From Bacillota bacterium (lineage in GTDB: Bacteria > Bacillota > DTU030 > DUMP01): DNA of 64,000 nucleotides. Every line of letters starts with the position of its first letter. The stretch's first letter is position 1. This document shows positions 1 to 64,000 of this stretch, in pieces. The translations under genes and the position numbers were made by a program. A model generated the notes under the pieces. The model searched no databases, was not told the DNA's origin, and saw nothing but the letters and a program-made list of their open reading frames with translations. The stretch covers positions 1 through 64,000 of the forward strand of contig DURJ01000117.1 in NCBI GenBank assembly GCA_012837285.1, in the 5' to 3' direction.

Positions 1-1469
1 AAATCCATTTCCTCATAAGCAGCCCAAGCATCAACATGCTGGCACATGGCCAGGGTAATGCAGCAAAAGAACCACATCTTTGTGCTCCTGGCCCTGGCAG
101 CCTCCAAACTATAGTCAACTTTCTTACGCTTAAACGACCGCTCCACCGCCGTACGCCCCTTATACTTTTTTCTCCAAGCCTTGGAGCCCCTTGGCGTGCG
201 CGTGAACAAACGAAGATTATCCTTCTCATAAGTATAGATCACCCGACCATATGAAGAAGGGGAGCAAGGAGAATCACAAACCACCTTCCAAGTCTTACGT
301 GTCAGCGGACAGCGCCATTTATGACGCTGCCGATCCCGGCAAAAACCATGGTACGCCATCACATGTCCTGCAGGACAAATTGGGATACCGTCCTTAGTCA
401 AAGTTAAGGGACCTTGATATTTAGCATTGCCAGTGGCCCGCTTATTAAGGTCAATGATAGCTTCGATGTTCCAGGCATCAAGTAGGTCATAGATTGGATA
501 AGCGTCATGGGCTGAATCCAAGAGACACGTTACTATAGTATGGTCCTTAAGCCGACGCATCGTCTCATCTAAAGTAACAACAAAAGAGACACTATCATGA
601 CGCTTGGCTGAGACCAGTTTCAAGTAAATAGGCAAGTCATGCGGACTTGAAGTAGCGGTGATCTCATATAGGTGGCGACCGTAGAAGTAGCACTCACGGT
701 AGCTATCCCAGCCCCAGGCTGCTTCAGGATCACTGTAGCGGCGCGGACACTGGCAATTAAATATCCCCTTCTTCTTACAGTCGCAGATCTTCTTACCATA
801 AGGGCTGGCTCCAGTACGTACTGGCGTACCATCTCCTGCCACCACTAGCTCTTTAGTGTCACCTAAGAGGCCCTTTTGGCCAGAGGCTTCAACAAACACT
901 TGCTGGAATATGTTGTTAAGAATATCTTCAGGCCGTGCTGGCAAAGGTTGCCCCTTCTGGCGTAGTATCCTGTTCACCAATCGGCCTACGATTCCAGGGC
1001 GGGCCAAAGGTGCCTTCTCATTCTTCTTACCCTTGCGCCGACGCCTTCTACCCGGCTTACGTATCTTAGCAGTAGCTTTGTTATCAGTTTGCCAAAGCCG
1101 ATTAATAAAATCATAGAAAGTACCTACGCCAGGGGTATCATCAGGGGCAAAGCCACTTAAGATGGCGAAAAGGGGAAAGGACTTCAGAGCTGCTACCCAT
1201 TTGTCGATACTTCTGTAGCCCGCGAGGGGCATCACTAACAAAGAGCGAAACAAACACACCGGATCCCTGGGCGGGGCGCCGCGGGAAGAAGACGAGTAGC
1301 AAGGGGCAACTAGGGCTGCAACGGCAGTCAAATCTGTAACCCACATCTTAGCAATGAGCTCGCTTTGGGTATACAAAGTAGAGATTTGACCGGTGTCAAT
1401 CAAGTGTCCGCGTAGCGATTCCTTAAGAAAAGACTGATACTCTTCGTGTGTATCTGACGGTCGAAGCAT
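1..1469 (-). CDS. DDE transposase, C-terminus cut by window edge
   Basis: The frame opens at an ATG complementary to 1467-1469 and runs leftward without a stop for 489 codons to base 1, so the end of the gene is outside the window. A purine-rich AGGTGGTGG lies just upstream of the start. The protein has a basic Lys/Arg-rich stretch near residue 150 and a Cys-rich patch near residue 225. Candidate catalytic acids are Asp in AGDGT (about residue 212), Asp in LDSAHD (about 318) and Glu in VERSF (about 443), the spacing expected of an IS4/IS1182-type DDE transposase. No terminal inverted repeat was found in the 280 bases to its right, so the element's end is not defined. The reading frame looks intact as far as it can be seen. 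The family name is an inference from motifs; the transposase assignment itself is firm. Confidence 0.85.
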   Translation of the reverse strand, partial: MLRPSDTHEEYQSFLKESLRGHLIDTGQISTLYTQSELIAKMWVTDLTAVAALVAPCYSSSSRGAPPRDPVCLFRSLLVMPLAGYRSIDKWVAALKSFPLFAILSGFAPDDTPGVGTFYDFINRLWQTDNKATAKIRKPGRRRRRKGKKNEKAPLARPGIVGRLVNRILRQKGQPLPARPEDILNNIFQQVFVEASGQKGLLGDTKELVVAGDGTPVRTGASPYGKKICDCKKKGIFNCQCPRRYSDPEAAWGWDSYRECYFYGRHLYEITATSSPHDLPIYLKLVSAKRHDSVSFVVTLDETMRRLKDHTIVTCLLDSAHDAYPIYDLLDAWNIEAIIDLNKRATGNAKYQGPLTLTKDGIPICPAGHVMAYHGFCRDRQRHKWRCPLTRKTWKVVCDSPCSPSSYGRVIYTYEKDNLRLFTRTPRGSKAWRKKYKGRTAVERSFKRKKVDYSLEAARARSTKMWFFCCITLAMCQHVDAWAAYEEMD

Positions 1470-1749
1470 TACCTATTCCACCACCTAATCGATTAGATTG
1501 GGCTCTTAAAAAGGCCTTCAAACCGATTTTGGGGGTATTTTGAAAAAGTCAAGTCGCGTTTGCAACGACAATCGGCGACTAAGATCAACCGCCACCATTT
1601 ATGGGTGGATACCGTCACGTATCGCACAATGTTGATACCAACCATTTTGGGGTTTTTGGAGGAAAATCAAAAAGGACCGACCTAGAAAGTCAATCCTATC
1701 AAGGAAAAGTAATTTCCGAGAGTCTACCAAATTGAATGGGAGGACGATC

Positions 1750-1992
1750 ATGATGCAAGTTAAGATTCTAGGTGCCGGGTGTAGAAAATGCCGGGTGCTG
1801 GAAGAAAGGGCCCGCACAGCGGTAGCCGAGCTTGGAGTTGAGGCCGAGTTTGAACATGTTACCGACATTAAAGATATTATGACTTACGATATCTTGATGA
1901 CGCCTGGCTTAGTGGTAGATGAAAAGGTGGTAGTGTCGGGAAGAGTTCCCAGCGTAGCTGAGATCAAACAGTTGCTACAAGAAAAAGACTAG
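1750..1992 (+). CDS. Small thioredoxin-fold redox protein (CxxC)
   Basis: An 80-residue protein with the pattern of the archaeal/bacterial small thioredoxins: a short first beta strand, then CRKC at about residues 11-14, and a cis-Pro-type MTPGLVVD segment near residue 57. These proteins are cytoplasmic disulfide reductants; several are encoded beside a permease or thioredoxin reductase, but no such partner is next to this one. The start was placed at ATG 1750 because GGGAGG at 1737-1743 lies about six bases upstream; an ATG at 1732 has no ribosome site. It is followed by a strong terminator, so it is probably a single-gene unit. Its electron donor and target cannot be told from the sequence. 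Confidence 0.85.
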
Positions 1993-2003
1993 TTGCTTGC
2001 TAT

Positions 2004-2056
2004 TGCCACGCCTTTTTCTTTTCTATATTATAGTGGAGGCGTGGCATTTGTTTTTT
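2004..2056 (+). terminator. Rho-independent terminator after the thioredoxin gene
   Basis: A perfect 9-bp stem, TGCCACGCC (2004-2012) with GGCGTGGCA (2038-2046), encloses a T-rich loop and is followed by a run of T ending near 2056. It separates the thioredoxin gene from the promoter at 2113. Confidence 0.85.
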
Positions 2057-2112
2057 GACCAAAAACAGTCCTTTCTCAGACTGAACTTAGCTGACGAACA
2101 GCAGACATCCTA

Positions 2113-2141
2113 TTTACAATTGCCTGGGAATAACATATAAT
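2113..2141 (+). promoter_or_regulatory. SigA-type promoter of the riboswitch transcript
   Basis: TTTACA (2113-2118), a 17-base spacer and TATAAT (2136-2141). The predicted transcript start lies about 35 bases before the riboswitch aptamer. Confidence 0.75.
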
Positions 2142-2179
2142 GTTTAATAAAGGAATAGTTTCCCTCGGGGAGACTCTTC

Positions 2180-2264
2180 ACCGATAAAGGCAAACCATCG
2201 GAAACGGTGGGGCGCAAAGCCACAGGGCCTTTCGGCAACGAATGGCAGCCTGGCTACCGAAGGG
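2180..2264 (+). promoter_or_regulatory. Cyclic-di-GMP-I (GEMM) riboswitch
   Basis: The segment has the ordered landmarks of the class I cyclic-di-GMP aptamer: AAAGGCAAACC, a GAAA tetraloop hairpin (ATCGGAAACGGT), GGGGCGCAAAGCCAC, a second arm ending in TGGCAGCC, and the closing TGGCTACCG. The 3-prime closing strand ends just before GGGAGAG, the ribosome site of the next gene, so control of translation is more likely than termination; no terminator hairpin with a T run is visible between the aptamer and the ATG at 2276. The match to the family was judged by eye against the known Vc2 aptamer. Confidence 0.9.
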
Positions 2265-2275
2265 AGAGTTTTGTC

Positions 2276-3061
2276 ATGCGCAGATGGCTACCGCTGGGTT
2301 TGACTCTAGTGATCTTACTAGCGTTATCACCGCCGGTGAGGGCTCAAGCAGCAGTATTTAATGTTGATTCGAACCAAGGCTCTGTGCAGGTGATCTTGGA
2401 GGAGCTAAGGCCGGTAGGACTAAAAGTGTTAGTGGAAAAAGACAACACGCGTTATTTCTATAACCTGAACCGCCGGCAGGAGCGATTTCCCCTGCAAATG
2501 GGAGCAGGTAAGTACAGAGTACATGTTCTGGAACATACTGAGGGGAACAAATATAAATTCGTTCAATCGGAAGAATTTGATCTGTTATCGGCAGTACTGG
2601 AGAATTCTTTTCTGGGATCAATACAAAATATCCCGTGGGAAGAAGCTCCGCAGGTGGTGGCCAAAGCTAGGGAGCTCACACAACAAACTAATTTGGCTGG
2701 GGAAAAGCTTAAGGAAATATATAGCTTCGTTATAGATAACGTAAGGTACGACCACAAAAAAGCGGAAAGACTGCCAACTGAATATTTGCCCAATCCAGAA
2801 GAAACTTTGCTAACGGGACAAGGTATCTGCTACGATTATGCTTCGTTATTTGCTTCCATGCTCCGTAGTGTTGGTGTTCCGACCAAACTAGTTATGGGAA
2901 CTGCCGAGGGCGTTCCGGATTATCACGCTTGGAATGAAGTCTATGTTGACGGTGAGTGGCTAATCATTGACACTACTGTTGATGCTAAGCTGAAACAAGC
3001 GGACAAGCCTTTTAGTATGGTTAAGGGAGAGAAAGCATATCGAGCCACAAGAGTCTATTAG
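2276..3061 (+). CDS. Secreted transglutaminase-like protein
   Basis: A 261-residue protein with a signal peptide (MRRWLPLGLTLVILLAL, cleavage probably after VRAQA). The C-terminal half is a transglutaminase-like/cysteine-protease fold: Cys in GICYDYASLF, His in DYHAWNEVYV and Asp in WLIIDTT form the Cys-His-Asp triad. The N-terminal half is a beta-rich region of unknown type. Start chosen at 2276 because GGGAGAG lies about seven bases upstream and the signal peptide begins there; a longer frame beginning at 2207 would run through the riboswitch. The cyclic-di-GMP riboswitch and promoter immediately upstream suggest that the protein is made according to the motile/sessile state. Exported proteins of this fold act on peptidoglycan peptides or surface proteins; the substrate here is unknown. 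Confidence 0.85.
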   Translation: MRRWLPLGLTLVILLALSPPVRAQAAVFNVDSNQGSVQVILEELRPVGLKVLVEKDNTRYFYNLNRRQERFPLQMGAGKYRVHVLEHTEGNKYKFVQSEEFDLLSAVLENSFLGSIQNIPWEEAPQVVAKARELTQQTNLAGEKLKEIYSFVIDNVRYDHKKAERLPTEYLPNPEETLLTGQGICYDYASLFASMLRSVGVPTKLVMGTAEGVPDYHAWNEVYVDGEWLIIDTTVDAKLKQADKPFSMVKGEKAYRATRVY

Positions 3062-3069
3062 AACGCAAG

Positions 3070-3111
3070 GGGACTGCTCCCCGAACCATCAATCGGAGCA
3101 GTCCCTTCTTT
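3070..3111 (+). terminator. Rho-independent terminator
   Basis: GGGACTGCTCC (3070-3080) pairs with GGAGCAGTCCC (3095-3105) and is followed by TTCTTT. It ends the riboswitch-controlled transcript and lies just before the 3-prime end of the convergent lipoprotein gene. Confidence 0.9.
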
Positions 3112-3151
3112 AATTGGTGGCCGTTTTCGGGTGACTGGATTGCGCGATGGT

Positions 3152-4702
3152 TTATTGCATCGGAGAAAACACTGTCAGTTTACTGCCGTGCCGAGGATCT
3201 TCGCTCTGGGAAGATAGGAGGACTTGGCCTTTCGGGGTGGTAACCAAGAAACTGTTTGTATTATCTTCGGCCAGCAACTCGAGCTGGTCTTGCCATATAT
3301 GCAAGTAGTAATTCTTCTGCTCAGACATGTAACCTATGAATAGGCTGTCTTTCAAGGTGGGCATGGGGTAAAGTGGAGCAAAGCAACCATTGTCAAAAAC
3401 TGGTATTTCAGCCGGTAGCTCTAGTTTCTGGGGCTCTCTTCCAGTTTGTGCGAGCCACAAGGCAGTGTCGTTCTCGCTGTAGGTGATGTAGTAGGCGCCG
3501 TTTTCCTGCACTCTAAGGATAACCACGTCGAGAGTCTCTTCTGGAATGTCGGCTATCTTAGTAACCTTACCGCTGAGATCAGCCAGATAAAGAGCTTGCC
3601 AGTCGAAAATGGGTCCCGGGTATTCCTGGGCAGCAGTAGCAGTGGTTTTAGTACCGAGAAAGGCCAGATGCTCGCTATCAGACGCCCAGGTAAACATGGC
3701 TGCTTTCATATCGGGTACGACCAGTTGGGTTATCTTCCGACCGGCAGCAGTTACCACTCCGATGGCCGAGGCAAGGGGAGCGGGGGCATCTTCGCCTTCG
3801 ATGATGTCATACTTTTCAGCTAGGATGTCGTATCTTCCCGATGCTGGCGCATCGTCTTTTGCATTAGCGGTGTAAAAGGCGATGTGTTGTCCATCCGGTG
3901 ACCACAGGGGTCCAAAGCTAAAGGTCTCCCCCGCCTTGGCCAGACAAGTCTCAGTACCGGTGGCTACATCCAACAGATAGATGCCGCGTCTTTCCGGTTC
4001 AAAAAACTGATAAACGAACTGGGACTTATTCGGTGACGGTCGCAGGAAGAAAAGGCCGTCGTACCTGGGAAAATCGGTGCGAACCACTTTACTTGAGGCC
4101 TCGCTTAGTGGCACTTGCCACAGTGAATTCCCCACATGAGCCAGGACGTAATCGGATTCCTGGTTTAGAAGTATTTGTTTAACGTAATCTTGGGGGTTAG
4201 GTACCCAGGATAGTTCCTTGGTTGTTCCAGAGCCAGGGTCGGCAGTCAAGAGTAGCAAGCCGCGTTCGCCTTTATGGGTGCCGTCCGGTTGTGTGCCTTG
4301 ACGAGCAAAGACTAACTGGTTGTTCGTGGTCCAGCCCACGGTGAGAAGCAGCAGACGGCCAGCCGATACCTCTTCAGCGGGGATGCTGTAGATAGCTTGC
4401 CCTTGTTGCTGAGCTGGCGAGTAAATCCATAGGGTCTCGTTTTGATTATCATTGGCTATTAGAGCCAGCCAGTCCCCGTCTGAGGAGATGTCTTCCGGGC
4501 TCATCCAACGTATGTCTCCCGAAGGCAGGGCAAAGCTGGCTGTCTCTTGTAGTCGGGGGAAAACGTCACTTGAATGCAGCGGCGGCTGCGGCGGGTCCGG
4601 GTCCGGGTCCGGGTTAGTATTGGGCACTACAGGTTTGCAGCCGACCAAAGACATTAGAAGAACCAATAATACTATCGACGATAGTTGTTTTTTCACTGTC
4701 AT
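3152..4702 (-). CDS. Lipoprotein with TolB/WD40-like beta-propeller
   Basis: A 516-residue protein. The first 22 residues form a lipoprotein signal ending in LVGC, so the mature protein is probably lipid-anchored on the outer face of the membrane. A low-complexity linker of repeated Asp-Pro follows (about residues 31-40), then roughly 450 residues of repeated beta-rich blades. Repeats such as LWSPDGQHIAFYT and FTWASDSEHLAFLG are typical of the TolB/PD40 propeller type. The start has AAGGAGG six bases upstream. It stands alone on the minus strand between two plus-strand units. No catalytic motif is evident, so a binding or scaffold role is inferred; the ligand is unknown. Confidence 0.8.
   Translation of the reverse strand: MTVKKQLSSIVLLVLLMSLVGCKPVVPNTNPDPDPDPPQPPLHSSDVFPRLQETASFALPSGDIRWMSPEDISSDGDWLALIANDNQNETLWIYSPAQQQGQAIYSIPAEEVSAGRLLLLTVGWTTNNQLVFARQGTQPDGTHKGERGLLLLTADPGSGTTKELSWVPNPQDYVKQILLNQESDYVLAHVGNSLWQVPLSEASSKVVRTDFPRYDGLFFLRPSPNKSQFVYQFFEPERRGIYLLDVATGTETCLAKAGETFSFGPLWSPDGQHIAFYTANAKDDAPASGRYDILAEKYDIIEGEDAPAPLASAIGVVTAAGRKITQLVVPDMKAAMFTWASDSEHLAFLGTKTTATAAQEYPGPIFDWQALYLADLSGKVTKIADIPEETLDVVILRVQENGAYYITYSENDTALWLAQTGREPQKLELPAEIPVFDNGCFAPLYPMPTLKDSLFIGYMSEQKNYYLHIWQDQLELLAEDNTNSFLVTTPKGQVLLSSQSEDPRHGSKLTVFSPMQ
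4593..4614 (+). repeat. Hexanucleotide tandem repeat in the lipoprotein gene
   Basis: GGGTCC is repeated about 3.7 times. On the coding (minus) strand it encodes the Asp-Pro linker after the lipobox. A unit is six bases, so copy-number change keeps the frame and would only lengthen or shorten the linker. Confidence 0.8.
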
Positions 4703-4804
4703 TTCAATCCTCCTTGTTTTCTTTCCCTTGCTTGTTATGACGCCGATGGGTGCCCATTTGTTCCAATCAGTAATAAATTGACACTGAAAAGCTTAAGCAG
4801 AAAC

Positions 4805-4833
4805 TTGTAATATGCACACTCAAGCTCTATAAT
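4805..4833 (+). promoter_or_regulatory. SigA-type promoter of lemA
   Basis: TTGTAA (4805-4810), a 17-base spacer and TATAAT (4828-4833), with the lemA start codon 45 bases further on. Confidence 0.75.
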
Positions 4834-4877
4834 CATACACGAGTAAGGAAGGAAAATCTAAGGGGGAGGGAAACACA

Positions 4878-5432
4878 GTGAAGAAAGGTCTATTAATCAT
4901 AGTTGCGATTGTGTTGATATTTGCACTTACCGGCTTTGGCAGCTATAATCGCCTGGTAGCTATTGATGAAGGTGTGAACGGCAAGTGGAGTCAGGTTGAA
5001 AATCAGCTGCAAAGGCGAGCCGACTTAATCCCGAATCTGGTAGAAACAGTGAAGGGCTTTGCCGCCCACGAGGAAAAAGTTCTGTCTGACGTTAGTGAGG
5101 CCCGGGCCAAATTGGCTGGAGCCCAAACGGTACGGGAGACAGCAGAAGCCGATGCTGAACTTAGCAGTGCTCTGAGCAGGTTGTTAGTGGTGGTGGAAAA
5201 TTATCCCACTTTGAAAGCCGATGCTAATTTCCGGCAGCTTCAAGATGAACTGGCGGGCACCGAGAATCGTATTGCTGTGGCTCGCATGGATTATAACACC
5301 GCAGTGGAAGGCTATAATGGCACTATTCGCCGGTTTCCGACGACAATTTGGGCGCGTCTGTTAGGTTTTGCCCCTAGAGAGTATTTCCAAGCGGAGGAAA
5401 GTGCCCATAAGGCACCGGAAGTCAAGTTTTAG
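4878..5432 (+). CDS. lemA: LemA family protein
   Basis: A 184-residue protein with one N-terminal membrane helix (residues 3-20) and a long helical domain carrying the LemA signature: the region NRLVAIDEGVNGKWSQVENQLQRR is followed by RADLIPNLVETVKG, and later by YNTAVEGYN. GTG start with GGGGGAGGG seven bases upstream. LemA proteins are membrane-anchored helical bundles exposed outside the cytoplasm; their biochemical role is not settled. It is followed after 36 bases by a TPM-domain gene, the usual partner, and the two probably form one operon read from the promoter at 4805. Confidence 0.93.
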   Translation: MKKGLLIIVAIVLIFALTGFGSYNRLVAIDEGVNGKWSQVENQLQRRADLIPNLVETVKGFAAHEEKVLSDVSEARAKLAGAQTVRETAEADAELSSALSRLLVVVENYPTLKADANFRQLQDELAGTENRIAVARMDYNTAVEGYNGTIRRFPTTIWARLLGFAPREYFQAEESAHKAPEVKF

Positions 5433-5468
5433 CGAGTGAAAACGGCACCACCGAAGGGGGAAAGTGCC

Positions 5469-6353
5469 ATGAACGGCCAACAGGGCAATAAAGCCAGAAG
5501 AGTTACTCTTTGTGTGGTTGTAATGGTTCTGCTTGGTACAATAAGCGTCACCTTAACGGCGGCACCGAAGGTTCCAGACCCACCCCAGCCGGCAAAGTCA
5601 GTCAACGATTTTGCCGATCTTTTGGGCGAAGAAACCAAGAGAGAGCTCGAAGCCGCTGGCCTCGAAATTTGGGAGCAGACCAAGGCCGATGTGGTTCTGG
5701 TTACGGTTCCTTCGCTGGGCGGTTCAACTATTGAGGACTACGCTCTGGCGCTCTTTCGTCACTGGGGTTTAGGTGACAACGAAAAGAACAACGGCGTTCT
5801 GCTGCTTGTGGACAAGGAAAGGTTGCTCCAGGGACAACCAGGCAAAGTCCGCATCGAGGTGGGCTATGGTCTTGAAGGGGCCATACCGGACGGCAAAGCC
5901 GGTCGCATTTTAGACGAAATGGTATTGCCGCTGTGGGATGAGCAAGAGTACGACGCGGGGATTAGGGCCGGATACTTGGCCCTGGTGGCAGCTGTAGCCA
6001 ATGAATACGGAGTTGATCTGGAAGCAAACCCGAAACTGGTCCCGGCAGGGGAATATGTTCAGCTTGATCCTGGTTTCAATTCTTTAGTCTTGATATTGCT
6101 GCCTTTGTTAATCCTGTTCGTTATCTTCATCATCTTGTTCTGGCGGGGGCGCAACTATCGTCGCTTTCGTTATCCTTGGTGGTGGAGCGGATTTGACAAC
6201 CACAGACGCGGACCGTTTGATGATTTCTTCGGCGGCGGGGGCTCAGGCAGTGGTTTTGGCGGTTTTGGTGGCGGCTTCGGCGGCGGGGGTGGATTCTCCG
6301 GCCGGGGCGGTTTTGGCGGCGGTTCTTCCGGGGGCGGTGGTGCTAGCCGCTAG
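5469..6353 (+). CDS. TPM-domain (YgcG-like) membrane protein
   Basis: A 294-residue protein: N-terminal signal or anchor helix (about residues 11-32), a TPM domain (about 45-190, including VNDFADLL and LRIEVGYGLEGAIPD-type segments; the sequence reads VRIEVGYGLEGAIPDGKAGR), a membrane helix (about 212-232), then a basic, aromatic and very Gly-rich tail ending GGGSSGGGGASR. The start was set at ATG 5469 because GAAGGGGG lies just upstream; a GTG at 5436 is in frame but has no such site. TPM proteins are often encoded with LemA, as here. Some members show weak phosphatase activity, but no function can be assigned safely. Confidence 0.88.
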   Translation: MNGQQGNKARRVTLCVVVMVLLGTISVTLTAAPKVPDPPQPAKSVNDFADLLGEETKRELEAAGLEIWEQTKADVVLVTVPSLGGSTIEDYALALFRHWGLGDNEKNNGVLLLVDKERLLQGQPGKVRIEVGYGLEGAIPDGKAGRILDEMVLPLWDEQEYDAGIRAGYLALVAAVANEYGVDLEANPKLVPAGEYVQLDPGFNSLVLILLPLLILFVIFIILFWRGRNYRRFRYPWWWSGFDNHRRGPFDDFFGGGGSGSGFGGFGGGFGGGGGFSGRGGFGGGSSGGGGASR

Positions 6354-6386
6354 GGTTGAGCTGATAACAGAAAAAAGCAAAAAAAC

Positions 6387-6417
6387 AGGGCCTCCAGAAG
6401 GGAGAGGCCCTTGTTTT
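6387..6417 (+). terminator. Rho-independent terminator of the lemA operon
   Basis: AGGGCCTC (6387-6394) pairs with GAGGCCCT (6404-6411), followed by TTGTTTT. Confidence 0.85.
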
Positions 6418-6468
6418 GTGGTTGCAAGGCTTACAGCCTTGAATCCACGTCGCTTATTGTGTTAGAAG

Positions 6469-6714
6469 TTATTTGGTTGTAGGAGTGTATTTGCCGGCCA
6501 GTTGCTGCTGGGCCATCTCTACCATTTTTCGGGTCATATGACCTCCTACAGAACCGGCATCACGGGAAGTGACATTACCCCAGTAGCCGTTTTGAATATT
6601 GGTATCCACACCCAATTCCCGCGCAACTTCATATTTCCACTGATTCATGGCATCCCAAGCTTCAGGAACTACGTGGTTTGCACCGCGTGACCTGTTAACA
6701 CTTCCTCTTGCCAT
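6469..6714 (-). CDS. Alpha/beta-type small acid-soluble spore protein
   Basis: An 81-residue protein with both family signatures: the germination-protease-site region KYEVARELGV (about residues 27-36) and the DNA-binding block GNVTSRDAGSVGGHMTRKM (about 46-64). These proteins coat and protect DNA in the dormant spore and are broken down by the Gpr protease at germination. The start has AAGGAGGTGA about seven bases upstream. It is separated from the upstream minus-strand gene by a terminator, so it should have its own forespore promoter, which I could not identify with confidence. Its presence is direct evidence that the organism is a spore former. Confidence 0.96.
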   Translation of the reverse strand: MARGSVNRSRGANHVVPEAWDAMNQWKYEVARELGVDTNIQNGYWGNVTSRDAGSVGGHMTRKMVEMAQQQLAGKYTPTTK

Positions 6715-6793
6715 TTTGATGTCACCTCCTTTCGCTCTTAGTTTGGCCGAAAAGGCTATTGATATGATATAAAGTTATTTCCTTCTTTCCCAA

Positions 6794-6841
6794 CAAAAAA
6801 AACGAAAGACCGACCGTACTATTGCACAGCCGCTCTTTCGT
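6794..6841 (-). terminator. Rho-independent terminator of the solute-binding protein gene
   Basis: Read on the minus strand, ACGAAAGA (6841-6834) pairs with TCTTTCGT (6809-6802) and is followed by a run of seven or more T. It isolates the spore protein gene from the solute-binding protein gene upstream. Confidence 0.8.
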
Positions 6842-6909
6842 GCAAGAGGAAGTTTCCGTTGCTAGTCTATGGTTTTTGTTGACAAATATACTGTAAATTA
6901 ATGGCTGTT

Positions 6910-7890
6910 TTAACTGCCGGAAAGCTCGTGAAGATTAGGAAAGGTTACTTGTTTCCATGATTCCGGCACTTTTTCAATATAGCCGGATGTCTGCATATTC
7001 CTGGCATAGTGCATGATTCCCAGCGGTGTAATGTCCCAGGTGGTGCCGGGCCAGGTAAGATGTTCTTTGTAAGTGGTAGCAGGGACGGTTTTTTCTACCC
7101 GGGCCAGTATCTCGGCTGTCTCATCTGGGTGCTGGTTCATAAAAGCCAGGGTATCTTTTAGGGCAGAGCAAAAGGCTTCATAGGCCTCCGGTTGTCGCTG
7201 ATAAAAATCACTGGAGGCCACAGCCACAATATAGGAAAAGGGGGAGCCGAAAGCGGTAAAACTGTCGGTCACCTGGTAAATACTTGGGTTTTTCAGCAGT
7301 TCATATTGATATGGTGGAGCACCGTAGTAGCAAGTCACGTCTTGCTGGGTGAGCAAAGCGGTAGCCGCATCGGGATGAGGCATGGCCAGAATGAGATCAT
7401 CTAGGGCTCGGCCGTCGCCTAACGTCTTCTCTGCCTCCATAGCCAGCAAAATATGCTGGTTACTGCCCGGACCGGGTAGGGCAATTTTATCATTGGGTTG
7501 AAGGTCCCGAATGCCCTTAATGTTTTCTTTATAAGTGAGAAGTAACAGCGGCATAGAACCCAGGCCACCGGCAATCTTCCAGTCCACGCCCTTGTCCCAT
7601 CCCACCAAAAAGGGTGGAATTCCCATGAAGCCGACATCGAGATGGCCGGCAATCATGGCTTCTCGTACGGCCCCGCCAGAGCCGAATTTAAGTCGTTCGA
7701 TCTTGATATCAGGCAGATGTTGTTCCAGCAACTTCTTTTCCAACATTACGGTTAGAGGCGCATACCCCAAGCCAAATTGATCGGCTAGCCTGATAATTGG
7801 AACGGCCTCACTCTTGGGGGTTTTGCTGCACCCCACTAGGCTGCTACCGATTACTAACGCTGCCAGCAAACACAACCAGAAACGATTCAC
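6910..7890 (-). CDS. Orphan ABC substrate-binding lipoprotein, NMT1/SsuA type
   Basis: A 326-residue protein with a lipoprotein signal (LVGC at about residues 18-21). The fold is that of NMT1/THI5-like and SsuA/TauA-like binding proteins: FGLGYAPLTVMLEKKL, then GSGGAVREAMIAGHLDVGFMG and LPGPGSNQHILL. Relatives bind thiamine precursors, sulfonates, nitrate or aromatic compounds and deliver them to a membrane permease. Neither permease nor ATPase gene adjoins it: a terminator follows, and the upstream gene runs the other way. I see no TPP riboswitch in its leader. The ligand is unknown; it must share a transporter encoded elsewhere or act in sensing. Confidence 0.85.
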   Translation of the reverse strand: MNRFWLCLLAALVIGSSLVGCSKTPKSEAVPIIRLADQFGLGYAPLTVMLEKKLLEQHLPDIKIERLKFGSGGAVREAMIAGHLDVGFMGIPPFLVGWDKGVDWKIAGGLGSMPLLLLTYKENIKGIRDLQPNDKIALPGPGSNQHILLAMEAEKTLGDGRALDDLILAMPHPDAATALLTQQDVTCYYGAPPYQYELLKNPSIYQVTDSFTAFGSPFSYIVAVASSDFYQRQPEAYEAFCSALKDTLAFMNQHPDETAEILARVEKTVPATTYKEHLTWPGTTWDITPLGIMHYARNMQTSGYIEKVPESWKQVTFPNLHELSGS

Positions 7891-8001
7891 AACCGAGACC
7901 TCCTTATGAATCTTTTGTCATAGGATACGATCGGTGGCCTCGAAATGTGAAAGTAACATTTGCCTGTAGGACAGGGCATATCATGTACAGAGGTGAGCTA
8001 G

Positions 8002-8463
8002 GTGAAGGAAGGCCCTGTGATGCTGGCCCTGGTATTTCTAATCGGCATATTCACCAAAAACCCCGTTTTGACCGGAGCCGCTGCGTTTGTTTTGGTTTTG
8101 GGCTTGGAGCCGCTGCGACCGGCACTGCTGTTGTTTTGTCAGCACGGGGTCTTCTTAGGCTTGCTGTTGCTTACGGTAGCTGTCTTAGCACCGCTTTTGG
8201 CAGGGGAATTCGGCCTGGCTGATATTATGGCCACTTTGTTTTCTCCTACTGGGCTCGTAGCTATTATCGGCGGTGTGTTGTCATCTCTCATGAATCGCAG
8301 AGGTGTAACCTTGCTGCAGTGGGAGCCGTCTCTGGCAGCCGGTGTAGTGTTGGGATCTCTTATTTCCATGGCTTTTTTGGGCGGCATACCGGTGGGTCCG
8401 GTGATGGCCGCCGGACTGGCCAGCGTACTGATTGACATATTGCGGGCGCTAAATATTTTGTGA
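8002..8463 (+). CDS. DUF441 family membrane protein
   Basis: A 153-residue protein with four to five predicted membrane helices and the Gly-rich pattern of the DUF441/UPF0756 (YeaL-like) family, for example KNPVLTGAAAFVLVLGLEP near the N-terminus and GGIPVGPVMAAGLASVLIDI near the C-terminus. Function is unknown in this family. The start at GTG 8002 gives six residues before the conserved helix; GTG 8017 or ATG 8020, with GGAAGG upstream, is at least as likely. It is divergent from the solute-binding protein gene and is followed by an imperfect hairpin. Confidence 0.82.
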   Translation: MKEGPVMLALVFLIGIFTKNPVLTGAAAFVLVLGLEPLRPALLLFCQHGVFLGLLLLTVAVLAPLLAGEFGLADIMATLFSPTGLVAIIGGVLSSLMNRRGVTLLQWEPSLAAGVVLGSLISMAFLGGIPVGPVMAAGLASVLIDILRALNIL

Positions 8464-8470
8464 CCTGAAA

Positions 8471-8510
8471 AAAGCAGGCCTGTACTTGCGCAGCCCTGCT
8501 TTCACTCTTT
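8471..8510 (+). terminator. Probable terminator after the DUF441 gene
   Basis: AAAGCAGG (8471-8478) pairs with CCTGCTTT (8495-8502). The downstream T run is weak (TTCACTCTTT), so activity is less certain than for the other terminators here. Confidence 0.45.
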
Positions 8511-8608
8511 GTGCTTAGACTGGGATTTCCGCTTAACGGGGGCAATGTGCCCGATATTGCAGACAGTGAAAAACGGCTCCGGCTCAGCCCTTAATATCGA
8601 GGGTGCTT

Positions 8609-8785
8609 TAGCCGGCGGGAATGTCCCCTGAGCGCAATTTGGCGACCGCTATTAAAATAGCGCAGGCGAGCGAGGATAGGGCGGAGTGGGTGTCTGAGCC
8701 GAAGGCGAGTTCCCCGGAGCCCCCGAGCGAGCCGAGCTAATTCGTCCTCAGGTCGCATGGAGCGAAGGGGACATCCCACCGGCTA
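8609..8785. repeat. Inverted-repeat-bounded structured intergenic element
   Basis: The stretch 8464-8882 has no gene. Within it, a 21-base left arm (8609-8629, TAGCCGGCGGGAATGTCCCCT) and a 20-base right arm (8766-8785) are inverted repeats with one mismatch and one inserted base. The interior is rich in GC and self-complementary: CGCTATT (8647-8653) pairs with AATAGCG (8656-8662) across a two-base loop, and there are many GAGCGAG/CGAGC-type blocks. No plausible reading frame fills it. It could be a miniature mobile element, a dispersed chromosomal repeat or a structured RNA; the sequence alone does not decide. Confidence 0.6.
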
Positions 8786-8850
8786 CGTTTATGTTGCCTG
8801 GTTGGGCTGGAATTGGTTGCCGGCGAGCGCATGAAGCCGGGAACATACCT

Positions 8851-8871
8851 GAGCGCCGCACCGCGGCGCTC
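8851..8871. other. Perfect GC-rich hairpin at the end of the hypothetical gene
   Basis: GAGCGCCGC (8851-8859) and GCGGCGCTC (8863-8871) form a perfect 9-bp stem with an ACC loop. It lies 12 bases beyond the stop codon of the minus-strand gene at 8883. There is no T run on either strand, so it may be an mRNA 3-prime stabiliser or part of the neighbouring repeat rather than a simple terminator. Confidence 0.6.
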
Positions 8872-8882
8872 GATTTAGGCTA

Positions 8883-9272
8883 TCAACCGGTGGGACGGCG
8901 CGGCCCCTTACCGTTGGCCTCGATGAGATCTTCACCGTATTCTTCCAACAGTTCCTGGGTAGTCTTCATCTGCTCGCGCGGAGCTTTGGCTTCTAAATAG
9001 GTATCATGGTTTTGGTCGGACTGAACGCCGGGATATGAGGGCCGTTTCTGGCCCTTTTTTTGGGCACGATTTTTGCTTTTCTTCTGGGCCAAGTCTTTTG
9101 TCACCTCCTCATGGTAGTTTACCCGTTCACGCATGGCTTCCGGTGGCATCCAGGCATGCAAACTGGGAATTACCTCCCCCATACGGTCGCCGTCGGTTAG
9201 GATATTGAGGCCATACAGGTCTTCTTCCTCGCCTCGAGTCTGCGGCCTGAAAAACTTAGTCTTTTCGGTCAT
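8883..9272 (-). CDS. Hypothetical small charged protein
   Basis: A 129-residue soluble, strongly charged protein that I do not recognise. The N-terminal half contains GEEEDLYGLNIL and a MGEVIPSLHAWMPPEAM segment; the middle is a Lys/Gln/Arg-rich run (about residues 62-80); the C-terminus is acidic then basic. There is no signal peptide, membrane segment or cysteine. The start has GAGGTGAATTCCC directly upstream. It lies 16 bases after the MFS transporter gene on the same strand and may be co-transcribed with it. Composition is like that of small spore or nucleoid proteins, but that is only a resemblance. Confidence 0.65.
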   Translation of the reverse strand: MTEKTKFFRPQTRGEEEDLYGLNILTDGDRMGEVIPSLHAWMPPEAMRERVNYHEEVTKDLAQKKSKNRAQKKGQKRPSYPGVQSDQNHDTYLEAKAPREQMKTTQELLEEYGEDLIEANGKGPRRPTG

Positions 9273-9288
9273 GGGAATTCACCTCGTT

Positions 9289-10521
9289 TTAGTTATTTGC
9301 CGCTGTGTTATCATTATCCCCGGAGGTCTTTACCAGGTTTCTTGGCAGCATCTGGTTAGGATCCACCAACCGCCAAACCAGAGCTAGAATTGTGCCGGCG
9401 AGGGCAGCAAAAATTAAAAAAAGCGTTGTCTTTCCCAGTTTTAAACCCAGCCCTACCGCCGGCGGCCCGAGAGCGGCACCGAAAAATCGCACTGTACCGT
9501 AGAGGGCGGTTACAAAGCCCCGCTCACTGCTGGCGGCACTGGTAATTAGCAGATTAAGTCCGGGCAGGAATATGCCTAGACCAACCGCTGTCGCTACCAG
9601 GGGAACGAAGTACAGATACCCGGCTGGCAGCAGGGCTAAAGCAACCAGAGCGACGCTCACCACAGCGAGCCCCAAAAGCAGCGCTAACTTTACCGGCGGG
9701 CCCAGGCGTTTTTCCAAATAGACACCGATAAAGGAGCAAGTTAGGGTGAGAGACAGTACTGGAATTGCCACCAGCAGCCCACGGGTAAACCCTTTTATGC
9801 CCATCTTTTCTTCCATCACATCGGACAAGTAACTCAACAGTCCAAAGAACAGAAACAGGGCCAAGAAGCCGGCAGCAAAGCAGGCGGCTAAACCCAAACC
9901 CCGCTTGCTCCAGACTTGTTTTAGCTCCGCTATATATGTTTTAGCTTCCGGCGGAGCCGACGGCGGTGGTTCTTGGCAAACAAACCAAACCAAGAGGGCC
10001 GCCGGCCAAGCCAGCAGGCCATAGAGAAAAAAAGGAGCGAACCAAGCCAGGAGTGCTGCTGCCGACCCGAGCAAAGGAGCTACAACTTTGCCCAAGCCGT
10101 TGGCTGCTTCCAAATAGCCTACTGCCCGACTGCGTTCTTTACCGGTGTAAATATCCCCGGCTAAGGCCAGGGCCAACTGATAAGTACCGCCGCCGCCGAT
10201 TCCCTGTAGTACCCTGGCGGCCAGAATCCAGGGATAGGGATTTTTTAGCAGCCAAGCGGAGATACCGGCAGCCGTGCCGCCGAGACCAAATAAAACCAAA
10301 GCCCGTACCATGACAGCTTTTCGACCGATCCGATCGGATAAATAGCCGGCTCCAGGGATAACCAGGCCAGCGGTAAGGGAAAAAGCGGTAATAATAAGTC
10401 CGCTTTTAAATAAAGTCACTCCCAGTGCAGTTTGAATTTGCGGCAGAACCGGTATAAGAAGCGAGTTGCTAAGCACTAAAATAAACGGCACCAATAACAG
10501 GACCCAAAAGTCAGCAGACAT
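9289..10521 (-). CDS. MFS family transporter (12 helices)
   Basis: A 410-residue membrane protein with twelve predicted helices. The MFS motif A loop is present between helices 2 and 3 (GYLSDRIGRKAVM), and RVLQGIGGGGTYQLALAL is the motif B/C-like region typical of proton-driven drug exporters. Start placed at ATG 10521, where AAAGGGTGG lies a few bases upstream and the first helix follows at once; an in-frame ATG at 10545 would add eight residues without a convincing ribosome site. Likely an exporter of small molecules or drugs; substrate unknown. It is divergent from the SPOR gene. Confidence 0.88.
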   Translation of the reverse strand: MSADFWVLLLVPFILVLSNSLLIPVLPQIQTALGVTLFKSGLIITAFSLTAGLVIPGAGYLSDRIGRKAVMVRALVLFGLGGTAAGISAWLLKNPYPWILAARVLQGIGGGGTYQLALALAGDIYTGKERSRAVGYLEAANGLGKVVAPLLGSAAALLAWFAPFFLYGLLAWPAALLVWFVCQEPPPSAPPEAKTYIAELKQVWSKRGLGLAACFAAGFLALFLFFGLLSYLSDVMEEKMGIKGFTRGLLVAIPVLSLTLTCSFIGVYLEKRLGPPVKLALLLGLAVVSVALVALALLPAGYLYFVPLVATAVGLGIFLPGLNLLITSAASSERGFVTALYGTVRFFGAALGPPAVGLGLKLGKTTLFLIFAALAGTILALVWRLVDPNQMLPRNLVKTSGDNDNTAANN

Positions 10522-10674
10522 TATGCCCACCCTTTGCTCTGGCATTATCCCAACATATAATCTTCCCGGTAGGAAAGGATGTTAATCAAGCAGGATTTTT
10601 CTAACTGGTTGGCGAATTATTAACGAGCAGAGTTCGATTGTTGTCGGTATAGTGGCGAATAAGGGGGAGTATCT

Positions 10675-11487
10675 GTGGGAGGGCGGCGAGTACGCCGGCC
10701 ACAGCCCAAGAAGAGGCGGCCGGGATGCCTGCTGCAATTTATGGTGGCAGCCATAGCAGCAATAGCACTGGGATATTTCATGGGAACGTTTTTGTTCAAC
10801 CAACAGACGAGCCGTGACACTCTAACCACACCTGACCCCGTTTTGCAACAACCGGCTTCGCCAGAGGAGGCGCCAAATTCTTTACCGGAAGCAGAAAGCG
10901 AGTCTAAACCAATAGACGGCTCTGTTCGCATTCCTGAGCTGTGCTTATTTCAGGTACAAGTGGGGGCTTTTGGGCAAAAGGATAATGCTGAGCGGTTGGC
11001 ACAAGAGTTTTCTGTCCAGGGCGTGCCGGTGGAATTAATTCCAGCCGGTGATTTAACTCAAGTTCGCGCCGGACTCTTTTTTGGACGCCCACAGGCAGAA
11101 TCCTTTCGAGACCGAATCAGTACCAATCTGTTACAGCCCATAGTGGTAGAGAAGCTTGTAACAGCCAGAGAACTAGGTTACGCCGCCCTAGAGCAGGATT
11201 ATTACCAGTTTACGCTGGCGCTGGCTGAGAGTGTAGCCCAGGCTTTGATCGCTGCCGAAGAAGGCCGACTGGAAACAGCCCGGGCAGAAATGAGTGAGCT
11301 CCTAAAAGCAGCAAAAGAAATAACAATCTCCGCTGACAGAAAACAGGCTTTGACGGCCATGTTGCAGGACGTAAATTCTAATTTGGCCGAGGCTGCCAAG
11401 GCTCCGGCCCATGAGAAGTCCGCTGCTATTAGCCGGGGGATCAATGTGTTTGTCGACTGGTACCAAAGGCTGCGCAGCGCCGATTAA
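10675..11487 (+). CDS. SPOR-domain membrane protein
   Basis: A 270-residue protein. A very basic N-terminus (about residues 1-18) precedes a single membrane helix (about 20-42), a Pro/Glu-rich linker, and a SPOR domain at about residues 85-160 (FQVQVGAFGQKDNAERLAQ and LTQVRAGLFFGRPQAESFRD). The C-terminal 100 residues are helical and not recognised. SPOR domains bind denuded peptidoglycan glycan strands at division or sporulation septa, so a septal or cell-wall role is inferred. GTG start with AAGGGGGAG five bases upstream. The stop codon lies inside the loop of its terminator. Confidence 0.85.
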   Translation: MGGRRVRRPQPKKRRPGCLLQFMVAAIAAIALGYFMGTFLFNQQTSRDTLTTPDPVLQQPASPEEAPNSLPEAESESKPIDGSVRIPELCLFQVQVGAFGQKDNAERLAQEFSVQGVPVELIPAGDLTQVRAGLFFGRPQAESFRDRISTNLLQPIVVEKLVTARELGYAALEQDYYQFTLALAESVAQALIAAEEGRLETARAEMSELLKAAKEITISADRKQALTAMLQDVNSNLAEAAKAPAHEKSAAISRGINVFVDWYQRLRSAD

Positions 11488-11498
11488 GGCGCTTTTTT
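11476..11498 (+). terminator. Terminator overlapping the SPOR gene stop codon
   Basis: AGCGCC (11476-11481) pairs with GGCGCT (11488-11493) followed by TTTTTT; the TAA stop of the gene lies in the loop. Confidence 0.8.
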
Positions 11499-11520
11499 CG
11501 TGTAAAAAAGATTATGAACC

Positions 11521-11550
11521 TTGACCCTTAGACAAAATAGTGACTAATTA
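11521..11550 (+). promoter_or_regulatory. Possible promoter of the hydrogenase operon
   Basis: TTGACC (11521-11526), 18 bases, then TAATTA (11545-11550). The minus-ten hexamer is poor, so this is tentative. The 160-base gap before the first operon gene also holds AT-rich partial palindromes that do not match a known regulator site well. Confidence 0.3.
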
Positions 11551-11648
11551 AGAAGGAATTTTGTCGGGTAAAGCGAATAAGTATTTGTTGTAACATTGTC
11601 AAACAGTTGTAGCCTTCCTACCATTTGCTTTGGCAGGAGGAATGAGGA

Positions 11649-12023
11649 GTGAAACTGGCTGACGTAGAGCGGTTGCTCAAAGCGGAGGTGTTAGTGGCCC
11701 CGGTGGATGCGTCGGTGGAGATAACCGCTGCTGGCGCGGCCGATCTTATTTCGGATGTACTGGCATTCGTCAAGGAACGAACCCTTTTGCTTACCGGCCT
11801 TACCAACCCACAAGTGGTGACAGCGGCTGATTTAGTGGACCTGACTGGAATTGTCTTTGTCCGGGGCAAGAAACCAAGCCGGGATGTGCTGGAAATGGCT
11901 GAGCGGCGCGGATTGCCTCTGTTCAGGACCCATCTTCATATGTATGAGGCCTGTGGAATTCTTTATAAGGCTGGACTGAGAAGCTCCAGAGTTGGCCAGG
12001 ATGATAACAATGAGTTTTGCTAA
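11649..12023 (+). CDS. DRTGG-domain protein, first copy
   Basis: A 124-residue protein made only of a DRTGG-type domain (the fold also found in Pta-like and CBS-associated proteins): VAPVDASVEITAAGAADLIS, then LLLTGLTNPQVVTAADLV and GIVFVRGKKPSRDVLEMAE. GTG start with AGGAGGAATGAGG upstream. Such stand-alone DRTGG proteins are recurrent neighbours of [FeFe]-hydrogenase genes in Clostridia and Thermotogae; a ligand-binding or regulatory role is assumed, the ligand being unknown. A paralogue of equal length is encoded at 13784, on the other side of the sensory hydrogenase gene. The end overlaps the next gene by 23 bases, so the two are probably translationally coupled. Confidence 0.85.
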   Translation: MKLADVERLLKAEVLVAPVDASVEITAAGAADLISDVLAFVKERTLLLTGLTNPQVVTAADLVDLTGIVFVRGKKPSRDVLEMAERRGLPLFRTHLHMYEACGILYKAGLRSSRVGQDDNNEFC

Positions 12024-12453
12024 CAGTTACGATCTTACCCTTTTTATCACCGGTCGTGATTTTGTTACAGCCGGGCAGGCAGCCAGTAATATCAAACGGA
12101 CTTTAGAGACGCTTAATCTACCGCCGAAATTGGTCCGGCGGGCCACTATTTGTGCCTATGAAGCTGAGATGAATATTATCATCCATGCTTATGGCGGTCG
12201 AATGGGGCTGAGAGTCACAGAAGATGCGATTAGAATAGTGGCCCAGGATGAAGGGCCAGGAATACGGGATTTGGACCAAGCCATGGAAGAAGGCTATTCT
12301 ACTGCCTCGGAAGAAATTCGGGAAATGGGTTTTGGCGCCGGCATGGGTCTTCCCAATATGAAGAGGTGTGCTGATGAACTTGTCATCAACACTAATGCAA
12401 ATGAGGGCACCAGAGTCGAAATCACCATCTATCTACTGACGAGCGAGGGATAA
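12001..12453 (+). CDS. RsbW/SpoIIAB-like HATPase
   Basis: A 150-residue ATP-binding protein of the GHKL fold, similar to anti-sigma kinases such as RsbW: N box EAEMNIIIHAYGG (about residues 55-67), G1 box DEGPGI (about 82-87) and G2 box GFGAGMGLPNM (about 108-118). There is no sensor or phospho-acceptor domain. Starts at TTG 11992, ATG 12001 and ATG 12010 are all possible; 12001 is given. It lies between a DRTGG protein and the divergent hydrogenase, so it probably passes on the state of that protein by phosphorylating or binding a partner. The partner is not encoded here. Confidence 0.85.
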   Translation: MITMSFANSYDLTLFITGRDFVTAGQAASNIKRTLETLNLPPKLVRRATICAYEAEMNIIIHAYGGRMGLRVTEDAIRIVAQDEGPGIRDLDQAMEEGYSTASEEIREMGFGAGMGLPNMKRCADELVINTNANEGTRVEITIYLLTSEG

Positions 12454-12456
12454 GGC

Positions 12457-13827
12457 ATGGATTACTTCCACTCAGTCCGCCTTGATCGAGAAAAGTGTAA
12501 AGGATGTGTGAATTGCATTAAGCGTTGCCCAGTTGAGGCGATCCGTGTTCGCCATGGCAAAGCTGAGATTATGGAGGATAGGTGCATCGACTGCGGAGAG
12601 TGTATTCGCGCTTGTCCTAACCATGCGAAATATGTGGAGCGCGACACTATCCATGGTTTGCCCCAATTTGCCTACACCATCGCCTTACCGGCACCGTCCC
12701 TGTACGGACAATTTCGTGACAATGTAGGGCCGGGCCGGATTTTGGCAGCAATAAAAAGCCTGGGTTTTGATGATGTGTGGGAAGTGGCCTTAGGAGCGGA
12801 AATCGTGTCCCGGGCTGTGGGCGAGTATTTTCAGACCAATCGGCACTTGCGGCCGCTGATCTCATCAGCTTGCCCGGCAGTGGTACGTTTGGTTCAGGTA
12901 CGTTTTCCCTCGTTAGTAGATCATATCATTCCGCTGGAAAGCCCGATGCATGTAACAGCCAGCTTGGCCCGCTGGCTGACGGCAGAGAAGACCGGTATTC
13001 ATCCGGACAAGATCGGTCTCTTTTTCTTTAGCCCCTGTCCGGCTAAAGTAACAGCGGTGAAAAACCCAGTGGGGGGCGTACTGTCTGAAGTGGATCGGGT
13101 ACTGGCTGTTACAGATGTTTATGGTGAGTTGCTGCAAAACTTGCGGCAAGGACATCCATGTATGGTGCGAGCCGATAGGGTAGGGATCGGTTGGGGCAGT
13201 TCCGGTGGTGAACAAGCTGCCAGTGGGATTGAGAACTCCCTTATTGTGGACGGGATTCATAATGTTATTAGTGTGCTGGAGGAAATTGAGCTCGGGCGGC
13301 TAGGAGATATTGATTTTATTGAAGCCCAGGCCTGCCCGGGAGGTTGTGTAGGCGGCATCTTGAATGTGAACAACCGTTTTGTGGCCGGTGTGCGCTTGCA
13401 GCATTTGGTGCGTGATCTGCCCCAGAGTGCACCTTTGAGCGATCGACTGCATCAATTAGGTGCAGATCAGGTGGAAGTACCGAGCATTGCGGTAGAACCG
13501 CGCCCCATTGTTCATTTGGATCGGGACCTAAAGAAAGCTATGCAAAAACTGCAGCTGGTTAATGAATTGATGGAACTGCTACCAGGTCTCGATTGTGGTT
13601 CGTGCGGCGCTCCCACGTGCCGGGCTCTGGCTGAGGATATTGCCGTGGGTAAGGCTACGGAGACAGACTGTATCTTTAAGCTGCGTGAGCGGATCATGAG
13701 TCTGGCTTTAGATACCTATAACCTAGCTCAGGTGGTGCCTCCAGCCATGGATACACGCAAAGCCAATAAGGGGGGAAAGAAGGATGCAGCTGACACAACT
13801 GGTACAGATTCCGGAACTGAGACTTGA
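12457..13827 (+). CDS. hydS: Putative sensory [FeFe]-hydrogenase (HydS-like)
   Basis: A 456-residue soluble protein: two [4Fe-4S] ferredoxin motifs (CKGCVNC...CP and CIDCGEC...CP, residues 14-53), an H-cluster domain (about 70-310) and a C-terminal four-cysteine iron-sulfur motif of the PF04060 type (Cys 380, 383, 388, 405). H-cluster motifs are divergent: SSACPAV (Cys139) in place of TSCCPGW, SPCPAK (Cys194), and ACPGGC (Cys293, Cys297) without the usual GGGQP after it. The four cluster-ligand cysteines appear to be kept, but the adjacent cysteine used for proton transfer in catalytic enzymes is Ala138, as described for sensory-type hydrogenases such as Thermotoga HydS. It lacks a PAS domain. 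Low-activity H2 or redox sensing is inferred. The gene symbol is provisional. Confidence 0.82.
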   Translation: MDYFHSVRLDREKCKGCVNCIKRCPVEAIRVRHGKAEIMEDRCIDCGECIRACPNHAKYVERDTIHGLPQFAYTIALPAPSLYGQFRDNVGPGRILAAIKSLGFDDVWEVALGAEIVSRAVGEYFQTNRHLRPLISSACPAVVRLVQVRFPSLVDHIIPLESPMHVTASLARWLTAEKTGIHPDKIGLFFFSPCPAKVTAVKNPVGGVLSEVDRVLAVTDVYGELLQNLRQGHPCMVRADRVGIGWGSSGGEQAASGIENSLIVDGIHNVISVLEEIELGRLGDIDFIEAQACPGGCVGGILNVNNRFVAGVRLQHLVRDLPQSAPLSDRLHQLGADQVEVPSIAVEPRPIVHLDRDLKKAMQKLQLVNELMELLPGLDCGSCGAPTCRALAEDIAVGKATETDCIFKLRERIMSLALDTYNLAQVVPPAMDTRKANKGGKKDAADTTGTDSGTET

Positions 13828-14158
13828 GGTTAAGGCTGGACAGAAACAGCTTGACCGCGTGGTAAAAGGAGCGTACGCTTCGGACTTACTAAGCCATGTG
13901 ATGGCCCGAGCTAAAGAGGGAAATATTTGGGTCACCATTCAGGCCCATCAAAACATTGTGGCCGTGGCTGCCTTGCTAAACCTAGCCGGAATAGTTATTG
14001 CCGGGGGGATTGAACCCCAGGCAGACACACTGCTTAAAGCCGAAGAAGAGGGCATACCCATTCTTACCACATCGCTGGCTGCTTTCGAGGTGATAGGGCG
14101 CCTATATGCTTTAGGCGTGGGAGCCGATCATGGTCAGGCTGAACTGGCTCAAAGCTGA
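13784..14158 (+). CDS. DRTGG-domain protein, second copy
   Basis: A 124-residue DRTGG-domain protein, paralogous to the one at 11649: VKGAYASDLLSHVMARAKEG, then NIVAVAALLNLAGIVIAGG and EAEEEGIPILTTSLAAFEV. The start has AAGGGGGGAAAGAAGG upstream and lies inside the end of the hydrogenase-like gene (44-base overlap); its own end overlaps the PHP gene by 29 bases. The tight overlaps point to production in fixed ratio with the sensory hydrogenase. Ligand and role are unknown. Confidence 0.85.
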   Translation: MQLTQLVQIPELRLEVKAGQKQLDRVVKGAYASDLLSHVMARAKEGNIWVTIQAHQNIVAVAALLNLAGIVIAGGIEPQADTLLKAEEEGIPILTTSLAAFEVIGRLYALGVGADHGQAELAQS

Positions 14159-14900
14159 TCTTCACGTGCACACGGTATTGTCGCCCTGTGCTGAACTGGA
14201 CATGGGCCCGCAAGGATTAGTGACGGCGGCCTTGAATCGGGGGCTGAATATCCTCGGGGTGACTGATCACAATGCTTGGGCCAACGTGGCAGCGGTAACT
14301 GAACTGGCGCAGCCATACGGTATCGGTGTGTTGCCGGGAATAGAGGTTCAGACGCGGGAGGAAGTTCATGTACTTTGTTTCTTCCCCGACCTGGATCAGT
14401 TAGCTGCAGCCGGTGAGCATATCTACGCCAGTTTGCCGGCTATCCGTAACCGAGCTGATATTTTTGGCGATCAAATTATTGTGGACGCCAAAGAGAATAT
14501 AGTTGCCTTTGAGGAAAGAATGTTACTCAATTCGGTGGAACTGTCGCTGGAACAATTGCGTGATCTTACTTGCCGCCACGGTGGTATTATTATCCCGGCT
14601 CATGTGGACCGACCGGCATTTAGTCTCATCGCCAACTTAGGTTTCGTACCGCCGGATCTAAAGCCGGCGGCCCTAGAGATTTCAACCCGATTGGATGAAG
14701 AAAGGGCCCGGAAGCGCTTTCCAGCGCTTGAAGGATATACTTTGGTGACATCGTCCGATGCTCACTGCTTGGGCGATTTCGGAACCCCTAGATCAACGTT
14801 CTTTTATGTGGCGGCGCCAACACTAGCTGAAATAGCGTTGGCCTGTGCCGGTCGTAAGAACCGGAAGGTGGTGATTGCTTCGGAGGGAACCATATTCTAA
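14130..14900 (+). CDS. PHP-domain metal-dependent phosphoesterase
   Basis: A 256-residue protein with the full set of PHP metal ligands: DLHVHTVLSPC (about residues 9-19), GVTDHNAW (43-50), Glu in LPGIEVQTREE (about 70), IIPAHVDRP (about 152) and TSSDAHCLGDFG (about 207). Members are trinuclear-metal phosphatases or phosphodiesterases, such as the PHP domains of TrpH and histidinol phosphatase. The closest functional group is unknown. It sits between the DRTGG protein and hydC and is a regular member of this hydrogenase gene set, so it may hydrolyse a nucleotide or phosphoprotein signal produced by the module. That role is inference. Confidence 0.87.
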   Translation: MVRLNWLKADLHVHTVLSPCAELDMGPQGLVTAALNRGLNILGVTDHNAWANVAAVTELAQPYGIGVLPGIEVQTREEVHVLCFFPDLDQLAAAGEHIYASLPAIRNRADIFGDQIIVDAKENIVAFEERMLLNSVELSLEQLRDLTCRHGGIIIPAHVDRPAFSLIANLGFVPPDLKPAALEISTRLDEERARKRFPALEGYTLVTSSDAHCLGDFGTPRSTFFYVAAPTLAEIALACAGRKNRKVVIASEGTIF

Positions 14901-14976
14901 TTTGTTTTCCCCGCTTCCAATGCGGACGGGGTACACTTCTTTCATCGATGGGCATTCGGAAAAAGGGGGACTATGT

Positions 14977-15459
14977 ATGTGCGCATGTGTATGCGGTAAC
15001 AAAGAAGCCAAGCCGTCCGAACTGGACAAGATTTTGGCTCGGCACAAAGGGGAACGGGGTTCGCTGATACCGGTTCTCCAAGAAGTCCAGGAAGTACAAG
15101 GTTACATTTCTCAAGACGCAATTAGAGAGATTTCGGCAGCACTCAAGATCCCGGCCACTGATATTTTTGGCGTGGCCACATTCTACGCTCAGTTCCACTT
15201 AAAGCCGCGCGGGCGCCATGTGGTGCGTGTTTGCCAGGGTACAGCCTGTCACGTGCGGGGTTCGGCCAAAATCCTCGCCGAAGTGGAGAAAGAACTGGGA
15301 ATTCAACCAGGCGAGACCACCGAAGACCTGCGCTATACGTTAGAGCCGGTGGCTTGTCTGGGTTGCTGTGGTCTAGCCCCGGTAATGATGATTGACGAAG
15401 ATACTCATGGCCGCCTGACAGCGGACAAAGTGGCCGCTATCCTCGCCAAATACGAATAA
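14977..15459 (+). CDS. hydC: NAD-linked [FeFe]-hydrogenase subunit HydC (NuoE-like)
   Basis: A 160-residue thioredoxin-fold [2Fe-2S] subunit homologous to NuoE: the helical N-terminal part (LIPVLQEVQEVQGYI) is followed by the cluster ligands in VCQGTACHVRG and ACLGCCGLAP. It passes electrons within the HydABC complex between the NAD site on HydB and the rest of the chain. The start was set at ATG 14977, six bases after AAAAGGGGGA; the longer frame lacks a ribosome site. An unusual feature is the N-terminus MCACVCGNKE, with three cysteines in the first six residues, which standard NuoE lacks. Confidence 0.93.
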   Translation: MCACVCGNKEAKPSELDKILARHKGERGSLIPVLQEVQEVQGYISQDAIREISAALKIPATDIFGVATFYAQFHLKPRGRHVVRVCQGTACHVRGSAKILAEVEKELGIQPGETTEDLRYTLEPVACLGCCGLAPVMMIDEDTHGRLTADKVAAILAKYE

Positions 15460-15462
15460 AAA

Positions 15463-16011
15463 ATGGAAGAACTAGCCCTTCATGTTCTGGATCTGGCTCA
15501 AAACTCTTTAGCTGCCGGAGCCACGTTGGTAATAATTATTATTAATGAAGACACAATGACCAACCGGCTCACCATCGGCATTGAGGATAACGGGCGTGGT
15601 ATGGAGAGCGAGTTTGTTGTCCAGGTGCTGGATCCGTTCACTACTACTAGAACAACTAGGCGAGTGGGGCTAGGGCTACCGCTCCTTTTTATGACAGCCC
15701 GTCAATGCGGCGGCGATCTGACCATTGATTCTGAGCCGGGTCGAGGTACCAAGGTGACAGCAACTTTTGAGTTGGATCACTGGGATTTACCGCCGCTGGG
15801 CGATATGGCGAGTACCATCACTACACTGTTAGTGGGTCAATCAGAGGTAGACTTTCTGTATCGGCATATTGTTAATGGGATTGAATTTCGGTTGGATACG
15901 CGTGAACTTAGAGCTGAGCTCGATCCAGTTCCACTGACAGAGCCGAAGGTGTTAACCTTTTTGCAGGCGTATATTACTGACGAGCTGGCTAATTTGCATG
16001 GGGGTGAATAA
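15463..16011 (+). CDS. Histidine-kinase-like ATPase, hydrogenase-associated
   Basis: A 182-residue GHKL ATPase: N box LDLAQNSLAAGA (about residues 8-19), G1 EDNGRGM (about 44-50), and G2 GVGLGLPL (about 69-76) with a following SEPGRGTKV. It has no H-box dimerisation domain. The C-terminal 60 residues are not recognised. It sits four bases after hydC and just before a [2Fe-2S] protein; this order recurs in hydrogenase operons of Clostridia and Thermotogae. A role in signalling from the sensor module is likely. Its partner is unknown. Confidence 0.85.
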   Translation: MEELALHVLDLAQNSLAAGATLVIIIINEDTMTNRLTIGIEDNGRGMESEFVVQVLDPFTTTRTTRRVGLGLPLLFMTARQCGGDLTIDSEPGRGTKVTATFELDHWDLPPLGDMASTITTLLVGQSEVDFLYRHIVNGIEFRLDTRELRAELDPVPLTEPKVLTFLQAYITDELANLHGGE

Positions 16012-16012
16012 A

Positions 16013-16384
16013 GTGACGAGCAAGCTTCAGAGTTTGGACGATCTGCGCCGGTTGCGTGAAGATACTAGACAGGGTATGCAAAACCGCCTGAGCAGCGAGA
16101 CCCAAATTATTGTGGGGATGGGCACTTGCGGCATTGCAGCCGGAGCCAGGGAAGTAATGACGGCTATTCTGGAAGAATTGGCCAAACGCAATCTTAACGT
16201 GAACATTCTACAGACAGGTTGTATCGGCATGTGCCAGATGGAACCTTTAGTAGACGTAGTTCGCCCGAACGAAGAACGTATCACCTACGGTAATGTGACT
16301 CCGCGGGACATTCCTCGGATCATCGGGCAGCATGTGGTCAATGGGCAAATTGTGGAAGACCTGGTGATCGGTCGGACGGACTAG
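16013..16384 (+). CDS. Thioredoxin-like [2Fe-2S] ferredoxin
   Basis: A 123-residue protein with the C-terminal NuoE/thioredoxin-like [2Fe-2S] fold: MGTCGIAAGA and QTGCIGMCQMEP carry the four ligand cysteines. The N-terminal 30 residues form a helix (LQSLDDLRRLREDTRQGM). Start placed at GTG 16013, six bases after GGGGTG; a frame from ATG 15998 would overlap the preceding gene by 14 bases. It is encoded between the HATPase and hydB, and its fold duplicates the N-terminal domain of HydB. It may be an extra electron carrier or a redox input to the ATPase. Confidence 0.9.
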   Translation: MTSKLQSLDDLRRLREDTRQGMQNRLSSETQIIVGMGTCGIAAGAREVMTAILEELAKRNLNVNILQTGCIGMCQMEPLVDVVRPNEERITYGNVTPRDIPRIIGQHVVNGQIVEDLVIGRTD

Positions 16385-16428
16385 CTGCATCCGGAGCAGG
16401 TTACTGTGGCAAAAGGGAGGTCAAAGAA

Positions 16429-18222
16429 GTGCAGATTTTCCGTGCACATGTCCTAGTATGTGGTGGTACTGGCTGTACCTCGGGCGGATCACCGCAGATT
16501 AGGGCCCGATTAGAAGAAGAACTGGCCAAGAACGGTTTAGACAAAGAGGTTAACTTAGTGGTTACAGGCTGTCATGGCTTGTGTGAAATGGGCCCGCTGG
16601 TAATTGTCTATCCAGAGGGCACTATGTATGTCCACGTACAGCCTGATGACGTAGCCGACATTGTCAGCGAGCATTTACTCAAAGGCCGGGTAGTTCAACG
16701 CTTACTGTACAAGGAGCCGCTTACAGCAGAGCGGGTTCCGCATTACGGTGACTTGCCGTTCTATCACAAACAGCAACGGTTGGTGCTGAGAAACTGCGGT
16801 TATATCAACCCCGAAGTTATTGAAGAGTACATTGGTCGCGACGGTTATACCGCCCTGGGTAAGGCCTTGGGCCAAATGACCCCGGAGCAGGTGGTGGACG
16901 AAGTATTGAAGGCCGGGCTGCGCGGCCGCGGCGGCGCTGGTTTCCCCACCGGTCTCAAGTGGAACTTCTGTCGCAAGGCCCAAGGTGAGCCTAAATATAT
17001 TATCTGCAACGGTGACGAAGGCGACCCGGGCGCGTTTATGGACCGTAGTATCATGGAAGGCGATCCCCACCGGGTGCTGGAGGGTATGGCCATCGGGGCT
17101 TATGCCATCGGTGCCAGTGAGGGCTATATTTACGTTCGGGCTGAGTATCCGCTGGCGGTGAAGAGACTACACCTGGCGGTAAAAGAAGCCGAAGAAATGG
17201 GGCTTTTGGGCGACAATATCCTGGGAACCGATTTTTCTTTCCACATCCACATCAAAGAAGGTGCCGGTGCTTTTGTTTGCGGTGAGGAGACTGCGCTCAT
17301 GGCTTCGATCATGGGCCAGCGCGGTATGCCTTGGCCACGGCCGCCATTCCCAGCCAACTCCGGCCTCTGGGGCAAACCTACTAATATCAACAACGTGGAG
17401 ACCTGGGCCAATGTCCCAGACATTATTCTACGAGGGGCCGACTGGTTTGCTTCCATGGGTACAGAAAAGTGTAAAGGGACTAAGGTCTTTGCTCTTACCG
17501 GTAAAGTGCAAAACACCGGTTTGGTGGAAGTTCCCATGGGTATTAGCATGCGGGAGATCATCTTCGACATCGGTGGCGGTGTTCCCGATGGCAAGAAATT
17601 CAAAGCGGTTCAGATGGGCGGGCCGTCCGGCGGCTGCCTGCCGGAGAGTCAGCTGGATTTAGGTGTAGACTATGAATCCCTGACCGGTGCCGGTGCCATT
17701 ATGGGGTCCGGCGGCTTGGTAGTAATGGACGAAGAGACTTGTATTGTCGACGTGGCTCGTTTCTTCCTTAGTTTCACCCGAGCGGAGTCTTGCGGGAAAT
17801 GCACTCCTTGTCGTGAAGGCATTAAGCGCATGCTGGAGATCCTGGATCGAATCTCGGCCGGCGAAGGCAAGATGGAAGACTTGGATCTGCTGGAGAGGAC
17901 GGCTCTGATAGTGAAAAACAGTGCCCTCTGCGGTTTGGGCCAGACAGCTCCCAATCCGATCCTGTCCACGCTCCGTTACTTCCGTGACGAGTACGAAGCC
18001 CACATTCGGGACAAGCGTTGTCCGGCCGGGGTGTGCACAGCGCTTCTCACCTACAAGATTAAGCCGGAACTGTGCCGCGGTTGCACTGCCTGCACCAAAG
18101 TCTGCCCGGTGGGTGCTATTTCCGGCACGAGAAAGGCTGTGCATGTTATCGATCCCGACAAATGTATTAAGTGCGGTGCCTGTGCCGAACGCTGCCCGTT
18201 CAAGGCCATTGTCCGTGCTTGA
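16429..18222 (+). CDS. hydB: NAD-linked [FeFe]-hydrogenase subunit HydB (NuoF-like)
   Basis: A 597-residue flavin subunit. Domains in order: a thioredoxin-like [2Fe-2S] domain (Cys 11, 16, 48, 52), the NuoF FMN/NAD domain starting near residue 160 (GRGGAGFPTGLKW, then ICNGDEGDPGAF), an SLBB region, the NuoF [4Fe-4S] domain (SCGKCTPCREG) and a C-terminal pair of [4Fe-4S] motifs (CRGCTACTKVCP and CIKCGACAERCP). It binds FMN and NAD(H) and is the likely site where electrons split or merge in electron-bifurcating HydABC enzymes. GTG start with GGGAGG upstream. Length is normal for HydB. Confidence 0.95.
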   Translation: MQIFRAHVLVCGGTGCTSGGSPQIRARLEEELAKNGLDKEVNLVVTGCHGLCEMGPLVIVYPEGTMYVHVQPDDVADIVSEHLLKGRVVQRLLYKEPLTAERVPHYGDLPFYHKQQRLVLRNCGYINPEVIEEYIGRDGYTALGKALGQMTPEQVVDEVLKAGLRGRGGAGFPTGLKWNFCRKAQGEPKYIICNGDEGDPGAFMDRSIMEGDPHRVLEGMAIGAYAIGASEGYIYVRAEYPLAVKRLHLAVKEAEEMGLLGDNILGTDFSFHIHIKEGAGAFVCGEETALMASIMGQRGMPWPRPPFPANSGLWGKPTNINNVETWANVPDIILRGADWFASMGTEKCKGTKVFALTGKVQNTGLVEVPMGISMREIIFDIGGGVPDGKKFKAVQMGGPSGGCLPESQLDLGVDYESLTGAGAIMGSGGLVVMDEETCIVDVARFFLSFTRAESCGKCTPCREGIKRMLEILDRISAGEGKMEDLDLLERTALIVKNSALCGLGQTAPNPILSTLRYFRDEYEAHIRDKRCPAGVCTALLTYKIKPELCRGCTACTKVCPVGAISGTRKAVHVIDPDKCIKCGACAERCPFKAIVRA

Positions 18223-18246
18223 TTGACAGCCCAAGGAGGACTGAAG

Positions 18247-19971
18247 ATGGACACAATCACGTTAACCATAGATGGCCGCCAGGTTCAGGTGGCAAAGGGT
18301 TCCACCGTGCTGGAGGCAGCGCGTGCAGCCGGCATTAACGTTCCGACCCTTTGCTATCATCCCGAGCTTCGGCCTGAAGGCGCCTGTCGTTTATGTGTGG
18401 TGGAAATAAAAGGCGGCAAGAGCTTAGCTGCGGCTTGTGTCATGCCGGCGGCTAATGGTATGGAGGTTTATACCAATACGCCGCTGGTGCGCGAGGCTCG
18501 CCGTATTGCTTTGGAACTGCTGCTGGCCAACCACCCGTTTGAATGTCTAACCTGTGAGCGCTCCGGTAATTGTGAGCTCCAGACCCTGGCCCATGACCTG
18601 GGTGTAAGGGAAGTACGCTATAGCGGCGAAAAACGCCATGTTCCCATCGACGACTCCAGCCCAGCATTGGTGCGCGACCCGAACAAGTGCATTTTGTGCG
18701 GACGTTGTGTTCGTATGTGTGACGAAGTGCAGGGCGTACATGCTTTAGGCTATATCAATCGTGGCTGGGACACGGTGGTAGAGCCCCTGTTCGGACAGAA
18801 GCTGGCCGAAGTGGCTTGTGTCAATTGCGGCCAATGCTCTACGGTTTGTCCTACCGGTGCCATCACCGAAAAGAGCTATGTGGATGATGTTTGGGCCGCT
18901 CTCGCCGATCCTGATAAATATGTTGTAGTACAAACGGCACCGGCAACCCGGGTGGCTGTGGGTGAAGCACTGGGCATGGCACCGGGAGCTATTGTTACTG
19001 GCCAGATGGTGGCCGGTCTCAGACGGCTGGGATTTGACAACGTTTTCGATACTGATTTCACCGCTGACCTTACTATTTTAGAAGAAGGGAACGAGCTGTT
19101 AGACCGGCTGAAGAACGGAGGTCCCTTGCCGCTCCTTACCTCGTGTAGCCCTGGTTGGGTCAAGTTCTGCGAGCACTTTTATCCGGATCTTTTGCCCCAT
19201 GTTTCCACTTGCAAGTCGCCACAACAGATGTTTGGCGCTATAGCCAAGACTTACTATGCCGACAAGATCGGGGTCAAGGCCGAAGACATGTATGTAGTAT
19301 CGATTATGCCCTGTACCGCCAAGAAATACGAAGCTCAGCGGCCGGAAATGACAGCCTCAGGTGTAGCCGATGTGGATGCTGTTCTTACCGTTCGTGAATT
19401 GGCTCGTATGTTTAAGGAAGCCGGCATTAACTTCGAAGGTCTGCCGGAGGAAGACTACGACGATCCGCTTGGAATTTCTACCGGTGCGGCTGTTATCTTC
19501 GGCGCTTCCGGCGGCGTGATGGAAGCAGCCCTGAGAACGGTATACGAAGTGGTTACCGGAAAGACCTTGGAAGCCCTAGATTTCACCGAAGTGCGCGGTC
19601 TTACCGGTATCAAAGAAGCAGAAGTAGATCTGGACGGCACTAAAGTCAAAGTGGCCGTATCTAACAGTTTGGCCAATGCTCGCCAAATCCTAGACAAGAT
19701 CAAGGCCGGCGAGGCTCCGTGGCAGTTTGTGGAGATAATGGCTTGTCCCGGTGGCTGTATAGGCGGCGGCGGGCAGCCCATCCCGGTGGATCGTGAAGCA
19801 CGGGAAGCCAGGATTAAAGCTATTTACGATGCTGATAAGGGTATGCCAATCAGAAAATCCCATGAAAACCCGGCGGTTCAAACACTGTATAAAGAGTTCT
19901 TAGGTGAACCTTTATCCCACAAGTCGCACGAACTGCTTCATACGCACTATACTGAGCGGTCGGCTTTTTAA
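18247..19971 (+). CDS. hydA: [FeFe]-hydrogenase catalytic subunit HydA
   Basis: A 574-residue enzyme. Domains in order: an N-terminal [2Fe-2S] ferredoxin (Cys 36, 47, 50, 64), a His-Cys3 [4Fe-4S] site (His96, Cys100, 103, 109), two [4Fe-4S] sites (about 148-202), then the H-cluster domain with TSCSPGW (298-304), MPCTAKK (354-360) and MACPGGCIGGGGQP (about 498-511), and a small-subunit C-terminal tail. It reduces protons or oxidises H2, taking part with HydBC in NADH/ferredoxin-linked H2 metabolism. In the first motif the second residue of the usual Cys pair is Ser. Start set at ATG 18247 because AAGGAGG lies eight bases upstream. Confidence 0.95.
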   Translation: MDTITLTIDGRQVQVAKGSTVLEAARAAGINVPTLCYHPELRPEGACRLCVVEIKGGKSLAAACVMPAANGMEVYTNTPLVREARRIALELLLANHPFECLTCERSGNCELQTLAHDLGVREVRYSGEKRHVPIDDSSPALVRDPNKCILCGRCVRMCDEVQGVHALGYINRGWDTVVEPLFGQKLAEVACVNCGQCSTVCPTGAITEKSYVDDVWAALADPDKYVVVQTAPATRVAVGEALGMAPGAIVTGQMVAGLRRLGFDNVFDTDFTADLTILEEGNELLDRLKNGGPLPLLTSCSPGWVKFCEHFYPDLLPHVSTCKSPQQMFGAIAKTYYADKIGVKAEDMYVVSIMPCTAKKYEAQRPEMTASGVADVDAVLTVRELARMFKEAGINFEGLPEEDYDDPLGISTGAAVIFGASGGVMEAALRTVYEVVTGKTLEALDFTEVRGLTGIKEAEVDLDGTKVKVAVSNSLANARQILDKIKAGEAPWQFVEIMACPGGCIGGGGQPIPVDREAREARIKAIYDADKGMPIRKSHENPAVQTLYKEFLGEPLSHKSHELLHTHYTERSAF

Positions 19972-20017
19972 TAAGTGGAGCTTGAGTTGTTAAGAAGCTT
20001 ACGGTGAGATAATTTAG

Positions 20018-20159
20018 TCAGGGACAGGCCGAGCAACTGCTAAGGCAATATAAGGTGCCCTGTTGTATTACCGCTGGACCTGTCCCTGATATCGGCCTCA
20101 ATGCCGCGGTCGGGCTTGGTGGCGACCGGCTCTATACTACCCGTCAAACCTCCGGGTAG
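20018..20159 (+). other. Structured leader region between hydA and fdhA
   Basis: The 328-base gap holds three successive hairpins: TCAGGGACAGG (20018-20028) with CCTGTCCCTGA (20079-20089), extended inward by CC/GG and AGC/GCT pairs; CGGTCG (20107-20112) with CGACCG (20123-20128); and CTACCCG (20137-20143) with CGGGTAG (20153-20159). None is followed by a T run. About 140 further bases without clear structure lead to the fdhA ribosome site. I could not match it to a known riboswitch class, including the molybdenum-cofactor RNA. Confidence 0.5.
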
Positions 20160-20299
20160 GGGCGGATTGATCTAGGTTTGGTTGTGTCCGGGCTGTAGAG
20201 AGTATTGGTTTTTCAAGGGTAGAATTCGTGGCAGTTGTGTGGGCAGCGCACAATGGCTGCGGAGCTAGAGCGACATCATAACGAGAGGAGGTCTTGCCG

Positions 20300-22993
20300 T
20301 TGAAGATGGTGGAGTTTACCATGGATGGTCGTCAGGGATCAGTCCCTGAAGGGACCACCATTTTGGCAGCGGCAGAGAGCCTTGGTATAGAAATCCCTAC
20401 TTTGTGCTATGAACGGGATTTAGTTGTAGCCGGGGCCTGTAGGTTGTGTGTAGTGGAAGTGGAGCAGATCAAGAAGAACTTGCCGGCTGCTTGTGCTCAG
20501 CCGGTAGGGCCGGGCATGGTTATTCATACTAACAGCCCGAGAGTGAAGGAAGCACGGCGAACGATTCTGGAGCTTATTATTGCCAATCATCCCCTGGATT
20601 GTCTGACTTGTGAAGCCAACGGCAAGTGTAAACTGCAGCAGTATTGTTATGAGTATGGAGTCAAAGATACACCGTATCGAGGCGAGACGCGTCAATACGA
20701 AATTGACGACAGCAACCCGTTCATAGAACGGGATATGGACAAATGCATTCTCTGCGGCAAATGTGTGCGTATATGTGCTGAAGTCCAGGGTGTTCATGCC
20801 ATTGGCTATATCGACCGTGGCTTTGACACCAAGATAGGTACCTTATTCGACGGGGAATTGGCCGATTCACCTTGTGTGTCCTGCGGCCAGTGCATCTACA
20901 TGTGTCCGGTGGGAGCGCTGACAGCGAAACCGAGTCATGGATTGGGACGGGATTACGAGGTTGAAAAAATACCCACTACCTGTCCGTATTGTGGTGTGGG
21001 TTGCCAGTTGGCTCTGAACGTAAAGAATGACAAAATCGTCGGGGTTAGCAACATTGCTGACAGCCACAACCAAGGATACTTGTGTGTGAAGGGACGCTTT
21101 GGCTATGAATTTGTTCACAGCCCAGACCGTCTAACCACACCCTTGATCAAAAAGAACGGCCAGTTTGAAGAAGCCACCTGGGACGAGGCTTTGGATTTGG
21201 TGGCAGAAAAACTGGGGGCTATCAAGTCTGAATATGGCCCGAATGCCATTGCTGGGTTAACGTCAGCCAAATGTACCAATGAAGAAAACTACCTGTTCCA
21301 AAAATTGATGCGGGCGGTGATTGGCACTAATAATGTAGACCATTGTGCCCGTCTCTGACACGCTCCTACCGTAGCCGGTCTGGCTACTGCATTTGGGAGC
21401 GGCGCTATGACAAACAGTATTGAGGAAATAGAGCAGGCAGAAGTTATCTTGGCTGTGGGTACCAATACTACTGAGACCCATCCGGTGATTGGCACCCGGG
21501 TGCACAAAGCTATCACCCGAAACGGAACCAAACTCATCGTCGTTGATCCGCGCCAGACCACCATGTCTGAGCGAGCCGACATTTGGCTCAGGCCTTGGCC
21601 CGGCACTAACGTAGCAGTGGCTAATGGGTTGCTCAATGTCATTATTGCAGAGGGCCTGGCGGATGCTGCCTTTATTGAAGAACGGACGGAGAATTTCGCT
21701 GCGGTCAAAGAAGCTGTAGCGGCTTATACCCCGGAGGAAGTGGAGAAGATAAGCGGTGTCCCGGCCGACGATCTCAGGGCTGCAGCCCGCTTGTACGCTT
21801 CAGCCCAGCGGGCCAGCATTTTGTACACCATGGGTCTTACCCAGCATAGCACCGGCACTGATGGCGTTTTGTCCATGGCTAATTTGGCTCTGGTTACGGG
21901 GAACCTCGGTAAGGTTGGTACCGGCGTGAATCCCCTCAGAGGCCAAAACAATGTGCAGGGTGCATGCGATATGGGCGGTCTACCTGATGTTTTCACCGGT
22001 TACCAGAAAGTTTTCGATCCAAATGCACAGGAAAAGTTTACCCAGGCTTGGGGTGTGTCTGCACTTCCGTCCGAAGTGGGTCTCAAGATGGGACAGATCT
22101 TTAAGGGCGCCGGTGACGGCACCATTAGAGGCATGTACATCATGGGTGAGAACCCACTTCTGAGCGAACCGGACCTTAACCATGCCACCGAGTGTTTAGA
22201 GAATATTGATTTCCTGGTAGTTCAGGACCTTTTCCTCACCGAGACGGCGGAGCTGGCCGACGTAGTTCTGCCCGCTGCTTCCTTTGCCGAAAAAGACGGC
22301 ACTTTCACTAATACTGAGCGCCGAGTTTGCCGGGTTCGGCAGGCCGTATCCCCGCGGGGAGAAGCCAAACCGGATTGGCAAATTATCTGCGAGTTGTCCA
22401 ATCGGTTAGGATATGCCATGAACTACAGTCATCCCAAAGAGATCATGGACGAAATCGCGTCGGTGACGCCGAGCTATGGCGGCATAAGCTACGACCGCTT
22501 AGAAAACGGGGGCTTGCAGTGGCCGTGCCCGGACAAGGAACATCCGGGAACGACTTACCTGCACAAAGGGAAATTTGCCCGTGGTTTGGGCAAGTTCACC
22601 CCGGTAGAGTACAAACCGGCGGCTGAGCTTCCGGATGAAGAGTACCCGTTCTATCTGACCACCGGCCGGATTCTGTATCATTACCATGGTGGCACCATGA
22701 CCAGACGGGTGGATGGACTGAACGAGCTGGCTCCGAGCGGACTGCTGGAAGTTAACCCTGCCGATGCTGCCAAGCTAGGCTTGGAAGATGGAGAGGTTGT
22801 CCGGGTGAGCTCGCGGCGGGGAAGCATAACGCCCGAGGTGGAGATTACTGACCGGGTTAAACCGGGGCTGATGTTCATCGCCATGCATTTCAGGGAAGCT
22901 GCGGCTAACGTTCTTACCCAAGCTGTCTACGACCCAGTTTCCGGGATTCCGGAATACAAGGTTTCAGCGGTGAAGGTGGAGAAAATAAGTTAA
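20300..22993 (+). CDS. fdhA: Selenocysteine formate dehydrogenase catalytic subunit
   Basis: An 897-residue enzyme read through an in-frame TGA at 21356-21358 (Sec353; context CARL-Sec-HAPT). N-terminal half: [2Fe-2S] ferredoxin, His-Cys3 [4Fe-4S] (HPLDCLTCEANGKC) and two [4Fe-4S] motifs (CILCGKC and CVSCGQC), as in HydA. Then the molybdopterin/tungstopterin oxidoreductase part begins with its own cluster motif CPYCGVGC; the Sec residue would bind Mo or W. The C-terminal molydopterin dinucleotide-binding domain includes YPFYLTTGR. It interconverts formate and CO2. Start at TTG 20300 (or ATG 20306) follows AGAGGAGG. Lying after hydCBA and before focA, mobA and fdhD, it probably draws on the HydBC diaphorase or on ferredoxin. 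Standard translation would break it into pieces of about 350 and 528 residues. Confidence 0.95.
21356..21358 (+). other. UGA selenocysteine codon of fdhA
   Basis: In-frame TGA at codon 353, directly followed by CACGCTCCT (His-Ala-Pro), the residues that follow the active-site Sec or Cys in formate dehydrogenases. Homology continues without interruption on both sides. Confidence 0.95.
21359..21402 (+). promoter_or_regulatory. Bacterial SECIS hairpin
   Basis: Immediately after the UGA: lower stem CGCTCC (21361-21366) with GGAGCG (21396-21401), upper stem GTAGCC (21371-21376) with GGCTAC (21382-21387), apical loop GGTCT (21377-21381). The stem length, distance from the UGA and GGUC-type loop match the SelB-binding hairpin of Escherichia coli fdhF. 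Confidence 0.92.
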
Positions 22994-23134
22994 CGGAGCT
23001 TGTAGCTGAGAGTACACCTGTTCGCGGTGCAGCAGAACCAACTGCGTCTGCTGCGCCGCCAGAACCGGTCAGCTCACAACATAGGGAGTTTTGGTGTTAG
23101 GAAAAGAAACCGACTTTAAAGGAGGTCCGGAACG

Positions 23135-23968
23135 ATGGATCGCATGTTTAGCACACCGGCGGAGACTGCACAAGGGCTGTTGAATTTTGGCAAAGGAAAA
23201 GGCAATCTTAGCAGTACTAACATGATCTTGTTAGGTATTCTAGCCGGCGTATATATTTCCTTAGCAGCTCAGTTAGCCACCATTGCCACTAACGATGTGG
23301 GTAGCTTCTTCGGCGACGGCATGACTCGGGTTGTGATGGGACTAACGTTTACTTTGGGTCTGATGCTGGTTGTAATCGCCGGAGCAGAGCTTTGGACCGG
23401 AAACAATCTAATGGTTCCTGCTGCCTACACCGGAGTTATTACCTGGGGACAGCTGCTCAAGAACTGGGTGCTGGTTTACTTCAGCAACTTCTTAGGTTCC
23501 CTGATTATGGTGTGGTTGATGGCAGGCACGGGGCTTTGGCAGGCGAACGGAGGAGCAGTGGGAGCGCGCGCCCTGGGCATAGCTTTGGGGAAAGTGCAGC
23601 TTAGCTTTGGGGCCGCAGTGGCGAGAGGCATTCTCTGTAACATGCTGGTGACGCTGGCGGTGATCTTGGCTCTGGCGGCCAAGGATATAAGTGGCAAGCT
23701 TTGGGGCATGTTCTTCCCCATCGCCGCTTTTGTGACTAGCGGGTTTGAGCACAGTATTGCCAACATGTACTTTGTGCCGGCGGGCATAATGCTGACGGCG
23801 GATGCCAAAATAGTGGAGGTTTTTGGCAAAGACGTGTCAGCGCTTACCTGGGGCAATTTCATTACTAACAACTTAATCCCGGTGACATTGGGCAACTTAA
23901 TCGGAGGGGCGTTAATTATTGGCACCGGCTATTATCTAATTTATATTAAACCGACCCAAGCAAAGTAG
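23135..23968 (+). CDS. focA: FocA-type formate channel
   Basis: A 277-residue protein of the formate/nitrite transporter family with six predicted membrane helices. Typical elements are ISLAAQLATIATNDVG in the first helix region and the pore-lining GAELWTGNN (about residues 87-95), with ANMYFVPAG (about 208-216) near the C-terminal pore loop. It forms a pentameric channel moving formate with protons. AAAGGAGGT lies upstream of the ATG. The position after fdhA and before mobA and fdhD makes formate the likely substrate rather than nitrite. Confidence 0.92.
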   Translation: MDRMFSTPAETAQGLLNFGKGKGNLSSTNMILLGILAGVYISLAAQLATIATNDVGSFFGDGMTRVVMGLTFTLGLMLVVIAGAELWTGNNLMVPAAYTGVITWGQLLKNWVLVYFSNFLGSLIMVWLMAGTGLWQANGGAVGARALGIALGKVQLSFGAAVARGILCNMLVTLAVILALAAKDISGKLWGMFFPIAAFVTSGFEHSIANMYFVPAGIMLTADAKIVEVFGKDVSALTWGNFITNNLIPVTLGNLIGGALIIGTGYYLIYIKPTQAK

Positions 23969-24009
23969 ATACGGTAAGTATGGCTATATCATAAGGACCG
24001 GAGTAAGGG

Positions 24010-24633
24010 GTGGAGGCTGTGGCCGGCATAATCCTAGCCGGAGGAAAAGGGAAGCGGCTCGGAGTAACTAACAAGGCGTTGTACTCTTTGGACGGCAAGG
24101 CTTTGCTCGACCATGTGACGGCGAGTCTTAATCTGGTCTTTAACCGGCTTGTTCTGGTTACTAATACGCCTGACCTGTACCCTGATTTTCCGGGAGCGGT
24201 GGTCAAAGATATCCACTATGGCCATGGCCCACTCAGCGGTATTGAAGCAGGTCTTGTTGCTGCCGGGGAAGGCCTGCATTTTGTTGCCGGTTGCGATATG
24301 CCGTGTTTAAATCCCGAGCTGATCAGGTACTTACAGGAACGGGGCCGGGACTACGATATTGTAGTCCCGCGCCTCGGGCACTATGTGGAACCGCTGCACT
24401 CTTTTTACCGTTACGATATTTTGCCACAGATCAGGTCCCTACTAAAAAAGGGTAACTATCGGCTCAGTGCTCTTTTCACGGCACCGCTGCGAGTGTTGCA
24501 CGTAAACGAGAATGAGATTAAGAAATTCGATCCCAATCTTATTAGCTTTTTTAACATCAACACACCTGCTGACGTACTGCACGCCGAAAGAATGCTGACA
24601 CGAGGAGAGAGGACAAAGTGGAGCCAACAGTGA
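24010..24633 (+). CDS. mobA: Molybdenum cofactor guanylyltransferase MobA
   Basis: A 207-residue nucleotidyltransferase. The N-terminal NTP-binding motif is ILAGGKGKRLGVTNKAL (about residues 8-24), followed by GPLSGIEAGL (about 76-85) and the metal-binding AGCDMPCLNPELI (about 94-106). It attaches GMP to molybdopterin to make the dinucleotide cofactor that FdhA needs. GTG 24010 is used as the start; GTG 24019 is an alternative. It overlaps fdhD by 16 bases, so the two are coupled. Confidence 0.9.
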   Translation: MEAVAGIILAGGKGKRLGVTNKALYSLDGKALLDHVTASLNLVFNRLVLVTNTPDLYPDFPGAVVKDIHYGHGPLSGIEAGLVAAGEGLHFVAGCDMPCLNPELIRYLQERGRDYDIVVPRLGHYVEPLHSFYRYDILPQIRSLLKKGNYRLSALFTAPLRVLHVNENEIKKFDPNLISFFNINTPADVLHAERMLTRGERTKWSQQ

Positions 24634-25403
24634 CTATGAGCATTGCCAAGTGGAGCAATGGTGCCTGGCAAGCTGAGAAAGATGTGGTTGTCCGGGAAGA
24701 TGTAGTCACTGTTTATGTCAACGAACATGAATTAGTCCGGCTGCATTGTTCTTGGGATTACCCAGCTGAACTGGCAGTGGGGTATCTGAAGGCTGCTCGG
24801 TTGATTAACCAAAAGAGCGATCTACGGGAGCTTAGGATTGTTCCGGAGGAACGATCAGTTTATGTATGGACGGCTGAAAGCGCCACCACGGCGGCTGTTC
24901 CGGCTCCAAGTGCGGTGACATCGGGCTGTGGCCAAGGGCCGGCCTTTTACCATTGTTGGCAAAGCAGTTTTGAGTTAGCGCCGGTGACATCCACATTCAA
25001 ACTGAACCCGGAAGGGGTTTTGAGGTTGATCCGTGAGCTCCACCAACGCTCTGCCTTGTTTAAACTCACCGGCGGTGTCCATAGTGCTGCCCTTGGGGGA
25101 GCGCAAGACCTGGCTATTTTCCGTCAGGATATCGGTCGCCACAATGCTGTAGATAAAGTGATCGGTCATACAATTCTTTCAGACGTGGCCACCACGGACA
25201 AGGTGTTGGTGATAAGTGGCCGGATATCTTCGGACATTATCCTTAAAGCGGTCTTGGCCGGACTTCCGCTGGTGGTGTCTCCGTCGGCTCCGACTCATTT
25301 GGCGGTGGAACTGGCACGACGCCTCGGTATTACAGTGGTTGGTTTTGCTCGGGGGACCCGTCTTAGTGTGTACAGCGAAGTTTGGCGACTACAACGTGAC
25401 TGA
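24618..25403 (+). CDS. fdhD: Formate dehydrogenase accessory sulfurtransferase FdhD
   Basis: A 261-residue FdhD family protein. Family blocks seen are VNEHELVRLHCSW, TGGVHSAAL, FRQDIGRHNAVDKVIG and VISGRISSDIILKAV. FdhD moves sulfur from a cysteine desulfurase to the Mo/W cofactor of formate dehydrogenase. The active-site segment here reads TSGCGQG, so only the first cysteine of the Escherichia coli CGxCG motif is present; one-cysteine forms occur in other Bacillota. GTG start follows GAGAGAGG. It ends the hyd-fdh gene run; a 737-base gap follows. Confidence 0.92.
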   Translation: MEPTVTMSIAKWSNGAWQAEKDVVVREDVVTVYVNEHELVRLHCSWDYPAELAVGYLKAARLINQKSDLRELRIVPEERSVYVWTAESATTAAVPAPSAVTSGCGQGPAFYHCWQSSFELAPVTSTFKLNPEGVLRLIRELHQRSALFKLTGGVHSAALGGAQDLAIFRQDIGRHNAVDKVIGHTILSDVATTDKVLVISGRISSDIILKAVLAGLPLVVSPSAPTHLAVELARRLGITVVGFARGTRLSVYSEVWRLQRD

Positions 25404-25833
25404 CTGCTAACAAATTAACAATGCGCCAGGCGCAAAAGTTTTGGCCAGTACAGTTGAGCAGTGGCAAAGCTCTAATTTGACTTAGAAATATCAACACATA
25501 TGTGGGTGATATAACACTCGAGTATTGTGATAACGCCTGAGGTTTGAGGGCCGGGCTTATGTTAGCTGCCGCTTTTCTGATCTTAATATGGTGTGGGGGG
25601 CGGACTCTCTGCCCGCCTGCCAGTGGGCTGCCTAAGCGAGCGTTGACAGCGGGGATGCTAGCGCTAAACGGTTGCTCTTTTTGTTTGCTGGCCGTAATTG
25701 AGTGAAACACAGAACCAGCGAATAATTGGGCCTGTCAAAGAGGTGACCATTTAGATTTACGGATTGATAGTTACATAACAAACCAAATAGTGTGCAAAAC
25801 AGCGAGAAGGGGGCTAAAGCGACGAAGCAGAGC

Positions 25834-25917
25834 GCCAGGGATCAATACTGCCAATGGCTGTCTAATAGCTTCAGTTTGGCACCCCTGGCACGTGCTTTTA
25901 ACCGGTAGCATGTGCCA
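25834..25917 (+). other. Competing hairpins upstream of the rnf operon
   Basis: Hairpin 1 has an outer stem GCCAGGG (25834-25840) with CCCTGGC (25883-25889) and an inner stem TGCCAA (25849-25854) with TTGGCA (25876-25881). Hairpin 2 pairs TGGCACGTGC (25886-25895) with GCATGTGCCA (25908-25917) with one G-T pair. The two share bases 25886-25889, so they compete for them. They lie upstream of the rnf promoter element, so they belong to another transcript or to a DNA-level structure. Confidence 0.5.
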
Positions 25918-25996
25918 ACGGAGTTAACACCTATTTGTTTTGGGGTAAACTGGGGAGACTATTGTGAGGTCATGATAACAATTTAGCCTGAATTTG

Positions 25997-26005
25997 TGCT
26001 ATAAT
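25997..26005 (+). promoter_or_regulatory. Extended minus-ten promoter of the rnf operon
   Basis: TGCTATAAT, an extended minus-ten box with a perfect TATAAT at 26000-26005. No good minus-35 hexamer lies 17 bases upstream, as is common for extended promoters. The TTGTGA (25962-25967) and TAACAA (25976-25981) half-sites just upstream resemble a Rex operator but are spaced two bases too far apart. Confidence 0.6.
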
Positions 26006-26140
26006 GGACAACGATATGCTAGGTTCTTAGTTGATGAGGCGCTGAAGAAACAAGGATTTTGACTGTTGGTTGTCGAAATAAAAAAAGTTTCTATTAGGAA
26101 TTTAGTTTATTTTATAGTAACAGAGGGGTGAGGTTCCAAC

Positions 26141-27454
26141 ATGAAACTAAGGTCTTTCTTAGGTGGGGTTCACCCGGCGCCGGCCAAAGGTAGGACAGGG
26201 AATAGTCCGATCGCGACGGCACCGTTGCCACCAAAGGTGGTAATCCCCTTAGCCCAAGGCGGTGCTCCTTGCGAGCCGCTGGTAAAAGTGGGCGATACAG
26301 TGCTGGCAGGACAGAAGATCGGTGACAGCCAAGCCTTTGTTTCTGCTCCGGTGCATGCTAGCATATCAGGTAAAGTTACGGCTCTTGAATCGGTGGCCTG
26401 CCCCACGGGCCGTAGCAGTTTGGCTGTAGTAATTGAGAGTGACAGCCAAGATTCATGGATAAATACCGGTGGCCGATCGTTGGCTGATCTGTCGGCAGCC
26501 GATGTTAAGGATTTGATCCGGGAAGCCGGATTGGTGGGTATGGGAGGAGCCATGTTTCCTACCCATGTTAAAGTTTCGCCGCCGCCGGGCAAGAGTTTTG
26601 AGGCGGTTATTATTAATGGGGCTGAATGCGAACCCTATCTCACTTGCGACCAGAGACTGATGATGGAAGAACCGGAACAGATTATTCTTGGCCTTAAAGC
26701 TTGGTTGAAGGTAACCGGAGCCCAGAAGGGCTATATTGGGATTGAAGACAACAAACAAGAAGCCATTGCTGTCTTGAGGGCGGCTGTGGCCGAAGAGGGT
26801 AACATCGAGGTGGTACCGCTGACCACCAAGTACCCCCAAGGCTCGGAGAAACAATTGATTTTTGCTGTCTTAGGACGGGAGATTCCCTCCGGCGGTTTGC
26901 CAGTGGACGCAGGGGCCTTAGTACAAAACGTCGGCACAACTTATGCTTTGGCCCAAGCGATTGTTTACGGGAAGCCCTTGGTGGAACGGGTAGTAACCGT
27001 AACCGGTACACCGCTGAAGGAATCCTATAACCTTAAAGTAAGAATCGGCACCTTGTTCAGCGAACTCCTATCGTACTGCGGGGTGGAAGCTAAGGTAGGA
27101 AAGCTGATCAGTGGCGGCCCCATGATGGGCATAGCTCAGTCCAGCGCTGAAGTGCCGGTGCTAAAGGGAACATCGGGTATTTTGGTGTTATCGCCTGAGG
27201 AAGCCGGAGCCTTGCCGGAACGAGCCTGCATTCGCTGTGGGCGCTGCGTAGATGCTTGCCCTATAGGACTGCTACCGACCTTATTAGATCAGTACTGTCG
27301 TAATGACATGTGGCACCAGGCGGAGGAGGGGCATGTGGCTGACTGTATTGAGTGTGGTTGCTGTGCCTATGTGTGTCCGTCGAAACGGCACTTGGTGGCA
27401 GCACTTCGGTTAGGGAAAGCGGAAGTACTGGCGCGTCGGCGTCGGAGGAAGTAG
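26141..27454 (+). CDS. rnfC: Rnf complex subunit RnfC
   Basis: A 437-residue peripheral subunit: an N-terminal sandwich-hybrid domain with the PLAQGGAPCEPLVKVGD region, a flavin/NAD-binding NuoF-like region (GLVGMGGAMFPTHVK, about residues 131-145; NGAECEPYLTCDQ), an SLBB-like region and two [4Fe-4S] motifs (CIRCGRCVDACP and CIECGCCAYVCP, about 365-415). It exchanges electrons with NAD(H) on the cytoplasmic side of the ion-pumping ferredoxin:NAD oxidoreductase. AGGGGTGAGG lies upstream of the ATG. Length is normal for the family. Confidence 0.95.
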   Translation: MKLRSFLGGVHPAPAKGRTGNSPIATAPLPPKVVIPLAQGGAPCEPLVKVGDTVLAGQKIGDSQAFVSAPVHASISGKVTALESVACPTGRSSLAVVIESDSQDSWINTGGRSLADLSAADVKDLIREAGLVGMGGAMFPTHVKVSPPPGKSFEAVIINGAECEPYLTCDQRLMMEEPEQIILGLKAWLKVTGAQKGYIGIEDNKQEAIAVLRAAVAEEGNIEVVPLTTKYPQGSEKQLIFAVLGREIPSGGLPVDAGALVQNVGTTYALAQAIVYGKPLVERVVTVTGTPLKESYNLKVRIGTLFSELLSYCGVEAKVGKLISGGPMMGIAQSSAEVPVLKGTSGILVLSPEEAGALPERACIRCGRCVDACPIGLLPTLLDQYCRNDMWHQAEEGHVADCIECGCCAYVCPSKRHLVAALRLGKAEVLARRRRRK

Positions 27455-27466
27455 GGGGAGTTGGAA

Positions 27467-28444
27467 ATGGCTAACCAAAACATCCTTCCCGGGGAAGGAG
27501 AGCTGCTGGTGTCTTCTTCGCCCCATATTAGGGCCGAGGAGACGGTGGATTGGCTTATGTGGCAGGTGGTAGTGGCTTTGCTTCCAGCTGCGGTGGTCAG
27601 CGTTTACTTTTTTGGTTTCCGTTCACTGTACCTTATGGTGCTGGGTGTAGCTAGCGCCATGGTTACCGAGGCAGTGATGCAGAAAGCCTTGGGAAGAGGT
27701 TTGACAATAAAGGATGGCAGTGCTGCTGTTACCGGTTTGCTTCTGGCCTTTAACGTGCCGGCTAATGCTCCGTGGTGGCTGGTGGTAATAGGGGCGGTTT
27801 TTGCTATTGCTGTGGTTAAGCAGACTTTCGGTGGGCTCGGCTACAATTTTATCAATCCGGCCCTCACGGCTCGCGCTTTTCTTCTGGCAGCCTGGCCCCA
27901 GTATCTGGCCGGTAATTTTCCTTTGCCGCTGGACACTGTAACGGGCGCAACACCGTTAGCCATTATTGAGGGTACAGCCGCTGGCAGCTTACCGTCGTAC
28001 TTGGATCTTTTCTTAGGCAATGTGGGTGGCGTCCTGGGCGAGACATCAGCTCTGGCCTTACTGGTAGGGGGGCTATATCTTGTTTGGCAGAAAGTAATCG
28101 ACTGGCGCACTCCGGCAACGTTTATCGGCACGGTGGCAGTTCTTACTTGGATCTTTGGCGGTCGTGGCGGCCTCTTTGCGGGGGATCCGCTCTATCATGT
28201 CTTAGCCGGCGGACTTATGCTCGGTGCTTTCTTCATGGCTACTGATTATGTCACGTCACCTGTTACTCCCCAAGGTCGGTTAGTTTTCGGTGTAGGTTGC
28301 GGTATTATCACCGTACTAATTCGCCTCTGGGGCGGCTATCCGGAAGGGGTTTCTTATTCCATTTTGCTCATGAATTTGGTGGTGCCGTTTATCGAACGGT
28401 GGACTGCGCCCCGAGTCTACGGCATACAAACCAGTCGGGTATGA
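27467..28444 (+). CDS. rnfD: Rnf complex subunit RnfD
   Basis: A 325-residue membrane protein with about ten helices. The covalent FMN site motif is present as VTGATPL (about residues 155-161), where the Thr would be flavinylated by ApbE. GGLGYNFINPALTARAFLLA is the conserved NqrB/RnfD helix block. Start set at ATG 27467, six bases after GGGGGAG. It forms part of the ion-translocating membrane core with RnfA and RnfE. RnfE begins only 19 bases after its stop, leaving no room for the usual rnfG. Confidence 0.95.
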   Translation: MANQNILPGEGELLVSSSPHIRAEETVDWLMWQVVVALLPAAVVSVYFFGFRSLYLMVLGVASAMVTEAVMQKALGRGLTIKDGSAAVTGLLLAFNVPANAPWWLVVIGAVFAIAVVKQTFGGLGYNFINPALTARAFLLAAWPQYLAGNFPLPLDTVTGATPLAIIEGTAAGSLPSYLDLFLGNVGGVLGETSALALLVGGLYLVWQKVIDWRTPATFIGTVAVLTWIFGGRGGLFAGDPLYHVLAGGLMLGAFFMATDYVTSPVTPQGRLVFGVGCGIITVLIRLWGGYPEGVSYSILLMNLVVPFIERWTAPRVYGIQTSRV

Positions 28445-28462
28445 ACCGGGAGGTGGGGAACA

Positions 28463-29065
28463 ATGAAAAAGTTATGGGGTACCTTTTCTAATGGTATTAT
28501 TAACGAAAACCCAACACTCCGTCTAGTTATCGGTATGTGTGCACCGCTGGCGGTGACCACAGCCGTAGCCAATGGATTCTGGATGGGGATTGCCGTGATT
28601 TTTGTGCTTACAGCGTCCAATATATTGATTTCATCTCTACGTAAAATCATTCCGGAGCAAATTCGTATTCCTATTTTTGTAGTCATCATTGCTACTTTTA
28701 CTACGGTAGCAGACCTTAGTTTAAAAGCCGTACAGCCAGACATCCATGCTAAGCTGGGCGTGTTTGTTCCGCTGATTGTTGTTAACTGTATTATCTTTGC
28801 CCGGGCAGAAGCTTTTGCCAGTAAGAATAACGTTTTACTTTCCACTGTGGATGGGCTCGGTATGGGCCTGGGGTTTACCTTGGCTCTAATAGTATTGGCC
28901 ACCATTAGAGAGCTTCTGGGCAACGGTAGTTGGTGGGGAATTAAGCTACTCCCGGCTGCGTTTGAGCCTGCTATTGTGATGATTCTTCCCCCGGGTGCCT
29001 TTGTTACCTTAGGCTATCTACTGGGTGGGTTAAACCTTCTTACCGGTAAGACCGGCGAGAACTAA
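28463..29065 (+). CDS. rnfE: Rnf complex subunit RnfE
   Basis: A 200-residue protein with six predicted helices and RnfE/NqrD hallmarks: GIINENPTLRLVIGMCAPLAV at the N-terminus, VPLIVVNCIIFARAEAFAS (about residues 97-115; contains the conserved Cys near the membrane [2Fe-2S] site shared with RnfA) and DGLGMGLGFTLAL. GGGAGGTGGGG precedes the ATG. It pairs with RnfA to form the core through which electrons cross the membrane. Confidence 0.95.
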   Translation: MKKLWGTFSNGIINENPTLRLVIGMCAPLAVTTAVANGFWMGIAVIFVLTASNILISSLRKIIPEQIRIPIFVVIIATFTTVADLSLKAVQPDIHAKLGVFVPLIVVNCIIFARAEAFASKNNVLLSTVDGLGMGLGFTLALIVLATIRELLGNGSWWGIKLLPAAFEPAIVMILPPGAFVTLGYLLGGLNLLTGKTGEN

Positions 29066-29079
29066 GGAGGGAGACGAAC

Positions 29080-29667
29080 GTGCATTACCTGGCCATTATC
29101 ATTGGTGGCGTACTGATAAACAACTACATCTTTAGCCGGTTCTTGGGCCTCTGTCCTTTTTGGGGTGTGTCGAAACAGGTGGAGACGGCTACAGGCATGA
29201 GCCTCGCCGTTATCTTCGTCATGGCCATGGCATCAGCGGTCACATGGTTAGTGAATAAGTATCTCCTTATTCAGTTTGAACTTCAGTATATGCAAACAAT
29301 TGTTTTTATCTTAGTCATTGCTGCACTGGTTCAGTTTGTGGAAATGATCATTCAAAAAACGAGCCCAATTCTGTATCAAGCGCTAGGTATTTATCTACCG
29401 CTTATTACTACCAATTGCGCTGTATTGGGGGTAGCTCTCTTAAATATTTCTGAGAACTATAATTTTCTCGAGAGCGTTATCAATGGCACGGCCAGTGCCA
29501 TTGGTTGGTCGCTGGCGATCATTCTTTTTGCCGGTCTTCGTGAACGCTGGGCGTTTGCCCCGATTCCTCCCAGCATGAAAGGTTTTCCTATCGCTTTGGT
29601 GGCTACCGGTCTTATGTCTATTGCTTTCTTTGGTTTCCAAGGGTTGTTCCGGGGCATTCTGTTCTAA
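29080..29667 (+). CDS. rnfA: Rnf complex subunit RnfA
   Basis: A 195-residue six-helix protein homologous to NqrE: NNYIFSRFLGLCPFWGVSK (about residues 9-27) with the conserved Cys, and LPLITTNCAVLGVALLN (about 107-123) with the second Cys. Together with RnfE it holds the intramembrane [2Fe-2S] cluster. GTG start, preceded by AAGGAGGGAG. The gene is separated from its neighbours by only about 14 bases on each side. Confidence 0.95.
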   Translation: MHYLAIIIGGVLINNYIFSRFLGLCPFWGVSKQVETATGMSLAVIFVMAMASAVTWLVNKYLLIQFELQYMQTIVFILVIAALVQFVEMIIQKTSPILYQALGIYLPLITTNCAVLGVALLNISENYNFLESVINGTASAIGWSLAIILFAGLRERWAFAPIPPSMKGFPIALVATGLMSIAFFGFQGLFRGILF

Positions 29668-29681
29668 AGGGGTGACAAGTA

Positions 29682-30497
29682 ATGGTAGAAGCTACTCTTA
29701 TCTTAGGCGGTCTGGGGCTGCTGTTCGGCATATTTTTAGGTGTGGCGGCCCGTAAATTTGCCATAGACAAAGATCCCAAGATGGAAGAAATTTTGGCGGC
29801 GCTCCCTGGGGCTAACTGCGGTGCCTGCGGCTTCCCCGGCTGCAGTGGTTTAGCAGCGGCGATAGCCAAGGGTGAGGCGGCACCCAATGCCTGCAAAGCC
29901 GGCGGAGCGTCGGTAGCAGAACTAGTGGCACAGATCATGGGTGTGGATGCATCGAACAATGATCGCCAGGTGGTCCGGCTTATTTGTCGCGGCGGCCGCG
30001 AACAGGCTCGGCAGCGGGCCGAATATGTAGGACTAAATGACTGCCGGAGTGCCAAGGCCTTTGGCTTCGCTGGCAAGGCTTGCACCTTTGGTTGCTTGGG
30101 ATTGGGCAACTGTGCCCGCGCTTGTCCGTTTAGCGCCATTACCATGGGTCCGGACGGACTGCCGGTAATCGACCCTTATGTATGCACCGGCTGTGGTGTG
30201 TGTGTCCAGACTTGTCCGCAGTCAGTGTTAGCGTTGGTGCCGGCACGAAACAGGGTGTTTGTGGCCTGCAGTTCTACGGCACCTGGGCGCCAAGTACGCC
30301 CGGTGTGTCAAGTAGGGTGTATCGCCTGTCGTATTTGTGAAAAGACCTGCGAGCACGATGCCATTAAGGTGGAAAACAACTTGGCCCGGATTGACTACAG
30401 CAAATGCACCAACTGCGGCCGCTGTGCCGACAAATGTCCACAGAAGATTATTATTAATGAAACTTTAAGCGAACAGTCAGCCCAGGCGGTAGTATAA
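29682..30497 (+). CDS. rnfB: Rnf complex subunit RnfB
   Basis: A 271-residue subunit with one N-terminal membrane helix, a four-cysteine [4Fe-4S] domain (ANCGACGFPGC, about residues 44-54) and several ferredoxin-type clusters (CFLGLGNCARACP-like region reading CLGLGNCARACP; CTGCGVCVQTCP; CRICEKTCEHDA; CTNCGRCADKCP). It takes electrons from reduced ferredoxin at the cytoplasmic face. Length is shorter than in acetogens with extra clusters but normal for the core family. The ATG follows AAGGGGTGAC. Confidence 0.95.
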   Translation: MVEATLILGGLGLLFGIFLGVAARKFAIDKDPKMEEILAALPGANCGACGFPGCSGLAAAIAKGEAAPNACKAGGASVAELVAQIMGVDASNNDRQVVRLICRGGREQARQRAEYVGLNDCRSAKAFGFAGKACTFGCLGLGNCARACPFSAITMGPDGLPVIDPYVCTGCGVCVQTCPQSVLALVPARNRVFVACSSTAPGRQVRPVCQVGCIACRICEKTCEHDAIKVENNLARIDYSKCTNCGRCADKCPQKIIINETLSEQSAQAVV

Positions 30498-30535
30498 TCA
30501 CTACTAAGCTTCGGCTGGACGAAAGGTGAACTCTA

Positions 30536-31564
30536 GTGCAGACGAAATGGACCAAGATGGCGGTATTAGTTTTAGTGGTGGCGGGCCTGCTCTTAAGTGG
30601 CTGCCGGGGGGTCCGTACCGAAGTGCGTAAGACAGAATTCATGATGGATACAGCCGTTACCATTACCGCCTACGGCCCGCGGGCCGAGCAGGCGGTGGCA
30701 GCGGCTTTTGCTGAAATGAGGCGGGTTGCCGCTCTAATGAATGCTGATGACCCTGACAGCGAAGTATCCTTGATCAACAGAAATGCTGGCCTAGAGCCGG
30801 TCAGGGTAAGTTCGGAAACGTTTGAACTACTTGAGTTGTGCCAGCACTACAGTGAACTAGCAGCCGGGGCTTTTGATGTTACTGTACGTCCCCTGGTGGA
30901 GCTTTGGGGCATCGGTAAGAAAGACAAATATGTGCCTAGCCCGGAAGAGATTGAGCGAGCGCTTCAACTGGTAGATTATCGGAAAGTTATTTTGGATCAG
31001 AACACAAAAACAGTGTTTTTACCAGTGCCAGGCATGGGTGTTGATTTAGGTGGAGCCGCCAAGGGCTATGCCGCCGATCGAGCTCGGGAAATACTCAAGG
31101 AACACGGGGTTCGATCAGCTTTAATCGATGCCGGCGGCAATATTTGGACGGTGGGTATACGGCCTGACGGTAGGAAGTGGCGGATCGGTATCCGCCATCC
31201 ACGGCCAGAAGTAGCCGGTGGAGTTTTGGCTGTACTTCCCAGCCAGGATCTAACCCTGGTGACTTCCGGCGATTACGAACGTTATTTTCTTAAATACGGC
31301 ACACGCTATCATCATATTTTTGATCCCCATACAGGGTTACCGGCTCGGGAATTGGTCTCGGCCACAATTATCGGCAATAACAGTGCCGAGGCCGACATTT
31401 TGTCCACGGCTGTATTCGTCTTGGGTGCAGACAGAGGGTTGGCTCTTACTAACCAATTACCGCATATCACCACCGTGGTAGTAACACCCAAGCTTCAGGT
31501 TCTTACGGCCGGAAGCCATGAGACTGAGCTGGAACTCGTGTACAAAGAAGGGGAAGACCAGTGA
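30536..31564 (+). CDS. apbE: ApbE FAD:protein FMN transferase
   Basis: A 342-residue lipoprotein (lipobox LLSGC, about residues 20-24) of the ApbE family: MMDTAVTITAYG, VDLGGAAKGYAADRA, LIDAGGNIWTVG and HHIFDPHTGLPA are family motifs with the Mg/FAD ligands. It attaches FMN through a phosphoester to Thr in RnfG and RnfD on the outer side of the membrane. Here RnfD is the only visible target in the operon. GTG start after AAAGGTGAA. It overlaps the following gene by four bases. Confidence 0.93.
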   Translation: MQTKWTKMAVLVLVVAGLLLSGCRGVRTEVRKTEFMMDTAVTITAYGPRAEQAVAAAFAEMRRVAALMNADDPDSEVSLINRNAGLEPVRVSSETFELLELCQHYSELAAGAFDVTVRPLVELWGIGKKDKYVPSPEEIERALQLVDYRKVILDQNTKTVFLPVPGMGVDLGGAAKGYAADRAREILKEHGVRSALIDAGGNIWTVGIRPDGRKWRIGIRHPRPEVAGGVLAVLPSQDLTLVTSGDYERYFLKYGTRYHHIFDPHTGLPARELVSATIIGNNSAEADILSTAVFVLGADRGLALTNQLPHITTVVVTPKLQVLTAGSHETELELVYKEGEDQ

Positions 31565-31947
31565 CGCGAGGAGACAAAACAGTAGTAGCAGTGGTACTCA
31601 TAACAGTAGCCGTGTTAGGCGGCTTGATCTGGTTATGGAAAAACTATGCTCCCTTGGCCGGACCCACGGAAGTTGTAATTGAAGTAAACGGCCAGGTTAA
31701 GGAGCGGCTTTTTCTGTCGGAGCTTAAGGCAGGAGAGAAGCACGAGATCAAAGGCTTTCAAGGGTATAGCCTACTTGAGGTTGGAGACAATAAAGTAAAG
31801 ATGGTAGAATCACCCTGTCCTGACAAAATATGTATCGGCATGGGTTGGATAAGCCGCCCCGGCGAGTCCATTATTTGTATTCCTAATCGGGTGGTGGTGC
31901 GTATTGTGGGCTCGGATAACTACGATTACGACGGCCTCAGCCAGTAA
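31561..31947 (+). CDS. NusG domain II-containing membrane-anchored protein
   Basis: A 128-residue protein with one N-terminal membrane helix (about residues 9-27) and an extracytoplasmic beta domain of the NusG domain II type; a Cys pair occurs in SPCPDKICIGMGW (about residues 83-95). The GTG start overlaps the apbE stop. This protein and the next are frequent companions of apbE and rnf genes in Bacillota. A role in maturing or assembling extracytoplasmic flavoproteins is possible but unproven. It has no FMN-attachment motif, so it is not a disguised RnfG. Confidence 0.85.
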   Translation: MTRGDKTVVAVVLITVAVLGGLIWLWKNYAPLAGPTEVVIEVNGQVKERLFLSELKAGEKHEIKGFQGYSLLEVGDNKVKMVESPCPDKICIGMGWISRPGESIICIPNRVVVRIVGSDNYDYDGLSQ

Positions 31948-31959
31948 GGAGATGCAGTC

Positions 31960-32571
31960 ATGATCAGCAAGGGGGAAGAAACAAGAAAGCTGCTGCGCCT
32001 ATCACTGTTGGTGGCCGGAGGAACGGTGTTACATGTAGTGGAATCGCACTTACCTGCCCTGAGTACTTTGCCTGGGGCTAAACTGGGCTTGGCTAATATC
32101 GTCACCATGCTGACCCTAATGTCTTACTCTCCGGCCGATACCTGGAAAGTGGTAGGTCTAAGAGTGTTCCTGGGCTCTCTGTTAGGAGGCACGTTTCTCA
32201 CCACTACTTTTTTCTTGAGCACAGCCGGTGCTATCGGCAGCACAACTGTGATGATCCTGGCACTTTTTCTGGGCCAAGGGTCACTTAGCACTGTAGGCAT
32301 AAGCATTTTGGGGGCCGTGGCCCATAACGTGGCCCAACTTCTGATGGCTGTGTTTCTTACCCGTAGTTGGGGGATCGTCTTATATTTGCCCTATTTATTA
32401 CTGTTTGCTTTGCCGACCGGCTATTTTGTCGGTGTTCTGTCCCGTTTTATCTTACGCTCGGCCCCTTCTTTCTCGCCGCTGCATTTAGTTGGTAATGGTA
32501 GGAAACGACAGGACTTAACTCGTGAATGTAGAATATGTCATTGGAGCTCCCATACGCCAAAGGAGGATTGA
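31960..32571 (+). CDS. Gx transporter family membrane protein
   Basis: A 203-residue membrane protein with five to six helices, of the family often labelled heptaprenyl diphosphate synthase component I or Gx transporter. Family elements are LPALSTLPGAKLGLANIVTM and HNVAQLLMAVFLT. The family resembles S components of ECF vitamin transporters, and its presence after apbE suggests a flavin or quinone-precursor link. The substrate is unknown. The stop overlaps the start of the next gene (TGATG). Confidence 0.82.
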   Translation: MISKGEETRKLLRLSLLVAGGTVLHVVESHLPALSTLPGAKLGLANIVTMLTLMSYSPADTWKVVGLRVFLGSLLGGTFLTTTFFLSTAGAIGSTTVMILALFLGQGSLSTVGISILGAVAHNVAQLLMAVFLTRSWGIVLYLPYLLLFALPTGYFVGVLSRFILRSAPSFSPLHLVGNGRKRQDLTRECRICHWSSHTPKED

Positions 32572-32822
32572 TGTTTGTGCGCAGATATCGTAGCACCGGC
32601 CTGTTGGTGGTACTTCTTTTGGCCGGCGCCTTGGTTGGAGGTGCTTTAGGTCAACTGTTCTCTGATTACCTGCCGTTCTTAGCTCTAGGTCAGACGGTGG
32701 GATTGGCGCCCACAACACTTAATCTCAGCGTAGTTGAGATCACTTTTGGTCTAAGCCTTCATTTTACTGTGGCTGGGGCCATTGGATTACTCTTGGGATA
32801 TTTATTGTATAGATTGCTGTAG
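32571..32822 (+). CDS. DUF4321 small membrane protein
   Basis: An 83-residue protein with two predicted helices (about residues 10-27 and 60-82) and a Gly-rich first helix (LAGALVGGALGQLF). It matches the DUF4321 type found upstream of maf and the mre genes in Clostridia. The start at ATG 32571 follows AGGAGG and overlaps the previous stop; a longer frame from 32535 lacks a ribosome site. Function is unknown. It may belong to the rnf operon or to the maf-radC-mre operon. Confidence 0.75.
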   Translation: MFVRRYRSTGLLVVLLLAGALVGGALGQLFSDYLPFLALGQTVGLAPTTLNLSVVEITFGLSLHFTVAGAIGLLLGYLLYRLL

Positions 32823-32845
32823 CTAAAAGACGGGACAAGATAACG

Positions 32846-33490
32846 ATGAAGAAACTGATTCTGGCTTCGCAATCGCCACGACGCAAAGAATTGTTGGCTA
32901 ACTTGGGAGTGTCGTTTGAAGTTATCCCGAGCCGGGAGGAAGAAGCTGGGGTTTTGGCCAGCGACCCAGGACAGTTAGTTGAAGCATTGGCTCGACGTAA
33001 AGCTGAGGCGGTAGCATCGGCACTGCCAGCCGATCAAGAACTGCTGGTTATTGGTGCCGATACCATAGTCATACTTGACGGAACCATTTTGGGCAAGCCA
33101 AAGAATGTGGGGCAGGCAGCTGTTATGTTACAGGGGCTGTCTGGGCGCTGGCATCAGGTGCTCACTGGGGTAGCTGTGTCCGATCCGGAGTCGGGCTGTA
33201 CTCTTACCGCCCACGAAGTTACCGAGGTGAAATTCCGCTCCCTGACTGCCGAAGAGATTGCCGCCTATGTGGCGACAGGGGAGCCGTTGGACAAGGCCGG
33301 CGCTTACGGTATTCAAGACAAAGGCGCACTATTGGTGGAACGAATCCAGGGCTGTTATTTTAATGTAGTGGGTCTTCCGTTAGTAAAGCTGGCGGGACTC
33401 CTTGCCCGTTGTGGTGTAGACTTATTGAAAAAGGAGAGGGAAAGCGGGCATGAAGTACCACCTAACGTTAAAGGAGCTACCCCCGGATAG
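32846..33490 (+). CDS. maf: Maf-like nucleoside triphosphate pyrophosphatase
   Basis: A 214-residue Maf protein: LASQSPRRKELL (about residues 5-16), GADTIVILDGTILGKP (about 73-88) and YKI-like GAYGIQDKGA (about 155-164). Family members hydrolyse non-canonical or pyrimidine NTPs and are linked to septum control. ATG start after an A/G-rich segment. It overlaps radC by 41 bases and begins the conserved maf-radC-mreBCD order. Confidence 0.93.
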   Translation: MKKLILASQSPRRKELLANLGVSFEVIPSREEEAGVLASDPGQLVEALARRKAEAVASALPADQELLVIGADTIVILDGTILGKPKNVGQAAVMLQGLSGRWHQVLTGVAVSDPESGCTLTAHEVTEVKFRSLTAEEIAAYVATGEPLDKAGAYGIQDKGALLVERIQGCYFNVVGLPLVKLAGLLARCGVDLLKKERESGHEVPPNVKGATPG

Positions 33491-34163
33491 TCGCCCCCGG
33501 GAACGACTAATTAAGCAGGGGGCCGAAAGCCTGGCTACCGCCGAATTGCTGGCTATTATTTTACGGACTGGTTACAAAGGGCGGACAGCTATCCAGGTGG
33601 CGGAGCAATTGCTTTCAGTCGGGGGTGAAGGCGGCGCTCTGCGCTATTTGGTTACGGCTGATGTTAGTGAGTTATCTGCTGTTCCGGGTATAGGGCCGGC
33701 CAAGGCAGCCCAGATTAAGGCAGCTTTGGAGCTGGGTATACGTCTGGCCCAAGAAGATACGGGACAGTGCGATTACGTCCGTTCACCTGAAGACGCGTAC
33801 TTTTTGGTGAAAAGCGATATGCAGTATTTTGATCGCGAGCACTTTCGCACCATTATGCTGAGCACGAAGAATCAGGTACTGGCACAGGAAACTGTAGCTG
33901 TAGGGAGTCTGAGCGCGGCCCTGGTTCACCCACGGGAATTGTTTAAAGGCTGCATCAGAAAAAGTGCGGCGGCAGTCATATTGGTTCATAACCACCCCAG
34001 CGGTGATCCCGAACCTAGCCCGGAGGATATTAAACTTACCGATCGTTTGTCTCAAGCTGGGGTACTGTTGGGAATCCAGGTGCTGGATCATGTCATTATC
34101 GGTGACGGTCGTTATGTTAGCCTCCGGGAACGAGGATTCATTAATCCCTCAGTCTCTAGGTAG
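33450..34163 (+). CDS. radC: RadC/JAB-domain protein
   Basis: A 237-residue RadC protein. N-terminal helix-hairpin-helix (SAVPGIGPAKAAQIKAALEL, about residues 74-93) and a C-terminal JAMM metalloprotease-like domain with the zinc motif HNHPSGDPEPS (about 171-181). Despite the name, no DNA-repair role has been demonstrated for the family. The ATG follows GGAGAGGG and lies inside the end of maf. Confidence 0.93.
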   Translation: MKYHLTLKELPPDSRPRERLIKQGAESLATAELLAIILRTGYKGRTAIQVAEQLLSVGGEGGALRYLVTADVSELSAVPGIGPAKAAQIKAALELGIRLAQEDTGQCDYVRSPEDAYFLVKSDMQYFDREHFRTIMLSTKNQVLAQETVAVGSLSAALVHPRELFKGCIRKSAAAVILVHNHPSGDPEPSPEDIKLTDRLSQAGVLLGIQVLDHVIIGDGRYVSLRERGFINPSVSR

Positions 34164-34195
34164 CAGTTAAGTCGGAGAAAGGAGTCTAGAAGTAG

Positions 34196-35239
34196 ATGGT
34201 CTTAAGCTTCATCCTCAACCAATTTTCTCGCGATATGGGCATTGATTTAGGTACGGCCAATACCTTGGTATTTGTTAAGAACCGGGGAGTTGTCCTGCAA
34301 GAGCCGTCAGTGGTGGCAATTCAACGAGACACCGGGGCAAACTTAGCTGTGGGCGAGGAAGCCAAACGCATGATTGGTCGCACTCCAGGCAATATTATCG
34401 CCATCCGTCCTATGAAGGACGGTGTGATTGCCGACTTCGACGTGACTCAAGCTATGATGCGTCATTTCATTGGCAAAGCTAACCGGGTTCGGGGATTGAT
34501 AAAGCCACGGGTTATTGTGAGCATTCCTTCCGGTGTTACCGAAGTGGAAAAGCGGGCCGTTTTAGATGCCACTTTACAAGCAGGAGCACGGGAGGCGTTC
34601 CTGATCGAAGAACCTATGGCAGCAGCCATCGGAGCAGAACTACCCGTACATGAACCTACTGGCAATATGATAGTAGATATCGGCGGTGGGACTACTGAAG
34701 TGGCTGTAATTTCCCTGGGTGGCATTGTTACCTGCCGTTCTATTCGGATTGGCGGCGATGAGATGGATGAAGCCATTGTGCAGTACATTAAGCGCACTTA
34801 CAATTTAATGATCGGTGAGCGGACGGCTGAAGAAGTGAAGATTAATCTAGGTTCTGCTTTTCTCACAGAAGAGTTTGAGACGGCAGAGCGGGAGATCCGA
34901 GGACGCGACTTGGTAACGGGATTGCCGAAGACAATTCGAATAACAGCGGCCGAAATACATGAAGCGCTGGCTGAACCGGTCACGGCGATTGTGGAGGCAG
35001 TAAAGGTTACCTTGGAAAAAACGCCGCCTGAGCTGGCTGCTGATATTATGGATCGGGGTATTGTTATGACCGGCGGCGGTTCCTTGTTACACGGCATTGA
35101 CATGTTACTGCAGAACGAAACCGGCATGCCTGTGTATGTAGCAGAGAATGCTCTCACGTCTGTAGCTATGGGTACCGGTAGAGCCCTGGACGAAATCGAT
35201 CTCCTGGGCCGGGTGCTAATTGCACCTAAACGTGGTTGA
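34196..35239 (+). CDS. mreB: Rod-shape protein MreB
   Basis: A 347-residue actin-like protein: phosphate 1 motif [14 protein letters not shown] (about residues 13-26), phosphate 2 [14 protein letters not shown] (about 157-170) and adenosine motif [14 protein letters not shown] (about 282-295). It polymerises under the membrane and guides elongation of the cell wall. It is followed directly by mreC and mreD, so the cells are presumably rod-shaped. AAAGGAG lies about 11 bases upstream of the ATG. Confidence 0.97.
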
Positions 35240-35255
35240 GGAAGGCGGTATTGCC

Positions 35256-36080
35256 ATGCCTGGGCAGGCACGAAACTACAAATACCTGCTCCTGGCTGTG
35301 GCCACGGTGCTGCTCACGCTTCTTATGAGTATTGCGGCCAAGCAGGGGGGGAAAATTGATCCGGCGGAAGGGTTACTACGGGATTTGCTGGCCCCACTTC
35401 AAAAAGCTGTGTTAGCTTTGACCTACAAGGTCAACGCTTCCATCCGTTACGTGGCCGAAATTAGGCGTCTCGGGGAGGAGAACGCCTATCTTAATGCGGA
35501 GATAACCCGACTTAAAGCGCGGGAAAGCGTAGCTGTGGAAGTCTGGCATGAAAATGTTCGTCTGCGCAAACTGTTGGATTTGCCACCAGCAATGCAGGAA
35601 TTCCAACTGCTGGCTGCCCGGGTAGTGGCTCGTGACCCGAGTAATTGGTATAACACTCTGGCCATTGACCAAGGAAAGCAGGCTGGAGTGGAGGCAGGCA
35701 GTTTGGTAGTGACCAATGCCGGTGTTGTTGGACGGGTAAATAAAGTCTCAGCTAATGGTGCCGAAGTGCTGCTTATTAGTGACCAGCGCAGTGCTCTTGG
35801 GGCCATGGGACAATCAAGCCGGGATGTGGGTGTCCTAAGGGGAGGCGATGAGGGGGGCTACTGCCGACTTGTTTATCTTCCGCGCACCGCTTCGGTACGA
35901 AGGGGAGATGTTGTTATTACTTCCGGCCTGGGTGGAGATTTTCCCAAAGGACTGGTTTTGGGCCACGTGGTTGAAGTGCGGGCGGAAGACTATGGGCTGG
36001 GAAAATTTGCTCGAGTGAAGCCGGCGGTAGATTTGGATCATCTGGAGGAAGTGTTAGTTATTATCGAGCCGCAGAGCTAG
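35256..36080 (+). CDS. mreC: Rod-shape protein MreC
   Basis: A 274-residue protein with one N-terminal membrane helix (about residues 10-30), a coiled-coil (EIRRLGEENAYLNAEITRL, about 70-88) and the MreC beta domain (VVARDPSNWYNTLAIDQG, SLVVTNAGVVGRV). It links MreB to the extracytoplasmic synthesis enzymes. The start was set at ATG 35256 after GGAAGGCGG; the frame extends back to 35220 inside mreB without a ribosome site. Confidence 0.95.
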   Translation: MPGQARNYKYLLLAVATVLLTLLMSIAAKQGGKIDPAEGLLRDLLAPLQKAVLALTYKVNASIRYVAEIRRLGEENAYLNAEITRLKARESVAVEVWHENVRLRKLLDLPPAMQEFQLLAARVVARDPSNWYNTLAIDQGKQAGVEAGSLVVTNAGVVGRVNKVSANGAEVLLISDQRSALGAMGQSSRDVGVLRGGDEGGYCRLVYLPRTASVRRGDVVITSGLGGDFPKGLVLGHVVEVRAEDYGLGKFARVKPAVDLDHLEEVLVIIEPQS

Positions 36081-36095
36081 GGGAGAAGAAGGAAG

Positions 36096-36620
36096 ATGGA
36101 TTTTTCCGGCCGACGGTTCTTGATAGTTGCCGGAGGTATGGGCGGTATGCTGGTGCTGCAGAGCACAATGTTTTATAAGATTAAATTATTTGGAGTTAGG
36201 CCTGACCTTATTCTGGCCACAGTGGGTTCGATAGCTCTGTTGCGCGGCTGGTCTCAGGGCCTGTTTTGGGGTGCCATAGGTGGGTTGTTGGAGGATGTGG
36301 TCACGGGCAGTCTGCCGGGGAGCCATGCTGTGGCTAAGAGTATTATCGGGTTTGTTTTAGGCTTACTGGAAGGGAAGGTATTTAAGGAGAATATTTTTCT
36401 CCCGGCTATAACTCTGTTTTTGGCTAGCCTGGCAGAGGGCATTATTTTCTTTCTGGCTTCGGGGTTTTTTGGTGAAATGAGATGGAGTTTTGTGGTTGCC
36501 CTTCGTACCGTTGTGTTTCCTACCGCTGTTGTCACGGCGTTGTTTGCGCCTATTGTTTATCGTTTGTGCGAACTTCTCTACGAGCCGCCCCGCTTTGGTC
36601 AGCGTGGGCGTTCCTTATGA
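36096..36620 (+). CDS. mreD: Rod-shape protein MreD
   Basis: A 174-residue membrane protein with about five helices, in the place and of the size expected for MreD. LRPDLILATVGSIALLRG-like text reads VRPDLILATVGSIALLRG (about residues 33-50), and GLLEDVVTGSLPGSHAVAK is the typical loop. It completes the MreBCD elongation complex. It lies 16 bases after mreC and 12 bases before mrdA. Confidence 0.92.
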   Translation: MDFSGRRFLIVAGGMGGMLVLQSTMFYKIKLFGVRPDLILATVGSIALLRGWSQGLFWGAIGGLLEDVVTGSLPGSHAVAKSIIGFVLGLLEGKVFKENIFLPAITLFLASLAEGIIFFLASGFFGEMRWSFVVALRTVVFPTAVVTALFAPIVYRLCELLYEPPRFGQRGRSL

Positions 36621-36631
36621 GGTGAGGCTTT

Positions 36632-38470
36632 ATGAATCCTAAAGCATTAGAGCGGCGTTTGACCTGTATGTCCATTGTGGCGGTACTGATTTTTGCCGTA
36701 CTTACCGGGCGGCTGGGCTATCTTCAAATTACTGAGGGCGAAAGATACGAAAAGATGGCTACCGAGAATCGAATTCGTCTGTTACCGCTGGCGGCACCGC
36801 GAGGGGATATTCTGGATCGAAACGGGAGAACATTGGTGACCAGCCGCTTAGCGCCGGTAATAAGTGTTGTTCCTATGGACATGGATGATCCGGACGCAGT
36901 CTTAGCGCGTTTAAGCGAGGTCTTAGGCTACGATGTGCGGCAAACAGTCAGTGAGAGGGTAGAACGGCTGAAGGAGCGGAAAGAATATCGGGCTTACACT
37001 CCGATACGCATTGCTACTGATGCCGATATTAATACGCTGACCAAAATTGCTGAACATCAGTCCGAACTCCCTGGGGTGATGATTGAAGAACAACCGGTGC
37101 GGGACTATTTGTTAGGTGATGTGGGGGCTCACGTATTCGGATATGTACGGGAGATTGACCGGGAAGAGCTGGAGGCCTGGCGAGATAAGGGCTATAAGAT
37201 GGGTGATATCGTGGGCAAGACCGGGGTCGAACGGGTGTACGATGAGTATCTGCACGGTGAACCCGGCGGACAACAAGTGGAGGTGGACGCCGACGGGCGG
37301 CCGGTAAAGATACTCCCGGGACGACGAATGCCGGTTCCCGGTCACAGCCTTAAACTTACCTTGGATCGGGAGGTGCAAGAAGCAGCTGTCTTCGGCCTGC
37401 GAAAGGTGATGGAGGCGATCGAGAAAGAATTTCCGACCAAGGCTGCCACAGCGGTAGCGATCGATGTTCGTACCGGTGGTGTGTTAGCTTTGGCCAGCGA
37501 ACCTTCGTTTGATCCTAACATATTTACTAAAGAGACAATACCGCCGGATATCTGGGCCAGCATAAGTGACCCCACCTGGCAACCACAACTGAATCGGGCT
37601 ATACGCGGTGTCTATCCGCCCGGCTCCACCTTCAAGATGGTCACGGCCACAGCCGGATTGGAGACAGGAACCATTAGACCCGAGGACACTATTTTGGACC
37701 GGGGCGTATACTGGCGCGTCGAACCGAAAAAATGCTGGAAAGCCGGCGGTCACGGCGTGGTCCACCTGACTCGGGCCATAGCTGTATCTTGTAATGTTTA
37801 CTTTTATGATCTGGGCTACCGTACTGGCATCGAGAACCTGAACAAGTATGCAGCCTTGTATGGTCTCGGCCAACCCACCGGCATAGATCTTTATCCGGTG
37901 GAAGCTACCGGACTATTGGCTACACCAGAATGGAAACTGGAACATTATAAGGAGTTGGGTCTTAGTCAAGCGGAACCCTGGCAACCGGGGGAGACTTTGA
38001 GCGCTGCTATCGGGCAGGGGTTTTCGGCCTTTACACCGCTTCAAATGGCTAATTACATAGCCACCATAGCTAATGGCGGCACCCGTTATCGTCCCTATTT
38101 GGCCAGCGAGATAATTGCCCCGGACGGCCAGATCGAGCGGACAGTGGAACCGCGGATTATTGAGGAACTTAATCTTGATCCGGAGACAGTAGCTGCTGTC
38201 AGAAAAGGAATGTATCTTGTAACCCAAGGGGAAGGAACGGCAGCTTACTATTTTCAAGGATTTCCAGTTTCGGTGGCTGGAAAGACAGGCACAGCTCAAA
38301 ATCCTCACGGCGCAGACCACGCTTGGTTTGTAGCCTTTGCTCCTTACGAAAACCCCGAAATTGCTGTAGCTGTGTTGGTGGAAAAAGGAGGGCACGGTGG
38401 TTCGGCTGCAGCTCCGGTGGTAAAAAGGATCCTGGAAGCCTACTTTGGTTTTGCCCAGGCAGAGAATTAG
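36632..38470 (+). CDS. mrdA: Penicillin-binding protein 2 (elongation transpeptidase)
   Basis: A 612-residue class B penicillin-binding protein: a single N-terminal membrane helix (about residues 12-32), a dimerisation/pedestal domain (about 55-240) and a transpeptidase domain with the three active-site motifs: STFKM (about 332-336), SCN (about 389-391) and KTGTAQ (about 551-556). It crosslinks peptidoglycan during rod elongation, working with RodA and MreBCD. ATG after ATGAGGTGAGG. A terminator follows at 38535. Confidence 0.95.
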   Translation: MNPKALERRLTCMSIVAVLIFAVLTGRLGYLQITEGERYEKMATENRIRLLPLAAPRGDILDRNGRTLVTSRLAPVISVVPMDMDDPDAVLARLSEVLGYDVRQTVSERVERLKERKEYRAYTPIRIATDADINTLTKIAEHQSELPGVMIEEQPVRDYLLGDVGAHVFGYVREIDREELEAWRDKGYKMGDIVGKTGVERVYDEYLHGEPGGQQVEVDADGRPVKILPGRRMPVPGHSLKLTLDREVQEAAVFGLRKVMEAIEKEFPTKAATAVAIDVRTGGVLALASEPSFDPNIFTKETIPPDIWASISDPTWQPQLNRAIRGVYPPGSTFKMVTATAGLETGTIRPEDTILDRGVYWRVEPKKCWKAGGHGVVHLTRAIAVSCNVYFYDLGYRTGIENLNKYAALYGLGQPTGIDLYPVEATGLLATPEWKLEHYKELGLSQAEPWQPGETLSAAIGQGFSAFTPLQMANYIATIANGGTRYRPYLASEIIAPDGQIERTVEPRIIEELNLDPETVAAVRKGMYLVTQGEGTAAYYFQGFPVSVAGKTGTAQNPHGADHAWFVAFAPYENPEIAVAVLVEKGGHGGSAAAPVVKRILEAYFGFAQAEN

Positions 38471-38534
38471 GGACCGAGTGAGATCCCTTCACTCTGGTTA
38501 GGGATCATGTTAGTATTATGTCAAAAGGTGGAAA

Positions 38535-38562
38535 AATGCGGGGTAAATCCCCGGCATTTTTT
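38535..38562 (+). terminator. Terminator between mrdA and minC
   Basis: AATGCGGGG (38535-38543) pairs with CCCC and GCATT (38549-38558, one bulged G), followed by TTTTTTA. Confidence 0.8.
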
Positions 38563-38664
38563 ATTGGAAAAAGCAGGATTTAGCTGGGTGGAGTTAGAAT
38601 TAAATGGAATAGAACTGGGTAAAGTTTTTTAGTGGGCAAGTAGGCTTTAGGGAGAGGGTCGAAC

Positions 38665-39381
38665 ATGATCAAAGAGGAAGCCGTCTTTAAAGGCACACGG
38701 GACGGGTTGCTCATTGTCCTTGACGATGAATGTGAATTTAAACAAGTGGTGGACAATCTCAAGACCAAATTAGAAGCAGCCCGAGGTTTCTTCCAGGGGG
38801 CCCAGGTGATTATTGATCCTGGAACGAGAAAGCTTACCAACAGACAAAAGAAGTCTTTGTCTAGACTGATCAACAGTCAGGCGGGACTTGCCTTAAAGGG
38901 GTTTACCAATGATAAGTCCAATGAATTAGATCTGCTAGAAGCAGAAGCAGCCGCAGGCAATCCGATAGAAATTGAACCCCCCGGACTGCTTGCATCTGCC
39001 CTGGGCAAGGTTTCGCAACTGCCGGTAATGTTCATTGACCGCAACCTTCGCTGCGGCCAGCAGGTGAATTTTACCGGTCATGTGGTGGTAACCGGTGATG
39101 TAAATCCGGGAGCGGAAATCATTGCTGAAGGGAACATTGTAGTAATAGGGGCGCTGAGAGGCTTGGTACACGCCGGGGCTAGCGGTGATCAGGGAGCTTT
39201 CGTAGCTGCCTTTCGCTTGGAGCCGAGCCAACTTCGAATAGCAGGTGTGTTCACACGTTCCCCGGACGATGAAAGCTGCCAGTTTTCCGGGCAACCAGAA
39301 ATAGCACGGCTACAAGATGGCCAGGTGGTAGTAGAAAAGAATGACACCAACCAAATGCTATCCTTGGTACAACGAAGCTAG
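38665..39381 (+). CDS. minC: Septum-site protein MinC
   Basis: A 238-residue division inhibitor. N-terminal domain: FKGTRDGLLIVLDDECEF. C-terminal beta-helix: RCGQQVNFTGHVVVTGDVNPGAEI followed by GNIVVIGALRGLVHAGASGD, the typical MinC repeat. It blocks FtsZ ring assembly away from midcell, recruited by MinD. ATG with AGGGAGAGG upstream. First gene of minCDE, which here lies between mrdA and rodA. Confidence 0.94.
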   Translation: MIKEEAVFKGTRDGLLIVLDDECEFKQVVDNLKTKLEAARGFFQGAQVIIDPGTRKLTNRQKKSLSRLINSQAGLALKGFTNDKSNELDLLEAEAAAGNPIEIEPPGLLASALGKVSQLPVMFIDRNLRCGQQVNFTGHVVVTGDVNPGAEIIAEGNIVVIGALRGLVHAGASGDQGAFVAAFRLEPSQLRIAGVFTRSPDDESCQFSGQPEIARLQDGQVVVEKNDTNQMLSLVQRS

Positions 39382-39399
39382 AGAAAAGGAGGAGTGGCA

Positions 39400-40200
39400 A
39401 TGGGGGAGGTAATTGTTGTTACATCCGGAAAGGGCGGCGTGGGCAAAACCACCACGGTAGCTAATCTGGGTACAGCCCTGGCCTTAAATGAACATCGGGT
39501 GGTTTTACTGGACGCGGATATCGGACTTCGGAACCTGGATGTGGTGATGGGGCTGGAAAACCGGATCGTGTTCGACTTGGTGGATGTAACAGCGAAAGTT
39601 TGCCGCTTGAAGCAAGCGCTGATTCGCGACAAACGCTTCAACGAACACTTATTTCTACTGCCGGCAGCGCAAACCAGGGATAAAACGGCAGTTACACCGG
39701 AACAAATGAAAAGCCTGACAGAGGAGATAAAGGCGGAGTACGATTATATACTGGTGGATAGTCCAGCCGGCATTGAACAAGGTTTCCGCAACGCCATTGC
39801 CGGTGCCGACCGTGCCATTGTGGTGACCACTCCGGAGGTTTCGGCTGTGCGTGATGCCGACCGCATTATCGGTTTGCTGGAAGCTTCCGAAATGACCGAA
39901 GTTCAACTTCTTATTAACCGTATTCGTCCTACTATGGTAAGGCGTGGCGATATGATGGACATTGATGATATTATCGATATCTTGGCTGTGGACTTAATCG
40001 GAGTAGTGCCGGAAGACGATCGTATAGTGGTGGCTACAAACCGGGGCGAGCCAACAGTCTTAGATAGCTTGTCCCGTTCCGGGCAGGCTTTTCGCAACAT
40101 TGCCCGCCGCATTGCCGGGGAGCAAGTGCCGCTGATGCCGCTGGAAGTCGAAGCAGGGTTTATGGCTCGGGTAAAGCATCTGTTCGGCTTTGGAAGCTAG
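39400..40200 (+). CDS. minD: Septum-site ATPase MinD
   Basis: A 266-residue ParA/MinD ATPase: deviant Walker A VTSGKGGVGKTTT (about residues 6-18), Walker B-like VLLDADIGLRNLDVVMG (about 36-52), DYILVDSPAGIEQGF (about 112-126) and a C-terminal amphipathic helix (GFMARVKHLFGF) for membrane binding. It positions MinC. The start is ATG 39400 because AGGAGG at 39387-39392 is correctly spaced for it and not for GTG 39394. Confidence 0.96.
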   Translation: MGEVIVVTSGKGGVGKTTTVANLGTALALNEHRVVLLDADIGLRNLDVVMGLENRIVFDLVDVTAKVCRLKQALIRDKRFNEHLFLLPAAQTRDKTAVTPEQMKSLTEEIKAEYDYILVDSPAGIEQGFRNAIAGADRAIVVTTPEVSAVRDADRIIGLLEASEMTEVQLLINRIRPTMVRRGDMMDIDDIIDILAVDLIGVVPEDDRIVVATNRGEPTVLDSLSRSGQAFRNIARRIAGEQVPLMPLEVEAGFMARVKHLFGFGS

Positions 40201-40222
40201 GGGCCGAGGAAGGAGGGTAACT

Positions 40223-40498
40223 ATGTTTGATCTTTTGGGTAGAGTCTTTGGACGTGACGAAGCCCCCAGTAAAGAAATTGCCAAGGAGCGGCTACGGCTG
40301 GTTCTGGTACATGATCGAGCCACGGTCTCACCGCAGTTTCTGGAGACGATCAAAGAAGAAGTGATCGGTGTGATTACCGAATACATGGAGATCGACCCTG
40401 CCGGCGTAGAAGTGAGTATCCACAGCCTGGAACGTTCGGTGGCGTTGGTGGCTAGCATTCCCATTAAACGAATGAAACGGGCCATCAAAGCAGTATAA
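40223..40498 (+). CDS. minE: Cell division topological factor MinE
   Basis: A 91-residue MinE: N-terminal membrane-targeting and MinD-activating segment (KERLRLVLVHDRA, about residues 21-33) and the C-terminal topological domain (EVSIHSLERSVALVASIP). It stimulates MinD ATPase and drives Min oscillation, so this organism has the oscillating system rather than only DivIVA-based placement. Start set at ATG 40223 after GGAAGGAGGG; the longer frame overlaps minD. Confidence 0.95.
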   Translation: MFDLLGRVFGRDEAPSKEIAKERLRLVLVHDRATVSPQFLETIKEEVIGVITEYMEIDPAGVEVSIHSLERSVALVASIPIKRMKRAIKAV

Positions 40499-40503
40499 AT
40501 GCC

Positions 40504-40563
40504 TAGACGACGCAGGGAGAAACACTTATAATTAGGGTAGAGTCAGTACTTCTCCCTGGAGGG
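40504..40563 (+). promoter_or_regulatory. Possible promoter and inverted repeat before rodA
   Basis: TAGACG (40504-40509), 17 bases and TATAAT (40527-40532). The minus-ten box lies inside an inverted repeat, CAGGGAGAA (40513-40521) with TTCTCCCTG (40550-40558), whose right arm touches the rodA ribosome site GGAGGGG. Confidence 0.45.
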
Positions 40564-40568
40564 GCATT

Positions 40569-41660
40569 ATGTTTGATAAGCGCTTACTCAAGAATTTGGA
40601 CTATGTCATTATTGCTGTGGTGGTGCTCCTTACCACCATCAGTTTTTTTGTTATTGCCAGTGCCAGCCCGGAAAACCCATCCTATTTTGTAAAACGCCAG
40701 GCGGCTCGGGTGATTGTGGGGCTGGCACTATTTGTGTTGACACTCTCTATCGACTATCATGATCTGGCTCAGTACACCAGATACCTGTACTATACTAACC
40801 TTGCCTTGCTTACAACGGTACTGGTCCTTGGTCGAGAGGCAAAAGGTGCCCAGCGTTGGTTACGAGTAGGTCCGGTGGAAATACAGCCGTCCGAGCTGGC
40901 TAAGCTAATAATCATCATTACATTGGCCGATTTGTTGTCTAAACGAGCCTCTTCTTTGCACACTGTCCGTGATTTGCTGCCAGTGTTTGTTCATGTGGGT
41001 CTACCCATGATTCTCATTTTGAAACAACCTGATTTGGGAACATCATTGGTGTTTATGGGTTTGCTTTTGGGGATGCTGTTTGTGGCCGGGATCAAGTGGC
41101 AGCACTTGGCCGGACTTTGCGGACTGGGAGGGGCTGCGACTCCAGTCTTGTTCTATCTACTGGAGGATTATCAGCGAAAACGCATACTGGCAGTGTTTAA
41201 TCCCTATATTGACCCGGCAGGCAGCGGTTATCATGTAATCCAATCCATGATTGCCATCGGTTCTGGACGCACATGGGGGAAAGGGCTCTTTCGCGGCACC
41301 CAGAATCGACTTGGTTTTTTGCCGGAGCAACATACGGATTTCATCTTTTCGGTGATCGGTGAAGAGTTAGGCTTTGTACGGGCGGCTGGAATTTTGTTCC
41401 TCTATTTTATTCTTGTTTACCGTGGTATCCAAGTAGCCCTAAAAGCCAGGGATGATTTCGGCACTTTACTGGCCACCGGGGTGGTGATTATGTTCACGTT
41501 TCACATATTGGTGAACGTGGGCATGACCATGGGAATTATGCCGGTAACCGGTATCCCACTGCCGTTTATGAGTTATGGTGGCAGCTCTTATCTTACTAAT
41601 ATGATGGCATTGGGATTACTCCTTAATGTTCATATGCGTCGCCAAAAGATTCTGTTTTGA
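40569..41660 (+). CDS. rodA: RodA/FtsW family peptidoglycan glycosyltransferase
   Basis: A 363-residue membrane protein with about ten helices. SEDS motifs: EIQPSELAKL (about residues 104-113), PDLGTSLV (about 158-165), GSGRTWGKGLF (about 235-245), EQHTDFIFSVIGEELGF (about 259-275) and PFMSYGGSSYLTNM at the C-terminus. It polymerises lipid II in partnership with the class B PBP encoded at 36632. Placement next to mre, mrdA and min genes favours RodA over FtsW. Confidence 0.94.
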   Translation: MFDKRLLKNLDYVIIAVVVLLTTISFFVIASASPENPSYFVKRQAARVIVGLALFVLTLSIDYHDLAQYTRYLYYTNLALLTTVLVLGREAKGAQRWLRVGPVEIQPSELAKLIIIITLADLLSKRASSLHTVRDLLPVFVHVGLPMILILKQPDLGTSLVFMGLLLGMLFVAGIKWQHLAGLCGLGGAATPVLFYLLEDYQRKRILAVFNPYIDPAGSGYHVIQSMIAIGSGRTWGKGLFRGTQNRLGFLPEQHTDFIFSVIGEELGFVRAAGILFLYFILVYRGIQVALKARDDFGTLLATGVVIMFTFHILVNVGMTMGIMPVTGIPLPFMSYGGSSYLTNMMALGLLLNVHMRRQKILF

Positions 41661-41674
41661 ATGGAGGATAAGAC

Positions 41675-42829
41675 TTGAACGAAACGGTAGCCTTGGTGCC
41701 TTGTTCCGGCTATGGTGAAAAGGAAGTTGTCGGAGCGATAAGGCAAGCGGTGGACTACCTGGGTGGTTGGGGACAATATGTTAAACCGGGACAGCGGGTT
41801 TTACTCAAGGCTAACTTACTAACCAAACGACCGCCGGAAGATGCAGTAACCACCCATCCCTTGGTCGTGAAGGCAGTGGCAGCAGAAGTAATACGGGCCG
41901 GCGGTAAGCCAGTTATATATGACAGCCCGGGCGGTCCGTTTACCACAGCCATACTGGAAGACATTTATAGAGTCTCCGGTTTGACTCAGGTGGCACGGGA
42001 AACAGGCGCGGAATTGAATTGGGATGTGGCCGGCACCCAGGTATCGGCACCGGAAGAGGCCAGAGAGCGCAGTTTTACTTTGAGTCAGGCGGTTTGTAAT
42101 GCCGATGTGGTTATTAATTTACCGAAGCTAAAAAGTCATGGCCTGACACGATACACCGGAGCAGTCAAAAACTTGTACGGGTGCATACCGGGACTGCACA
42201 AAGCTGAGTATCATTTACAGTTGTCGGAGCTCCATAAGTTTGTTGGCTTCTTATTAGATTTGGCGTTGACGGTGAGGCCTGCGCTTACAATTATGGATGC
42301 AGTAGTGGGTATGGAAGGGGAAGGACCGTCGGCAGGAACACCACGTCCTTTGGGCTATTTGTTAGCCAGTCCGTCGGTTTTCGCTCTGGATGCGGTGGCC
42401 GTTACTCTGATCGGCCTTAATTTGGACGAAGTGCCATCAACCAATTTGGCTGCTAAGCGTGGGTTGTTAGCTCGTTCGGTGGATGATATTGTGGTCGGCT
42501 CGGCGTTAAGGGAGGCAATAGTCTCCGATTTTGAGGTGCCCCCGCCAGGGGGAACCAGTTTTCGCTTACTGGGTTACCGCATGCCGCCGCGATTGTTGAA
42601 GTTAGCCGGAGGCCTGTTGGGCGCGCGGCCGGTTTTTCGCGCCGAGCAATGCCGTCGGTGCGGTATTTGTATCAGAAGTTGCCCGGCCAAAGCCATAACC
42701 CTGGCCGACAGGCGGCCTACAGTGGACCTGAAAAAGTGCATCCGTTGTTTCTGCTGTCAAGAACTGTGTCCAGAGCAGGCTGTAACCATTCATCGCTCCT
42801 GGCTAAGCCGACGGTTCCTGAGATCATAA
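41675..42829 (+). CDS. DUF362 protein with C-terminal 2[4Fe-4S] ferredoxin
   Basis: A 384-residue cytoplasmic protein. The first 300 residues are a DUF362 domain (VLLKANLLTKRPPEDAVTTH, VINLPKLKSHGLT and TGAVKNLYGC are typical). The last 60 carry two [4Fe-4S] motifs (CRRCGICIRSCP and CIRCFCCQELCP). Proteins of this architecture are widespread in anaerobes and probably carry out a redox reaction; their substrate is not known. TTG start after ATGGAGGA. Probably the last gene of the rodA transcript, ending at the terminator at 42875. Confidence 0.87.
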   Translation: MNETVALVPCSGYGEKEVVGAIRQAVDYLGGWGQYVKPGQRVLLKANLLTKRPPEDAVTTHPLVVKAVAAEVIRAGGKPVIYDSPGGPFTTAILEDIYRVSGLTQVARETGAELNWDVAGTQVSAPEEARERSFTLSQAVCNADVVINLPKLKSHGLTRYTGAVKNLYGCIPGLHKAEYHLQLSELHKFVGFLLDLALTVRPALTIMDAVVGMEGEGPSAGTPRPLGYLLASPSVFALDAVAVTLIGLNLDEVPSTNLAAKRGLLARSVDDIVVGSALREAIVSDFEVPPPGGTSFRLLGYRMPPRLLKLAGGLLGARPVFRAEQCRRCGICIRSCPAKAITLADRRPTVDLKKCIRCFCCQELCPEQAVTIHRSWLSRRFLRS

Positions 42830-42874
42830 AACAAAGTGCCCTGCAGTTGGAATTTAGCCAGTACCAATCCAAAA

Positions 42875-42901
42875 CCCCACCTCGTAGGTGGGGATTTTTG
42901 T
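42875..42901 (+). terminator. Rho-independent terminator
   Basis: CCCCACCT (42875-42882), loop CGT, AGGTGGGG (42886-42893), then ATTTTTG. Confidence 0.9.
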
Positions 42902-42921
42902 TGGATAATTGCTTCTAATAG

Positions 42922-42950
42922 TTGTAATCATAGCTAAGGAGTAGTATAAT
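42922..42950 (+). promoter_or_regulatory. Promoter of the arsR-radical SAM unit
   Basis: TTGTAA (42922-42927), 17 bases, TATAAT (42945-42950). Directly downstream, ATTAAGCAACTGTTTAAT and the wider AATTAA...TTAATT pair (42953-42980) form an imperfect AT-rich palindrome that may be the ArsR-family operator. Confidence 0.7.
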
Positions 42951-43018
42951 TCAATTAACGATTAAGCAACTGTTTAATTATTAGATAAAGAACAAAGGGC
43001 AACGGAGGAGGTGAGGCG

Positions 43019-43390
43019 ATGCCGGAGTCTGGGGGTCAGTCCAAACATGATAGCGCTCCCGATGACTTGCGCTCCGAGATAGAGGCGCTGAGCGGTGTCG
43101 GAGAACTGTTTAAGATTCTTTCCGACGACACGCGCAGCAAGCTACTTTTTGCTCTTGGGCGGCGTGAACTATGTGTACGAGAGATGGCCTGTCTCTTAGA
43201 TTTGAGTTTACCGGCGGTTTCACACCATCTACGCATTTTGCATCATCAAAGATTAGTCAGAAAGCGCCGTGCCGGTAAAGAGGTGTTTTATTCGCTGCGC
43301 GACCGGCGAGTTATCGCGCTAATTGTGGCAGCTGTCTTGCATGCCGAGGAGCTAGGACTGTTGACTTCGCTGGAACCGGCAATGATCTAA
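43019..43390 (+). CDS. ArsR/SmtB family transcriptional regulator
   Basis: A 123-residue winged-helix regulator: LFKILSDDTRSKLLFAL (about residues 31-47), then ELCVREMACLLDLSLPAVSHHL (about 50-71) with the recognition helix, and the wing VRKRRAGKEVFYSL. The ELCV segment contains the single Cys at the position where metal-sensing members use Cys-x-Cys; the second Cys is absent, so classical alpha-3 metal sensing is doubtful. There is a Cys in MACLL as well. It is divergent from nothing; the radical SAM gene follows 82 bases downstream on the same strand and is the likely target. Confidence 0.9.
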   Translation: MPESGGQSKHDSAPDDLRSEIEALSGVGELFKILSDDTRSKLLFALGRRELCVREMACLLDLSLPAVSHHLRILHHQRLVRKRRAGKEVFYSLRDRRVIALIVAAVLHAEELGLLTSLEPAMI

Positions 43391-43418
43391 AACGGTGGGA
43401 CGAATTTGGAGGTGATAA

Positions 43419-43436
43419 ATGGAACCGGTAAGGTAG
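43419..43436 (+). other. Five-codon minigene with near-perfect ribosome site
   Basis: GGAGGTGAT (43408-43416) is followed at once by ATG and the codons for Met-Glu-Pro-Val-Arg and TAG. The real radical SAM start, with its own AAGGAGG, lies 36 bases further. It could be a leader peptide or a chance or decayed start. Confidence 0.35.
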
Positions 43437-43472
43437 AGTCGGGGGATGAGAGAATACTAAGGAGGTATTAAC

Positions 43473-44861
43473 ATGGCTGTATTTGACACTGTGGCTCTTA
43501 GTGCCGAACGTGCAAAGAAGGTCGCAGCCGAAATGGCTCTCGATCAAGCCCTAAAATACCTGAGCCGGGACCCGGAGCAAAACTTGCCCCGTATCCTGGA
43601 TTCTGCTGAAAAGGTAGCACCTGATGAAGGGCAGAAGAAGAACATCAGGGCGCTGAGAGCCCGTGTGGTGGGCGACGAGAAGATCATGGCTCAAATTAGA
43701 CGTCTGGTTAAGAATCCACGTATGTTAAGAAACTTTGTCAGTATTTGGGTAGTTAACGCCATGCTTCTTGGTGGACCACGACGCAATGTATTGATGAAGA
43801 AGCTGGGCATTCATATACCCAGTCTAATATTGGTCGACCCTACTTCCGCCTGTAACCTGCGTTGTACCGGTTGTTGGGCCGGTGAATATGAAAAGACGGA
43901 TCAGCTGGAACCGGAGCTTCTGGATCGCTTGTTTACCGAGGCTAAGGAACTTGGCATCTATTGGATTGTCTTCTCCGGCGGCGAACCGTTTGCTTATCCT
44001 CATTTGCTGGATGTTGTAGCTCGCCATCCTGACATGGGCTTCATGGCCTATACAAACGGTACTCTAATTACAGACGAAGTGGCGGATAGGCTAGCTGAAC
44101 TGGCCAATTTCTCGCCGGCGTTTAGTCTGGAGGGTTGGCGCGAACAGACAGATGCTCGCCGCGGCGAGGGTGTTTTTGACCAAGTGATGGCGGCCATGGA
44201 TCGCCTACGTGAACGAAGTGTTTACTTTGGCACCTCGCTCACAATTACGCGAGACAATATGGAAAAAGCATATTCTGATGAATTTATGGATTTCTTGGTG
44301 GACAAAGGTGCGACTTACGCCTGGACTTTCCACTATGTACCTATTGGTCGTGATCCAGATCTTGATATGATGATTACACCGGAACAACGGGCTTGGTTAG
44401 TTAAGCGGGTGGCTGAAATTAGAATGACTAAACCAATCTTGGTGGCAGACTTCTGGAACGACGGCCACTTTACCGGCGGCTGCATTGCCGGCGGCCGGAT
44501 GTATTTTCATATCAATGCTGCCGGCATGGTCGAACCTTGTGCCTTTGTACATTTTGCCACCGATAATATTCGCGACAAGAGTTTGAAGGAAATCCTGGCT
44601 TCACCGCTGTTTACCGCCTATCAGAAGCGGCAGCCTTTCAACAAAAATCATTATGCTCCCTGCCCCATCATCGACGCACCCCAAGCCTTGCGTGATATCG
44701 TTAAGGAAACAGGAGCTCAGCCTACTCATGATGGGGCTCAAGATGTGCTTTCTGGCCTGCAGGCCACCTTTCTTGACCGGCGCTCCAGTGAATGGCTAAA
44801 GGCAGCTGATGAGCTTGAAGGGCGTTATTTTAGCCAGGTGTCTGAGCAAGCCGGCAAATAG
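43473..44861 (+). CDS. Radical SAM protein of unknown function
   Basis: A 462-residue enzyme. Residues 1-100 are helical with no known domain. The radical SAM motif is CNLRCTGCW (about residues 127-135), followed by the GGEPF motif (FSGGEPFAYP, about 169-178). A C-terminal region with GGCIAGGRMYFHINAAGM and VEPCAFVHF resembles the auxiliary-cluster SPASM-like end of this superfamily, and further cysteines occur near 400. The substrate is unknown. It is placed behind an ArsR-type regulator, so its expression probably responds to a small effector or metal. AAGGAGG lies upstream. A hairpin follows at 44888. Confidence 0.87.
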   Translation: MAVFDTVALSAERAKKVAAEMALDQALKYLSRDPEQNLPRILDSAEKVAPDEGQKKNIRALRARVVGDEKIMAQIRRLVKNPRMLRNFVSIWVVNAMLLGGPRRNVLMKKLGIHIPSLILVDPTSACNLRCTGCWAGEYEKTDQLEPELLDRLFTEAKELGIYWIVFSGGEPFAYPHLLDVVARHPDMGFMAYTNGTLITDEVADRLAELANFSPAFSLEGWREQTDARRGEGVFDQVMAAMDRLRERSVYFGTSLTITRDNMEKAYSDEFMDFLVDKGATYAWTFHYVPIGRDPDLDMMITPEQRAWLVKRVAEIRMTKPILVADFWNDGHFTGGCIAGGRMYFHINAAGMVEPCAFVHFATDNIRDKSLKEILASPLFTAYQKRQPFNKNHYAPCPIIDAPQALRDIVKETGAQPTHDGAQDVLSGLQATFLDRRSSEWLKAADELEGRYFSQVSEQAGK

Positions 44862-44887
44862 TACGTCGGCTGTGTTTGGTAATGATA

Positions 44888-44915
44888 ATTGCCCGGGTCG
44901 CGAGGCCCGGGCAAT
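44888..44915. terminator. Strong symmetric hairpin after the radical SAM gene
   Basis: ATTGCCCGGG (44888-44897) and CCCGGGCAAT (44906-44915) form a perfect 10-bp stem. There is no long T run, only scattered T afterwards, so termination may be partial. Confidence 0.6.
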
Positions 44916-44942
44916 GTAGTGTCTTTATCAAGCAGGAAAACG

Positions 44943-44980
44943 GCCTCCTATGGCGAAAGGACAAAGCGTAATGAGGAGGC
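44943..44980 (+). promoter_or_regulatory. Hairpin covering the carbonic-anhydrase ribosome site
   Basis: GCCTCCT (44943-44949) is complementary to AGGAGGC (44974-44980), which is the ribosome site of the next gene. The pairing would hide the site in the mRNA. Confidence 0.45.
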
Positions 44981-44988
44981 TTGAACGA

Positions 44989-45474
44989 ATGATTAGCCCC
45001 AGCGTTTTCATAGCCCCGGGAGCTCAGATTATAGGTCAAGTGAGTATTGGACCCATGTCAAGCATTTGGTTTGGTAGCATTGTCCGGGCTGATGTGGATA
45101 CCATAACCATAGGACAAGGTTGTAATATTCAGGACAGATCTGTTATCCACGTATCCCACGGGTTTCCGGTTGTGCTGGAGGATTATGTATCGGTGGGTCA
45201 TGGAGCGATTGTACACGGCTGTTATATCGAAGAGGGGGCCTTAGTAGGCATAGGAGCTATCATACTAGACGGTGCTCGTGTCGGTCGGGAAACGGTGATA
45301 GGCGCCGGTAGTTTAGTACTGGAAAACACAGTATTACCAGCGCGCAGCCTAGTGGTCGGGCATCCGGCTCGGGCAATTCGCCAGTTGTCTCAGGAAGAAA
45401 TACAAATGTTCCGGAGCACAGCTTCTCGTTACACCGAGTATGCCCAGCGTTACATAAAGCAGGAGTGGAAATGA
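44989..45474 (+). CDS. Gamma-carbonic anhydrase family protein
   Basis: A 161-residue left-handed beta-helix (hexapeptide repeat) protein of the gamma carbonic anhydrase/PaaY/YrdA type. RADVDTITIG, NIQDRSVIHVS, VSVGHGAIVHGC and VGIGAIILDGARVG carry the repeat and the three His candidates for metal binding. It may hydrate CO2 or act as an acyl-CoA-related metalloprotein. The start was placed at ATG 44989, nine bases after GAGGAGG; an upstream ATG at 44950 would add 13 residues. Confidence 0.88.
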   Translation: MISPSVFIAPGAQIIGQVSIGPMSSIWFGSIVRADVDTITIGQGCNIQDRSVIHVSHGFPVVLEDYVSVGHGAIVHGCYIEEGALVGIGAIILDGARVGRETVIGAGSLVLENTVLPARSLVVGHPARAIRQLSQEEIQMFRSTASRYTEYAQRYIKQEWK

Positions 45475-45484
45475 GGGAGACGTT

Positions 45485-46282
45485 TTGAACTTTTGGCAGA
45501 ACAAGGTTGTACTGGTGACCGGTGCTTCTCGAGGTATCGGAAAGGCATTGGCCGATCGATTAGCCGAAGTGGGTGCCCGCCTGGTTTTGACTGGGCGCGA
45601 CGAGACGAAGCTTCAGTGTCTGGCCGGCCGGCTGTCTGCGGCTGGAATAGAGTGCGTATATATGGCCGCTGACGTGCGAGATCAGACGGCAGTGGAGCAA
45701 GTGGTATACTATGGATTCGATCAGCTGGGGAAGATCGATGTGCTTGTTAACAATGCCGGTATTGGTCTTCGTGGACCGGTGGAGACTTTGGAGCCGGCAC
45801 AGCTACTGGAGGCAGTGGCCGTGAATGTGGTGGGACCGCTGCATTTTATCCAAGCCACAGTACCTTTGTTTAGAAGACAGGGTAGCGGGTTGGTGATCAA
45901 TATCGCCTCTTTGGGTGCTATTCAAGTAGCCCCAAATATCGGAGGGTATGTTGCCACCAAGGCGGCTTTGACCAAGTTGGGAGAAACACTGCAGCTAGAG
46001 CTTCAAGACAGTGGGATCAGGGTGTGTACAGCCTATCCCGGGTCTGTCCGCACCGAGTTCCGACGTCATGCGCTGGGGGATGCCTATGGGGAAAAGGAGC
46101 CGCGTTTATCCAGAATTGCACCGGAGGCAGTTGCCGAGCAAATCTTGCGGCAAACAGCCGCTGGAAGACGCCATATTTTTATTACCCCTAAGGATCGTTT
46201 TTTTGCTCATTTAGCCGGTGTAGCACCTAACTGGTCAGAATTTCTAGTGGGTCGGGCATTTCGCCGAGCCAAAGGAATATGA
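45485..46282 (+). CDS. Short-chain dehydrogenase/reductase
   Basis: A 265-residue classical SDR: cofactor motif VTGASRGIGKALADR (about residues 11-25), NNAG (about 88-91), catalytic Ser in NIASLGAI (about 140) and YVATKAA (Tyr-x-x-x-Lys, about 156-162). The basic Arg after GAS suggests NADP(H). The later part (PGSVRTEF) matches those acting on ketones or sugar/fatty-acid derivatives. TTG start after GGGAGACG. Ten bases separate it from the carbonic-anhydrase-like gene. Substrate unknown. Confidence 0.9.
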   Translation: MNFWQNKVVLVTGASRGIGKALADRLAEVGARLVLTGRDETKLQCLAGRLSAAGIECVYMAADVRDQTAVEQVVYYGFDQLGKIDVLVNNAGIGLRGPVETLEPAQLLEAVAVNVVGPLHFIQATVPLFRRQGSGLVINIASLGAIQVAPNIGGYVATKAALTKLGETLQLELQDSGIRVCTAYPGSVRTEFRRHALGDAYGEKEPRLSRIAPEAVAEQILRQTAAGRRHIFITPKDRFFAHLAGVAPNWSEFLVGRAFRRAKGI

Positions 46283-46316
46283 ATCTAGAGGGAAACAAAG
46301 CAAGGGGGGGTAACTG

Positions 46317-46745
46317 ATGCGAATAGTCCCAGTGGAAGGTAAGGATCTTCCGTTGGTAAAAAAACTATTGGAAAACGTGGGTCTTTCCTGGGCCGGGATC
46401 GAAGATCAGTTTGAGCATTTTCTCAAATTGATGTTGGATGGCGAATTGGTGGCAGTGGCCGGCCTGGAGGTCTATGATCATGTGGGCTTAATGCGGTCGG
46501 TGGCCGTAGCGCAGGAATACCGTCACTCCGGTCTAGGTCGTGGTCTGACCCGGGCGATGATTAACAAGGCGCGGTCTATGGGGCTTGAACGGCTGTATCT
46601 ACTCACTGAGACAGCTTCCGATTATTTTTATCGCTTTGGTTTCCGTCCTATCGATCGCTCGGAGGTTTATGCGCCGGTGTTGGGGTCAGAACAGTTTCGC
46701 ACTGTGTGCTCATCCAATGCTGTTTCTATGTACCTCAAACTGTAA
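46317..46745 (+). CDS. GNAT acetyltransferase, ArsN2-like
   Basis: A 142-residue N-acetyltransferase with the acetyl-CoA motif LMRSVAVAQEYRHSGLGRGLTRAM (motif A at about residues 60-83; the Gln/Arg-x-x-Gly-x-Gly/Ala pattern is HSGLGRG) and the later YLLTETASDYFYRFGF. The overall pattern is like the arsenic-linked ArsN2 group, whose substrates are not all known. AAGGGGGGGTAA lies upstream of the ATG. It may be co-transcribed with the SDR gene. The arsenic link is a resemblance only. Confidence 0.82.
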   Translation: MRIVPVEGKDLPLVKKLLENVGLSWAGIEDQFEHFLKLMLDGELVAVAGLEVYDHVGLMRSVAVAQEYRHSGLGRGLTRAMINKARSMGLERLYLLTETASDYFYRFGFRPIDRSEVYAPVLGSEQFRTVCSSNAVSMYLKL

Positions 46746-46807
46746 GGCGCCGAGGCTGTTGGCTGAAGGACCTTGCCGGTTCGATACAGTTATTTTGGGC
46801 CTGAATG

Positions 46808-47329
46808 CTAGCTGTATAAAACAGTGCCAATTCCTGCTGCCAAAAGTAAAGTTAAAATAGGGTCCAGACGAAATTGGCGGATGGCAACAAAGGCTGCTAT
46901 TGAGATAACCCAGCTGGAAGCAGATTGCATTGAAGACGGTAAAATGCCCCAGATGGCGGCAGCAATCAGCGCCACTACAGCCGGTCTAATGCCGGTGAAT
47001 GCGGCCTGTACTGCGTCCAAGGTATTGTATTTCAAAAAGAGGCGAGTTAGGCTCAAAACTATCAAAAGTGAAGGCGTCACTACACCGGATGTGGCGGCCA
47101 CGGAACCGAAGACGCCCGCCATCTTGTACCCGACAAAAGTTGCTGCATTGATAGCGATAGGCCCAGGAGTCACCTGCGAAATAGCAACCAGATCGATAAA
47201 CTCGGACAAAGTAAGCCAGTTACTATTGGCGACTATTTCTTGCTGAATTAGGGGTAACATGGCATAGCCCCCACCGAAACTAAACAGACCGATTTTGAAG
47301 AAAGTCAGAAAAAGTTGCGTGTAAATCAT
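46808..47329 (-). CDS. chrA: Chromate transporter family protein, half 2
   Basis: A 173-residue membrane protein with the ChrA half-domain motif FGGGYAMLPLIQQEIV (about residues 18-33) and GPIAINAATFVGYK (about 56-69). It belongs to the short-chain (half-size) ChrA type, which needs a partner. The gene overlaps the end of the other half by four bases on the same strand. Chromate/sulfate antiport is known for some members; the natural substrate in an anaerobe is uncertain. Confidence 0.9.
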   Translation of the reverse strand: MIYTQLFLTFFKIGLFSFGGGYAMLPLIQQEIVANSNWLTLSEFIDLVAISQVTPGPIAINAATFVGYKMAGVFGSVAATSGVVTPSLLIVLSLTRLFLKYNTLDAVQAAFTGIRPAVVALIAAAIWGILPSSMQSASSWVISIAAFVAIRQFRLDPILTLLLAAGIGTVLYS

Positions 47330-47967
47330 GTGTTATCACCGTGGCCTTTGCCGTTATTATTATTTGTCTGTTCAAGTACACGGCGACTGTTGACGGCAAG
47401 ACCTGCAATTGCGGCGGCAACAATTACCAGTACTGGATGCAGCCCAACAACCAACAAGAGAACTATGGCTACAATAGATAGAACGGCAGCTTGTTTACTT
47501 CTGATGGTGTTTTTACCGATATCATAGACTGCTGAGGCCATCAGGGCGACAATAGCAGGGCGCATTCCTGTCAGAGCCGCACGGACAAAACGATTGTCTT
47601 GCAGACCAAGAAAAAAAGTAGCTACAATAATAAGGATGACGAACGAAGGCAAGGTAGCTCCCAGTACTGCCGCCAATGTGCCTCTGAGACCGTTTAGCTT
47701 ATAGCCGGTGATCACAGCTATGTTCACAGCGATAGGCCCGGGAGCACTTTGGGCCACAGCGATAGCGTCTATGAACTCTTCGTCTTGAAGCCAGCCTGAT
47801 TTTTCCACCAGGGATTTGCGAATCAGAGGCAACATAGCGTAGCCACCGCCGAAGGTAAAAGCCCCAATAGATAAGAATGACCAAAAAAGCCCACCGGGTG
47901 TGGGTTTACTGGGTGTGGACAAGGCGGATGCAGTACTAGACTCGATGTCGCGGTCTAAAGTGTTCAT
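47326..47967 (-). CDS. chrA: Chromate transporter family protein, half 1
   Basis: A 213-residue membrane protein, the first of the pair: FGGGYAMLPLIRKSLVEKSGW and SAPGPIAVNIAVITGYK are the same motifs as in its partner, so the two arose by duplication. The start was set at ATG 47967 because GAGGTAAT lies just upstream; an upstream frame to 48021 has no ribosome site. The two halves presumably form a heterodimeric transporter. A basic, Ser/Thr-rich N-terminal tail of about 25 residues precedes the first helix. Confidence 0.9.
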   Translation of the reverse strand: MNTLDRDIESSTASALSTPSKPTPGGLFWSFLSIGAFTFGGGYAMLPLIRKSLVEKSGWLQDEEFIDAIAVAQSAPGPIAVNIAVITGYKLNGLRGTLAAVLGATLPSFVILIIVATFFLGLQDNRFVRAALTGMRPAIVALMASAVYDIGKNTIRSKQAAVLSIVAIVLLLVVGLHPVLVIVAAAIAGLAVNSRRVLEQTNNNNGKGHGDNT

Positions 47968-48083
47968 AGCCACTATTACCTCACAAATCGGCTTATTGTC
48001 TACAGAATACCACAATAACACAATTTTGGCTAACTGTTGGTGTCGGTTTGTTTTTAATCATGGTTCGGAAGGAGTGGCCGCAG

Positions 48084-49043
48084 TTGTTGGTATTATCAAC
48101 AGTGAAGTTTAGCTCTGAGCAGCAGGCTCTGGTGACAACGGAGTTTCCCACGGTGGAACTTCTGGTGGCTGAGGAGGCTAAAGTCTATGAACAGCGCTGG
48201 CCCAAATTGGAGATTCTGATTACTTTCACCGGGGATCAAATTACGTCTGATTTTCTAACCAAAGCCAAAGACTTACGGTGGGTGCAGGTTTTTTCGGCTG
48301 GTGTCGACAGGTTGCCCCTGGCCGAGTTGAAACAACGAGGCATAGCTTTGACCAATGTAAGTGGAGTTCATAAGAGATCCATGGCGGAACAGGCTTTTGC
48401 TTATATACTGGCTTTTGTCCGTTTGTTACCGCGTTTTCTGGCTGCCCAGGCAAGACATGATTGGGATCGTCCAACCGGATTCTTTGCTTTTGAACCGTTG
48501 GCGGGGAAAACGCTGGCGGTGGTAGGCACGGGCAGTATTGGACAAGAGGTAGCCCGTTTAGGTCGGGCTTTCGGCATGATAACGGTAGGGGTTAATACTA
48601 GCGGTGATTTACCTCCACACTTCGACCAAGTGTATTCCAGCGAGCAGCTTCAACAGGCTCTGAGCAAAGCTGATTTTGTCGTGCTCCTAGTGCCGCTAAC
48701 CGAGGATACCAAGGGACTCATTGGAGCCGACGAGTTGGCAGCCCTAAAACCTTCGGCCTATCTGGTGAATATTGCCCGTGGAGCGGTGGTAGATGAACAA
48801 GCATTGATTGATGCTCTGAAGACACGGAAACTAGCCGGAGCCGGGCTAGATGTTTTTGCCGAAGAGCCGCTGCCGGTGGACAGCCCCTTGTGGGGTTTTC
48901 CCAATGTGATCATCACTCCGCACATCGGCGGTTGGTCGGCGGACTACAAAGACAGATGTCTGGCAGTATTTAGTGAAAACCTGCAGTGCTTTTTGGCCGG
49001 GCGGCCGTTCTTTACCCCGGTGGACTTAGATAAAGGGTACTGA
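48084..49043 (+). CDS. D-2-hydroxyacid dehydrogenase
   Basis: A 319-residue NAD(P)-dependent dehydrogenase: Rossmann motif VVGTGSIGQEVARLGRAFG (about residues 146-164), catalytic Arg in NIARGAVVDEQALIDAL (about 229-245), Glu in GLDVFAEEPLP and His in PHIGG (about 283-287). It reduces 2-oxoacids such as glyoxylate, hydroxypyruvate or pyruvate-like compounds. Start is uncertain: TTG 48084 is chosen because GGAAGGAG is nine bases upstream; ATG 48060 and ATG 48048 are in frame but have no ribosome site. Confidence 0.87.
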   Translation: MLVLSTVKFSSEQQALVTTEFPTVELLVAEEAKVYEQRWPKLEILITFTGDQITSDFLTKAKDLRWVQVFSAGVDRLPLAELKQRGIALTNVSGVHKRSMAEQAFAYILAFVRLLPRFLAAQARHDWDRPTGFFAFEPLAGKTLAVVGTGSIGQEVARLGRAFGMITVGVNTSGDLPPHFDQVYSSEQLQQALSKADFVVLLVPLTEDTKGLIGADELAALKPSAYLVNIARGAVVDEQALIDALKTRKLAGAGLDVFAEEPLPVDSPLWGFPNVIITPHIGGWSADYKDRCLAVFSENLQCFLAGRPFFTPVDLDKGY

Positions 49044-49065
49044 TGGCGCTCTGCCGGTGGCGGTA

Positions 49066-49764
49066 TTAGCCCCGCCCAGGTCGGTACTTCTTTAAGAGCA
49101 GGCAACTGGCGGCGAGCAAGACTGACAATGCTCCCAGGACTCGGGTGGCGATGGCTACAGTGGCATTAAGGAAGAACTGCTCGGGGAACAACTTAATCAA
49201 GTTATCTGTAGCTGGATCCAGTTGCCAGAGCATATTATCAAATGATATTATGTGGAAGAAGGTGAAGGCGCGGTTAAAATCAAGCCGGACAGCCAGCAGT
49301 AAGATCAGGAAGCAAGCGATGCCGGCTCCGCTTCCCCCGGCCACGGCTGCGATTACTGTCAGCCCGGCTCGGCTTTTTCTCACTGTCCAGATCAGCCCAG
49401 TCCCAGCCGCTAACAGAAGCAAGGCCAGATTACGCCCAATCCATCCGACCCGAAACAGATGGCGGACGTCGGCCAGATGGGCAATTTCATGCTCCTGGTA
49501 CAGTGGCTTAGGGCCGTTCGGGGACGGGATAAGTACTTGCGGTGACGAAATTTGGTTACGGTAGTATTCCCACAAAGCCTGGCTAAAGCGCTTATATTCC
49601 TGGGAACTGAAGCCGGTAGCCTGTTTAAGGTTAAGAATTTCGTACTGCTTCAGATAGAAGCGTTCGGAGAAGGCCACGCTTTCGGTGGCTAGCATGGTGG
49701 TCAGCAGAGGAATTGAAAGTACTATTAATAAGGCCGCCACCAAAACGGCTCTTTTTTCTTTCAT
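49066..49764 (-). CDS. DUF1461 (TIGR01906) integral membrane protein
   Basis: A 232-residue membrane protein with four predicted helices. A large extracytoplasmic loop between helices 1 and 2 contains YKRFSQALWEYYRNQ and EIAHLADVRHLFR, the family's most conserved segments, and a later loop has FTFFHIISFDNMLWQLDP. Function is unknown. Start placed at ATG 49764 because GAGGAGGTAAAA precedes it; the frame extends 52 codons further without a site. It converges on the dehydrogenase gene with only 22 bases between them. Confidence 0.85.
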   Translation of the reverse strand: MKEKRAVLVAALLIVLSIPLLTTMLATESVAFSERFYLKQYEILNLKQATGFSSQEYKRFSQALWEYYRNQISSPQVLIPSPNGPKPLYQEHEIAHLADVRHLFRVGWIGRNLALLLLAAGTGLIWTVRKSRAGLTVIAAVAGGSGAGIACFLILLLAVRLDFNRAFTFFHIISFDNMLWQLDPATDNLIKLFPEQFFLNATVAIATRVLGALSVLLAASCLLLKKYRPGRG

Positions 49765-50015
49765 TTTTACCTCCTCAATGAACAACGCCCGGTATTGGTA
49801 AGTACCGACAATCAGCGCTTGAAAGCCGGAGCAGCAACCTTCGCTAACTATAATAACATGTTGTAGCCTAGATTGGCGGTCCAACTTGAGAATTATTTTG
49901 ACGGAAAAACGTGAGCACAAAAGAAGTGAGGACTAGGTACGACAAGGGATGAAACATCGTCCAGTCGGCAACAATAAAGGACGAATATTGTGTGGTGTGC
50001 TGGGGGGGAGAGACA

Positions 50016-51173
50016 GTGAAAGCACACACGGCAGAAGTCATTATTGTGGGTGGGGGACCATCGGGATCCATAGCGGCCGCACAGTTGGCAGATAAAGGTT
50101 TAGATGTCCTGATCCTGGAGAAGGATTACTTTCCACGCTACAAACCGTGCGCCGGGGGTGTTACGGCCCGGGCTTTGTCAGCGCTGGGGTTTTCTTTGCC
50201 AGAAACTATAGTGCAGGAAGAGTGCCATGTGTTTCGGGCTGTTATGGGAAAGAATGTGCAGGAAGCTCGATTCGGACACCCCTACGCCATTACGGTGGAC
50301 CGCAGCGAATTGGATTCTTTTTTGCTCCAGCGAGCTAAGGAACTAGGCGCAGCGGTGCATACCGGTGAACAGGCGTTAGCTATACAGCCGGGGGTGAACG
50401 GCATGTTGGTCCGGACCAAAAAGGCTGTCTACAGGGCACCGCTAGTGGTAGGTGCCGACGGAATTCCCAGTATGGCAGCGAGAGTTTGCGGCCGCCAGGA
50501 CCTGGGTGCCGCTGCGGCCTGCTTGTGTGCCGATGTGCCTCGTCCTTTGGCAGACGAAAGCCGCTTTCAAGGGGTGCTGGAAACTCATTGGGGGTTGTTT
50601 CGCTGGGGTTATGGCTGGGTCTTCCCAAAACGGGATCACCTGTCGGTGGGACTAGGAACGTGGGATGGCCGCCGACAAAACCTTAAAGCCTTGTGGACTG
50701 ATTTTGTTAAATCCCAGGGCTTGCCCACTGCCAAACCCCAGGGGCACCTGATTCCAGTGGGCGGGAAATGGAGACCGACGGTGGCGGACGGCCTCTTGTT
50801 AGTGGGAGATGCAGCCGGCTTTGCCGATCCATTGACCGGCGAGGGACTTTATTATGCTTTCAGTTCGGCTAACATAGCAGGAGAGACCATCTGGTCCCTA
50901 AAACAGACCGGATTATCATATACAGCTAACAACTTGGCCCGCTACGAGAGGTCGTGCTGGCAGCTATTTGGCCAAGATCTGAAGCAGGCTCTACGCCTAA
51001 ATAAGATCGCGCAACGTTACCCTGGACTATGGCACCAGGCCTTCAAGGCTTCTGCTAACTGGTTTTCCTGGGCGCTGCAAGTGGTCGAGGGAGAAAAGAG
51101 TTATCGCCAGATGTGCCAGTGGGTTTTACCGCGGTTACTGTTGTTATGGCTTCGAAACGAGATAATCAAATAG
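50016..51173 (+). CDS. Geranylgeranyl reductase-family FAD oxidoreductase
   Basis: A 385-residue flavoprotein of the geranylgeranyl reductase/BchP family: FAD motif VIIVGGGPSGSIAAAQLADKG (about residues 8-28), YKPCAGGVT (about 45-53; conserved in the family) and the second FAD motif LLVGDAAGFADPLTGEG (about 256-272). Members reduce isoprenoid double bonds or related lipids. No partner gene nearby defines the substrate. GTG start at 50016 after GGGGGGGAGAG. The next gene begins 15 bases after the stop. Confidence 0.87.
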   Translation: MKAHTAEVIIVGGGPSGSIAAAQLADKGLDVLILEKDYFPRYKPCAGGVTARALSALGFSLPETIVQEECHVFRAVMGKNVQEARFGHPYAITVDRSELDSFLLQRAKELGAAVHTGEQALAIQPGVNGMLVRTKKAVYRAPLVVGADGIPSMAARVCGRQDLGAAAACLCADVPRPLADESRFQGVLETHWGLFRWGYGWVFPKRDHLSVGLGTWDGRRQNLKALWTDFVKSQGLPTAKPQGHLIPVGGKWRPTVADGLLLVGDAAGFADPLTGEGLYYAFSSANIAGETIWSLKQTGLSYTANNLARYERSCWQLFGQDLKQALRLNKIAQRYPGLWHQAFKASANWFSWALQVVEGEKSYRQMCQWVLPRLLLLWLRNEIIK

Positions 51174-51188
51174 GCTGAGGTGATATGG

Positions 51189-52223
51189 GTGGGAGAGGAG
51201 CAGACTAAAAAAAGGTACATTAATTCGCTGCGAAGAGGGGAGAGAATAAAGGATTACTTTGTCGCTACCGGGGCCACATTGACTCCGTTTCGACCAGAAA
51301 GCGGCCGGAGCGGTTCCTTTCTTCGGTTTACGCTTTCCGACCGCAGTGGTTCTTTACCGGCAATCATGTGGGAGGGTGGGGAAGAAGTATTCCCTCAGCT
51401 CCAGGCCGAAAACACGGTGGTTCAACTGCAGGGAAGTGTGGGCCAATATCGCGGCGACCTCCAGCTGGTGGTGGAGCGGGTCAACCTGGTAGAAGAAAGT
51501 GTTATTGACCCTGCTTGGTTCTTACCGAGTTCACCCCAACCACACCCACTGATGGAGAAAAAGTTACAAGCAGCCATAGAACAAATCCAATCCGGGCCGC
51601 TCTCTCAGTTGCTAAACAGCATGTTTGGCGACGCGGATTTCTATCGAGCCTTTGTTCAAGCGCCGGCGGCCAAAGCAATCCACCATGCCTATCTAGGCGG
51701 ACTACTGGAGCATACCCTGGAGACATTCGCTTTTGCTGAAACTATCGCTGCTCATTATCCGCGGTACATAAATCGGGATCTGCTCCTTACAGGGGCACTT
51801 CTACATGACTGCGGCAAGATTCTTGAATACAACTGGGAGGGTCTGGGGTTTTCTTTTACCGATGAAGGAAGGTTATTTGGGCACTTAGTCTTGGGGGCTA
51901 GGCTAGTAGAAGAAAGGCTGGCCCAGAATTTTGAATTCCCTCTTCCCTTAAAGCAAGAGCTGCTCCATATGATCTTAGCTCACCATGGAATCGAAGAATG
52001 GGGTTCACCGCAGCCTCCCAAGACTATCAATGCTTTTGCTCTTCACCATGCCGATTATCTTAGTTCTGAACTTAACCACTTTCAGGGGTTACTGGACCGG
52101 GCTGATAACTTGAACGAGGAGTGGACGGCAGTGGACAGAAAGTTAGGGCGTAGTGTTTTTCGGGGATTTCTAAGCCAGGATGAAGTGGCCGTGACTCAGG
52201 AAGGAGAGAATCCGTTTGGATAA
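51189..52223 (+). CDS. yhaM: YhaM-like 3-prime to 5-prime exoribonuclease
   Basis: A 344-residue protein with an N-terminal OB-fold nucleic-acid-binding domain (about residues 15-105; IKDYFVATGATLTPFR...SLPAIMW) and a C-terminal HD phosphohydrolase domain (HHAYLGGLLEHTLET, LLHDCGKILEYNW, ILAHHGIEEWGSP). This is the YhaM architecture, a metal-dependent 3-prime exonuclease active on single-stranded RNA. Start at GTG 51189 is chosen because GAGGTGAT lies five bases upstream; GTG 51180 is also in frame. Confidence 0.9.
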   Translation: MGEEQTKKRYINSLRRGERIKDYFVATGATLTPFRPESGRSGSFLRFTLSDRSGSLPAIMWEGGEEVFPQLQAENTVVQLQGSVGQYRGDLQLVVERVNLVEESVIDPAWFLPSSPQPHPLMEKKLQAAIEQIQSGPLSQLLNSMFGDADFYRAFVQAPAAKAIHHAYLGGLLEHTLETFAFAETIAAHYPRYINRDLLLTGALLHDCGKILEYNWEGLGFSFTDEGRLFGHLVLGARLVEERLAQNFEFPLPLKQELLHMILAHHGIEEWGSPQPPKTINAFALHHADYLSSELNHFQGLLDRADNLNEEWTAVDRKLGRSVFRGFLSQDEVAVTQEGENPFG

Positions 52224-52626
52224 GACCCTGGTCTTGCTAAAGCCTGACGCCGTGAAGCGGGGACTTTGTGGCGAAGTATTGAGACGGCTGGAACGTCAGG
52301 GCTTGAGGATATGCGGACTGAAGATGCTCCGTCTTAGCCGTGAACTGGCCGAAAAGCATTACGCCGAGCACCGTAACCGTCCTTTTTTCCGTGAGCTGGT
52401 GGAGTTTATTACCTCCGGTCCGGTGGTGGCGGCAATTATAGCTGGTGAGGATGCCATCTTTAGAGTACGTCACCTGATTGGCGACACCAGGGCTGCTGCT
52501 CCCGGCACAATTCGAGGCGATTTTGCCACCTCGCTTACGGCTAACATTGTGCATGGTTCCGATTCGCCTGAAAGCGCCGTTCGGGAGCTGGCACTCTTCT
52601 TTCCCTCCGGGTCAGATTGTGGTTGA
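52216..52626 (+). CDS. ndk: Nucleoside diphosphate kinase
   Basis: A 136-residue Ndk: KTLVLLKPDAVKRGL at the N-terminus, TSGPVVAAIIAGEDA in the middle and the active-site phospho-His in NIVHGSDS (about residues 112-119). It equalises nucleoside triphosphate pools. The C-terminus is short after the Gly-Ser-Asp-Ser motif but within family range. TTG start; the gene overlaps yhaM by eight bases, so translation is probably coupled. Confidence 0.95.
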   Translation: MDKTLVLLKPDAVKRGLCGEVLRRLERQGLRICGLKMLRLSRELAEKHYAEHRNRPFFRELVEFITSGPVVAAIIAGEDAIFRVRHLIGDTRAAAPGTIRGDFATSLTANIVHGSDSPESAVRELALFFPSGSDCG

Positions 52627-52660
52627 TTCCAGGGGCCCGATTAAGCCGACCCAACGGTCA

Positions 52661-52700
52661 AACACGGCCTTGCTTCACTTGGAAGCAGGGCCGTGTTGTT
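52661..52700 (+). terminator. Rho-independent terminator after ndk
   Basis: AACACGGCC (52661-52669) pairs with GGCCGTGTT (52689-52697), with an inner TGCTTC/GAAGCA pair, followed by GTTTG. Confidence 0.8.
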
Positions 52701-52788
52701 TGTGGGGGCCTATGAACGAATCTCATAAGCCTCAGTCAAGCAGCATACATTGTATTGGTAAACAGACTGATCCATAGGGGGACGGGAA

Positions 52789-53718
52789 ATGTGGCGGCGA
52801 CGAGGACTGGCAGCCGGCTGCTTGGTAACATGGCTACTGGCGACCCAGATAGTATTGGCAGTACCGTCGGCAGAGGTGAATTTATGTAAATGTGACCGCG
52901 TTCGTACACTCGGTCTTCGTTCTCCGCCTCTTCAGGGGCCTGATGTGCTGGAACTTCAAGAGCGGTTGGCTCGGTTAGGGTTTTACTCTGGCTCCAGAGA
53001 CGGTGTGTATGGATCCGCTTTGGTCCAAGCAGTAAGAAAAATGCAAGGGGCACTGGGATTACCCCCAACCGGAAACGTGGATGACAGCACCTGGCAGGCA
53101 CTGGCTATGTACGAAATTCGGCCGGCGGGGGCGGCAGTGCCGCCGCCCCGGGGTGAAATCAGCATTCTGGTAGATATTGATTCCCTCACTCTGGTAGTGT
53201 ACAGCGATGGTGTGCCTTACAAGCTTTATCCCATCGCCATCGGTCGCCCAGAATCGCCAACCCCGGTGGGGGAATGGGTAGTGTGCGAAAAACGGGCCGG
53301 TTGGCATGGTGCCACCGGCGTCCGCTGGTTGCGCCTGTCCAATCCCTGGGGTAGCTATGGTATCCATGGTACCAATAACCCGAGCTCCATTGGGCAGATG
53401 GCCAGTGCTGGCTGTGTACGGATGTTTAACCACGACATAACCGAATTGTACGAGTGGGTTGATCTCGGGACAGTGGTGGTACTAAAGGAGCATAGGACCC
53501 TTGGTTCGCTCTACTCGGACTTTAAAGTAGGAGCAGTGGGGCAGGATGTGGTCTACTTACAGTGGCGCCTAAGACAGTTGGGATTTGATCCGGGCCGGGC
53601 TGACGGTGTGTTCGGCGACCAGACGGCCCAGATGGTAGCTGCCTGGCAGAATTACCGCGGACTGAAGGTTACCGGGAAAGTGACCGCGGACCTGCTTTAT
53701 CTTCTCGGTTTACGCTAG
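52789..53718 (+). CDS. L,D-transpeptidase with two peptidoglycan-binding domains
   Basis: A 309-residue exported protein: signal peptide (about residues 1-26), PG_binding_1 domain (VLELQERLARLGFYSGSRDG, about 50-105), YkuD catalytic domain (about 125-225) with GIHGTNNPSSIG and SAGCVRMFN holding the catalytic His and Cys, and a second PG_binding_1 domain (YLQWRLRQLGFDPGRADG, about 250-305). It makes 3-3 crosslinks or modifies spore/cell-wall peptides. The flanking wall-binding domains point to activity at the wall. The ATG follows GGGGGACGGG. Confidence 0.93.
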   Translation: MWRRRGLAAGCLVTWLLATQIVLAVPSAEVNLCKCDRVRTLGLRSPPLQGPDVLELQERLARLGFYSGSRDGVYGSALVQAVRKMQGALGLPPTGNVDDSTWQALAMYEIRPAGAAVPPPRGEISILVDIDSLTLVVYSDGVPYKLYPIAIGRPESPTPVGEWVVCEKRAGWHGATGVRWLRLSNPWGSYGIHGTNNPSSIGQMASAGCVRMFNHDITELYEWVDLGTVVVLKEHRTLGSLYSDFKVGAVGQDVVYLQWRLRQLGFDPGRADGVFGDQTAQMVAAWQNYRGLKVTGKVTADLLYLLGLR

Positions 53719-53735
53719 GATGGGAGGGAGCCAGC

Positions 53736-54980
53736 CTGAGGAAGAACAGGGCGTGGAAAGTTGTGGCGACTGTCATTATCGCCGGGGTACTGGGCCTTTT
53801 TCTCTGGTTCTGGTGGGGCTACGAGCCTAAAGGGCAGTTGGATCCCAAAGCTCAAGTCCAACCGGACAAAAAATACACGGTTGTATTTTGGGACTTTGAC
53901 CGACCGCTGCCCGGCGGTGCCAGCTACCGGGAAGAACTGGTCCGGGAAATTGAATTATTCAACCAAAAGTTCCCTAATATCACTGTAGAACTGAAGCTAT
54001 TTCCCTGGACCCATGGTGAGCAAGTGGCGGCAGCCATCCGCCGTCGCCAGGAGGTGCCCCATATCCTTTCCTTGGGGCCGCTAGAGGGCCTGGATTTCGC
54101 CCGCGACTTATTACTACCGGCGAGCTATCTGCCGGAGGAAACCCGCCTGGATTTTGTACCGCTGGCCCTGAGCGGTCCAGAGTTCGAACACAAGACAGCT
54201 GTTTGGCCTCGTTTCCTGGCCCCACAGCTGTATTTGGCCAATACAGACTTGCTTCAGGCCGTTGGTGTAAACAGGTCCGGGTTGCAGGAACAAGGTATAG
54301 ACTGGGCTGATATCTTGCACCTAGGGCGGGAGTTGATTCAGCTTGAAGGACAGCCGCACGCCCTGGCCGGCCTGGACTATCAAGGACTGTTAGTTGCATT
54401 GGCTCCACGTCAACCGGACTCGTTGGGCCCAGAGCAATTTAGTTGGCCTCGAAGCGCTGCTGACACGGCGGTGGCCCGCCTACGACAGCTTCAAGCTGAT
54501 AATTTTTTACCCCCAAACATCGATCAAGCTGACTATGGAGGTGTGAAAGAATTTTTTACCGGGCAGGCAGCATTGCTGGCCCCGGCAGAACCTTGGTTGC
54601 TGCGGACAGTGCGTGCCAGGCAGGAACAAATCAAGCACGGCCTCTTGCCTGCCACCGACAGGGGTCTAGGCGAGGTAGCCTTGATACCGCCCAAGTTGAC
54701 TCCATCAGCGGGGCTTCCGGCACGAGTGGAAGGATTGGTGGTATTTAGGTGGCGTCTGGCCGCCGACGAGATCAAGGCCGCGGTGGAGTGGGCCCAGCAT
54801 CTGAGCCGATCGGGGACCTTGCCGGCCAAGCTGGACTTATTGCCGGCATATCGTCCCAGCCAGGACGCATGGTCTGCGGCTTGGGAACTTGGTAATGAGG
54901 CGGTGCTTCTTGGCGTGTGTGAGCAGGGCCAAAGACTGGCGCCATATCCTAAGACCCGATTAGAGGGAATAGACAGTTAG
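53736..54980 (+). CDS. Extracellular solute-binding protein (family 1)
   Basis: A protein of about 414 residues with an N-terminal membrane anchor or uncleaved signal (about residues 9-28) and a periplasmic-binding fold of the sugar-ABC type: FWDFDRPLPGG, NQKFPNITVELKLFPW and PWLLRTVRARQ, then EGLVVFRWRL near the C-terminus. No lipobox Cys is seen. The only start with a good ribosome site (GGGAGGGAG, 53722-53730) is CTG 53736, which also supplies the basic N-terminus LRKNRAWK before the helix; GTG 53763 begins inside the helix. No permease or ATPase genes adjoin it. The ligand is unknown. Confidence 0.82.
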   Translation: MRKNRAWKVVATVIIAGVLGLFLWFWWGYEPKGQLDPKAQVQPDKKYTVVFWDFDRPLPGGASYREELVREIELFNQKFPNITVELKLFPWTHGEQVAAAIRRRQEVPHILSLGPLEGLDFARDLLLPASYLPEETRLDFVPLALSGPEFEHKTAVWPRFLAPQLYLANTDLLQAVGVNRSGLQEQGIDWADILHLGRELIQLEGQPHALAGLDYQGLLVALAPRQPDSLGPEQFSWPRSAADTAVARLRQLQADNFLPPNIDQADYGGVKEFFTGQAALLAPAEPWLLRTVRARQEQIKHGLLPATDRGLGEVALIPPKLTPSAGLPARVEGLVVFRWRLAADEIKAAVEWAQHLSRSGTLPAKLDLLPAYRPSQDAWSAAWELGNEAVLLGVCEQGQRLAPYPKTRLEGIDS

Positions 54981-55040
54981 GGTCGAATTAAATAGAAAGA
55001 AAGAGAAAATTTGCCAGCTAAAACTACAAGGAGCGTCATT

Positions 55041-57389
55041 ATGCCAGCCCTGATTGCTATTGCCTTGGCCTTTGCCGCGGGCATATTGGTTTCCCGTCAG
55101 CTCCCTTTCAACTTCTGGCTAATTTCAACAGCAGCCCTAGTTATTATTGGCATTTGGACCGTTGGGCAACGTAAGCGCCAGGCAGCAAGCGTTGCTATTT
55201 TGCTGCTGGCTTTTTTGGCCGGTGCTCTAAGGCTGGGTATGGCCGATCTGCGGACGGACGAGTTAGCTCCGTACACGGACAAAACAGTAGTTATAGAAGG
55301 GACTGTAGTCAGCGAAGCGGAGTCTACGTCATTGGGTTCTACTTATGTATTGGCAGTGCGCTTGGTGGGCCAGGATCAACTATACCCGGCTACAGGGCGG
55401 GTGTTGCTGCGAGATCTGAGGCTGGAAAAAGAGACATATGGCTACGGAGACTTGGTACGAGTTCGGGGTAAACTGGTACGACCCCGGGGCGCATCCAACT
55501 TCGGCCAATTTGACTACCGAGCTTATCTGGAACGACGCGGTATCTTCTACCAACTGGCTCTGTCCACCCCGGATTCGATCCAGTATATCAGCGCTGACCA
55601 GGGTCCTGCCATTTTGGGACGTATTTTTGAACTCCGGCGGCGGTTTTTTCAAGTAGCCGCTATTTTGCCTCCTGCTGAGACAGCGCTGCTTAAGGGGCTG
55701 ACTTTAGGAGAACGCCAGTTGGTTTCCGCGGAAACAGTAAACTTCTTTACGGCCAGTGGAACAGTGCACTTAATGGCTGTATCCGGCGTCCATGTGGGGA
55801 TGGTGGCAGCTCTAGCACTGGGATTGGCGCGGCTGCTGCACTTGCCGTTTTTTCTTCAAAGTGTGTTTGCCGGCTTGACAGTATTATTGTATACTGCTTG
55901 GACAGGCTTTGCCCCGTCGGCAGTTCGGGCCGGTATTATGTTCACGTTGGGCCTACTGGGACTTAGCACCGGTCGGCCGCGAAACTCTCTGGTTGCTTTA
56001 GCGGCGGCGGCGTTGATATTACTAACAGCAAATCCCCTGAACCTCTTTGACACCGGCTTCCAACTGTCTTTTGCCGCTGCGGCGGGTATCTTGTATTTTG
56101 GTTCGCAAACAGCTCTATCTGCTCCGGGGTGGCGGCGGCTGGGTACACCTTTAATAGCTTCGGCGGCGGCTCAGCTTTGTACTTGGCCCCTTACAGCCTA
56201 CTATTTCAGCGGTGTATCTTTAGTCGGGTTCTTGGCTAGTGTAGTAGCTATTCCGGTGGCTGGTTTGGCCCTTAGCCTAGGTCTGGCCGGCCTTCTACTG
56301 GGAAGCATCTATTTGCCGGTGGGTAAGCTAATACTTGGAGCGGCCGGGGCTGCCCTGGTGGTACTTACTTTCTTGGCTCGCCTGTTTGCCTGCTGGCCGG
56401 GGGCGTTTGTCTATGTAGGCAGGCCACCGATCGCCTTCTTACTGGTCTATTACTCAGCCGTTTTTACTGCCCCGTATTTTCTTCGTTCCAACTCAGGCAG
56501 AGTTAGGCTGCGCCGGGGCTTGTTTATTGCCACCACGTTGATTTTACTGGTTGTTACTTGGTTTGGTCCGGTTCCAGAGGCATTAGTGGTAGATTTTCTT
56601 GCCGTCGGTCAGGGCGATGCCATCTTGATTCGTTCGCCTTCCGGGCAGGCGGCCCTTATCGACACCGGCCCTCGGATAAGTACCGACAAAGGTGTATGGG
56701 ACGCCGGGGACAGCATTTTGCTCCCATATTTGCGGGCCCAGGGTGTCCACCGGCTGGAACTGGTGTTTTTGACCCATGGCGATACTGATCACGCCGGCGG
56801 CGCTGCGGCCATTATCAGCAGTATGCCGGTGGGGGCAGTAATTGCACCGGCCACCTTCGAGGGTACCGGAGCCGGTTTTGTTCGGGCGGAGTTAGAGCGG
56901 CGGGGAGTTCCTCTGTACACCGGTACCAGCGGTCTGAGGGTGGATTTGGGCGCCCACGTAGAGGTAATGGTGCTCAGCCCTCCGCCGGATCCGATAGTTT
57001 CTAACGATACTCAAAACGATAATTCATTGGTATTGTACCTGCGCTACGGGCAGTCCGGTTTTTTGTTCACCGGTGACGCTGGACAGCCGGCGGAACAGTA
57101 CTTATTGAAGCAAGGACTTCCCGGCCCAGTAAATGTGCTCAAAGTAGCTCATCACGGAGCCGCCACCGCCACCACGGAGGAGTTTATCCAACAGCTAAGA
57201 CCGGAACTGGCGGTAATTTCGGTGGGTAAGAACAATTTCGGTCATCCCAGTCCGGCTACTTTAGAGCGTCTTCTGGCTGGCGGTGCCCTTGTTCTGCGCA
57301 CGGATGAAGATGGACAAGTTCGGGTTGAGAGCGATGGACAAACACTTGAGGTTTCCACTTTTGCTCAAAACAGGGGGGATAAGAAGTGA
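55041..57389 (+). CDS. comEC: DNA uptake channel protein ComEC/Rec2
   Basis: A 782-residue membrane protein. N-terminal membrane helices and OB-like domain (about residues 1-170), a competence domain with multiple helices (about 200-490; MAVSGVHVGMVAALALG is the typical ComEC motif) and a C-terminal metallo-beta-lactamase-like domain (about 510-770) with FLAVGQGDAILI, THGDTDHAGG and KVAHHGA. It forms the channel for single-stranded DNA in transformation. The start was set at ATG 55041, seven bases after AAGGAG; TTG 55011 is an alternative. No comEA gene precedes it. It overlaps holA by four bases. Confidence 0.93.
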   Translation: MPALIAIALAFAAGILVSRQLPFNFWLISTAALVIIGIWTVGQRKRQAASVAILLLAFLAGALRLGMADLRTDELAPYTDKTVVIEGTVVSEAESTSLGSTYVLAVRLVGQDQLYPATGRVLLRDLRLEKETYGYGDLVRVRGKLVRPRGASNFGQFDYRAYLERRGIFYQLALSTPDSIQYISADQGPAILGRIFELRRRFFQVAAILPPAETALLKGLTLGERQLVSAETVNFFTASGTVHLMAVSGVHVGMVAALALGLARLLHLPFFLQSVFAGLTVLLYTAWTGFAPSAVRAGIMFTLGLLGLSTGRPRNSLVALAAAALILLTANPLNLFDTGFQLSFAAAAGILYFGSQTALSAPGWRRLGTPLIASAAAQLCTWPLTAYYFSGVSLVGFLASVVAIPVAGLALSLGLAGLLLGSIYLPVGKLILGAAGAALVVLTFLARLFACWPGAFVYVGRPPIAFLLVYYSAVFTAPYFLRSNSGRVRLRRGLFIATTLILLVVTWFGPVPEALVVDFLAVGQGDAILIRSPSGQAALIDTGPRISTDKGVWDAGDSILLPYLRAQGVHRLELVFLTHGDTDHAGGAAAIISSMPVGAVIAPATFEGTGAGFVRAELERRGVPLYTGTSGLRVDLGAHVEVMVLSPPPDPIVSNDTQNDNSLVLYLRYGQSGFLFTGDAGQPAEQYLLKQGLPGPVNVLKVAHHGAATATTEEFIQQLRPELAVISVGKNNFGHPSPATLERLLAGGALVLRTDEDGQVRVESDGQTLEVSTFAQNRGDKK

Positions 57390-58405
57390 AGTGGCAGGAA
57401 GTATGGCAGCAACTGGAGCAAAAAGAGGTAGCACCGTGCTACCTTTTGACAGGAGAAGAGACATATTTGATCAGTCAGACCGTGAGCAAGATTGAGGCTG
57501 CGCTGGAGTTAGGGGAACTGCGGGATTTCAATATGGAACAGTTGGAAGCCGCCGATATCGACAGCACAACTTTGGCTGCGGCCGTGGCCCAAGCACCCTG
57601 GCTAGCCGGACGGCGCTTGGTGGTGGTCCGGGGCTTAAACCCGAGAACCGACAACCAAAAGACCGCCGGGAAAGTGGCGGCCGGATCTACTTTATGGGAG
57701 CAGCTACCGCTTATAATTGCGGCTCTTTCGCCTGCTGTTTGTTTGGTTCTTTGTGTTAACGGCAGCGTGGACAAAAGAACCAAAGTAGTCAAGGCTACCG
57801 CTAGCATGGGGAAGCTGGTGGAGTTCCCGTATCTGCGGGGACGAGAGCTTGAGCAATGGATCTTACAGCGAGGAAATGAGCTGGGTCTGAGCTGGGAAGG
57901 GGGCGCCCTTTCTTATTTGATTCAGCGTACAGGTCAGGGTCTGGCCCAACTGGAGTTGGAACTGCAAAAGTTGGCGGCCTATACCAAAGGCACCGGTCTC
58001 GTCCGGCGGCGCGAGATTGAATTATTAGTCCCAGAGTCCAGAGAAAGTCGGGTATTTGCCTTAACAGATGCCGTACTGGCCAAAAACCGCGAACAGGCGT
58101 TGTATGTATTGGAGGAACTGCTCAGACAGGGTGAGAAGCCGATAGCTTTGGTTGGCCTCTTGGCTTACCAAGTCCGGGTGGTAGGATTAGCCAAAGCAGC
58201 TCTCGAACAAGGGACAGCGAGCCGGGATGTGGCCAAAACGCTGAAAGTACATCCGTTTGTAGCTCAGAAAGCCGTGGCCCAAAGCCGACGTTTTGGCTGG
58301 GGCGAACTATATGATCTGATTCGAAAGCTGGCTGCAGCCGATCTCAAACTAAAAAGCACCGCTTTGCCGGCTCAGCTGGTACTGGAGGAAGTGATTCTAT
58401 CTTAA
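57386..58405 (+). CDS. holA: DNA polymerase III delta subunit
   Basis: A 339-residue HolA: CYLLTGEETYLISQTVSKIE (about residues 19-38), RLVVVRGL, and a C-terminal three-helix collar domain (ALVGLLAYQVRVVGLAKAAL). It opens the sliding clamp as part of the clamp loader. The GTG start overlaps the comEC stop. The comEC-holA-rpsT order is conserved in Bacillota. Confidence 0.93.
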   Translation: MKWQEVWQQLEQKEVAPCYLLTGEETYLISQTVSKIEAALELGELRDFNMEQLEAADIDSTTLAAAVAQAPWLAGRRLVVVRGLNPRTDNQKTAGKVAAGSTLWEQLPLIIAALSPAVCLVLCVNGSVDKRTKVVKATASMGKLVEFPYLRGRELEQWILQRGNELGLSWEGGALSYLIQRTGQGLAQLELELQKLAAYTKGTGLVRRREIELLVPESRESRVFALTDAVLAKNREQALYVLEELLRQGEKPIALVGLLAYQVRVVGLAKAALEQGTASRDVAKTLKVHPFVAQKAVAQSRRFGWGELYDLIRKLAAADLKLKSTALPAQLVLEEVILS

Positions 58406-58428
58406 TAAGCGCGGGTTATAACAGGAAG

Positions 58429-58470
58429 CCCCTTCCTGAGCTCCTGATGGTGGAGAAAGGAAGGGGTTTT
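58429..58470. terminator. Bidirectional terminator between holA and rpsT
   Basis: CCCCTTCCT (58429-58437) pairs with AGGAAGGGG (58458-58466), followed by TTTT; on the minus strand the stem is less well followed by T but sits just after the rpsT stop. Confidence 0.8.
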
Positions 58471-58747
58471 ATTCTGCGGCCGCTTGGGTCATAGCATTTA
58501 GTTTACGTGAAAGTTGTGCCTTTTGGTGGGCTGCCTTATTCTTATGAATCACACCTTTGGCCGCCGCCTTGTCAATAATGCTGAAGGCATTGTCCAACCG
58601 CTGCTCTACCTGTTCGGATTCATTGGCAGCCAGGGCTTCATCGAAGCGCCGGATAGCGGTGCGTATACGAGACTTAATTATCGTGTTGTGTAAGCGCCGT
58701 TTTTCGCTGCTAAGAACGCGTTTACGGGCGGATTTAATGTTCGCCAT
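58469..58747 (-). CDS. rpsT: 30S ribosomal protein S20
   Basis: A 92-residue basic, helical protein with the S20 pattern: MANIKSARKRVLSSEKRRLHN at the N-terminus and GVIHKNKAAHQKAQLSRKL near the C-terminus. It binds 16S rRNA early in 30S assembly. The start was set at ATG 58747, preceded by GGGAGGTGAAG; the frame extends 20 codons further without a site. It is transcribed against holA, as in Bacillus. Confidence 0.96.
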   Translation of the reverse strand: MANIKSARKRVLSSEKRRLHNTIIKSRIRTAIRRFDEALAANESEQVEQRLDNAFSIIDKAAAKGVIHKNKAAHQKAQLSRKLNAMTQAAAE

Positions 58748-59225
58748 TGCTTCACCTCCCCACCTTGGCTGTACCGGACGGGTAAACTCACTAGCACATT
58801 GTACCATGGGCCCCTAGGAAAAGCAAGAAGTGCGTCAGCTCAGCCCTTCCCTTGTGGGCGGATGTCTATTCAGGGGTAATCGCAAAGTCAAGGAAGCGGG
58901 TACAAGGGTATCGAACAAGTGCCTCTTCACACCATTGTCACAAAAACTCTTCTTCGTTGTCACTTTGCTCCTTCGAAATGACGGGTAATCGGTCCACCTG
59001 CTGTGCTACCGGCATAGCTTGAAATTCAATAACGCCATACACCCCTGAATAGACACTGTGGGTGCTAGCCAGGCAGAGCAAGCCAACGGGCTGGGGTCTA
59101 AACCGGTCTAGGCTCGAATACGTTTCTAGTATGTTGAGTTAAGACGCTTCTTGACCGGTTGTCAGCGAAAGATTACGACCGGGCTCAAGCTGTTATGCCG
59201 GAAGCGAAATGAAGAGGTGAAGCTG
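58748..59225. other. Gene-free gap at the expected gpr locus
   Basis: These 478 bases between rpsT and spoIIP hold the 193-bp inverted-repeat element at 58863-59055 and no gene. In Bacillus subtilis and many relatives the spore protease gene gpr stands here. No gpr fragment is recognisable in any frame. Confidence 0.75.
58863..59055. mobile_element. 193-bp MITE-like element with perfect 15-bp terminal repeats
   Basis: TGTCTATTCAGGGGT (58863-58877) and ACCCCTGAATAGACA (59041-59055) are perfect inverted repeats with TG...CA ends. The inside is non-coding. The ends resemble those of IS21-family elements as I remember them (start TGT, ATTCAGGGG), which would make this an internally deleted IS21-like element. 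A direct target duplication is not obvious: TGTGGG occurs near both ends but not immediately at them. Confidence 0.7.
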
Positions 59226-60383
59226 GTGCGCTGGCAGGTTATTTATCGACGGTGGCGACTCGGCCTGCCCTTTATAAAAGGCGTTTTGCTGGTGGCCACC
59301 TGCTTTTGTTTGGTCAGCTTGGCCGCGGCCGGGTGGCCGCGACTAAGCCTACCTGTGGCCGCGGTGCCTGTGTTTACCGATGGGGGCCAAGGTTTTACTG
59401 GACAAGGATTGTTCCGCCGGGTACTGGAGCTTTATGAGGTGGATTTTGTTCAGGTTTTCAGTCAAGGGTTGCCGCTGTCGAGCCGGTACCGGCCGGCTGA
59501 AATAGGCCATACAGCGGGTGCCAGTGATTTGTTTCCCTGGCTCAGCCAGAGCTCAAGTAAACTCAAGCTGAGTTTACAGCCTCTGGGCCTGGTTCAGAAC
59601 GAGCTCGGCTGGTTCCAGTTGGCGGCGCGTGGAGGCGACCGATTCCATGAGCCCCCTAGGTTGGAGACGGCTCCGGTTAACCCCAATGGGCCTCAGGTAG
59701 TGTCACCGCAGCCCTTGCCCCAGCCGCTGCAGCCAGTGCTAAAGCCGGAGGGACCGGCGCGAGTGGCGGTATATCATACTCATACCTCAGAGGATTATGT
59801 GCCCACGGCCGGCAGCACTCACACCTATGGGCGGGAGGCAGGTATAGTGGCTGTTGGCCGTGAATTGGTGCAACAACTGGAGGAAAAGCACGGCATCCCC
59901 TGTATTCATGATATCACCTTGCATGACGCTGATGTGTTTCGCGAGGCTTATTTGCGTTCTGCCGATACAGTGGCCAGACTCCTAAAAGAGCAGCCCAAAC
60001 TGCAAGTAATTCTAGATATTCACCGTGATGCCCCCAACAAAGATAGTGTCAAGTCTCGCACCATGACCACAACCGAAATCCACGGCCAACAAGTAGGCCG
60101 CATCTATATTATAGTTGGCACCGATCGATTAGGATTGGCCCATCCAAGCTGGCCGGAAAACCATGCTTTTGCTCTGGAACTGCAGGGACAACTGGAGGCT
60201 TTGTATCCGGGATTGTCCCGTGGGATCAAGATTGACACAGCTCGTTTCAATCAGCAGTTACACCCTCGTCTTATCTTAATTGAAATCGGCGGCGACCAAA
60301 ACAGTTTGGAGGAAGCGATGTTAGCTGCCGATTATCTGGCTGATGCCTTGGCAGCTTGGTTTCAGAGTCAACCAGGCAGCTAG
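59226..60383 (+). CDS. spoIIP: Stage II sporulation protein P
   Basis: A 385-residue SpoIIP: basic N-terminus and membrane helix (about residues 17-37), then the peptidoglycan amidase/endopeptidase domain (about 180-380) with [15 protein letters not shown] (metal-binding His and Glu), LDIHRDAP and EIGGDQNS. It works with SpoIID and SpoIIM to digest septal peptidoglycan during engulfment of the forespore. GTG 59226 is the start because AGAGGTGA lies five bases upstream; the frame runs back to 59151. A mother-cell sigma-E promoter is expected, but I could not assign one. Confidence 0.93.
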
Positions 60384-60396
60384 AATCGGGTTCCGG

Positions 60397-60425
60397 TTGC
60401 CGCCCACTGGGCTAAATGATATAAT
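60397..60425 (+). promoter_or_regulatory. Promoter of lepA
   Basis: TTGCCG (60397-60402), 17 bases, TATAAT (60420-60425) preceded by TGA at the extended minus-ten position. lepA begins 35 bases downstream. This lets the translation gene be expressed apart from the sporulation gene. Confidence 0.7.
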
Positions 60426-60459
60426 TTTCGATAGTAAGCCCAGAGGAAGGCGGGAACCC

Positions 60460-62259
60460 ATGACCGATACAGCTTATATCCGAAATTTTTGCATCATCGC
60501 CCACATAGATCATGGTAAGTCTACGTTGGCTGATAGAATACTAGAACAGACCGGGGCCTTTTCGGCTCGCGAGATGCAGGATCAGGTACTCGATCAGATG
60601 GATCTGGAGCGAGAGCGGGGCATCACCATTAAACTCACACCGGTACGGCTAACCTATTGTGGCCGTGATGGCCACGAATACCAATACAACCTGATCGATA
60701 CGCCCGGTCACGTAGATTTTAGCTATGAAGTCTCACGCAGTTTGGCCGCCTGTGAGGGGGCTTTGTTGGTAGTTGACGCCACCCAAGGAATCGAGGCTCA
60801 AACCTTAGCCAATGCTTATTTGGCCCTGGAGCATGATCTAACCATCATTCCCGTTATTAACAAGATCGACTTACCCTCGGCCAACCCAAATATGGTTAAA
60901 AAAGAATTAGAAGATGTGCTGGGGCTGGACGGTGAACTGGCGGTGCTTTGTAGTGCTAAGACCGGCCAAGGGGTGCCGGAGATCTTAGAGGCTATTGCCC
61001 AGAGGATTTCTCCGCCCCAAGGAAAAGCAGCGGAGCCGTTGGCGGCACTGATTTTTGATTCTAAATTCGACCCTTACCGCGGTGTCATTGCTTATGTCCG
61101 CGTTATGCAGGGGAGCATTAGGACCGGGCAAGAGATCCGATTGTTGGCCACCGGGAAGGAATATGAAGTGGATGAAGTGGGAGTGTTTGGCCGCAATCTT
61201 GTTCCGGTGCCGGTACTGGGACCCGGCGAGGTGGGTTATTTGACTGCCGGTATTAAGGATATCCACGACGCTCGCGTAGGTGACACCGTCACCGACCCCG
61301 ACCACAGCGTTGCCAAGCCTCTTCCAGGCTACCGACATTTGCGTCCGATGGTATACTGTGGCTTATACCCGCAAGAAGCCAACGACTACAACCTGCTGCG
61401 GGAATCCTTAGAGAAACTGCAGCTGAATGATGCCGCTTTAGTCTTCGAACCGGAGACATCGGTGGCATTGGGTTTTGGCTTTCGCTGCGGTTTCTTGGGG
61501 CTGCTTCATATGGAGATTGTTCAGGAACGATTGGAACGCGAATTTGACGCTCACATTATCGCTACGGCACCGAACGTTGTTTATGAGGTAACCAGGACGG
61601 ACGGACAGGTTTTGGCAGTGGACAGCCCGGCGAAGCTGCCACTTCCAACCGAAATTGAAAGCCTGGCCGAGCCGTTTGTCCGGGCCACGATCATTGTCCC
61701 CAGTGAGTTCATCGGTGCAGTGATGGAGCTGGCTCAGGAGAAACGAGGCCAATACCACAACATGGAGTACTTAGACGAGTCCCGGGTTATGATTACGTAC
61801 GACTTACCTTTGTCCGAGATCATCTTTGACTTCTTTGACTTGCTCAAGTCTCGTACCCGCGGCTATGCCTCTTTGGATTACGAGTATTTAGGTCATCAGC
61901 CCGGCGATTTGGTAAAGCTGGATATCTTAATCAACGGCGAGCCGGTGGATGCTCTGTCTATTATTGTCCATCGCGACCGAATTAAGTACCAAGGGCGGAA
62001 ACTGGTGGAAAAACTACGAAGCCTGATACCTCGTCAGTTGTTTGATGTACCGATTCAGGCAGCCATAGGAAGCCAGATTATTGCCCGCGAGACAGTAAAA
62101 GCGCTGCGTAAAGACGTTTTGGCCAAGTGCTACGGTGGCGATATCACCCGTAAGCGCAAACTGTTAGAGAAACAAAGAGAAGGCAAAAAACGCATGAAAC
62201 AGGTCGGTAATGTAGAAATTCCCCAGGAAGCCTTCATGGCTGTGTTGAAGGTGAAATAA
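60460..62259 (+). CDS. lepA: Elongation factor 4 (LepA)
   Basis: A 599-residue translational GTPase: G1 AHIDHGKST (about residues 13-21), G3 DTPGHVDF (about 81-88), G4 NKID (about 135-138), EF-G-like domains II, III and V ([16 protein letters not shown]) and the LepA-specific C-terminal domain ([15 protein letters not shown]). It back-translocates or rescues stalled ribosomes and affects initiation. Start at ATG 60460 after GAGGAAGGCGGG; the frame extends into spoIIP without a site. The stop overlaps hemW. Confidence 0.97.
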
Positions 62260-63398
62260 TGGCTCCGGGACCGGCACTTTACATCCACGTTCCTTTTTGT
62301 GTACGAAAATGCTACTACTGTGACTTTGTCTCACAGCCTTATTCCACTGATCTGGCTAATCAGTATTTGTGGGCGTTAAGGCGGGAAGCTCAGCTTTATC
62401 TCACCTCCTGGCCCCGCGGCCAGGAGGTGGCTTCAATTTACGTGGGTGGGGGTACGCCGACAGTGTTGACGCCGAAAGAGCTAAAGCAATTGCTCCAGGT
62501 GATTGCTACCTTTCCTGGAACAGCTGGCGCTGAATGGACAGTAGAAGCTAACCCCGGCACCATCAGCCAAGAGAAGCTACACCTACTGCGCCAGTTCGGA
62601 GTCAACCGGTTGAGCTTGGGAGTGCAAAGCTTCGATGACAATCTGCTCCGGTACCTGGGCCGGATCCACACTGCCGACGAAGCAAGGCAGGCCTGGCAGC
62701 AGGCCCGGCGAGCGGGTTTTGATAACTTGAGCTTGGACCTTATCTATGCGGTCCCAGGTCAAAGCTTACCTCTTTGGCGCCAGACGCTTAGCGAAGCGTT
62801 GGCACTAGCACCCGATCACGTCTCCACCTATAGCCTGATGATTGAAGAAGGAACTGAGTTTGCTAGGCGGGGAATAACGCCCTGTGCTGAGGAGTTGGAT
62901 CTGGCCCAGTATCAAGAGGCGCAAGGGCTGCTTCAGGGAGCCGGGCTGTTACAGTATGAGATCTCCAACTTTGCTCGACCTGGGTTTGCTTGTAAGCATA
63001 ATCTGGTTTATTGGCACAACGAACCGTACTTGGGGTTGGGAGCGGCAGCCGTGTCGTACTTAAATAACGAACGGCGCACCAATGTGAACGATGTGCCCCG
63101 GTATGTTCAGCTGCTCAAGAAAGGACAGTGTCCCATCGGGGACCGGGAACAGACAACAGTGGAATTGGCTCAAGCCGAGACGGTAATTCTGGCTTTGAGG
63201 CTAAAGGAAGGTCTGTCACGCTCGCGTTTTCGAGACCGATTCGGTCAAGACGTAGATGAAGTTTATCCGACTGGTATCCGCTGGCTGCTGGAATATGGTT
63301 TGGTAGAACTGGATCAAGAAAGTCTGCGCCTGACCCCAAAAGGCTGGTTGTTAGCTAATCAAGTGGCTATGGTTTTCTTACCGAACAGCCCTTCTTGA
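62259..63398 (+). CDS. hemW: Radical SAM heme chaperone HemW
   Basis: A 379-residue radical SAM protein: CVRKCYYCDF (about residues 13-22) holds the [4Fe-4S] Cys motif with the extra CDF typical of HemN-like proteins; VGGGTPTVL and GVQSFDDNLLRYLGR follow. HemW lacks coproporphyrinogen oxidase activity and inserts heme into proteins. The ATG overlaps the lepA stop (TAATG). The position between lepA and hrcA is conserved in Bacillota. Confidence 0.94.
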   Translation: MAPGPALYIHVPFCVRKCYYCDFVSQPYSTDLANQYLWALRREAQLYLTSWPRGQEVASIYVGGGTPTVLTPKELKQLLQVIATFPGTAGAEWTVEANPGTISQEKLHLLRQFGVNRLSLGVQSFDDNLLRYLGRIHTADEARQAWQQARRAGFDNLSLDLIYAVPGQSLPLWRQTLSEALALAPDHVSTYSLMIEEGTEFARRGITPCAEELDLAQYQEAQGLLQGAGLLQYEISNFARPGFACKHNLVYWHNEPYLGLGAAAVSYLNNERRTNVNDVPRYVQLLKKGQCPIGDREQTTVELAQAETVILALRLKEGLSRSRFRDRFGQDVDEVYPTGIRWLLEYGLVELDQESLRLTPKGWLLANQVAMVFLPNSPS

Positions 63399-63423
63399 CA
63401 AGGCCGGATATTGGTGTTATCGT
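63395..63423 (+). promoter_or_regulatory. SigA promoter of the hrcA heat-shock operon
   Basis: TTGACA (63395-63400), 17 bases, TATCGT (63418-63423). It overlaps the end of hemW, and its transcript start falls at the edge of the CIRCE element. Confidence 0.65.
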
Positions 63424-63436
63424 GATGAGGGGTCGA

Positions 63437-63463
63437 TTAGCACTCTCAGCATGAGAGTGCTAA
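63437..63463 (+). promoter_or_regulatory. CIRCE operator (HrcA-binding site)
   Basis: TTAGCACTC (63437-63445), nine bases, GAGTGCTAA (63455-63463): a perfect match to the CIRCE consensus. HrcA binds here and represses its own operon until heat stress occupies GroEL. Confidence 0.98.
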
Positions 63464-63490
63464 CGAAGATAAGCTAAGGGGGTGGGGAAA

Positions 63491-64000
63491 GTGTTGAGCG
63501 AACGTAAGCGAAAAGTATTGAAAGCCGTTGTATCAGATTACGTAAACACCGCCGAACCGGTTGGGTCACGCACTCTTGTCCGCCGCCACAACCTTGGTGT
63601 CAGTACGGCGACAATTAGAAACGAGATGGCCGATTTGGAAGAAATGGGATATTTAGAACAACCGCATGTATCTGCTGGTCGGGTTCCGTCCGACTACGGG
63701 TACCGCTTTTACGTTGACCACCTAATGGAGCAAGACGAGTTAACCAGTTCAGAACAGAGTCTATTAAATCAATTAGCATATCCCAGGTCTCAGGAAGCAG
63801 ATATGGTCTTGACGACTGCTTCCAGGTTGCTGTCTCAGCTTTCCAATTACGTGGGCCTAATTACTAGCCCGCGCATTCATACCGGTCGGTTAGCGGCGAT
63901 TAAATTGGTCCATCTGAGTCATCGGCTGGCTTTAGCTCTACTGTTTACCGAAAACGGTCAGGTGGAAAATCGGGTACTAGTACTACCACCTGAGGTTGAG
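63491..64000 (+). CDS. hrcA: Heat-inducible repressor HrcA, 3-prime end cut by window
   Basis: The first 170 codons of HrcA, continuing beyond the window with no stop. N-terminal winged-helix DNA-binding domain: KRKVLKAVVSDYVNTAEPVGS and STATIRNEMADLEEMGYLEQP, then HVSAGRVPSDYGYRFYVDHL; the following region begins the GAF-like ligand domain. GTG 63491 follows GGGGGTGGGGAAA; TTG 63494 is one codon later. It is the first gene after the CIRCE operator and probably heads grpE-dnaK-dnaJ. Confidence 0.96.
   Translation, partial: MLSERKRKVLKAVVSDYVNTAEPVGSRTLVRRHNLGVSTATIRNEMADLEEMGYLEQPHVSAGRVPSDYGYRFYVDHLMEQDELTSSEQSLLNQLAYPRSQEADMVLTTASRLLSQLSNYVGLITSPRIHTGRLAAIKLVHLSHRLALALLFTENGQVENRVLVLPPEVE

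Follow-up and report, generated by a model that had tools for sequence, protein, structure and literature searches.

The hydrogenase operon of this Bacillota bacterium is headed by a set of genes that is conserved across its relatives and repeatedly fused, which supports its interpretation as one functional unit; a signalling role would fit every one of its parts. We suggest, with moderate confidence, that this set forms an H2- or redox-responsive protein switch, in which a sensory-type [FeFe]-hydrogenase (HydS) would act through a GHKL ATPase (h1) on small DRTGG proteins (D1 and D2), a PHP phosphoesterase would provide the reversal, and the output would be exerted on enzymes. To our knowledge, what group D sensory [FeFe]-hydrogenases control has long been an open question, despite years of biochemistry.

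Within the window (the whole stretch of 64,000 nucleotides analysed here, from contig DURJ01000117.1), the signalling and hydrogenase genes at 11649-16384 all lie on the + strand and are tightly packed, with neighbours overlapping or almost touching. Their order is D1 (11649..12023), h1 (about 12010..12453), HydS (12457..13827), D2 (13784..14158, overlapping the 3' end of hydS), PHP (14130..14900), hydC (about 14977..15459), h2 (15463..16011) and the HydD-like gene f (15998..16384), followed on the same strand by hydB (16429..18222) and hydA (about 18247..19971). D1 starts with GTG, with AGGAGG upstream; the open reading frame of h1 runs from 11992, with the ATG at 12010 as likely start, and that of hydC opens at 14875, with a likely start at the ATG at 14977. 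The enzyme genes encode a NuoE-like subunit of an electron-bifurcating-type hydrogenase (hydC; PF01257 and NuoE models), a thioredoxin-like small subunit of HydD/HndB type (f; NCBIfam fdxn_Clost, weak PF01257), a NuoF-like subunit (hydB) and a group A6 [FeFe]-hydrogenase catalytic subunit (hydA; NCBIfam NF040763, E 1e-278). Pfam and NCBIfam profiles, together with the coordinates, thus bear out the sequence-only reading as to which genes are present, where they lie and how they overlap. It had also described the sensory genes as interleaved with hydCBA. This is correct in that they adjoin hydC and h2 lies among the hyd genes, but gene spacing across the loci sets D1-h1-HydS-D2-PHP, with median gaps of -4 to +15 nt, apart from a second block, hydC-h2-f-hydB-hydA. 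The PHP-hydC gap is consistently larger (median 91 nt across loci; 76 nt here), which places h2 in the enzyme block in most genomes. Upstream, a pattern scan returned a hairpin on the + strand (11476..11493), 3' of a SPOR-domain gene; intrinsic-terminator-like, it may mark the upstream limit of the unit, apart from the SPOR gene, although it is a consensus match only and such matches are no commoner in the region than in shuffles. We found no Rex-operator-like site upstream of D1, matches across the window being not above chance, and no Rfam match in 8000-26000.

Our sample comprised 399 genomes of the phylum, with a group D HydS in 159 and none in 240. The h1 gene is present in 157/159 genomes with group D HydS versus 10/240 without (Fisher test, which ignores phylogenetic relatedness; these counts, like those of PP2C against h1 below, were tallied by hand). 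PHP, D and h2 follow the same occurrence profile as h1 (80 genomes), and the gene set is found in ~40% of the sampled relatives and also outside the phylum. Order and tight spacing are kept over 187 distinct loci, an arrangement far beyond chance. Natural fusions join D1 to h1 (11 loci), HydS to D2 (2), h1 to HydS (2), PHP to h2 (5) and h2 to f (1, L098). A neighbourhood comparison had been named beforehand as the test that could refute a link among these genes, and it gave a strong conserved association. Residue mutual information and distance-matrix (mirror-tree) comparisons did not separate interacting pairs from control pairs. Housekeeping genes (folC, valS and SPOR genes) also recur as flanking neighbours.

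HydS (456 aa; Fe_hyd_lg_C, an FeS domain and two Fer4 domains) has H-cluster cysteines at positions 139, 194, 293 and 297, and N-terminal [4Fe-4S] motifs C14/17/20/24 and C43/46/49/53, all invariant in an alignment of 23 sequences. Its C terminus carries Cx2Cx4Cx16C (C380, C383, C388, C405), an Ala in SSACP occupies the position of the proton-transfer Cys (CpI C299), and a Pfam scan found no PAS domain. By class criteria taken from PMC8163306, we assign HydS to the group D (M2e) [FeFe]-hydrogenases, with predicted catalysis and H2 sensing. The earlier label of HydS-like hydrogenase was thus right as to the sensory type, but the protein belongs to group D (M2e), whereas the type found in Thermotoga is of group C and carries a PAS domain.

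The N box (Glu, Asn, His) and the G1 and G2 boxes of h1, a HATPase_c_2 protein, are 95-100% conserved across 175 homologues, and its sequence relatives in the PDB are only SpoIIAB and RsbW; we regard it as a candidate serine kinase. Its best NCBIfam match is SpoIIAB, at 54 bits against an equivalog cut-off of 135, and this large shortfall from the SpoIIAB/RsbW cut-offs counts against a kinase-based explanation. Neither the locus nor its recurrent neighbours gave a STAS domain or sigma factor, so that canonical partner switching was rejected as a class for h1 and kept as an analogy. The genome encodes just one STAS protein, and this belongs to an ordinary spoIIA operon that also includes a kinase and a sigma factor for it. 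The second ATPase, h2, consists of a GHKL domain (HATPase_c) and about 75 further aa. Its N box has Asp instead of the usual Glu (Asp10, in 94% of 150), and for that reason it may not be a kinase. Canonical two-component signalling was rejected for h2, since the Pfam scan gave HATPase_c only, with no HisKA domain, and no receiver was found in the locus. The two HATPase proteins reported from the sequence are therefore both there, but they are unlike: h1 resembles SpoIIAB/RsbW and goes with HydS, whereas h2 is HydE-like by position and description.

D1, a stand-alone small protein, and D2 both score above the curated PF07085 cut-off of 25.2 (28.1 and 33.7 bits, respectively), and the fold of D1 agrees with this identification: its AlphaFold2 model (pLDDT 92) matches 2ioj (TM 0.79) and 3l2b/3l31 in Foldseek. 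Ser35 of D1 (codon 11751-11753), in the motif A-D-L-I-S-D and at the start of a modelled helix (34-40), is Ser in 142/142 D1 domains; its counterpart in D2, Ser37 (codon 13892-13894), is accompanied by a W-x-T motif and is Ser in 99% of 145 D2 domains. This DLxS serine, invariant in D1/D2, is missing from the other DRTGG proteins aligned. We infer that it is the likeliest phosphorylation site in the DRTGG proteins, though it could instead bind a ligand phosphate; an AlphaFold2 model of a D1-h1 fusion (pTM 0.54) was too weak to set the serine near the ATP site. The sequence-only reading had spoken of ATPases without phospho-acceptor partners. Given an invariant, family-specific serine in the DRTGG proteins this was too strong, and what stands of it is that the locus has no receiver, HisKA or STAS domain. 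PHP (256 aa; PF02811 27.9 bits, cut-off 26.4) has an LSPCA motif and predicted metal ligands (His/Asp/Glu) kept at 97-100% of 152 homologues; its relatives in the PDB are EndoQ, the 5'-3' exoribonuclease 7ug9 and 2yb1.

The input of the module varies. An N-terminal CBS pair on h1 was observed in 8/12 loci without HydS versus 4/175 loci with it, and in one (L245) CBS-h1 stands without HydS in a hydrogenase operon that is otherwise identical. HydS is therefore optional, its place usually being taken by the CBS pair. The idea of an H2- or redox-responsive chain thus holds as regards the link of HydS with the set, but the input is not always H2. Its surroundings vary as well: some modules precede rnf rather than hyd, those beside rnf including L127, L131, L133, L135 and L247, one (L279) has no adjacent hyd genes, and Parabacteroides (Bacteroidota; P. 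distasonis) has a compact, stand-alone copy of six genes. Because some modules accompany rnf, the output is, judged from gene context, not the hydrogenase alone.

In the mechanism that we propose, HydS would report H2 or the redox state of ferredoxin to h1 by way of its H-cluster and the [4Fe-4S] cluster at its C terminus. As an ATP-dependent serine kinase of SpoIIAB/RsbW type, h1 would act on the DRTGG proteins, and PHP would take off the phosphate, or a nucleotide ligand. Inside the enzyme operon, h2 and f would read the state of D1/D2, and this readout would act not on transcription but on ferredoxin/NAD oxidoreductases, tuning how active they are or how they assemble; the target would be HydABC here and Rnf elsewhere. 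Where HydS is missing, and sometimes beside it, the CBS pair would supply an adenylate (energy) input. We favour an enzyme-level output because the conserved set contains no DNA-binding protein and the lone STAS protein of the genome is accounted for by spoIIA. More tentatively, such loci may represent a widespread phospho-switch free of STAS and sigma factors, with an RsbW-like kinase, exchangeable inputs (H-cluster, CBS), the DLxS serine, reversal by PHP, and tuning of HydABC or Rnf; this we consider possible rather than probable.

Among the alternatives, the one that survives best, while still unlikely in our judgement, is a nucleotide messenger: DRTGG and CBS domains would bind adenine nucleotides (AMP, ATP, Ap4A or related), PHP would hydrolyse the ligand, and the GHKL ATPases would be ATP-driven conformational switches without protein phosphorylation, with HydS coupling redox state. 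In fold, D1 is like the DRTGG domains found in AF1212 and in the regulatory region of the CBS-pyrophosphatase, CBS domains are fused to h1, the relatives of PHP are hydrolases of nucleic acids and nucleotides, and phosphate could bind at the DLxS loop, where a helix begins. Binding of adenine nucleotides does not define every member of PF07085. However, the PDB likeness of h1 is limited to serine protein kinases, with the catalytic Glu kept, and no nucleotide-synthesising enzyme is among the recurrent genes of the cluster. Partner switching to transcription, with h1 holding or releasing a sigma factor or other regulator encoded elsewhere (possibly Rex-linked) and DRTGG proteins in place of STAS antagonists, appears distinctly less probable. 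The resemblance of h1 to SpoIIAB/RsbW would suit it, and near some modules there are group C relatives of HydS that form fusions with sigma-54 activators or histidine kinases. Rex occurs within the fetched stretch in 37/186 loci (in ten of them at position -2, upstream of a D1-h1 fusion), which leaves room for a transcriptional output. Against this, sigma factors, STAS proteins and output regulators are all absent from the recurrent neighbours, the spoIIA operon already provides the sole STAS protein with a kinase and a sigma factor, and h2 and f lie inside the enzyme operon. We give little weight to a role in assembly or repair, in which HydABC or Rnf would be assembled or restored to activity with the help of the ATPases, f and PHP, under redox gating by HydS; apparent [FeFe] maturase genes lie nearby in 9-12 loci and "assembly or signalling" was proposed for HydE of Acetobacterium woodii (PMC3315566), but many genomes with [FeFe]-hydrogenase-like genes have no part of the module, and the module also occurs with rnf or without adjacent hyd genes (L279). 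A passenger neighbourhood without functional link, for which one could cite the recurrence of the flanking housekeeping genes, is contradicted by the co-occurrence of h1 with HydS, several independent fusions and the stand-alone Bacteroidota copy, and is hardly credible.

The data give group D HydS a near-obligate partner, h1, and a candidate substrate residue, the DLxS serine. With CBS domains standing in for the sensor where the operon is otherwise unchanged, and with the compact P. distasonis copy, the question of what these hydrogenases control becomes directly testable. In anaerobic digesters and in the gut, the course of fermentation depends on H2 partial pressure, so that a switch setting flux through Rnf or the bifurcating hydrogenase would interest a wide field.

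Among the closest known systems is TamHydS of Thermoanaerobacter mathranii, a group D (M2e) sensory [FeFe]-hydrogenase whose gene lies upstream of those for a trimeric hydrogenase of bifurcating type (PMC8163306, PMC13104023). HydS shares this genomic position with it, as well as domain make-up, the absent proton-transfer Cys and the Cx2Cx4Cx16C end. As neighbours of TamHydS, published accounts mention a HATPase and an "AraC family regulator" and nothing further (PMC8163306, PMC13104023). In T. wiegelii, of the same genus, hydS is followed by a gene for a DRTGG protein, and this species carries all parts of the set. In the literature searched we found a kinase only, and not the full kinase-DRTGG-PHP set, the fusions or the HydS-less forms. 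In group C, the hfsABCD genes of Thermoanaerobacterium, a genus amenable to laboratory genetics, pair a sensory H-cluster protein with an HfsC-type PP2C (PMC11837493). The locus here likewise combines a sensory H-cluster protein with an enzyme of serine phosphorylation, but with a kinase for the phosphatase, plus DRTGG proteins. The same genome carries, on another contig (C108), a PAS-type HydS and PP2C pair with Rex. PP2C was found in 89/167 genomes with h1 versus 30/232 without, and the latter occurrences weaken the group C HydS-PP2C locus as an obligatory phosphatase counterpart. Several PP2C-bearing genomes without h1 have no DRTGG match, so that at least there PP2C must have another target.

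SpoIIAA-SpoIIAB-sigmaF and RsbV-RsbW-sigmaB have kinases to which h1 is related, and the locus resembles them in that the gene next to the ATPase encodes a small partner protein, whose invariant serine opens a helix. Unlike those systems, the locus has no STAS protein, sigma factor or PP2C, the partner has the DRTGG fold, and the input is a hydrogenase or CBS domains. The A. woodii hydCEDBA operon is described as five genes without a sensory block (PMC3315566). The order C - ATPase - small subunit - B - A is common to it and the locus here, as compared by description, and h2, between hydC and the small subunit and upstream of hydBA, has the placement of HydE. We therefore regard h2 as the probable counterpart of Acetobacterium HydE (Awo_c27000), matched on gene order and description and not on sequence; HydE resembles histidine-kinase ATP-binding domains and was considered not a part of the enzyme, but possibly involved in assembly or signalling (PMC3315566). 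Finally, the D1 fold and the pairing of CBS with DRTGG recall the CBS-DRTGG region of family II pyrophosphatases (3l2b, 3l31). There these domains regulate a pyrophosphatase, whereas here their companion, or fusion partner, is a GHKL ATPase, and D1 and D2 carry DLxS.

The stretch at 11649-16384 holds eight tightly packed plus-strand genes followed by hydB and hydA. Their order is D1 (a small DRTGG protein), h1 (a SpoIIAB/RsbW-like ATPase), HydS (a sensory-type [FeFe]-hydrogenase), D2 (a second DRTGG protein), PHP (a phosphoesterase), hydC, h2 (a histidine-kinase-type ATPase) and f (a HydD/HndB-like protein), and the inventory given by the sequence-only reading is correct. A terminator-like hairpin lies upstream of the set, and a search around the locus for known RNA elements found none. 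Directly 5' lies a SPOR-domain protein gene (10675-11487); such a gene occupies position -3 in 40 loci, a conserved neighbor probably unrelated to the module. HydS itself falls within group D (M2e) as defined in PMC8163306, since it has no PAS domain, carries alanine at the proton-transfer cysteine position and ends in Cx2Cx4Cx16C; its predicted ligand cysteines are all invariant in a 23-sequence alignment. Two loci (L238, L239) have HydS as a pair of separate ORFs with the module otherwise complete, reflecting either sequencing error or decay.

The same reading had placed similar gene sets near other hydrogenases, and within the phylum the association is borne out. We searched for HydS in 399 genomes of the phylum and extracted 119 neighborhoods, which together with 80 named loci gave 187 distinct ones. 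Of the 129 whose flanks are complete, 125 have h1, 117 h2, 114 PHP, 106 D2 and 103 D1; these are lower bounds, given simple ORF calling, and several further loci run out at contig edges. Counted by genome, 157 of the 159 with a strong HydS match have h1 (E <= 1e-35) versus 10 of the 240 others, counts whose p-values ignore relatedness among genomes. Strong h1 matches, mostly below 1e-50, stand clearly apart from generic SpoIIAB/RsbW relatives at about 1e-18 or weaker. PHP, the DRTGG proteins and h2, searched in 80 genomes, share this distribution, h2 and D2 extending slightly beyond it into hyd operons without HydS. Outside the phylum, the module also occurs in Parabacteroides distasonis and in named Atribacteria and Spirochaetaceae genome records.

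Gene spacing divides the locus into a sensor block, D1-h1-HydS-D2-PHP (median gaps -4 to +15 nt), and an enzyme block, hydC-h2-f-hydB-hydA, separated by a larger PHP-hydC gap (median 91 nt). Some genomes transcribe the two divergently, and h2 is thus usually part of the enzyme block. It nevertheless bridges both, since five loci have it fused to PHP and it accompanies the sensor block in Parabacteroides distasonis, where D1-h1-HydS-D2-PHP-h2 stands alone with no hyd genes alongside. The record holding the Parabacteroides module (L279, NZ_OY725779.1) is labelled a plasmid, yet bears gyrA and a Clp ATPase gene, and so could be part of a chromosome. Almost all adjacent gene pairs also occur as natural fusions (D1-h1 in 11 loci, PHP-h2 in 5, h1-HydS and HydS-D2 in 2 each, h2-f in 1). 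Nine loci (e.g., L045, L244, L249) carry a membrane protein that resembles RseC/SoxR-reducing proteins in sequence, between h2 and f or after h1. In L066 (3980-7015) and L069 (3879-6905) HydB reaches ~1010 aa, its C-terminal half being GltD/NfnB-type flavoprotein-like by eye, possibly a different bifurcation partner.

The input appears to be exchangeable. We fetched loci with h1 and without HydS, of which 12 were readable; h1 bears an N-terminal tandem CBS domain in 8 of these versus 4 of 175 HydS-bearing loci. The clearest swap, L245 (D1 - CBS-h1 - D2 - PHP - h2 - hydC - f - hydB - hydA), is the same operon with HydS lost and CBS gained. Near some modules, relatives of HydS of group C type are fused to sigma-54 activator domains, a PAS-histidine kinase or, by eye, an MCP-type-looking signalling domain (L041, L051, L052, L069, L073, L105; L039, L046; L088). 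These varied fusions mark the H-cluster domain as a plug-in sensor.

As to mechanism, h1 retains the GHKL kinase catalytic boxes almost throughout 175 sequences, and the PDB offers no sequence relatives of it besides SpoIIAB and RsbW; h2 has Asp at the expected catalytic Glu position. The genome encodes a single STAS protein, the SpoIIAA of an ordinary spoIIA operon, which leaves no orphan STAS partner for h1. The D1 model is confident (pLDDT 92) and matches DRTGG structures. D1 and D2 share a D-L-x-S serine at a helix start (100% of 142 and 99% of 145 sequences) that is absent from the other DRTGG proteins aligned, and the adjacency of a SpoIIAB-type kinase to a small serine-bearing protein suggests that this serine is phosphorylated. 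PHP retains its metal ligands, and its nearest relatives are PHP enzymes that cleave nucleic acids or nucleotides. The module could also be read as a messenger system, as a transcriptional one or as serving assembly. The kinase features of h1, the D-L-x-S serine and the lack of an orphan STAS protein favor a gated kinase acting on the DRTGG proteins. In this best-supported reading, a redox signal from HydS or an adenylate signal from CBS would gate h1, which would act on the DRTGG proteins, with ferredoxin/NAD enzymes as the output.

Downstream of hydA lie a formate dehydrogenase and rnfCDGEAB. The former (20294-22993) is a predicted selenocysteine enzyme, with an in-frame TGA at 21356-21358 (motif CARLUHAPTVAG); the draft genome yielded no confirmed tRNA-Sec. 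Genes for a formate/nitrite-type transporter, mobA-like and fdhD-like proteins, rnfCDGEAB (26141-30497) and an ApbE-like protein follow at 23135-31564, and the module therefore heads a redox island of ~19 kb. Elsewhere, HydS modules lie upstream of rnf in L127, L131, L133 and L135, and L247 places a module directly ahead of it (D1 - CBS-h1 - f - rnfCDGEAB). A Rex gene falls inside the retrieved DNA of 37 of 186 loci. Two Rex-operator-like sites precede rnfC (25404-25421, 25764-25781), such matches being no more frequent in the window than by chance.

A second sensory locus of the source genome (contig C108; L281 9012-12707) encodes a 580-aa sensory hydrogenase of group C type whose gene overlaps that of a PP2C phosphatase of SpoIIE type; Rex comes next. 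A HydS-family ORF adjoins the phosphatase in 30 of 30 fetched relatives. The phosphatase is enriched with h1 (89 of 167 h1-bearing versus 30 of 232 h1-less genomes); its presence in the latter means that it is not simply the module's missing counter-enzyme.

Our search of the open full-text literature for DRTGG and hydrogenase together returned a single, unrelated paper; a fuller earlier description may exist in subscription papers, which lay outside its scope. The C108 locus resembles hfsBC of Thermoanaerobacterium (PMC11837493). In Thermoanaerobacter wiegelii, congeneric with T. mathranii, the gene after hydS encodes a DRTGG protein without an AraC match, and the AraC-family label published for the neighbor of T. 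mathranii hydS is thus, by analogy, probably a misannotation.

Follow-up and report, generated by a model that had tools for sequence, protein, structure and literature searches.

A multi-domain RnfG encoded apart from the rnf operon in a Bacillota genome

The rnf operon in the window (the whole stretch of 64,000 nucleotides analysed here) lacks rnfG, and an intact copy of that gene is present on a different contig of the same genome. The RnfG carrier is thus not absent; its gene has been relocated and now stands in a cluster of housekeeping genes. On the sequence evidence set out below, we consider it highly probable that the genome encodes an ordinary, complete six-subunit Rnf pump whose multi-flavin RnfG comes from a separately located and separately transcribed gene. 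Operon-based annotation would label such Rnf complexes incomplete, and finding their rnfG requires a genome-wide search.

The rnf operon and the rnfG of the same genome

Six genes in the order rnfC-D-E-A-B-apbE occupy positions 26141-31564 on the plus strand of the window, all with family-model matches, and genes for a NusG_II (PF07009) and a Hpre_diP_synt_I (PF07456) protein lie 3' of apbE. The window genome (G000) is a draft of 2.17 Mb in 204 contigs, 95% complete with 2% contamination. A PF04205 search of this genome placed FMN_bind domains on two contigs, C44 and C113, and gave no match on the window contig, C117. The features are as follows.

26141-27454, plus strand: rnfC, 437 aa; TIGR01945, 540 bits (cut-off 246)
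27461-28444, plus strand: rnfD, 327 aa, flavinylation motif DTVTGAT; TIGR01946, 348 bits (cut-off 207)
28445-28462, plus strand: rnfD-rnfE junction, the usual place of rnfG; 18 bases, ACCGGGAGGTGGGGAACA, with a ribosome-binding site only
28463-29065, plus strand: rnfE, 200 aa; TIGR01948, 229 bits (cut-off 213)
29080-29667, plus strand: rnfA, 195 aa; TIGR01943, 275 bits (cut-off 229)
29682-30497, plus strand: rnfB, 271 aa, ferredoxin-type clusters; TIGR01944, 114 bits (cut-off 69), with FeS and Fer4 domains
30536-31564, plus strand: apbE, FAD:protein FMN transferase; PF02424, 311 bits
31561-31947, plus strand: NusG_II-domain protein, not an FMN carrier; PF07009, 102 bits; overlaps apbE by 4 bases
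C44:3954-4769, plus strand: rnfG, 271 aa, intact; TIGR01947, 131.8 bits (cut-off 102)

What the initial annotation had read from the window itself is borne out: the gene order by the family-model matches, the 18 bases between rnfD and rnfE by the junction sequence, in which there is no rnfG remnant, and the retention of the RnfD flavinylation motif and of ApbE by the matches listed above. Its statement that the window holds no rnfG-like frame agrees with the PF04205 search and with a motif scan of the window in all six frames, which returned only two isolated [DENQ]xx[ST]GA[TS]x[ST] strings and no RnfG-like frame. RnfA, B, C, D and E all score above the cut-off of their own family model, as does RnfG from the same genome, and on this basis the complex belongs to the RnfABCDGE type; the position of rnfG between rnfD and rnfE, which is not seen here, is a usual trait that membership does not require. 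Among public genomes, in a scan that returned no member of the class of the window genome, rnfG and rnfD lie in one cluster at 78 of 80 named RnfG loci, so the missing rnfG in the window is unusual and not a matter of chance.

In its core the C44 protein combines the membrane helix of RnfG with the ETPGLGA loop and, at AISGATISS, the flavinylation site (T151); after the core comes a second FMN_bind domain, with the motif DNVSGATFSS (T252). With two PF04205 domains, each carrying a GAT motif (ISGAT and DNVSGAT), the protein qualifies as a multi-flavinylated RnfG, the sites being predicted ones. Among solved structures, residues 3-162 match RnfG of C. tetanomorphum best (7zc6, 7.7e-21), with the GAT motif aligned, and residues 189-270 match one of the domains of CbFMN4, a multi-flavin protein (8p2b, 2.4e-11). 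The core motif VQAISGAT has Q where D or E is usual, a substitution also found in some in-operon RnfG proteins. The gene lies in the order tmk, a cyclic-di-AMP-receptor-like gene, holB, ricT, rnfG, yabA and rsmI, the neighbours being named by sequence recognition and by comparison with the known Firmicutes cluster rather than by a family scan.

The absence of rnfG that the initial annotation implied is therefore refuted by the intact gene on C44. Three readings had been offered there, and only that of an rnfG elsewhere in the genome stands; nothing supports a complex running without a carrier, and the candidate for another extracytoplasmic carrier, discussed below, fails the RnfG models. The suggestion that the NusG_II protein could be an assembly factor found no support: NusG_II, Hpre_diP_synt_I and apbE often accompany rnf operons in which rnfG is present (L075, L081, L095 and L118 among them), and we also discarded NusG_II as a stand-in for RnfG, because it is a common neighbour of apbE even where rnfG is present.

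Conservation and recurrence of the detached rnfG

The sample from the class of the window genome comprised 13 genomes, eight from the window's family and five from a second family (f2). Every one of the 13 has rnfG beside ricT; the rnf core is present in 11, with no rnfG in the rnfD-rnfE junction wherever that junction could be read. In G003, assembled as one contig of 2.88 Mb, rnfG lies at 438 kb and rnfD at 2,600 kb, and since the two are thus 2.16 Mb apart on a single contig, the detached layout reflects neither gene loss nor assembly error. The class forms one group, with the two families within it, in the RnfG-core tree and in the tree of RnfC, D and E combined. In three f2 genomes (G008, G009, G012) apbE and the rnf operon are on different contigs, and apbE is seemingly detached too.

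Two class genomes, G010 (97% complete) and G011 (79%), keep rnfG next to ricT, but their assemblies yielded neither rnfA nor rnfD; G010 also retains an apbE. Either contigs are missing or RnfG is used without Rnf in these organisms. Missing contigs are the simplest reason, because the rnf operon of the sister genome G009 is split across contig ends.

The gap between ricT and rnfG contains a SigA-like motif, TTGGCA-18-TAGAAT (positions 3881-3910 of L005, the C44 rnfG locus). A match to the promoter consensus is by itself weak evidence. The motif is, however, found at the same place in seven of the eight genomes of the window's family, exact in five and with one-base variants in two (TACAAT in one, CTGGCA in the other), the eighth (G005) being degenerate, and it is kept while the intergenic sequence around it diverges across the family. 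Because of this conservation across species, separate transcription of rnfG is likely. A SigA-like promoter before rnfG was also looked for in f2, with no match.

Detached rnfG genes occur at other loci in at least four further families, and relocation is therefore either recurrent or ancient. The rnf operon of family f20, covered here by eight genomes, is without rnfG; the detached gene, whose product usually has two or three domains, lies directly upstream of what reads as an operon for an Mrp/Mnh Na+/H+ antiporter (L164-L169, L198, L199), the gap being a single base in G185 and G229, and this arrangement points to a possible connection of RnfG with sodium/proton exchange. In family f31 (G080, G041) the detached rnfG is near genes that read as pyrF and pyrE. 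G223 has a three-domain rnfG on a contig other than that of its rnf operon, which lacks rnfG (L188), and in G199 rnfG lies approximately 8-9 kb from rnfD on the opposite strand. On the RnfC, D and E tree, f20, f31 and the class each form a solid clade. The genomes with detached rnfG do not form one clade there, and AU tests of a single origin, which counted G223 as in-operon though its operon is without rnfG, gave p values of 0.25 and 0.23; tree and tests neither establish a single origin nor reject one. Two other arrangements were noted in passing. At G050:C6:150030-151520 and G212:C4:79048-80655, the RnfD match and the RnfG match lie in frames of equal length (542 and 556 aa, respectively), as if fused, and on contig164 of Clostridium tarantellae (L129) the genes rnfG-E-A-B are present, whereas neither rnfC nor rnfD could be recognised, at the threshold used, in the 4.8 kb upstream.

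These observations could also be read differently, namely that the detached RnfG serves mainly a separate extracellular electron-transfer route and acts only partly in Rnf, relocation being a way to tune RnfG relative to the Rnf core. The promoter motif of rnfG, the multiple flavin domains of its product, the two class genomes with rnfG in which no rnfA or rnfD was found and the f20 genes abutting an antiporter-like operon are all consistent with such a route. We nevertheless consider it unlikely: conservation of the RnfG core domain is high, its score is that of an RnfG, no other RnfG is available to the Rnf core, and both genomes without an rnf core are fragmented drafts.

Flavin domains, ApbE and other FMN_bind proteins

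The number of FMN_bind domains in RnfG varies within the class: two in the window genome, G002 and G004, two in G009 and G010, where the second has AGAT, and three in G003, G005, G006, G007, G011 and G012. RnfG of the congener G001 has the core domain only, and the second FMN domain is thus not essential. Conversely, multi-domain RnfG does not require detachment, because G017, G021 and G022 encode one within the operon. In a tree of individual domains, the core (first) domains of detached and in-operon RnfG together separate from all accessory domains with a support of 99, the row labelled G030_d1 being actually a second domain, as the first domain of that protein is without the acidic residue required by the pattern used for cutting. 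The accessory domains therefore represent a distinct flavin-domain lineage that was joined to RnfG, not fresh copies of the core.

A genome-wide search found one apbE in the window genome, that of the rnf operon, which makes its product the only candidate for flavinylating RnfD and both RnfG sites. Elsewhere in the class the number of apbE copies ranges from none found (G011) to three.

The second contig with FMN_bind domains encodes a lipoprotein-like protein with two such domains (C113:25-753), and the class has other FMN_bind proteins as well. The presence of such proteins speaks for a complex that works without RnfG or with another extracytoplasmic flavin carrier, of which the C113 lipoprotein would be an example. 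We regard this as very improbable: the C113 protein seems to lack the RnfG membrane helix and linker, has a GAT motif in its second domain only, and fails the RnfG models, its sole match being one of 20 bits against a cut-off of 205, a failure on which we dismissed it as the Rnf carrier; moreover, all members of the class encode a bona fide RnfG. G003 has a similar two-domain FMN_bind gene (G003:C1:715323-717855) adjoining a second apbE, and because of this proximity the C113-type protein probably belongs to a separate flavin system.

Scarcely credible, finally, is an artefact of assembly or binning, in which rnfG was dropped from the operon, as the initial annotation had allowed, or C44 is foreign. 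The draft state of the genome, with its 204 contigs and 2% contamination, speaks for it, but the layout is the same in 12 other assemblies, including the single-contig G003, the rnfD-rnfE junction is intact, with a ribosome-binding site in its 18 bases, and C44 shares its gene order with the two congeners, at 66-83% identity between corresponding genes; for practical purposes the artefact is refuted.

Proposed function and comparison with known systems

We thus return to an ordinary Rnf pump with a separately encoded RnfG. The complex would act as a ferredoxin:NAD oxidoreductase and ion pump with its RnfG supplied from the distant locus, where rnfG would be transcribed on its own. By homology, the RnfG core, with one membrane helix and FMN on T151, is expected to join the complex. 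In solved Rnf structures RnfG is a shuttle between the RnfA/E centre and RnfD (PMC9588780, PMC12174285), and electrons would likewise pass here from the [2Fe-2S] centre of RnfA/E to the RnfG core and on to the FMN of RnfD, the RnfD and RnfG sites presumably being flavinylated by ApbE from the rnf operon. Least certain is the part played by the second FMN domain (T252), which would sit outside on a linker: the extra flavin may be a side-exit for electrons, and a role as either side-exit or buffer for the electrons of RnfG is plausible.

A bolder proposal, which we think quite improbable, is that RnfG in this class is a separately regulated multi-flavin module, working both inside Rnf and, as the class genomes that yielded rnfG without an rnf core would illustrate, apart from it, and that the pump switches between NAD reduction and electron export. 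If this were true, the cell could direct Rnf either to NAD reduction or to acceptors outside. With its detachment, its own promoter motif and its added flavin domains, this RnfG is a natural test case for the diversion of electrons from Rnf by RnfG. Diversion of this kind has been proposed for multi-flavinylated RnfG, and we found no published test of it.

Multi-flavinylated RnfG itself has already been published: Meheust et al. (2021; PMC8238504) described it in RNF gene clusters and suggested a second electron path to extracytosolic acceptors. As far as we could find in the open-access literature, to which the search was confined, detachment of rnfG from the operon has no published description. 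The canonical Rnf complexes encoded by rnfCDGEAB (C. tetanomorphum, 7ZC6; A. woodii, 9ERI) share with the present system the six subunits, the TGAT motif of RnfD and, in the core domain of RnfG, the membrane helix and the SGAT site for flavinylation, whereas here rnfG stands outside the operon with its own promoter motif and encodes a second FMN_bind domain. The RnfG proteins of Meheust et al. likewise have more than one FMN_bind domain, but their genes are in RNF clusters, while the rnfG described here is detached and lies inside a replication and housekeeping cluster. Lastly, the second domain of the C44 protein resembles domain 1 of CbFMN4, which was described together with SaFMN3 (PMC10339131; 8P2A, 8P2B); unlike the C44 protein, in which such a domain is joined to an RnfG core, those two proteins are not described as RnfG-core fusions.
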